Source: a virus
Strand: one strand, 5' to 3'
Length of the DNA: 24,197 nt
Virus record (IMG/VR): IMGVR_UViG_3300029900_000001
Span: 1 to 24,197 of that record
Shown here: positions 1 to 24,197 of the stretch, one piece after another
Layout of the letters: the number at the start of each line of letters is the position of its first letter
Position numbering within the stretch: position 1 is the stretch's first letter
Program-made: the position numbers and the translations under genes
Notes under the pieces: model-generated
Databases searched by the model: none
The model's input: only the letters and a program-made list of their open reading frames with translations
What the model was told of the DNA's origin: nothing

Positions 1-2
1 TC

Positions 3-89
3 TGTCGAACACCTGTAAACGATGGGCGAGTGGTTGTCGGTGAGATATTTACAAGGCAACCCATCGAACTCCGGCTTGTCGCTTTATGA
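3..89 (+). CDS. C-terminal end of a possible upstream gene (partial)
   Basis: One forward frame is open from the left edge to a TGA at 87-89 and would encode the last 28 residues of a protein. The other two forward frames close by base 42. The residues look protein-like (mixed charged and hydrophobic, ending in ELRLVAL), but 28 codons open by chance is not rare and no family can be recognised. The stop lies about 30 bases upstream of the promoter candidate for the next gene, which fits a transcription-unit boundary. It may equally be noncoding. Confidence 0.3.
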   Translation, partial: CRTPVNDGRVVVGEIFTRQPIELRLVAL

Positions 90-121
90 TTCCCCTGCTT
101 TACTGGTCACGGCCAGTACCG

Positions 122-150
122 TTGACTGCATAATATTCCTATGATACATT
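122..150 (+). promoter_or_regulatory. Sigma-70-like promoter with extended -10
   Basis: TTGACT at 122-127 matches the -35 consensus at five of six positions. After a 17-base spacer, TACATT at 145-150 matches the -10 consensus at four of six, and it is preceded by TGA at 142-144, giving the TGn of an extended -10 element. The expected transcript start near 157 leaves a short leader with AGGA at 169-172, eight bases before the ATG at 181. It would drive the methyltransferase-terminase block. This is inferred from sequence only; no terminator was seen upstream. Confidence 0.45.
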
Positions 151-180
151 GAGATTATCTTCATTTTCAGGAAAACCTCA

Positions 181-420
181 ATGGATACGTCTGCCGAGCC
201 GGATAAATCGGTTAGTTCTGATCCTACCGATACTTTAGTGATGAAAAACACTATCGCGCAACTCTTAAATCGTCTGGAAAATCAACGAGTACAAGCTGCG
301 CTTGCTTTATACGAATACTCAAAGACTTTGAACACTATCACGCGATACCTTCCGCAAATGACATCTTCACAACAGGACGCTGTAATCGCTTATGCTGAAC
401 AACATCATTTCAAATCTTGA
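181..420 (+). CDS. Small helical protein of unknown function
   Basis: A 79-residue acidic-to-neutral protein. Residues 1-18 are polar and look disordered (Ser, Asp, Thr, Pro). Residues 20-79 are predicted by eye to be helical, with a run of Leu, Ala and Gln. AGGA at 169-172 is well placed as a ribosome site. The gene overlaps the methyltransferase start by 29 bases in another frame, so the two are probably translated together. Its position two genes before the terminase large subunit invites a small-terminase guess, but it is shorter than usual for that family and has no clear helix-turn-helix. No function is assigned. Confidence 0.7.
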   Translation: MDTSAEPDKSVSSDPTDTLVMKNTIAQLLNRLENQRVQAALALYEYSKTLNTITRYLPQMTSSQQDAVIAYAEQHHFKS

Positions 421-1204
421 GGCGATCGAGTTCCTCAATACACTCGAACCTCAGTCTGTACCGATAATAGCAACCGACCTACCTTATGGAACTACGGCGG
501 CTGGAGCTAAAAACAAGGACGGTACGCCGGGTTGGGACATCATTATTCCTTTCGAGACGTTGTGGCCTGCGGTTAAGCGTGTGCTGACGCCTGACGGTGT
601 GTTCCTGAGTACCGCACAAGAACCTTTCAAGTCGATGATGGTATGCAGTAACCTGAAAGACTACAAGCTCGATATAGTGTGGGACAAACACCGTGTAACT
701 GGTTTTTTGAACGCTAAAGTACGTCCGATGCTGCGCCACGAGACGGTAATTGTTTTCTGTGCAGGAAGTTTGCCGTATTATCCGGCTATGACACCTGGCA
801 AGGCGTATCACAGCCACCGAGACGCCAACACGGGTTATACCGAAGTGTACAAAAACTATAATGAGCAAGATAGCTACAGCGACGGCGGGCGTTATCCGAC
901 GACCATCTTTGAATGTGGCGATACGGACATCCCGCGTCTGCACCCGACTCAAAAACCAGTGCGTCTGTTCAAATACCTGATTCAGATGTTCAGCGCACCT
1001 GGCGATCTGGTGGTCGATCCGACTTGCGGATCAGGTACAACCGCCGTGGCAGCGGCACAGTTGGGACGCCCGTTCGCGGTCAATGATTTTGGCATAGATA
1101 AGCGTACCGGTCGTCCATGGACAGACATCGTAAAGGAGCGTGTTTCAAACGTCGTTATTGAAACTCCGATGGAAAAGTTCATGCAGAAGGCATTATCGCT
1201 ATGA
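392..1204 (+). CDS. DNA adenine/cytosine-N4 methyltransferase, beta class
   Basis: A 270-residue amino-methyltransferase of the N6-adenine/N4-cytosine type. The catalytic motif IV is DLPYG at residues 29-33, the usual DPPY with Leu in second place. The AdoMet-binding motif I is DPTCGSGTTAVAA starting at residue 209. Motif IV before motif I, with the recognition region between, is the beta-class order. The context TGFLNAKVRPMLRHE is typical of stand-alone phage methyltransferases. No restriction endonuclease is adjacent, so it probably protects phage DNA from host nucleases; target specificity cannot be read from sequence. Its stop overlaps the terminase start as ATGA (1201-1204), indicating translational coupling. 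One copy of the dispersed 14-bp motif lies inside it at 754-767. Confidence 0.93.
   Translation: MLNNIISNLEAIEFLNTLEPQSVPIIATDLPYGTTAAGAKNKDGTPGWDIIIPFETLWPAVKRVLTPDGVFLSTAQEPFKSMMVCSNLKDYKLDIVWDKHRVTGFLNAKVRPMLRHETVIVFCAGSLPYYPAMTPGKAYHSHRDANTGYTEVYKNYNEQDSYSDGGRYPTTIFECGDTDIPRLHPTQKPVRLFKYLIQMFSAPGDLVVDPTCGSGTTAVAAAQLGRPFAVNDFGIDKRTGRPWTDIVKERVSNVVIETPMEKFMQKALSL
754..767 (+). repeat. Dispersed 14-bp near-palindrome, copy 1
   Basis: TTTCTGTGCAGGAA, inside the methyltransferase gene. Here it is read as Phe-Cys-Ala-Gly, a different reading frame from the copies in the tape measure gene, which shows the conservation is at DNA level. Confidence 0.8.
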
Positions 1205-2724
1205 TTGTTTCGCAAGCCGACTCTAAAATGCTGCCATTGGGACTTCGTTCCAGTGGCGGCTACTACTTATTTGCTCAATATTACTTTGATTATAAAGTCT
1301 TAAAAAAGCAGTTTATGTTTCACCAGGCACTGCATCCTAATGTGACATGGCTTGGTTCTATTGCGTCGGGCAAAACCTTTGGCACAATGATCAGCTATTG
1401 CACTGATTGTCTTACGCTGCCCCGTTTTAAGGCATTGTCAACCTCGATCACCAGCGTACAAGCAGAGATTCAATATCAGACCTTACTGGTCATCCTGCAG
1501 GACAACAAGCGCCTCGAACCACACATAGCCGACATCAAAAACAGACCCTATCCAACGATCTATTTTACCAACGGATCGACTTGGACGTTTCGCACGATTG
1601 GCTACGAAGCTAAGAATATCCGTGGTCTTGAGTTCGATCGAGCAAACTTGGACGAGGCGGCTTTCGAGACATCACCGGAAACCGTGCCTACCCTGCGCGG
1701 TCGTTTGCGTGGTAATCGCCTTCCCGAAAGGGACGGGCAACCATCAGTGCCGCGTATGGCACGGCTCGATCTGACCAGTTCGCCAGCAGCAACGGCCTGG
1801 TTCAAAGATGTATGGCGACGTGGCGAGGCTGGCAATCCCGAATACGATCCCAAACATTACTTGTCTTTGCGATCGGTGATCTGGGAAAACACATCATTGC
1901 ACGCCGAACAGATCGAACTGATGAAAGCGGGCATGACCGACGAGCAGATCAGAGTGGAACTCAATGCCGAGTTTCCTGATTATGGCGATTCGGTCTTTCC
2001 GCTGCGCTCGATCGAGGCGTGCCAGTCGATCATGTTGAACGATCGTATTGAGGAAGCAATCAATCCGGTCAGTGAAGCAGGACTTGTATTGCCTGCCAGA
2101 CCGGGTTATCGACAGGATGCCCACCCGCGCTATGGCATCACGCACTATGAAGTACCCTCTATTGCGGGTCATCGCTACATTATGGCGGGCGATCCGGGTG
2201 CTGGTGACGTACCACGCCGCAATGCTGCCGTGGTTGCTTGTTTCGATACCAGTGTGTACCCCTATGAACTGGTGTACTTTGACTGGATTTCTGGTCACGG
2301 CAAGTACCAGCCGTTCATTCAGTCTTTCAAGTATTGCATGGAACTGTACAGCCCGTTGTTCAAAGGCATTGATGCGACTGGGCCGGGGATGGCACTCGAT
2401 CAACTGGCCTTTGAGGAAGTTGGCATTGCGACTGATGCTTTGAACTTTGCCAAAGATAAGCAAGGGATGCTCAATGCACTATCCATTGCAATCACGGGAC
2501 AACAGTTCCGCTTTCCGTTTATCGCTGGCTTGTTCAGGCAAATGGCTGAATACAAACTTGACGATAAAAAGCTGACACAAGACATCGTGATGACATTGGC
2601 ACAGATCGCCTACCTTGCACGATTGATCGATAAACCATCAATGGACAGGCGCACCAACGCAGTACCAGTGATACGAATCGGAATGCGTGGAGTTGGCAGG
2701 CAGGCTAACGAACGTCGCCGTTGA
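1201..2724 (+). CDS. terL: Terminase large subunit
   Basis: A 507-residue packaging motor that pumps DNA through the portal and cuts concatemers. The ATPase Walker A motif is GSIASGKT at residues 52-59. The Walker B motif is ANLDEAAFE, with Asp151 and Glu152 as metal and catalytic carboxylates. The C-terminal RNase H-like nuclease half shows acidic residues in MAGDPGAGD (Asp331) and GIDATGPG (Asp391). Length and motif spacing fit the family. The ATG overlaps the methyltransferase stop by four bases, and alternative starts would cut into the N-terminus ahead of Walker A. No small terminase subunit is recognisable in the window; it may lie upstream. About 45 bases separate it from the next gene. 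Confidence 0.95.
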   Translation: MIVSQADSKMLPLGLRSSGGYYLFAQYYFDYKVLKKQFMFHQALHPNVTWLGSIASGKTFGTMISYCTDCLTLPRFKALSTSITSVQAEIQYQTLLVILQDNKRLEPHIADIKNRPYPTIYFTNGSTWTFRTIGYEAKNIRGLEFDRANLDEAAFETSPETVPTLRGRLRGNRLPERDGQPSVPRMARLDLTSSPAATAWFKDVWRRGEAGNPEYDPKHYLSLRSVIWENTSLHAEQIELMKAGMTDEQIRVELNAEFPDYGDSVFPLRSIEACQSIMLNDRIEEAINPVSEAGLVLPARPGYRQDAHPRYGITHYEVPSIAGHRYIMAGDPGAGDVPRRNAAVVACFDTSVYPYELVYFDWISGHGKYQPFIQSFKYCMELYSPLFKGIDATGPGMALDQLAFEEVGIATDALNFAKDKQGMLNALSIAITGQQFRFPFIAGLFRQMAEYKLDDKKLTQDIVMTLAQIAYLARLIDKPSMDRRTNAVPVIRIGMRGVGRQANERRR

Positions 2725-2769
2725 ACTTTGTAGTAATGTTAGTCGCTCGATATACTAAAGAGGTATCTT

Positions 2770-3048
2770 ATGCCAGTGCTTTATCGACAGGATCATACCG
2801 AGCGCTACCGGCTTATACGACTGGGGGCTTATTGGTTCTACGCAGGCTATTTGACTAAAATGCGACACGGGTTTAAGATATTCTCCGCAGAGAGAACGCC
2901 TACTCTATGTCAGGTTAACATTCTAGCTGGCCTGTTGTTTGTAGGAATAATGACAAAATCGTCCGTTCCTGCACAGGAAGCGATTGCTAATAGTCCCAGG
3001 CGTGTGCGAAAAATCGCGTCTCTGAAACGGAATGCGAGGAGGAGATAG
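2770..3048 (+). CDS. Small basic protein with one hydrophobic segment, unknown
   Basis: A 92-residue, strongly basic protein. It contains a hydrophobic stretch at about residues 49-61 (VNILAGLLFVGIM) that could cross a membrane, and ends in an Arg/Lys-rich tail. AGAGG at 2759-2763 is a good ribosome site six bases before ATG, and the stop is immediately followed by the next start, supporting expression. Codons for residues Val-Pro-Ala-Gln-Glu coincide with a copy of the dispersed 14-bp motif (2966-2979). No family is recognised. A non-coding reading is possible because the composition is unusual for a phage structural gene. Confidence 0.55.
   Translation: MPVLYRQDHTERYRLIRLGAYWFYAGYLTKMRHGFKIFSAERTPTLCQVNILAGLLFVGIMTKSSVPAQEAIANSPRRVRKIASLKRNARRR
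2966..2979 (+). repeat. Dispersed 14-bp near-palindrome, copy 2
   Basis: TTCCTGCACAGGAA. Both half-sites (TTCCTG and CAGGAA) are intact; only the central CA breaks perfect symmetry. Read as Pro-Ala-Gln-Glu in the overlying small gene. Confidence 0.85.
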
Positions 3049-3267
3049 ATGGCGCTATACGTGTACGAATGTGAAAACCATCATCAAATAGAGGCAATCC
3101 GGCCACTTTCTGAGCGAAACAATCCGTTGTTTTGCCCACAGTGTAACACTCCTGCCCGACGTGTATATGTCATTCAATCGGTCATTTACCGTTCGGGCGG
3201 CTTTACAACCACTGATTCAAGAGTTGAAAGGCAGCAAGTGATTGACAAAATCGAACAATCACTATAA
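3049..3267 (+). CDS. FmdB-like zinc ribbon protein
   Basis: A 72-residue protein beginning MALYVYECENHH, the characteristic opening of FmdB-type putative regulatory proteins, followed by a CPQC knuckle. Probable metal ligands are Cys8, a His at 11 or 12 (replacing the usual Cys), Cys29 and Cys32. Such small zinc ribbons are common between terminase and portal genes in phages; their exact role is unknown. The ribosome site is very strong (AGGAGG at 3037-3042, six bases before ATG), predicting high translation. The start immediately follows the stop of the upstream gene. Confidence 0.85.
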   Translation: MALYVYECENHHQIEAIRPLSERNNPLFCPQCNTPARRVYVIQSVIYRSGGFTTTDSRVERQQVIDKIEQSL

Positions 3268-3282
3268 CATACAGGTAACATC

Positions 3283-3570
3283 ATGCTCACCATGTCTCTT
3301 GATGCTTTTGAGACAAGGATGGTTAAAGTTGTTCGCGATATACGCTTCGGGAGTTTCCCCCAACTGTGCATCGCGTCACTTCCCACATCGCCTTCTGCCC
3401 CTTCCAAAATGGAACTAAGGCAGCCTGAAGCGGCTCTAGTCAGGTTCTGCCGTATTAGCGATGCAAAAATCCTTTATAACTTGACGTTTCAGGACGGATG
3501 CCCCATGTGGGCTGAAGTTCACATTATGACTGACATTGGTTTAGTCATCAAGCGAGTCAAGTTTACCTAA
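3283..3570 (+). CDS. Small protein of unknown function
   Basis: A 95-residue soluble-looking protein, with Cys29, Cys56 and Cys73 scattered rather than in a motif. AGGT at about 3272-3275 is a modest ribosome site; Met4 is a possible alternative start. The second half (FRISD-like to KRVKFT) alternates hydrophobic and polar residues as in a small beta-sheet fold. It is the last gene before a strong terminator, so it closes the terminase transcription unit. No family is recognised. Confidence 0.6.
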   Translation: MLTMSLDAFETRMVKVVRDIRFGSFPQLCIASLPTSPSAPSKMELRQPEAALVRFCRISDAKILYNLTFQDGCPMWAEVHIMTDIGLVIKRVKFT

Positions 3571-3593
3571 CCCTCACTCGACCAGACCCCTGG

Positions 3594-3629
3594 AGAGCCA
3601 TCCCTAACTTAATAAGGATGGCTCTTTTT
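3594..3629 (+). terminator. Rho-independent terminator after the terminase block
   Basis: AGAGCCATCC at 3594-3603 pairs perfectly with GGATGGCTCT at 3616-3625 around a 12-base loop, followed by TTTTT to 3629 and more A/T. It lies 24 bases after the small gene ending at 3570 and 18 bases before the portal ATG, leaving no room for a normal promoter for the portal gene. Confidence 0.88.
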
Positions 3630-3647
3630 ATTTCCCATTGGTGATTA

Positions 3648-5177
3648 ATGTTCGATTCATTCAATAGCATAGCCAATGCAGCGCCCTGGTGGAGTGATCT
3701 AGGTAAAGGCGTTGTAGTTGGGCCAACTGACCAGTGGTCATTTCAGTTCCAGCGCTACATCAATCTGTTCAAATACTACTCTGGCGCAATCTTCGAGGAT
3801 CGGCTGCCAGTGTCCGAGGCGCAAAATGACGGCGCTCCGGCGCTGGTACAACCTGTGGGCCTCAATATTTCAAAGCTTCTGTGTGTGGCTTTGTCCGATG
3901 CGCTGTTTGGCGAATGGGAAGATCGATCGGTTGATTTTGAGTTCGACTCACGCGAACCGATCGATGATCCGGTGTCAGAGGAAGATGCAGCTCGTCTCAA
4001 GCGCTTTTGGAACTTTGCGTTTGATGAAAACGAGATGGATCAACGGCTGTGGGAAGTGGCACTCGATCAGAACCGTTATGGTGGCGGTGTCCTCAAGGTC
4101 AAGTTCGATATTGAAAAAGAGAGCGGCCTGTTCTTTGAGCGCATCGATACGACTGCCTTTTATCCCATCTGGCATCCAGATGATCATAACAAGCTGATCG
4201 AGTGCTATGTGGCAGTCCTGCTGCCGGGTACAGTGGCGCAGAGCCTGTATGGTTATTCGGGCGGGCAGCAGTGGGTCAATCGCATTGAACACTGGACGCT
4301 TGACCGTTACGAGACGCGCATCGGGCAGATGGTTATCGGCAGTTTGTCGGGTAAAAATCCTTACGGGATCATTCCGTTCGAGTACATCCCGCGCTTCAGG
4401 TCGAGTGGTTACTATGGAGAAGCAGTCATCGACGACATTTACCGAGTGTCCGATGAAGTGAACATGCGCATAGCGGATATTGGCGAGTCGTTGAACTACA
4501 ATACGCATCCTATCCGTTTTGGTTATAACTTGCCCGCGAACTTCAACCAAAGCAACTATCCGCTATCAGCCAGTGTGATCTGGAACTTTGGGCGAGTGGT
4601 AGGCGCAAATGAACCACCCAGGTTGGACATGTTGGAGTCGCGCCATCCCGTGCCGGTGGAAGCGTTTAGACATGTCGAGTTTCTGTACGATTGGGCTATT
4701 ACAGCCGCCGGGACATCAGCCGTATCGTTCGGTAAGGACGAGGGCAGTCAGCGCTCTGGTGCAACGCTAGCCCTGCGTATGTGGCCGTTAGTGCGTGCAA
4801 TCAAGCGCAGCCGGATGTATAACGGGTCGGCCTATAAACGCCTGATGGACAAGGGTATCAAAATCCTTGAGGCGCATAAGCCAAACACGGTCGATCCGAT
4901 CATCTACAACCTGCACAAGCGCACGCGCAGCAATGTTATGTGGAGTCAAATCATCCCACGGGCGCGCATCGACGTGACTAACGAGATTGTCCAGCGCATG
5001 AGCACCACACCGCAGCTTATCTCGCTTGAAACCGCATTGAAAATGTTCGGTGATATGCGTGATATTCCTGGTGAAATCACGCGCATCGAAGAACAACAGA
5101 AAACAAACTCCGAGCTTGAGATGGCAAGCAATAATACTGGCGCAGCGCCTGCCAGTGAAACGGCCAGCCAAGAGTGA
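3648..5177 (+). CDS. Portal protein
   Basis: A 509-residue protein that should form the dodecameric ring at the capsid vertex through which DNA is packaged. Support comes from its size, its position directly after the terminase block and before scaffold and capsid genes, and a sequence in the style of SPP1-type portals: an N-terminal domain with charged loops, a central beta-rich part with WHPDDH near residue 170 and IEHWTLDRYETR, and a long helical C-terminus with Arg/Lys-rich helices ending in a Ser/Ala/Glu-rich tail. GGTGATT just before the ATG is a weak ribosome site. The stop overlaps GTG at 5174. No catalytic motif is expected. The assignment is by pattern and context. Confidence 0.85.
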   Translation: MFDSFNSIANAAPWWSDLGKGVVVGPTDQWSFQFQRYINLFKYYSGAIFEDRLPVSEAQNDGAPALVQPVGLNISKLLCVALSDALFGEWEDRSVDFEFDSREPIDDPVSEEDAARLKRFWNFAFDENEMDQRLWEVALDQNRYGGGVLKVKFDIEKESGLFFERIDTTAFYPIWHPDDHNKLIECYVAVLLPGTVAQSLYGYSGGQQWVNRIEHWTLDRYETRIGQMVIGSLSGKNPYGIIPFEYIPRFRSSGYYGEAVIDDIYRVSDEVNMRIADIGESLNYNTHPIRFGYNLPANFNQSNYPLSASVIWNFGRVVGANEPPRLDMLESRHPVPVEAFRHVEFLYDWAITAAGTSAVSFGKDEGSQRSGATLALRMWPLVRAIKRSRMYNGSAYKRLMDKGIKILEAHKPNTVDPIIYNLHKRTRSNVMWSQIIPRARIDVTNEIVQRMSTTPQLISLETALKMFGDMRDIPGEITRIEEQQKTNSELEMASNNTGAAPASETASQE

Positions 5178-5185
5178 GCGGAACA

Positions 5186-5962
5186 ATGCGAATCGCCTGG
5201 TTGACCGATCAACACTTTCCGTTCGAGGATCGGCGGGCATGGCTGCTGGCGCTGCGTATCAGCGCGGATTTTGAACCGCACGCCGTGCCGATATGCAGTG
5301 ACGATCGAGACTTTTACTCGGTGTCACATTTCGATAAAGACCCGGCGCGCGTCAAAAATCAGCAAGCCGACCTCGACTATTGGCACAGACGCATGGTCGA
5401 GATGAAGGACATTTTGCAACCCGGTTGGCGAGACGGGAAGGGGCGCAGTATTTACTACCGTCCCATCCTGGGCAACCACAACGAGCGTTGGCTGCGTTAT
5501 ATGTGGCAGCACCCTGAAATCCACGGTTTGAACGTACTGGACTATGCGAACTTACACGAGTTCGATAAGTACGGCTTCACCTGGATCGGGGAACGTGACA
5601 ACTGGGAGCAAAACAGAGAGTGGCGGATCAAGGATACGTTGACGCTGACACATGGTTCACGTATGTCTGTCGCGGCTCAAATGGCTGGACGCTTTTATGA
5701 TGGTTCGGTGGTGATGGGACATTTGCACCGTTACAACGAACTGGCGATCACCAAACCTAACAAGGAAGTGATTTTTGGCATCCAGTCCTACTGCTTATGT
5801 GAACTAGAGCCGCTCTACATGCTGCATCCAAACTGGCAGTTGGGCGTGCTTTTGATCACGGTGTACGACTCAGGCCAACTTGCCTTCGAGAACGTGCCTT
5901 TCTGCACAGGAACGGGCGGACTCACGGCGATCTGGCGCGGGAAAATGTACACCGAAAAATAA
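5186..5962 (+). CDS. Calcineurin-like metallophosphoesterase
   Basis: A 258-residue two-metal phosphoesterase. Counted from ATG 5186, the motifs are Asp8-Gln-His10, a divergent second motif Ser38-Asp39-x-x-Asp42 (normally GDxxD), Gly96-Asn97-His98-x-Glu100, His156 in LTHGS, and Gly178-His179-Leu-His181. All metal ligands are present, so it should be active on a phosphoester or nucleic-acid substrate, but which is not evident. A GTG at 5174 overlapping the portal stop as GTGA would add four residues. I prefer ATG 5186 because MRIAWLTD places the first beta-strand at the N-terminus as usual. A phosphoesterase between portal and scaffold is an uncommon place, where minor head proteins or a prohead protease often lie. 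A copy of the 14-bp motif falls at 5899-5912. Confidence 0.9.
   Translation: MRIAWLTDQHFPFEDRRAWLLALRISADFEPHAVPICSDDRDFYSVSHFDKDPARVKNQQADLDYWHRRMVEMKDILQPGWRDGKGRSIYYRPILGNHNERWLRYMWQHPEIHGLNVLDYANLHEFDKYGFTWIGERDNWEQNREWRIKDTLTLTHGSRMSVAAQMAGRFYDGSVVMGHLHRYNELAITKPNKEVIFGIQSYCLCELEPLYMLHPNWQLGVLLITVYDSGQLAFENVPFCTGTGGLTAIWRGKMYTEK
5899..5912 (+). repeat. Dispersed 14-bp near-palindrome, copy 3
   Basis: TTTCTGCACAGGAA, near the end of the metallophosphoesterase gene, read as Phe-Cys-Thr-Gly. It is the same reading phase as copy 1 and a different one from the tape measure copies. Confidence 0.85.
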
Positions 5963-5973
5963 CCCCACTTAGA

Positions 5974-5999
5974 GCGTGCCCTTCATTTACCGGGCACGC
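5974..5999 (+). terminator. Intergenic hairpin before the scaffold gene
   Basis: GCGTGCCC at 5974-5981 pairs perfectly with GGGCACGC at 5992-5999 around a 10-base loop. The downstream sequence (CATTCACTAAAA) is not a T-tract, so termination would be weak. It may instead be an mRNA stability or processing element ahead of highly expressed scaffold and capsid genes. A GTG at 5976 lies in the stem and is an unlikely start. Confidence 0.55.
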
Positions 6000-6026
6000 C
6001 ATTCACTAAAACAACGAAGGAATACC

Positions 6027-6668
6027 ATGACAGACCAGACAGTACCGCCGGAACAGCAGTTGCCAACCGTCGGGAATACTCCGGCCTCGACTACGAACTG
6101 GGAAGCGGCTTACAAGTCACTCCAGACCAACTACAACGCATTGTACGCGGCCAAAGAAACTGCTTTGCAGGGGAACATCGCGCAGGCTACCCAACTGGGA
6201 AATCTGCAGGCTACCCTGACCAACAAAGAGGCGGAAACGGCAGCAGCCATTGCCCAACGTGAACAGGCTGCCAAAGTCATGAGCGACGATCTGGCGCGCA
6301 CCAAAGCGGAGTTGCAAACCGCCCAAGCCGATCGGATCAAGTTCGACGCTCTGGCGAAACTGGACGTATCAGCCACGATTAAAGCGAACTTACTTTCGCT
6401 TATTCCTCACATCCCAAGTGCTCCGACCGTTGAAGCACAGGCAGAGATTTTCAAGTCTTTCGCCACCTTCGGGACGAACGTCGCGGCGACTCGCGAAGCC
6501 GAACTTCGGCAGGGAGTCACCCCAGGTTTTGCGCAGGGGCAAACTACGCCCACGACTCCTGCGACCACTGATGCCTGGCAGAGTCAGTTAAAGGCTACCA
6601 AGTTCGGTACGCCTGAACACAACGCTCTGCAAAATCAATACTTTGATTGGGCGCGTAAACAGAAATAG
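6027..6668 (+). CDS. Capsid scaffolding protein candidate
   Basis: A 213-residue acidic protein directly before the capsid gene. A Pro/Thr-rich start is followed by a long Ala/Gln/Glu/Lys-rich segment, about residues 45-115, with heptad-like hydrophobic spacing that looks coiled-coil. A Pro/Thr-rich hinge (PTTPATTD) and a short amphipathic C-terminal helix (WQSQLKATKFGTPEHNALQ) with a basic end (WARKQK) follow. Coiled coil plus a C-terminal capsid-binding helix is the usual scaffold design. ATG 6027 has GAAGGAA well placed, whereas an in-frame GTG at 5976 sits in a hairpin and adds an Arg-rich leader. The role is inferred from position and architecture, not from a recognised family. Confidence 0.75.
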   Translation: MTDQTVPPEQQLPTVGNTPASTTNWEAAYKSLQTNYNALYAAKETALQGNIAQATQLGNLQATLTNKEAETAAAIAQREQAAKVMSDDLARTKAELQTAQADRIKFDALAKLDVSATIKANLLSLIPHIPSAPTVEAQAEIFKSFATFGTNVAATREAELRQGVTPGFAQGQTTPTTPATTDAWQSQLKATKFGTPEHNALQNQYFDWARKQK

Positions 6669-6677
6669 GTTACTTAG

Positions 6678-7964
6678 ATGGCTTTTACTTTTGATACTGG
6701 ATCAGTAGTTTCGGGAACACTGACTGGTGGCCTGCGTCCGTTTTACGACCAGATGCTGCTCGATACCCTGCGCAACAACTCCGTGTACGTGCCCTACGTC
6801 GAGACGAAGGTTGACTTCGCGGCAAAGGCAGCCGGGCAGATGGTCTTCTCCGAAGTTTACGATACCGAGCCGTACTGGAATGCCATCAGCGAAACCAGCT
6901 ACTTCCTCAGTGGTATGCAGATGGGTTCACGTTCGGTCACGCTCAACGTTGCGCTCTATGGCGACGTGATGAAGTTCAGTGACTTTACCGAATACGTCAA
7001 CTTCTTCAACAACGGCGACTTTCGCGGACTCGTGCAAGGTAAGCTCGGTCAGAACATGGTTGAGACGCTCGATATTCTGGCTATGAACGCTTTCAATAGC
7101 GCTCCGTTTGTCACCTATGCGGGTGGGCACACGAATCGCTTCCAGATCACATCGACAGACATTTTTGACCCCGACCTGGGCGGCCTGGCTTTCACGCACT
7201 TGCAAGAACGCCTGATTCCCGGTCTGGTAAACATCTCGGACGGTGGCGAACCCGCTGTAATCGGCATCACTTCCCCGCGCGTCATCCACGACATCCGCAC
7301 TGGTACGCCTACCGTGCAAACGAAGTGGATCGACATCCTGAAGTATCAGCACGCTGAAATGAAGATGAAGAACGAAGTCGGCGCATGGGACGGTGTACGT
7401 TACGTGAAAAGCACGCGCGCCCGGCATCGCAATGCGGGTAAGGTGATTTTCCAAAGCACGCTTACCTCGAACACGATCCCACAGCAGGGTGGTGCAGCTA
7501 GCGTATTCGGCGTCTACACGACCGCCGCTGATGCTGTTGCTCCGCGTACCGTTCCGGTGGTTTCATCCAGCGGTTTTGCGGTCGGTCAATACGTGACGAT
7601 CCACAGCCAGACGGTCAATGATGCGGACGGTTCGGGTGCTTTTGCGCCAAACAAAGATGACGGTACGCAGGAAACGCGCCTGATCATCAGTATCGGTTCA
7701 AACGTTTTGTCCTTCGATAAGCCGCTGCTCAAAGCGCACCTGGCAGGCGACTACGTGACGAACGGCGTTGACCTGAACTACAGTAACATCATCGGTGGCC
7801 CGGCGGTTGCGCTTGGCGTGGCTGAAATGCCGACCATCGTGATGCCGCCCAAGATGGACGACTTGCAAATGTTGAACCGCATCGGCTGGCGCATGTTCGG
7901 TAAGTTCCAGATGTTCCGACCGGAATGGACTGAGTTGATCATCTCTGGCGGCTCGTCCACCTAG
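6678..7964 (+). CDS. Major capsid protein (HK97-fold, N4 gp56-like)
   Basis: A 428-residue protein after the scaffold candidate. The N-terminal part (LRPFYDQMLLDTLRNN, then VFSEVYDTEPYWNAISET) and the segment VETLDILAMNAFNSAP resemble capsid proteins of the N4 gp56 type, whose fold is HK97-like. PAVIGITSPRVIHDIRTG and a C-terminal MFRPEWTELIISGG fit the same family. Residues about 262-365 look like an inserted Gly/Ser/Thr-rich beta-domain before the conserved tail. No prohead protease is recognised nearby, so maturation cleavage is not predicted. The ribosome site is modest (AGG seven bases before ATG), surprisingly weak for the most abundant virion protein. The stop abuts a copy of the 14-bp motif. 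Confidence 0.85.
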   Translation: MAFTFDTGSVVSGTLTGGLRPFYDQMLLDTLRNNSVYVPYVETKVDFAAKAAGQMVFSEVYDTEPYWNAISETSYFLSGMQMGSRSVTLNVALYGDVMKFSDFTEYVNFFNNGDFRGLVQGKLGQNMVETLDILAMNAFNSAPFVTYAGGHTNRFQITSTDIFDPDLGGLAFTHLQERLIPGLVNISDGGEPAVIGITSPRVIHDIRTGTPTVQTKWIDILKYQHAEMKMKNEVGAWDGVRYVKSTRARHRNAGKVIFQSTLTSNTIPQQGGAASVFGVYTTAADAVAPRTVPVVSSSGFAVGQYVTIHSQTVNDADGSGAFAPNKDDGTQETRLIISIGSNVLSFDKPLLKAHLAGDYVTNGVDLNYSNIIGGPAVALGVAEMPTIVMPPKMDDLQMLNRIGWRMFGKFQMFRPEWTELIISGGSST

Positions 7965-7978
7965 TTCCTGCACAGGAA
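7965..7978 (+). repeat. Dispersed 14-bp near-palindrome, copy 4 (intergenic)
   Basis: TTCCTGCACAGGAA begins at the base after the capsid stop codon and makes up most of the 18-base gap to the next gene. Its right end, AGGAAG, also serves as the ribosome site of the connector gene. A bound protein here could block transcription, or the element may act in RNA. Confidence 0.88.
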
Positions 7979-7982
7979 GTGG

Positions 7983-8675
7983 ATGATGACAACCACCTGG
8001 GGTGAGTTTCGCAGTATGACTCGGTTGGATGTTCACGAGAACCCTGATAACCCGCGTATCACCGACGATTTGATGTACCTGTACTTCAAATGGGCGATGC
8101 ACGATTATTCGGTTTACAACCCTCTGATACATGAAGCACAGTTGACCACGAACGGGACGGATAATACCACACTGCCTGATGATTTTCAGGCCGCGCGCGA
8201 AGTACACGTCCCGCAAGGGAGACTGCTTGAGGAGCTTCATAAGCGTGAAGGATGGCGCTACAAGCAAGTCGGTTATCTGGGGATTTATCACGGCGTCCGC
8301 CCAACCCAGTATTGGGTACAGGGCGGGCAGTTGTATTTTAACCAGACGACCGATGAACTTGCGTACCTCGTTTACGACTCTGAACACATTGTACCAACTC
8401 ACAGCGCCGACGCAGGAACGGTTTTATCGTTTCCTGATCGCGACCAGCGTGCGATTATACTGTTCATCAAAGCGCAAAATGCTATCAGTACACGGACAAG
8501 ACAGGCGAACCTCGATCGGTATAAAGATCGCAATCAGTCAGGCCATACGCGCACTGACAACCCGTTAACGCCTGAGTCTGAACACCTGATGCGTGAATAT
8601 TACGACTTGATGAACAGATATTATACGCCGACTGGCAGCGTGTACCTGTACAGGCCCGGAAGGGGGCGCGGGTGA
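7983..8675 (+). CDS. Head-tail connector/adaptor protein
   Basis: A 230-residue protein in the slot directly after the capsid gene, where adaptor proteins that dock onto the portal are encoded. The sequence is mixed alpha/beta with an aromatic-rich middle (YLYFKWAMHDYSVYN, YWVQGGQLYFNQ) and a helical, Arg/Tyr-rich C-terminus. It starts with two ATGs at 7983 and 7986; the AGGAAG site at 7975-7979 is better spaced for 7986, a difference of one residue. The stop overlaps the next gene as GTGA. The functional call rests on position and size. Confidence 0.7.
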   Translation: MMTTTWGEFRSMTRLDVHENPDNPRITDDLMYLYFKWAMHDYSVYNPLIHEAQLTTNGTDNTTLPDDFQAAREVHVPQGRLLEELHKREGWRYKQVGYLGIYHGVRPTQYWVQGGQLYFNQTTDELAYLVYDSEHIVPTHSADAGTVLSFPDRDQRAIILFIKAQNAISTRTRQANLDRYKDRNQSGHTRTDNPLTPESEHLMREYYDLMNRYYTPTGSVYLYRPGRGRG

Positions 8676-9193
8676 GTGTTACAGTTGACCTGCTTGTCTT
8701 GTACCAGAAAGCGTTGCAAGCCGCCTTGATTGACCGCGTAGGGGCTAACGATCCCCTGCGGGCGGGTATCGTAAAAATAGGGGCATTACAGGGTGAACCC
8801 GAACCAGACGTAGCTCGTATTTCGGTGACTGTCCATCCTAACGATCCAGATAACCTGGACGATTGGTTGGACGAGATCATCGAAGTCGAGATGCCCAACA
8901 GCGCCTACTGGGAGCGTCGTTTTACGGTTAAGTATCAACTCCTGCTCGAAGTGACTGGCGAGGCATTACTGCCCGCCCTGACGCTTTCTTCAGACCTCAA
9001 AGAGCGTATCGAGCACACCATCCTCGGCGTGTCGTATGCCGCGCTCAATCTACCCACCGAGCGCGTCGTTCGCGGTGCGATGTCCACTGACTCCGATAGT
9101 CATTTCCTGCAAGGGGGTGGCCCGCCGGACAGCTACAACATGAATGGCAAGTATCGATTCTCGGTAGTCACCCTGACTAGCGCTACTTATTAG
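8672..9193 (+). CDS. Tail terminator / head-tail joining protein candidate
   Basis: A 173-residue protein starting at GTG 8672, which overlaps the connector stop by four bases and is therefore translationally coupled. It has an alpha/beta pattern: an N-terminal helix (VDLLVLYQKALQAALIDRVG), several beta-strands including RRFTVKYQLLLEVTG, a helix around SSDLKERIEHTILG, and a C-terminal strand KYRFSVVTLTSATY. This arrangement and the place just before the tail tube gene are those of tail terminator proteins that cap the tube and bind the head. No motif is diagnostic. Confidence 0.6.
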   Translation: MSVTVDLLVLYQKALQAALIDRVGANDPLRAGIVKIGALQGEPEPDVARISVTVHPNDPDNLDDWLDEIIEVEMPNSAYWERRFTVKYQLLLEVTGEALLPALTLSSDLKERIEHTILGVSYAALNLPTERVVRGAMSTDSDSHFLQGGGPPDSYNMNGKYRFSVVTLTSATY

Positions 9194-9208
9194 CAAGGAT
9201 TTAGTTCA

Positions 9209-10288
9209 ATGACCTCAGCACTCAACAGTCATTTTGGGTTTGCCTTACAGACCGCCAAAGGCACTCCGAATGTTACCGACACGGCCTATCACTATCAGTT
9301 TTTCAGTGAAGGCACTGGTATCGAACCCGAACCGATGTACCTGCCACTCGATCAAGAGATTGGCAGCGGCCCGCTCATCCGTGATGTGAAAGCGGTAGGC
9401 GTTGTCGGTCGCGGCCAGTTCCGCTTTATCCCACGTCCTAACTTTCTTGGCTACCTTCTACTTGGCGCACTTGGGCAAGTTACGACCACCGCACCGACGG
9501 GCCAGTTGACAACCGCTACGCACTTGTTTGACTTTCAAGCGAACCAGTTCAACCTGCCGTACTTCACGATGCGCCGCCGCATTAGCGCTGGTAACTTTGG
9601 CGACATTGTGCCAGACTGCCGTATCGAGACGCTTCAGATCGAGGCGAAAGCCGCCAACTTTGTACGTGGCACGTGCTCGGTGCTCGGCGCTGGTATGCCT
9701 TCGATCACCAATACGCCTGACGCCTGGAACGCAGCGACGTACCTGGATGCGTCCGATCCGTTCCTGACCTGTAAGGGCACGGTTGAACTGCCGACGGGTA
9801 CGGGTTTGACCCTACTCGAAGCGAGTATCACAATGGCAAACCAGATGCCGCTCGACGAACAGATGGTTATCGGGCACTATACGCCGGACGACATCGAAGT
9901 GGTCATGCGCAGCATCACAGTTCAGTTCACTGCCAAGGTCAAGGACATCAGCCTGTACCAGAAGATGAAGTACGGGCAAACGGGTTCAGGTTCTATTACC
10001 TATCCGGCATCCTGGCTGCCGAACGTATACCGCGAAGCCGCTTTGAACCTGACTTTCCAAAGCGAGCGCGAGAACGATCCGGGCGTTCCTAGCTCGATCA
10101 CCATCGCAGCCAACGGCTCGTCTGGTGCAAACTCGAACATTGCCTGGTCGTGCCAACCGATCGGTTTGCGTGGTAACAACCAGGTCGTGTTGAGTTTCTC
10201 CGGCACGGTACTCGCGGACAACACAGCGGCTGCGGCTGGCCCGTTCTCGGTTACTCTGCACAACACCAAAACGTCTTACGCCACCTAG
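9209..10288 (+). CDS. Major tail (tube) protein
   Basis: A 359-residue beta-rich protein in the position of the tail tube subunit, before the tail-assembly chaperone and tape measure genes. Residues 1-290 carry the tube features: an N-terminal segment MTSALNSHFGFALQTAKGT like the start of many tube proteins, VGRGQFRFIPRPNF, and a recurrent strand pattern. The last ~70 residues (after VPSSITIAANG) are Gly/Ser/Asn-rich with alternating strands, possibly a surface-decorating domain as in some siphophage tubes. AAGGAT at 9195-9200 is a good ribosome site eight bases upstream of the ATG. A terminator follows. Confidence 0.78.
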   Translation: MTSALNSHFGFALQTAKGTPNVTDTAYHYQFFSEGTGIEPEPMYLPLDQEIGSGPLIRDVKAVGVVGRGQFRFIPRPNFLGYLLLGALGQVTTTAPTGQLTTATHLFDFQANQFNLPYFTMRRRISAGNFGDIVPDCRIETLQIEAKAANFVRGTCSVLGAGMPSITNTPDAWNAATYLDASDPFLTCKGTVELPTGTGLTLLEASITMANQMPLDEQMVIGHYTPDDIEVVMRSITVQFTAKVKDISLYQKMKYGQTGSGSITYPASWLPNVYREAALNLTFQSERENDPGVPSSITIAANGSSGANSNIAWSCQPIGLRGNNQVVLSFSGTVLADNTAAAAGPFSVTLHNTKTSYAT

Positions 10289-10296
10289 TTTTATCA

Positions 10297-10325
10297 AGGC
10301 GGAGCAATCTCGCTCCGCCTCTTTC
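10297..10325 (+). terminator. Terminator-like hairpin after the tail tube gene
   Basis: AGGCGGAGC at 10297-10305 pairs with GCTCCGCCT at 10312-10320 around a six-base loop. A pyrimidine-rich stretch (CTTTCT) follows, which overlaps the next copy of the 14-bp motif. It probably limits read-through from the abundant tube message into the chaperone and tape measure genes. Confidence 0.75.
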
Positions 10326-10335
10326 TGCACAGGAA
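10322..10335 (+). repeat. Dispersed 14-bp near-palindrome, copy 5 (intergenic)
   Basis: TTTCTGCACAGGAA lies directly on the 3' flank of the terminator stem and 11 bases before the chaperone ATG. Being non-coding here, its conservation cannot be due to protein sequence. AGGAAC may double as a distant ribosome site. Confidence 0.88.
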
Positions 10336-10346
10336 CTCGAATAAAA

Positions 10347-10781
10347 ATGACCAACACCTGGGGAAAATACGCCGTCCTCGATACGCACACCTATCGTTTG
10401 CCGCTCATCAGCGACCATGCCTCATGGACGTTTCGCGCGCCCACTTTTCGCGACGAGGCGGCGGTTGCACGCGCATTGACCAGTTTGACGTCGCGCCCGA
10501 ACCGTTTGGACATCGTTCGTTACGAACTCGCTTACACTTTCAAGTCCACCACCATCCCTAGCGAGAACAGTCTGGATGCTGAAGGGAATATTTGCGATGA
10601 CCCGACTAGCGCATCGTTCAAGCCGTTTCTGCCCGCAGGCTCGTCACCTGAAGCAGTATTGGCTGCTCTTGACAAGATGCCAGCGACGTTGGTTGATGAA
10701 CTGTGGATGCAAGTCTCGACGGTCGCGCCGAACTGGGGCGCGGTAAAGCCCGTCGAGGCAGTTAATCCAGCGGGGGAATAG
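10347..10781 (+). CDS. Tail assembly chaperone, short form (G-like)
   Basis: A 144-residue protein between the tail tube and tape measure genes, where lambda-type gpG chaperones are encoded; these coat and help fold the tape measure protein during tail assembly and are absent from the virion. The sequence starts MTNTWGKYAVLDTHTYRLP, continues with RAPTFRDEAAVARALTSL (typical of this class), and ends Pro/Ala-rich at VNPAGE. The stop TAG at 10779-10781 comes right after a GGGGG run, and a coding -1 frame continues past it. Identity rests on position and the frameshift arrangement. Confidence 0.78.
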   Translation: MTNTWGKYAVLDTHTYRLPLISDHASWTFRAPTFRDEAAVARALTSLTSRPNRLDIVRYELAYTFKSTTIPSENSLDAEGNICDDPTSASFKPFLPAGSSPEAVLAALDKMPATLVDELWMQVSTVAPNWGAVKPVEAVNPAGE

Positions 10782-11041
10782 AGTACGTAGAGGATAGGCT
10801 TGACGCGCTCGAAGAGACGCTGAAAGACTACCTTTACGGCAAACAGAACGACGCATACTTAAATCACTTAATCACGCTTGCTCGGATGTATATGGATAAA
10901 CAGCATTATCCAGAGCCGGGCGGTTTTCTCGACCAGCCCTACTTTTTTATGTCGTATGTCGTTCCCTGGATAGAGCAGGGTTATGACGAGATGCGGCAGT
11001 CTGAACAAGCCAAAGCCCAAGCCCAGGAGTTCCCTGGGTGA
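10347..11041 (+). CDS. Tail assembly chaperone, -1 frameshift fusion (G-T-like)
   Basis: From 10766 the -1 frame stays open to TGA at 11039-11041. Its codons give a clearly protein-like sequence: a charged helix (EDRLDALEETLKDYL), LITLARMYMDKQHYP, then FLDQPYFFMSYVVPWIEQG and a Gln/Ala-rich end. It has no start codon before an internal ATG at 10885, so it must be reached by a -1 shift from the upstream gene. An in-frame TAA at 10763-10765 confines the shift to 10766-10781. The product is 231 residues. A longer minor form made by -1 frameshifting is the widespread rule for tail-assembly chaperones (lambda gpGT). The second domain would recruit the tube protein to the tape measure. Confidence 0.82.
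10772..10778 (+). promoter_or_regulatory. Programmed -1 frameshift site
   Basis: G-GGG-GAA, read as GGG GAA in the zero frame and as GGG GGA after slipping, immediately before the TAG stop at 10779. The P-site tRNA re-pairs perfectly on the G run; the A-site codon re-pairs imperfectly, so this is not a textbook X-XXY-YYZ heptamer. It is the only repetitive run in the 16-base window in which the shift can occur. The adjacent stop codon may add a pause. Confidence 0.7.
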
Positions 11042-11052
11042 GGGCTTTTTAT
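11012..11052 (+). terminator. Nested terminator hairpin before the tape measure gene
   Basis: An outer stem AAAGCCC (11012-11018) with GGGCTTT (11042-11048) encloses an inner stem CCCAGG (11022-11027) with CCTGGG (11033-11038), followed by more T/A. The left arm lies inside the end of the frameshifted chaperone coding sequence, so translating ribosomes would disrupt it: termination may be sensitive to how often ribosomes frameshift. It ends 17 bases before the tape measure ATG. Confidence 0.72.
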
Positions 11053-11068
11053 TTATTAAAAGGTCACT

Positions 11069-14000
11069 ATGCCACGGAATGATAAAAAACGGTCAAAAGC
11101 AAACCGCGTCAGCCAACAGGAAGTCGATTGGAAGGAATATCGAACCGATCTGCCTAAAGACTATCCTAAAGGCATGTTCGGTTTGTACAGCAGTGATTTC
11201 TCGAAAGACCCGCTGCTTAAAGAAAAGATTGAACTCGGTAAAGAGTTAGGCACGGCCTATACCGCTCCGCCAACTACCGGATCGCGCAAGCTGACGCCCG
11301 ATGTTCTTGAGGATCAACAGCGCGTACTTGGCGAGAGCATCTTTCGCGGCTATACCGCCTGGGCTAAAAAGAAAGATGTGGCGACAGCCGATCCGCTTCA
11401 TCAGTACATTGGTGCGAACTATTTTGCAGGTGGTGCAACCGATCCAGGTACGATGGGCACGTTCCTCACCAAAACTGCCAACGTTACTGGTGCTCCTCGA
11501 CAGGCAGCGCTTGATTATGCGGCTAAAGTTTCTGCACAGGAACGTCCGGTTAGCAGCTTTTACCTGGGAGACGATGCGCGGAAAGCGCGAGAGCGTATCC
11601 TGGGACATTATGCAACTCAGGCGTTCACGACTCCACTACTGAAGAATGCTGGCGAGTTGGGTGAAGATGCTTTCGGTATTGCCGCACTAGCCCATGCGCA
11701 AGGTGCGCATCAGGTCTTTAGGTGGGACGCCGACAAGGGTAGTATGGCGCTGAAAACGTCGTACCAGACGTTTGGCAGCTCGGTACGCGGCGCTTTTCGG
11801 GAAGAAAAGAGAAAGATTCGTGAAGAGCGTAAGTTAGAGTTGAACGCATCAGGAATGGGCGGTGATAGCGAGGAAGGTGATGGGCTACTAAACTCACTGG
11901 ACATCAACTCGATTACCGGGCAGGTAGTCAACGGCGCATTTCTCAATAAGAATGATGCACAAGATAGCCTGGATAATATCAGTGCCGGTTCAGCAACCAT
12001 CGATCAGACGGGTATGAAAACGCCTGAGGTGGAACTGTGGATTAAATATGATGCTGACTATCATGGTGGTGATGGTAAGACTGTTCCAAAAATCGATGAT
12101 GTCAAAAACTGGATCGAAACGGCACAAAACGATCGATCTAAACTGAAAGGTTTTAAGTACGATCGGCAAAATGAAACCCTAAAAGATATTGCCCCGCGCG
12201 CTCAAGCCGAGAAAGGGATGCCGCCTTCATCTTTGGCGCTCTTGCTCAGTGAAAGCAATGGCGGTATGGATGCGCTTACCAAGCGTACCGAAACGGTAAT
12301 CGCTGGAAAATCAAAGAGCGACAACCCACTGTTCAACAAGAACAGTCCAGTCAGAAGTCAGGGTTGGAACTCGTTCCTCGACGTGCGCAAGCTGTACGGC
12401 GAGAACAACTCGGTAGACAGTGCTTTTGAAGTAAGTCACTTTCCCGATCGTGCACGCGAAAGCACTACTTATACGCGCGATACTGAATATGACGAAGTGG
12501 CACAGCAAGTTGCCGGGCCTGGTTATATCGCTGTAAAGGGCAGCTACAAGTCGCTTAATCAACAGTCGGGCAGCACCATGTTCTATCCTTTTCGTGGATT
12601 AAAGAACGATCTGCACGCCGAGCGATCGATTGTCCATAATAAAGACCTGACTCAACTGGAAGATGAGGGAGATTCATTCCAGACGAAACAGGGTAACACT
12701 TCGTTTAACTTCAATACCCTGACCCAACTGGAAGATCGAGCCGATTCATTCCGGGGCGAAGCTGTGCCTGATGGCTTTGTAGATGTGCCGCAGAGGGCGT
12801 CTCAAAGCGAGATAGCGTCAGTTCGTACCAGTGAGTTCGACAATGCCTCTAAAAGCGCTTTCTATGGCTCTTATACGGACGAGCAGCTTGCCAACGTACC
12901 ATTAAGTGCTATGGATAGCGAAGATGATGAGCGTGGGTGGGCAAACGACATCCCTGAACAACCGGGCGGTACTCGTGGTGAAGAAGCTGTTGATAGTGAG
13001 ATGGCCTCTGTATCGGCGGCAGCTAAACGACGCAGTACGCTTGGTCATAAGTGGGCGGCCAACTATGCCTACCCTATTACGTCCCGGCTTGCTCCAGGGA
13101 CACCGCTTGTAGCACGTCCAAAGCGCGAGCAAGACCTCGAAGAACAAATCCCTGAAATGACCGACGATCGTAAAGTTTCGCTGATGGCTGATGTTGAGAA
13201 GATCAAGGGCATTCAAGAAAATCGCCGAGACAACAAAAAGTCTATTGCACAGCGTAATAAATATGTGCGTGGTATACAAAGTACATGGAGTGCTGAGAAA
13301 GAAGAACAGTTACCACAACTTCCCGGCTTGCATCAAGAACGAAAAAGACTTGAAAGGCGCGAGGAAAAGGTCAAGGAAGAGTTCTTCAAAACCTGGGGGG
13401 TTGAAGCCGATCCGCTGATCAAGAAACTTGACGATAAGCAGAAAAGAGCCAAGCGCAATCTGCGGCGTGCCGATACTGCTGCCGACAACGAGACTCGTTG
13501 GTTCGATAAACCACGCGATAAACCAAACGGCGACGAAGCGATGCCCTGGTTGAAAGATGCCGATACTTCATCGGTGGGTACTTCTTTCTCTGAAACTGCC
13601 GCGCCAGTTGCCACCAGCCCGCAGCCGATCAGCGATCCGGCCCGTTTACTGGCTGCCCCGCAGCCTGCACAGCGCGAGTGGTGGGACATCGATCGCCAGT
13701 ATGTCACCAAAGAGCACGCGCCAAAACGTAATCCAGATGCCGACGCCCTGAAAACCTCGGCGCGCAGTCCTGGGTTTTATGGTGGCTATCCGGCGGACAG
13801 CACGATAAAAGGAAAACAGTCGGCTTCTGATACGCCAGATCATGCAGAGCGTCCAGTTATCAGTTTGCACGCTCATTCGCAGAGTACATACGATGCAATG
13901 CCAAAACAGACCGATCCGGCACGTCTGCTTGCTGCGACTTCATCTGCACCACCCAAGCGTGGTGGCCTTAACACACTTCCCACCTCGCCAGATGCGATTG

Positions 14001-17000
14001 CGTTACAGCCATCAGCCGAGTTCAGGGTTTTTTCGGCTAGTGAAATCACTGCGCTGCCAAAAAACTTTTCCGATCCAATGGAGAATATATGGGCATCGGC
14101 GCAACGTATAATGCCCGATGAGCCATGGCAGGCTTTCTATGAGGAAACTCTCGCGCACGAGGCAGGTCACGGAGTTTTTGAGTTATCCCAGGGCACTGGT
14201 ATTGGCTCTTTTTTCGCTACCGCTCATGAGGGTGGACAAGTTAGCTCTGCTGTAGGCAAGCCAAGTTATCTTGGCAGTGACCTTCTAGATAAATACGTAG
14301 GAGGTGTTGTCGGTGCTACTGCGGCATCGTACCCGTTGAGAAGTCGCGGTGCTATAGTAGATATATTCCAGTTTTCCGCTTTGACAGATGGTGTCAAGAG
14401 TTATGATGAACTCACTCAAAATCATGCGAACGAGTTTTACAAATATGCTCAAAAAACATCATTGCGGTTTAACAAAGAACTTCATGCACAAACTGGCGAT
14501 GCGCTTCATAGAACCGGGCCTTTTATATATGAGGCGGATAGTTTTCTAGATCTCGATGATAAGTTCGACAATGGCATCGCCCGATCGGTTAGATTTGATT
14601 ACTTAGATTTAACGGATGGTGTTATTCATAATCACTATGAAGACCCCGGAACTCCTTTACCGTTACGCAAAACAACGAGTGATGGTCGTTATGATCCTCA
14701 ATATGAACCAGGTTACGATCCTAAAAGTGCTGAATGGCGTGCTGGTGATCCGCTATCTGGTTTTGCAAAGATTACGCCGCCACCGCCCGAACCGATAGGC
14801 GATCCCTTATCTGGCAATGCAGTTATCGTGCCACCGCCAGTGCCGCCAGGCGATGAACTTTCCGGCTTTGCAGCAGCTTCCACACTGCCGCCCGTTCCTG
14901 TACAAGAAAATACTCGACCCGCCGTACAAACACAACCCGCCAGCCCACAGCCAGTTACTGATACTGTAAAACCTGAACAAAAAAAGAAGCTTAAACTACT
15001 GGCGGCAAAGTTCGACAAGCGCGCGCCGATTGCCGATACTGCCGTTAATAAAGAGGGTGGCGATCAACTTTCTCTTAGTGGCGATCTTCAGGCCGATCCG
15101 GTCAAGACCACTAAGCCTAAAACATGGGGCATCAAAAATAAGCATTACGGCGTCTATCATCCTGATCTTATAAACGAATCAGCTAAAACAAAAAATGCCG
15201 CTTATCGTGTAGCTCAAGAAAAAAGAAAACAATGGCTGGCGGCCAGCAGCCAAACTGCCACTGATCAGCAAGCTGTACGCGCTGTGATTCCCGCAGTTCC
15301 TGCGCAGGAAGCTAGCACACCCGCACAGCCAAAGCGCTTGTTTGTCACTGGCAACAAATACGAAACTGACAAAGAAGGCGTCGGTTATCGCAACACGCCG
15401 ATCGCACAGCGGGCACTGAAAGCGCTCGATCATGCTCAATCGGCTGGTTATGAAGTTCACACTGGCGACGATCAGCGTGGTATCGATCCGCTGGTGATTG
15501 ACGAAGCAGCTAAACGCAAGATGCCTATTAACACACACGGTTTAGGTGAACATCCGGCCTATCGTGGTGGCGGTTACGACGCATCGACCAAGACTTACAA
15601 AAGCGGTGGCGCATATACACAGCATCAGTCTGACGAGAAGCGACCACGCGCGGCTGAGAACGATCGTGATCGGCAGGTCATCGACAGTCTAGGCGCTGAC
15701 GATCGGGCGCTGATGTTGTGGAACGGTAAATCTCCTGACGTTAAAGGCGCGTTCAACCACGCAGAAGCACAAGGGGTTACTGCGTCTCTATTCAACGCCG
15801 AGACTGGTAAAACGACACAATCTGAACAGAAGCCGGACTATCTGCTGCCTGCGCGGTTGCTGAACGAGCAGGGCGCGATGCCAAAGAACTCGTTTGCTGA
15901 AGCTGACTCGAAAGTTCAGCAAGCAACAATGAACCGCCTGTTTGGTAAAAAGAGGGTGGGCATCGATAGTTACGAGCAGGTATTAGCTCACGAAGCGGGT
16001 CATGCTGCGGTTGTTTTAGGTCGCGGCGGGGCAGTGAATGCTGGCGCTGTATCGACATCTGGCGGCGGCGTTATCCTTCAAGAGCCTGGTGATAAGCCGT
16101 TGTCCAAAGGTGATCTGCTTGATCGTTTTACGGGTGGCGCGGCTGGCGAGGCGATGTTCACCGGACAAGTTGCGCCGAACGTTACACACATCAGCGATAT
16201 GTTCAGCTTTGCATCGGTAGCTTTTGGGATCGTTCATCCCGATGAACTAACCGAGGATCACGCGCGCGAGTTCTATGGGCACGCTCAGGGATTATCTGAA
16301 CGTCTCGATCCGGCGACGGTCAAGACAGTTGCCAATACGCTTGACCAGATGGGCGTTTTTGATGGGTCAAAGTCGCATTGGGCACAATCACTGGCAAACA
16401 TTGCTGGAGTGCCATTGCGTGCCGTGCGTGGCGCTCTACGTATGACAAAGGGTGTTATTCACCATGAAGGAGAAGCGCCAGGTACACCACTGGACACCAA
16501 AGCGCCGTCGATTAAGGATCGTACAAGATACGGCACAGGCTACAATCCTGAGGACGCAAAATGGCGCAACGATACAGCGCCTGACTTTAGTTTGCCAGGC
16601 GACGGAAGTTCCGTTACACCGCCAGTAGCCAGTGTTCGCACGCGCGACGCCAAGGGCCGTTTTGTATCTGCTAAAAATACGCACGATCAAACTTTTCCTG
16701 TATCTCCCACGTCCCAACCTGCGCAGACAACTACTGCCATTCCTGCTCGTCAACTTAACCCTATCGTTAATGGTAGTGCGCGATCTGCCGAACAGACCCG
16801 CACGTCTTTTGCTAATCAGTTGGCAGTTCTCGACAAAGAAACTCCGGCTCAATCAAGTCCGGTCTCGACTGTTACCACACAGATGCAAGGTGACGAACTC
16901 TCTGGTCTGACTCAAGCGTCAACCCACCCGCCTGCACCAGCCACGGTTCAAGGGGACGAACTCTCTGGTCTGATGCCAGCGTCAACCCGTGCACCGGGTG

Positions 17001-20000
17001 CTCAGCCTGCCAACTCGCACACGGCAGCTACTCAAACACTTGCTAAAACGGGCGTAATCTCTCCACCCACTCAGACCGGATCGGGGAATGGTGGCAGTAA
17101 ACCGCCGTCACAACCACCCACAGCGACTCTGCCAGATGACTGGCCGGACGATCTTGATCCAAGTCTATACGACAGCGCCGCAGCTCAATCAGGGCCTCTT
17201 TCTGCGCAGGAAGATTATGAGACTCATGCGCCGCGCCGTCTCTCGCAAAGCAACTATGGCGAGGACTACAAACAAGAACTTCGCAAGCGATTTGTTGATG
17301 CTCGTAAAGCGGCACGCGCGTCGGGCGGAGACATCGATAACAATCATCCTTTAGCTGTTGCTTTGAAAGATGCAACTTCGGATGACGTGCTCGATACAAT
17401 GCAGCCGATCAAGCCTGCCCACGAACAGGCACAAAGCACCTTTAATGGTATTGCTGCCGATACAATGCCTGTGCCGAGTCGTATCCGTATTGGCGCAGGT
17501 ACTGCACCAGCGGCTCGTGGCAGGCAAGATCAGGCCGATCTGCCTAGCGAACTCAAACGTGCATCGCTAACACTGGCTGGCGATGTAATGCCCGCTAAGG
17601 GTGTCACCGTGCAAGGCGAGGAGCTACTCGCAGCGCACAGTATCGCGTCAGCCGCACTTAGTGAGGGTGCGCAATCCGAACGTCCAACTACCGGATCGGT
17701 CACGCAGCAGATTGCAGGATTACTCAAGGCTAGTGAAACTGCTTTACGCCGCCATGTCGATAAGATGGTCGGTGAGATCGATAAGAACGATCCTGAGTTT
17801 ATCCAAAAACATGAAATAGCAAAGCGTGTTGCTGACGCTGCCTTTAAGCTGCTTACCAACTCGGTCGATCAAATATCGGGTGATGTAGGTGGTGAAAACG
17901 CACCACGTACCGGAGCGTTACGCGCTCACAGCCGCGAGAACTATCACGAGATTTCTGCCAACAAAGATGGGAAAGAGAAGTTAGAGGGACTTACTTCCAA
18001 CTCGTCTTACTACCAGGAACGCATCGCTAAACTGGGTGGCATTGAGCGTGCCATGCAGAATCAGTTCATCATTCCTGGGCGTGAAGGCGCAGTGGCAGGT
18101 GACGCAGATCACCTGGGTATCGCTTTCGGCGGGCCGCGAAATGTCAACAACAGCGGTGGGCGCGGCTTCGAGATGCTGTACGCCGCTCGTGCCATTCGTT
18201 CAGCGTTTCAAGGTACGATCGGAGAAGTCGAGCAAGGCATCCAGCGCTACGCTTCCGAAGATCGGGGATTCTCGATCGGATCAGGTAATGGCTTTGGTGA
18301 ACGTGCGCAGAACCAGTCAAAGCGTAAAGACCTTCAGTTTAATATGGATCGGGCTGACGCTGATAACTTTGACTACCTGACGACCACGCCTGCCCGTATA
18401 CTTGGCGGAAATCGTGGCGCAGCCGATGTTGCAGCCTTTGCACGGCTTGGTGGCGGTGCGGTACTGGCCGGACAAGTACCACAGATGCTCGGTATAGGCG
18501 AGCAGCCCGGTGTGCCGATGGGTACTAAAGGACTAGGTGGTGCGCTTGGCGGTACAATCGGCTCGCAAGCGGCAGGGGTAGGCGTCCTGGCTGGCGCGGC
18601 TATGGTTGGCACTGGGTTGGGTGTTGCAGTTGCGAATACAATCCCCTATGTTAGTAAGGCGTATGGTGGGCATTTTGGCCTTGAAGATGCTGTAAACACG
18701 GCAGAGCGCGGTGTATTCGCAGCCAGTGCTACTATCAACGGGCTGTTTGGTGATACCAGTTGGGCGAAAAATACTTTTGCAGCGGGCGTGTATAACGAGG
18801 AGAGTTGGGCGGTAGGCAAGTCGCAAACGGCTGTTGATAAACAAATAGATGCGGCTAAAAGGTTTGTTTACGACAATCATCTGCGTGGTATCTCGCCGGA
18901 CGGGAAAACCGACGCTTTATATATCGCTACTCAATCGATTGGCATCAAAGCGTCTACTGGCGGCGATCCACTTGCGAGAGCGAATCAAGAACTAGCCGTT
19001 ACGACCCGTTATGAAGATGCACTGACTGCCGCGCAGCCAAAACCAAAACCCGACGATGGAGCGCTTCGTTTCTTACTGGGTGTAGGGATTCCTTCAGTTC
19101 ATCTGGGCGGTAGCGCAAAACAACCTGTAAAAGCGCTAACAGATGATGAAGTAAAGGCAGCAGTACAAGCCGATCCGAAGTATATAGCCGAGATAGCTGC
19201 GCTTAAACAAAGTCCGGCTTATAAACTAAATCGAACCGCCGAGGAATATCAGGCGAACTTAGGGGCACTGACAGCGGCTGGTATCATTCAAGATGCCAAT
19301 GATACGCACGTTCAATCGGAATCCTCACGATACGCGCAGCAGATGGGCTTTGTGGCCGGGACACAAAACTACGAGGACACCTTAAAGGATTATACCACTG
19401 CGCCGCTCGGTGCAGATGGAAAGCCTTCGGTAGCTGATTTCCTTATCCAGAGCAACGCCAAGTCCGCTTATGGCGCTCGTATGGGTAATGCCACCAATGC
19501 GCTGACTGGTGCAGGTGTTGATCCGCTGGCAATCGGCGGCATGATCGGGAACACCAGCCCACTAACAGCATCAGCGGGTGCAAACTTACTGGCCTCCGCA
19601 GGGGCGGCGGGCGCTGATGTGGCGTCTGGTGACATCGATGGCGGCCCGGCAAAACATGGGTTTGATGAAAACGGTACTTCGCAAGACCTGCTGAATGCAA
19701 TCAACGGGTCAGCCAAAGAAGGTAAACAGAAACGCGCCAATCGCATTAACGCGATCGGTCAACAGTTAGGCTCGGCTCGTTCGGGGCAAGTAGGCGGCTC
19801 GCTTGGGGCTATCGCTTTGGCGGGTGGCGATGTAAGTCAGGCAGCCGAAGATGCGCTCACGATGTCGGCTGGTCAATACGGTGTGTACAGTGCGGATATC
19901 AGTGCGGCTATGGAGGCGGGCGTTAGCGGGCCAGATGCACAGAAGTCCGCTGCTAAGTTTGCACCTGGACAAACACCGCACCTCGGCAATGTCATTGTCA

Positions 20001-21700
20001 ACAATGCCCAACATGCTCAAGACCTGGGTATGGATTATGAAAAAGCAAAGGGATTGTTCACTGGTCTTTCTGTGCAGGAACAGAGTCGCACGTCTAGTGT
20101 ACTCAGTATGCAGGCTGACTTTGGTCTGAACGTCAACCGGGGCGATGTACAGGCACAAGCAGTTGCTTTCGGGCAGAACTATACCAATCAGCAACTAGGG
20201 GCTGCCACGGGGCAGATTAACACGCTGGTGGGGCTTGGTGCGCGTTCTGATGATGCTATCAGTCAGGTTGCCAAAGTTGGGCCGCTGACTAACTATGGCA
20301 ATCGTATTATGAGTCGCCTGCAAGGGGGCGATTCTTATACCACCTCGCAGTTCGCACGTACCGAATACGGTAAATCTTTAGGCGCGGTTGAAACCGAGAA
20401 CGCACTCGGCCAACCCATCCATCAGGCCGAGAGTTGGGCACAGGAAGCGCAGTCGCACGCTTTAGGTTATGGCGAGACGCGCTACCAGTTGGGTATTCAG
20501 GCACAGCGCACGCAGCAGCAAGGCGCGTTTTCACTGGGTGGGTCTTTCTATAACCCAATGAGTGGGCGGCAGGACTATGTAGGCGGTGGCGGTTCAATCG
20601 GGTTAGCCGAAAGTCAAGCGAAACTCGGATGGGCACAAACGAGCTATGGCTTTGATTTCCAACAGCGTCAGATGGGTGTTCAGCGCACCCAGTTCTACGA
20701 GACGCAAGGTTTCAATGCCAAGGTTTCTGCACAGGAAAACACCTGGAACAAACGTGACTGGTCTTTCAGTGAGGATCAATCACAGCTTCATTTTGGTTGG
20801 GCTATGCAGGACGCCGACCGGAATATCAAGTATGCACGCGGGCGCGATCGACAGGATTTGATCCGCAACAAAGAGCGTGCGGTTGTTGACGAAACAATGC
20901 GCGAGTCACATAGCCAGGATGAAAAAGGACGCATTGACACAAAGCGTACTTGGGAGTTAGAATCACAAGAGCGCGCAAAGCGTTTCTTTGAGCAAGATCA
21001 GACCATGCAGCAAGAGCGGCTGAGGGTCGATCGGCAGTTCTTCGAGCAGGGTAAACAGTACGAGATTCAGCGGCTTGAGATGCAGCGCAAGGAAGCTGAA
21101 CTCAGTCAGTTCTACGCGGTCAAGGAAAACGAACACGCTACCCAACTGGCGGTCAAGCAAGAAGGGCTATATCAGGCTCAGCTTAAACTCTCACATCAGG
21201 TAACACTGGAACAAGAGGCGGCGGCACTGTGGTATAGCGTGACCTATCCTAAACTTCTGGCAGCCAATCAGGTTGATCAGAAGCGCGTGATCGATGCAAT
21301 GGGCGTTGAACTGCAAACCACGTTGACGAATACGACTTCGCAAGCTGACACCTTTATCCAGAACTTCGCTGTTACTTTTCAAAACGCAATGTCTCCGCTC
21401 ATTCAGACCTTGTTCAATCTGGCAAACGCGCCCACTGTTCGTAGTCCCGGCGGAGTGGGTAGTAACCGTACCGATCCAGGCACAGGTGATCCGCCGTCGA
21501 ACCCACATCACAATCACGGAGGCGCACAAGGCGCGAGTACGGCATCTACTGCCGATACCAAAGCACATCAACTGCTCACATCGATCAACACGCACCTGAG
21601 CAACATTGCCAGTAAGCCAGCGACCTCGGCCACGATTTACACCAATGACGTTAAAAGCGCGTTGAGTGCCTTCAAAGAGTACGATCGTTCATTCAAATAG
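11069..21700 (+). CDS. Giant tape measure protein with inserted enzymatic domains
   Basis: A 3543-residue tail-length ruler. AAAAGGT gives a good ribosome site. Residues 1-300 are mixed helical. Residues 300-1000 are polar and repetitive (LTQLED repeats at 527 and 551, DPARLLAA at 856 and 949). Next come an M41-like peptidase domain (996-1224), Pro-rich GDxLSG linkers (1226-1266), a SLOG-like domain (about 1422-1580), a second M41-like domain (1604-1833) and more GDELSG linkers (1941, 1962). Hydrophobic Gly/Ala segments near 2490-2528 and 2811-2851 are typical of tape measures and could enter the membrane. Residues about 3210-3390 form a Gln/Glu/Arg-rich coiled coil. The C-terminus is Gly/Pro/His-rich. 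At the usual ~0.15 nm per residue the full length would set a tail near 530 nm; inserted globular domains would shorten this. Five copies of the 14-bp motif lie inside. Confidence 0.92.
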   Translation: MPRNDKKRSKANRVSQQEVDWKEYRTDLPKDYPKGMFGLYSSDFSKDPLLKEKIELGKELGTAYTAPPTTGSRKLTPDVLEDQQRVLGESIFRGYTAWAKKKDVATADPLHQYIGANYFAGGATDPGTMGTFLTKTANVTGAPRQAALDYAAKVSAQERPVSSFYLGDDARKARERILGHYATQAFTTPLLKNAGELGEDAFGIAALAHAQGAHQVFRWDADKGSMALKTSYQTFGSSVRGAFREEKRKIREERKLELNASGMGGDSEEGDGLLNSLDINSITGQVVNGAFLNKNDAQDSLDNISAGSATIDQTGMKTPEVELWIKYDADYHGGDGKTVPKIDDVKNWIETAQNDRSKLKGFKYDRQNETLKDIAPRAQAEKGMPPSSLALLLSESNGGMDALTKRTETVIAGKSKSDNPLFNKNSPVRSQGWNSFLDVRKLYGENNSVDSAFEVSHFPDRARESTTYTRDTEYDEVAQQVAGPGYIAVKGSYKSLNQQSGSTMFYPFRGLKNDLHAERSIVHNKDLTQLEDEGDSFQTKQGNTSFNFNTLTQLEDRADSFRGEAVPDGFVDVPQRASQSEIASVRTSEFDNASKSAFYGSYTDEQLANVPLSAMDSEDDERGWANDIPEQPGGTRGEEAVDSEMASVSAAAKRRSTLGHKWAANYAYPITSRLAPGTPLVARPKREQDLEEQIPEMTDDRKVSLMADVEKIKGIQENRRDNKKSIAQRNKYVRGIQSTWSAEKEEQLPQLPGLHQERKRLERREEKVKEEFFKTWGVEADPLIKKLDDKQKRAKRNLRRADTAADNETRWFDKPRDKPNGDEAMPWLKDADTSSVGTSFSETAAPVATSPQPISDPARLLAAPQPAQREWWDIDRQYVTKEHAPKRNPDADALKTSARSPGFYGGYPADSTIKGKQSASDTPDHAERPVISLHAHSQSTYDAMPKQTDPARLLAATSSAPPKRGGLNTLPTSPDAIALQPSAEFRVFSASEITALPKNFSDPMENIWASAQRIMPDEPWQAFYEETLAHEAGHGVFELSQGTGIGSFFATAHEGGQVSSAVGKPSYLGSDLLDKYVGGVVGATAASYPLRSRGAIVDIFQFSALTDGVKSYDELTQNHANEFYKYAQKTSLRFNKELHAQTGDALHRTGPFIYEADSFLDLDDKFDNGIARSVRFDYLDLTDGVIHNHYEDPGTPLPLRKTTSDGRYDPQYEPGYDPKSAEWRAGDPLSGFAKITPPPPEPIGDPLSGNAVIVPPPVPPGDELSGFAAASTLPPVPVQENTRPAVQTQPASPQPVTDTVKPEQKKKLKLLAAKFDKRAPIADTAVNKEGGDQLSLSGDLQADPVKTTKPKTWGIKNKHYGVYHPDLINESAKTKNAAYRVAQEKRKQWLAASSQTATDQQAVRAVIPAVPAQEASTPAQPKRLFVTGNKYETDKEGVGYRNTPIAQRALKALDHAQSAGYEVHTGDDQRGIDPLVIDEAAKRKMPINTHGLGEHPAYRGGGYDASTKTYKSGGAYTQHQSDEKRPRAAENDRDRQVIDSLGADDRALMLWNGKSPDVKGAFNHAEAQGVTASLFNAETGKTTQSEQKPDYLLPARLLNEQGAMPKNSFAEADSKVQQATMNRLFGKKRVGIDSYEQVLAHEAGHAAVVLGRGGAVNAGAVSTSGGGVILQEPGDKPLSKGDLLDRFTGGAAGEAMFTGQVAPNVTHISDMFSFASVAFGIVHPDELTEDHAREFYGHAQGLSERLDPATVKTVANTLDQMGVFDGSKSHWAQSLANIAGVPLRAVRGALRMTKGVIHHEGEAPGTPLDTKAPSIKDRTRYGTGYNPEDAKWRNDTAPDFSLPGDGSSVTPPVASVRTRDAKGRFVSAKNTHDQTFPVSPTSQPAQTTTAIPARQLNPIVNGSARSAEQTRTSFANQLAVLDKETPAQSSPVSTVTTQMQGDELSGLTQASTHPPAPATVQGDELSGLMPASTRAPGAQPANSHTAATQTLAKTGVISPPTQTGSGNGGSKPPSQPPTATLPDDWPDDLDPSLYDSAAAQSGPLSAQEDYETHAPRRLSQSNYGEDYKQELRKRFVDARKAARASGGDIDNNHPLAVALKDATSDDVLDTMQPIKPAHEQAQSTFNGIAADTMPVPSRIRIGAGTAPAARGRQDQADLPSELKRASLTLAGDVMPAKGVTVQGEELLAAHSIASAALSEGAQSERPTTGSVTQQIAGLLKASETALRRHVDKMVGEIDKNDPEFIQKHEIAKRVADAAFKLLTNSVDQISGDVGGENAPRTGALRAHSRENYHEISANKDGKEKLEGLTSNSSYYQERIAKLGGIERAMQNQFIIPGREGAVAGDADHLGIAFGGPRNVNNSGGRGFEMLYAARAIRSAFQGTIGEVEQGIQRYASEDRGFSIGSGNGFGERAQNQSKRKDLQFNMDRADADNFDYLTTTPARILGGNRGAADVAAFARLGGGAVLAGQVPQMLGIGEQPGVPMGTKGLGGALGGTIGSQAAGVGVLAGAAMVGTGLGVAVANTIPYVSKAYGGHFGLEDAVNTAERGVFAASATINGLFGDTSWAKNTFAAGVYNEESWAVGKSQTAVDKQIDAAKRFVYDNHLRGISPDGKTDALYIATQSIGIKASTGGDPLARANQELAVTTRYEDALTAAQPKPKPDDGALRFLLGVGIPSVHLGGSAKQPVKALTDDEVKAAVQADPKYIAEIAALKQSPAYKLNRTAEEYQANLGALTAAGIIQDANDTHVQSESSRYAQQMGFVAGTQNYEDTLKDYTTAPLGADGKPSVADFLIQSNAKSAYGARMGNATNALTGAGVDPLAIGGMIGNTSPLTASAGANLLASAGAAGADVASGDIDGGPAKHGFDENGTSQDLLNAINGSAKEGKQKRANRINAIGQQLGSARSGQVGGSLGAIALAGGDVSQAAEDALTMSAGQYGVYSADISAAMEAGVSGPDAQKSAAKFAPGQTPHLGNVIVNNAQHAQDLGMDYEKAKGLFTGLSVQEQSRTSSVLSMQADFGLNVNRGDVQAQAVAFGQNYTNQQLGAATGQINTLVGLGARSDDAISQVAKVGPLTNYGNRIMSRLQGGDSYTTSQFARTEYGKSLGAVETENALGQPIHQAESWAQEAQSHALGYGETRYQLGIQAQRTQQQGAFSLGGSFYNPMSGRQDYVGGGGSIGLAESQAKLGWAQTSYGFDFQQRQMGVQRTQFYETQGFNAKVSAQENTWNKRDWSFSEDQSQLHFGWAMQDADRNIKYARGRDRQDLIRNKERAVVDETMRESHSQDEKGRIDTKRTWELESQERAKRFFEQDQTMQQERLRVDRQFFEQGKQYEIQRLEMQRKEAELSQFYAVKENEHATQLAVKQEGLYQAQLKLSHQVTLEQEAAALWYSVTYPKLLAANQVDQKRVIDAMGVELQTTLTNTTSQADTFIQNFAVTFQNAMSPLIQTLFNLANAPTVRSPGGVGSNRTDPGTGDPPSNPHHNHGGAQGASTASTADTKAHQLLTSINTHLSNIASKPATSATIYTNDVKSALSAFKEYDRSFK
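11529..11542 (+). repeat. Dispersed 14-bp near-palindrome, copy 6
   Basis: TTTCTGCACAGGAA, read as Val-Ser-Ala-Gln-Glu at about residue 154 of the tape measure protein. Confidence 0.85.
12647..12757 (+). repeat. Short tandem repeat in tape measure gene (72-nt period)
   Basis: Two units encode LTQLEDEGDSF (from residue 527) and LTQLEDRADSF (from residue 551), 24 residues apart. At DNA level ACTGGAAGAT and GATTCATTCC are shared by both units. It looks like an old local duplication within the polar N-terminal third. Confidence 0.7.
14054..14740 (+). other. M41/FtsH-like peptidase domain, copy 1, in tape measure
   Basis: Residues 996-1224. The zinc motif is His1030-Glu-Ala-Gly-His1034, and Asp1098 in IVDIF lies 68 residues on, the place of the third ligand in FtsH-type (M41) peptidases. 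DLLDKYVGGVVG precedes it but lacks the acidic residue usually found in the GGxxxE helix, so this copy may be weaker or structural. It continues with LTQNHANEFYKYAQ, GVIHNHYEDPGTPL and GYDPKSAEWR, all of which recur in copy 2. The DNA here is AT-rich compared with copy 2. Confidence 0.75.
14744..14871 (+). repeat. GD(P/E)LSG Pro-rich linker repeats, set 1
   Basis: Three units starting at Gly1226, Gly1244 and Gly1261: GDPLSGFA, GDPLSGNA and GDELSGFA, separated by runs such as TPPPPEP and VPPPVPP. Period 17-18 residues. They directly follow peptidase copy 1 and probably form a flexible linker with a short recognition peptide. Confidence 0.75.
15297..15310 (+). repeat. Dispersed 14-bp palindrome, copy 7 (perfect)
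   Basis: TTCCTGCGCAGGAA is a perfect 14-bp palindrome, the only fully symmetric copy. Read as Val-Pro-Ala-Gln-Glu just before the SLOG-like domain. Confidence 0.88.
15332..15808 (+). other. SLOG-like nucleotide-binding domain in tape measure
   Basis: Residues about 1422-1580. The first strand RLFVTGNKYE is followed by a helix and AGYEVHTGDDQRGIDPLVIDEA (Gly1466, Gly1471, Asp1473), matching the strand-loop TGGAxGID-type phosphate-binding motif of YpsA/DUF2493-like SLOG proteins. The distal part RQVIDSLGADDRALMLWNGKS (Trp1551, Gly1553, Ser1555) matches the 'AD..LAxWdGkS' motif of the same superfamily, and FNHAEAQGV is its final helix. SLOG domains bind nucleotides or nucleotide-derived signals. 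The fold call is by eye. Confidence 0.68.
15878..16567 (+). other. M41/FtsH-like peptidase domain, copy 2, in tape measure
   Basis: Residues 1604-1833. The zinc motif is His1641-Glu-Ala-Gly-His1645; DLLDRFTGGAAGEAMF resembles the FtsH GGRxAEE helix, and Asp1710 in HISDMF is the likely third ligand, 69 residues after His1641. LTEDHAREFYGHAQ, GVIHHEGEAPGTPL and GYNPEDAKWR align with copy 1 at a constant offset of 608-612 residues. This copy keeps more M41 features and is the better candidate for activity. Confidence 0.78.
16889..17017 (+). repeat. GDELSG linker repeats, set 2 (63-bp tandem)
   Basis: Two units beginning at Gly1941 and Gly1962, each GDELSGL followed by an AST-Pro run. At DNA level GACGAACTCTCTGGTCTGA and AGCGTCAACCC are identical in both units with a 63-bp period, indicating a fairly recent duplication. 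They follow peptidase copy 2 as set 1 follows copy 1. Confidence 0.8.
17199..17212 (+). repeat. Dispersed 14-bp near-palindrome, copy 8
   Basis: TTTCTGCGCAGGAA, read as Leu-Ser-Ala-Gln-Glu in the tape measure gene. Confidence 0.85.
20067..20080 (+). repeat. Dispersed 14-bp near-palindrome, copy 9
   Basis: TTTCTGTGCAGGAA, read as Leu-Ser-Val-Gln-Glu. The DNA is identical to copy 1 although the reading frame differs. Confidence 0.85.
20724..20737 (+). repeat. Dispersed 14-bp near-palindrome, copy 10
   Basis: TTTCTGCACAGGAA, read as Val-Ser-Ala-Gln-Glu, at the start of the C-terminal coiled-coil region of the tape measure protein. It is 657 bases from copy 9, the shortest spacing. Confidence 0.85.
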
Positions 21701-21707
21701 GAACATT

Positions 21708-21735
21708 GGGCGGTGCTTGACAGGCCGCCTTTTTA
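21708..21735 (+). terminator. Terminator between tape measure and tail-tip genes
   Basis: GGCGG at 21709-21713 pairs with CCGCC at 21725-21729 (plus a G-T closing pair), followed by TTTTT at 21730-21734. It lies within the 38-base gap and ends four bases before the next ATG. Confidence 0.75.
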
Positions 21736-21738
21736 ATC

Positions 21739-22206
21739 ATGTCTACCAATACTCAAAATCATATCCATCTTGATCTGACGCATACGGGCGCGGATAATGC
21801 GCCCGCTTTCAAGTTTGCAGTTATCGGCTATCATCCAATCCCGGTGCTCTTTCAGGATGTACGGCGATCAGTGACAGGCAGTGTACGCGCGCACAGTTTG
21901 TACAACTACTCAGACGGCACATTGGTTCAGCTTAAAAACTGGAACTTGCTCCTTCGCCTGACCACCGGGCGCGCATTGGATACTTATTGGAATCCGTTCA
22001 CCGGATCGATAGATACTTATGTAAAAGCACTACTGGATATGAACGGGCGTTTTGTATGGTTCATTGAAAACAATCACTGTGCCGACGGGGTAGACCATAC
22101 GCCTTACCGGAAAAGCTACCTGTTGAACGTGAAAGAACTAAAGCCTTTCTCAGTGGCACTTGACACTTACGACATCCCGATTGAACTAACGGACAACTCA
22201 CTATGA
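21739..22206 (+). CDS. Tail protein of unknown family, between tape measure and tail tip
   Basis: A 155-residue beta-rich protein (GSVRAHSLYNYSDG, LVQLKNWNLLLRLTTG, a C-terminal IPIELTDNSL). Its place after the tape measure gene is that of distal tail or tail-tip components, but it is not recognisable as Dit. The ATG follows a terminator T-tract with only AATC between, and no Shine-Dalgarno sequence is seen; no other start lies nearby in this frame. It overlaps the next gene as ATGA, so both are probably translated together. Confidence 0.72.
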   Translation: MSTNTQNHIHLDLTHTGADNAPAFKFAVIGYHPIPVLFQDVRRSVTGSVRAHSLYNYSDGTLVQLKNWNLLLRLTTGRALDTYWNPFTGSIDTYVKALLDMNGRFVWFIENNHCADGVDHTPYRKSYLLNVKELKPFSVALDTYDIPIELTDNSL

Positions 22207-24197
22207 CGATTACACAAGCTGAAAGTGGACTGAGTAACGACGAGTATGCTGCTCTCACCGGATCGAGCATCGGGCCAGCTTACCGAGTCACGCGCTATGC
22301 TGGTGCGCGTAAAATGATAGGTATGCCGCATACGTTAGACAACCGTTATTATGCGCCAACGACAGGTCTCCCTGCGCCAGTGCTTGTCGTTGGCTTTGAT
22401 GCACTTGAGTTTTTGGGTAAGTTAACTTATGTGTCTATTTCAGACGTTATTCACATTACTCAAGTCACACCTACTTTTGGAACAGGAATACATTCGGGAA
22501 CTCTGGCTGATACACAAACGCTGGCAACTGCCACGGTAACACTCGGCGCACCAACACCAATGCCAATTGCCAGTCTTGCCACCAATGGCTCATTGCTGCG
22601 CCTGTTTTACGTCGCGTCTAATGGTTTTATTAGCTATCGCGACTCGACCGACGGTTTGAACTTCGGTAGTGAGGTTCAGTTCCAATACGTGCCGTGGGAT
22701 CGGGCGATCACCGATTCGACCATTTCACAAACTTCAACCGTCTATGCGTATGTTAACTTTCTGGCCGCAACCAGTCCGACCTGCGTGCATGTGGCACGTT
22801 ATTATCGCAACAGTCTGGGTGATGGTGGTGACGGTTTCTGTTATCGTTTCTATACCTACGAATATGCGCCTAGCACGGCTGGCACACAGGCAGCAACTTG
22901 GTACGAGATTTACTCGGACATCACTTGGCAGCATCGAATGCACGAGATGGACGCCGTGCGCTACAACGGACAAGACATCATCTTGGTCTCGACCTTCCTA
23001 CCCGAACGACCAGGCGTTAAGACAGTTGGCCGTTCTGTACAGAAACTAGGTTACTCGCAAAGCGGTTTGATCAGCTTTCGTTACTCGCTGCTAGGCCGTT
23101 CTTGGAGCGATCACTACAGGGTGGATACCTTGGACATGACCGGGCCAAACCTGTTTCGCGTGCATGGCCGTCTATCGATCGTGGATAATCTGGTGGTTGC
23201 CACGGCTGTTTCGCAGGATGGGGCAGACTATCTTTCCGATCAGGCGATTGCGCCTTTCGGATCAGTGCGTACTTATACAACCAAAGATGGGCGCTTCTGG
23301 TCGAGTGGACGTATCCTTTACGATCCTTGGGCGTTCTTTTATGTCGATAAAGCGGCACATGATAGTAATGTTTATTTGCGACCGAACGGCTACAAACTAG
23401 TTGGTCAGGATGGTTGGTTGATGCGCTTCTCTTGGTACAGTTATCAAGTTGGCGCGTGGCCGCATATTGGGCCGGGTACAACCGCCGGGCAGTTTGATTT
23501 AACGCCGCTTATCAACGATTACTCAGCCTCGGTAAACGACTCGTTCCAGTCGTCGCTGACTCTCAATCGGTTTGAGTCGGACGGACTAGCCGATCTTGGT
23601 ACACTTCATTTATCAGGTGCAGAGATTGTTCAGCCAGGCGACATTCTGACTCACGAATGGGGTTACTTCAGTGCCAGTGCAGGCGTTCCATATTATGTAT
23701 TAGTGGCGACTACCGAGGTTGATTCGGTTGAGATCGAGAGCCAGACGCCAGTACAGAATATTATCATTCACGATCGAGATCGGCTGGCTTGGATGTCCGA
23801 CAAGTACAAGTCAGAGCAGTCTTACCAGTGGAACGATCCAGGTGTTGGTTATGATACTTGGTCGGATACGACAAATACGGGTTATGGCGGCATGACGCAC
23901 AGCGCCGATCAGTCGTCGGGTACACTGCGCACCGATGGCGGCGGTTTGATTGTCTCCTCGAACAACGTGCAAGCGATTGCTTTCTCTACATTTGTTGATG
24001 AAATGTGGAACGGTGGTAGCGAAGTATTTTTATCGTTCCCAGCCTCTGCTGATGCGGCACTTCCCAGTACTTCGCAATATGCAGGAATCGTCTTTCGCGC
24101 TCGCGATAAGGATAACTATTGGCAGGTTATCCTTTACCCATCACTGATTGATGGATCAACAGGTTCTGTGACATTTCCTGCACAAATAAGAGTTAAG
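22203..24197 (+). CDS. Tail-tip / receptor-binding protein (partial, 3' end missing)
   Basis: The frame from ATG 22203, overlapping the previous stop by four bases, is open for all 665 codons to the window edge. Residues about 120-430 show repeated blocks resembling BNR/sialidase-type beta-propeller blades: LRLFYVASNGFISYRDSTDG, ILVSTFLPE, FRYSLLGRSWSD and VRTYTTKDGRFWSSG each end in a turn of Ser/Asp/Gly-aromatic type. Residues about 570-665 (DTWSDTTNTGYGGMTH, then GIVFRARDKDNYWQVILYP) look like a jelly-roll LamG/concanavalin-like sugar-binding domain. Together this suggests recognition of a host surface glycan. No catalytic sialidase residues are evident. Confidence 0.75.
   Translation, partial: MTITQAESGLSNDEYAALTGSSIGPAYRVTRYAGARKMIGMPHTLDNRYYAPTTGLPAPVLVVGFDALEFLGKLTYVSISDVIHITQVTPTFGTGIHSGTLADTQTLATATVTLGAPTPMPIASLATNGSLLRLFYVASNGFISYRDSTDGLNFGSEVQFQYVPWDRAITDSTISQTSTVYAYVNFLAATSPTCVHVARYYRNSLGDGGDGFCYRFYTYEYAPSTAGTQAATWYEIYSDITWQHRMHEMDAVRYNGQDIILVSTFLPERPGVKTVGRSVQKLGYSQSGLISFRYSLLGRSWSDHYRVDTLDMTGPNLFRVHGRLSIVDNLVVATAVSQDGADYLSDQAIAPFGSVRTYTTKDGRFWSSGRILYDPWAFFYVDKAAHDSNVYLRPNGYKLVGQDGWLMRFSWYSYQVGAWPHIGPGTTAGQFDLTPLINDYSASVNDSFQSSLTLNRFESDGLADLGTLHLSGAEIVQPGDILTHEWGYFSASAGVPYYVLVATTEVDSVEIESQTPVQNIIIHDRDRLAWMSDKYKSEQSYQWNDPGVGYDTWSDTTNTGYGGMTHSADQSSGTLRTDGGGLIVSSNNVQAIAFSTFVDEMWNGGSEVFLSFPASADAALPSTSQYAGIVFRARDKDNYWQVILYPSLIDGSTGSVTFPAQIRVK

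Follow-up and report, generated by a model that had tools for sequence, protein, structure and literature searches.

A very probable tape measure protein of a bacterial virus was found to carry two paralogous M41-like peptidase domains, which flank a domain that likely belongs to the SLOG family. We propose, with about as much confidence as doubt, that the N-terminal two thirds of this protein constitutes a virion-carried payload of the polyvalent type, which would be proteolytically active during or after ejection. If this holds, the virus carries ready-made enzymes into the cell along with its DNA.

Gene context of the probable tape measure protein

The window analyzed here is the IMG/VR virus record IMGVR_UViG_3300029900_000001 (24,197 bases, classed linear), whose source is a bacterial virus known solely from environmental DNA. 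It contains a single stop-free frame of 3543 residues at 11069-21700 on the + strand, which is equipped with a good ribosome-binding site (AAAAGG, five bases before the ATG). This frame, its hydrophobic segment and the tail genes before it are as follows:

9209..10288, + strand: tail tube protein gene (Pfam PF18906 Phage_tube_2, E=1.8e-15; PHROG 290 tail, E=4.5e-23)
10347..10781, + strand: G-like tail assembly chaperone, 144 aa, between tube and tape measure, ending GCG GGG GAA TAG
10772..11041, + strand: T-like extension in the -1 frame, open but with no start codon of its own close to the G stop, with its stop at 11039-11041
11069..21700, + strand: very probable tape measure protein, 3543 aa, 0 Cys, with the ATG at 11069 preceded by AAAAGGTCACT
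18419..18643, + strand: Gly-rich hydrophobic segment, residues ~2451-2525, in the C-terminal part of the tape measure

Upstream of the long frame, we also found an SPP1-type portal gene (E=2.7e-9), the gene for the major head protein (PHROG 1357, E=3.8e-20) and a weak, below-cut-off match to an SU10-type adaptor. A programmed frameshift to the -1 frame is probable at GGGGGAA (10772-10778), while the G-like chaperone itself matched no family. The Gordonia phage Demosthenes, whose tube protein is distantly related to that of the window, has an equal layout, with a joined chaperone pair annotated 'j2' preceding the tape measure. Since the gene order runs from the tube through G/GT-type chaperones with a -1 frameshift to the long frame, and since the encoded protein lacks cysteine, we conclude that this frame very probably encodes a tape measure. 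The initial annotation had described it as a 3543-residue tape measure, and this synteny, the frameshifted chaperone and the cysteine absence bear it out at that strength. No curated tape-measure family matched the protein in Pfam or PHROG, or in NCBIfam for its C-terminal part. Gly-rich hydrophobic segments in the C-terminal part are typical of tape measures, and the 19-residue hydropathy maximum of the segment at residues 2451-2525 (1.94) is the highest in the protein. The 10.6-kb frame is open and free of cysteine throughout, which lowers the worry that it is an assembly chimera.

Two other genes of the window were recognized. A metallo-phosphoesterase gene (window 5174-5962; PHROG 221, E=2.4e-26) lies directly 3' of the portal gene and 5' of the major head gene, and a DNA methyltransferase gene (window 392-1204; PF01555, E=2.9e-23) overlaps the start of the terminase gene.

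Two paralogous M41-like peptidase domains

The HExxH signature occurs in the protein as HEAGH at residues 1030-1034 and 1641-1645, and at no other site. The initial annotation had placed here, in the span 14054-16567 (residues 996-1833), two paralogous M41-like domains with Asp1098 and Asp1710 as third ligands, separated by a SLOG-like domain. We delimited the three domains as follows:

14075..14740, + strand: M41-like peptidase copy 1, residues ~1003-1224 (His1030, Glu1031, His1034, Asp1098)
15320..15814, + strand: SLOG-like domain of the YspA type, residues 1418-1582 (hhalign profile match)
15836..16567, + strand: M41-like peptidase copy 2, residues ~1590-1833 (His1641, Glu1642, His1645, Asp1710)

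The two peptidase copies are indeed paralogous (BLASTP E=2e-28, 33% identity over ~204 columns) and have in common the C-terminal tail GVIH...PGTPL...GY.P..A.WR. In a MAFFT alignment, the His, Glu, His and Asp of both copies align to columns that are invariant in 12/12 FtsH proteins, with Asp1098 and Asp1710 on the invariant third zinc ligand; an hhalign global alignment gave the same position for Asp1710. The paralogy and the ligand assignments of the initial annotation were thus confirmed.

An alignment of the two copies was compared by hhalign with an M41 profile built from 12 FtsH proteins (from E. coli, phages and plasmid-borne). As a result, the pair scored 42.5 with a probability of 83%, whereas 150 column shuffles that kept LAHEAGH gave 28.6 +/- 2.2 with a maximum of 35.5 (0/150 reaching 42.5; z=6.3), and full shuffles gave 13.0 +/- 2.1. 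When the M41 profile was run along the tape measure, the scores peaked in the windows that cover the two HEAGH sites. Among 120 windows taken from unrelated proteins, the highest score was 23.3 (in the N4 vRNAP). With HEAGH masked, the GG..E segment still stayed in register with M41, and 1/100 shuffles were as good. Single M41 proteins gave z=3.0-5.2 against the pair. Tested by itself, copy 2 scored 40.9 (0/80 shuffles keeping LAHEAGH), while copy 1, which is without the conserved Glu of the GG..E segment, was not significant (8/80 shuffles as good); copy 1 is counted as M41-like because it is the paralogue of copy 2.

Other HExxH families were represented by profiles that rest on one or two sequences each. 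M48 (z=0.2), M78 (z=0.5) and the N4 vRNAP peptidase (z=0.5) did not rise above shuffles, and M50B, the best near-match in Pfam (sub-threshold and covering the HExxH helix only), was rejected as the home of the peptidases at z=1.0.

Models from Pfam, PHROG, NCBIfam and PADLOC all failed to match the cassette, and PF01434 (M41) likewise had no match in the record. When the entire protein was scanned with Pfam, no AAA+ domain, the part that feeds FtsH, was found, and the L..KET motif at the C-terminus of FtsH is missing as well. An AlphaFold model of the peptidase (pLDDT 36) was too poor to confirm the fold, and the PDB fold search returned no significant match. On the strength of the profile-profile comparisons, which were specific among the HExxH families tried, we class the peptidases as M41-like, in agreement with the initial annotation, and not as members of FtsH.

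At 0.35-0.39, the GC3 of peptidase copy 1 and its linker (window 14075-15319) is below that of the SLOG-like domain and copy 2 (0.51) and that of most of the tape measure (~0.48); the two peptidase copies may have been acquired at different times.

A SLOG-like domain between the peptidases

The SLOG profile was built from 14 phage YspA-type proteins taken from database records (one annotated as YspA SLOG, another as DUF2493), and the seed query used to collect them was a consensus that we wrote ourselves. Residues 1418-1582 aligned with this profile co-linearly from end to end, with an hhalign score of 32.3 over 117 columns, whereas shuffles gave 11.7 +/- 2.3 with a maximum of 18.3 (0/200 reaching the observed score), and windows of unrelated natural proteins scored at most 16.6. 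The domain retains the first-strand Gly, G1466....G1471.D1473, A1529 and R1533, while the phosphate-loop Gly-Thr is changed to D1557-V1558 and Arg-Asn to Arg-Asp. PF10686 did not match the region. A single-sequence AlphaFold model showed alternating strands and helices and was too poor to confirm the fold (pLDDT 47); its PDB matches, which were weak and non-significant, include molybdenum cofactor carriers, a LOG-like lysine decarboxylase and TRPM N-termini, which we take to be SLOG proteins. Residues 1418-1582 thus likely belong to the SLOG family, and the profile-profile tests uphold the SLOG-like domain that had been noted between the peptidases. Nucleotide binding by this domain is uncertain.

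Search for relatives

The queries used to look for relatives were the cassette and its parts, the two paralogues, the terminase and the tape-measure C-terminus. No relative of the cassette appeared in 50,697 phage records or 72,556 plasmids by protein search, nor in IMG/VR or GTDB genomes by peptide-pattern scans, which need short exact or degenerate matches and so pass over distant relatives. The LAHEAGH pattern was present at 47 loci in IMG/VR, among which there were 0 homologues. Because no relative was found, active-site conservation was judged from the two copies. In the literature, of which our coverage was partial, we found no tape measure that had been linked to M41 or SLOG domains.

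The portal, capsid and tube proteins had distant matches in the phage records, at 21-29% identity. The capsid gene also led to the IMG/VR contig IMGVR_UViG_3300015202_000100, which shares ~98% identity with the window across the head and tube genes and ends before the tape measure. On this contig, a 728-bp insert (3666-4393) lies in the major head protein gene, and the window copy is without it. On its opposite strand, the insert contains an ORF of LAGLIDADG-like character (PF14528 at E=0.003, short of the cut-off); it is likely a self-splicing intron, since its + frames are closed; no Rfam intron family matched it. A sigma-factor region 2, suspected by eye in residues ~150-290 of the tape measure, was supported neither by 14 mixed nor by 5 group 1-3-like sigma sequences.

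Proposed role as an ejected payload

Two linkers of the tape measure carry short repeated motifs:

14744..14866, + strand: Pro-rich linker with three GD(P/E)LSG motifs, at residues 1226, 1244 and 1261
16889..16969, + strand: second linker with two GDELSG motifs, at residues 1941 and 1962

In our proposal, two zinc peptidases with the M41 active-site layout would flank a SLOG-type Rossmann domain, and Pro-rich linkers would join this payload to the C-terminal tape-measure part with its hydrophobic segment. The chain is probably unfolded in the tail lumen and would be ejected before the DNA; its N-terminal part, on the head side, would exit last and reach the inner membrane or the cytoplasm. After ejection, the payload domains may regain their folds, take up zinc and become proteolytic. 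Probably they would first cleave their own chain at the linkers, which would free the domains, and host or defence proteins are possible later substrates. The analysis shows the gene context, the paralogy, the conserved ligands, the profile similarity and the lack of cysteine, whereas we infer zinc binding, activity, delivery, ejection order and substrates. Points against the proposal are that neither relatives nor curated-model matches were found in the collections searched, that copy 1 by itself did not outscore shuffles, that the structure models were poor, that AAA+ is missing and that the SLOG-like domain has lost Gly-Thr and the Asn of Arg-Asn.

In phage T5, the tape measure lies with its C-terminus at the tail tip, and the domain of it that cuts murein exits first (PMC10038345); an N-terminal cassette would accordingly be expected to exit late, close to the DNA. 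During injection, tape measures reach the inner membrane and contact its proteins (PMC13190303). Polyvalent proteins, in turn, are giant multidomain proteins of virions and conjugation systems that are ejected and contain 1-5 zinc peptidases interspersed among other domains; zinc peptidases are the commonest of their domains, and have been proposed to act in self-processing before, during or after entry, or in attack on host proteins (PMC5512222). Being large and multidomain, with interspersed zinc peptidases and encoded with virion genes, the tape measure fits this definition. A likeness to polyvalent-type zinc peptidases in particular was not seen in the one comparison made, with the N4 vRNAP peptidase (z=0.5). 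The initial annotation had suggested that the cassette may be pre-packed cargo; the polyvalent framework (PMC5512222) gives that reading a published footing, and also allows self-processing.

The composition of the protein is consistent with ejection. It has 0 Cys in 3543 residues against 20.7 expected from the rate in the other window genes (23/3932; P about 1e-9). Cysteine is likewise absent from lambda gpH (0/853), from the tape measure of Demosthenes (0/2799, partial sequence) and from the injected virion RNA polymerase of phage N4 (0/3500; 6524-17026 in the N4 record). Although the free relatives of the cassette contain cysteine (SLOG 1.88%, M41 0.55%), the cassette itself resembles ejected proteins in composition. 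In this small sample, the absence of cysteine might be a marker of phage proteins ejected through the tail. Separately, gp134 of Streptomyces phage BRock (32569-35646; 1025 aa, one cysteine), annotated as 'endolysin', sits at the expected tape-measure position and may be a tape measure that bears a lytic domain.

A doubtful alternative is that the peptidases act in morphogenesis, cutting the tape measure, or tail proteins next to it, while the tail is assembled and remaining inactive in the host, with the GD(E/P)LSG motifs as cleavage sites and the SLOG-like domain as a folding or regulatory spacer. There are five near-identical motifs in total, in the linkers after each peptidase, and precedents exist in the T5 tape measure pb2, cleaved after R1127 (PMC10038345), and in phage P1 DdrB, processed before packaging, as proposed by its own zinc peptidase (PMC5512222). 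However, two active sites and a SLOG domain exceed the needs of one processing event, and the motif repeats may be mere duplicates that arose along with the peptidase unit.

Also unlikely is the reading in which the tape measure is an injected nucleotide-responsive protease, with AAA+-free M41-type peptidases that are gated by the SLOG domain and cleave a factor of entry or defence, in the inner membrane or the cytoplasm, on DNA arrival. Quite unlikely, in our estimate, is that the domains are former enzymes kept as length-setting filler or as binding surfaces. The partial loss of the SLOG phosphate loop would suit such a structural role, as would the weak M41 likeness of copy 1 and its missing GG..E Glu, but 4/4 zinc-site residues are kept in both copies at 33% identity. 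We consider it improbable that the peptidases serve as entry enzymes that open peptidoglycan cross-links or another envelope barrier. Known tape-measure enzymes are mostly muralytic, such as the metallopeptidase motif of T5 pb2 and the M23 domain of Basilisk-like phages; yet M41 substrates are protein and not murein, the cassette is in the N-terminal half whereas the murein-cutting domain of T5 is C-terminal at the tail tip, and the periplasm offers a SLOG domain no nucleotide. Finally, the M41 and SLOG labels are extremely unlikely to be wrong through chance resemblance, as the permutation nulls (0/150 and 0/200), the natural-protein nulls and the rival HExxH families all fall short, even with poor models and no match in curated libraries.

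Comparison with known systems

Tape measures are among the earliest phage proteins at the inner membrane, where the host defence SNIPE has been shown to associate with the tape measure (PMC13190303). If the payload reading is true, the protease and SLOG domains of a tape measure would turn the very first step of infection into an enzymatic attack, and polyvalent effectors, which are usually thought to be packaged in the head, would become linked to the tail. With this protein, one can also test directly whether domains inserted in a tape measure refold and work after ejection.

With the tape measures of T5 (pb2), TM4 and Basilisk-like phages, the present protein has in common an enzyme within the tape measure. 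Those enzymes are murein hydrolases such as M23, and that of T5 is C-terminal, whereas here an M41-like pair with a SLOG-like domain occupies the N-terminal half. The peptidases resemble FtsH and the M41 family in HEXXH, the Asp third ligand and GG..E, which come in the same order and at roughly equal spacing, but they are without AAA+, L..KET and a Pfam M41 match, and stand as two copies within a tail protein. The SLOG-like domain shares with the phage YspA/YAcAr (DUF2493) proteins a co-linear alignment, the first-strand Gly, G....G.D, the Arg motif and a W(D/N)GKS segment; unlike the free-standing YspA, it is fused into a tail protein, has lost Gly-Thr, has Arg-Asp for Arg-Asn and contains an insertion of ~25 residues.

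The polyvalent proteins, including the N4 vRNAP (Iyer et al. 2017, PMC5512222), are likewise giant and multidomain, with interspersed HExxH zinc peptidases and linkage to virion genes, and the N4 vRNAP is also Cys-free. The tape measure differs from them in its M41 layout with an Asp ligand, and RNA polymerase, ART and ParB domains were not found in it. Furthermore, its putative payload lies within a tape measure, a type of protein that PMC5512222 does not mention.
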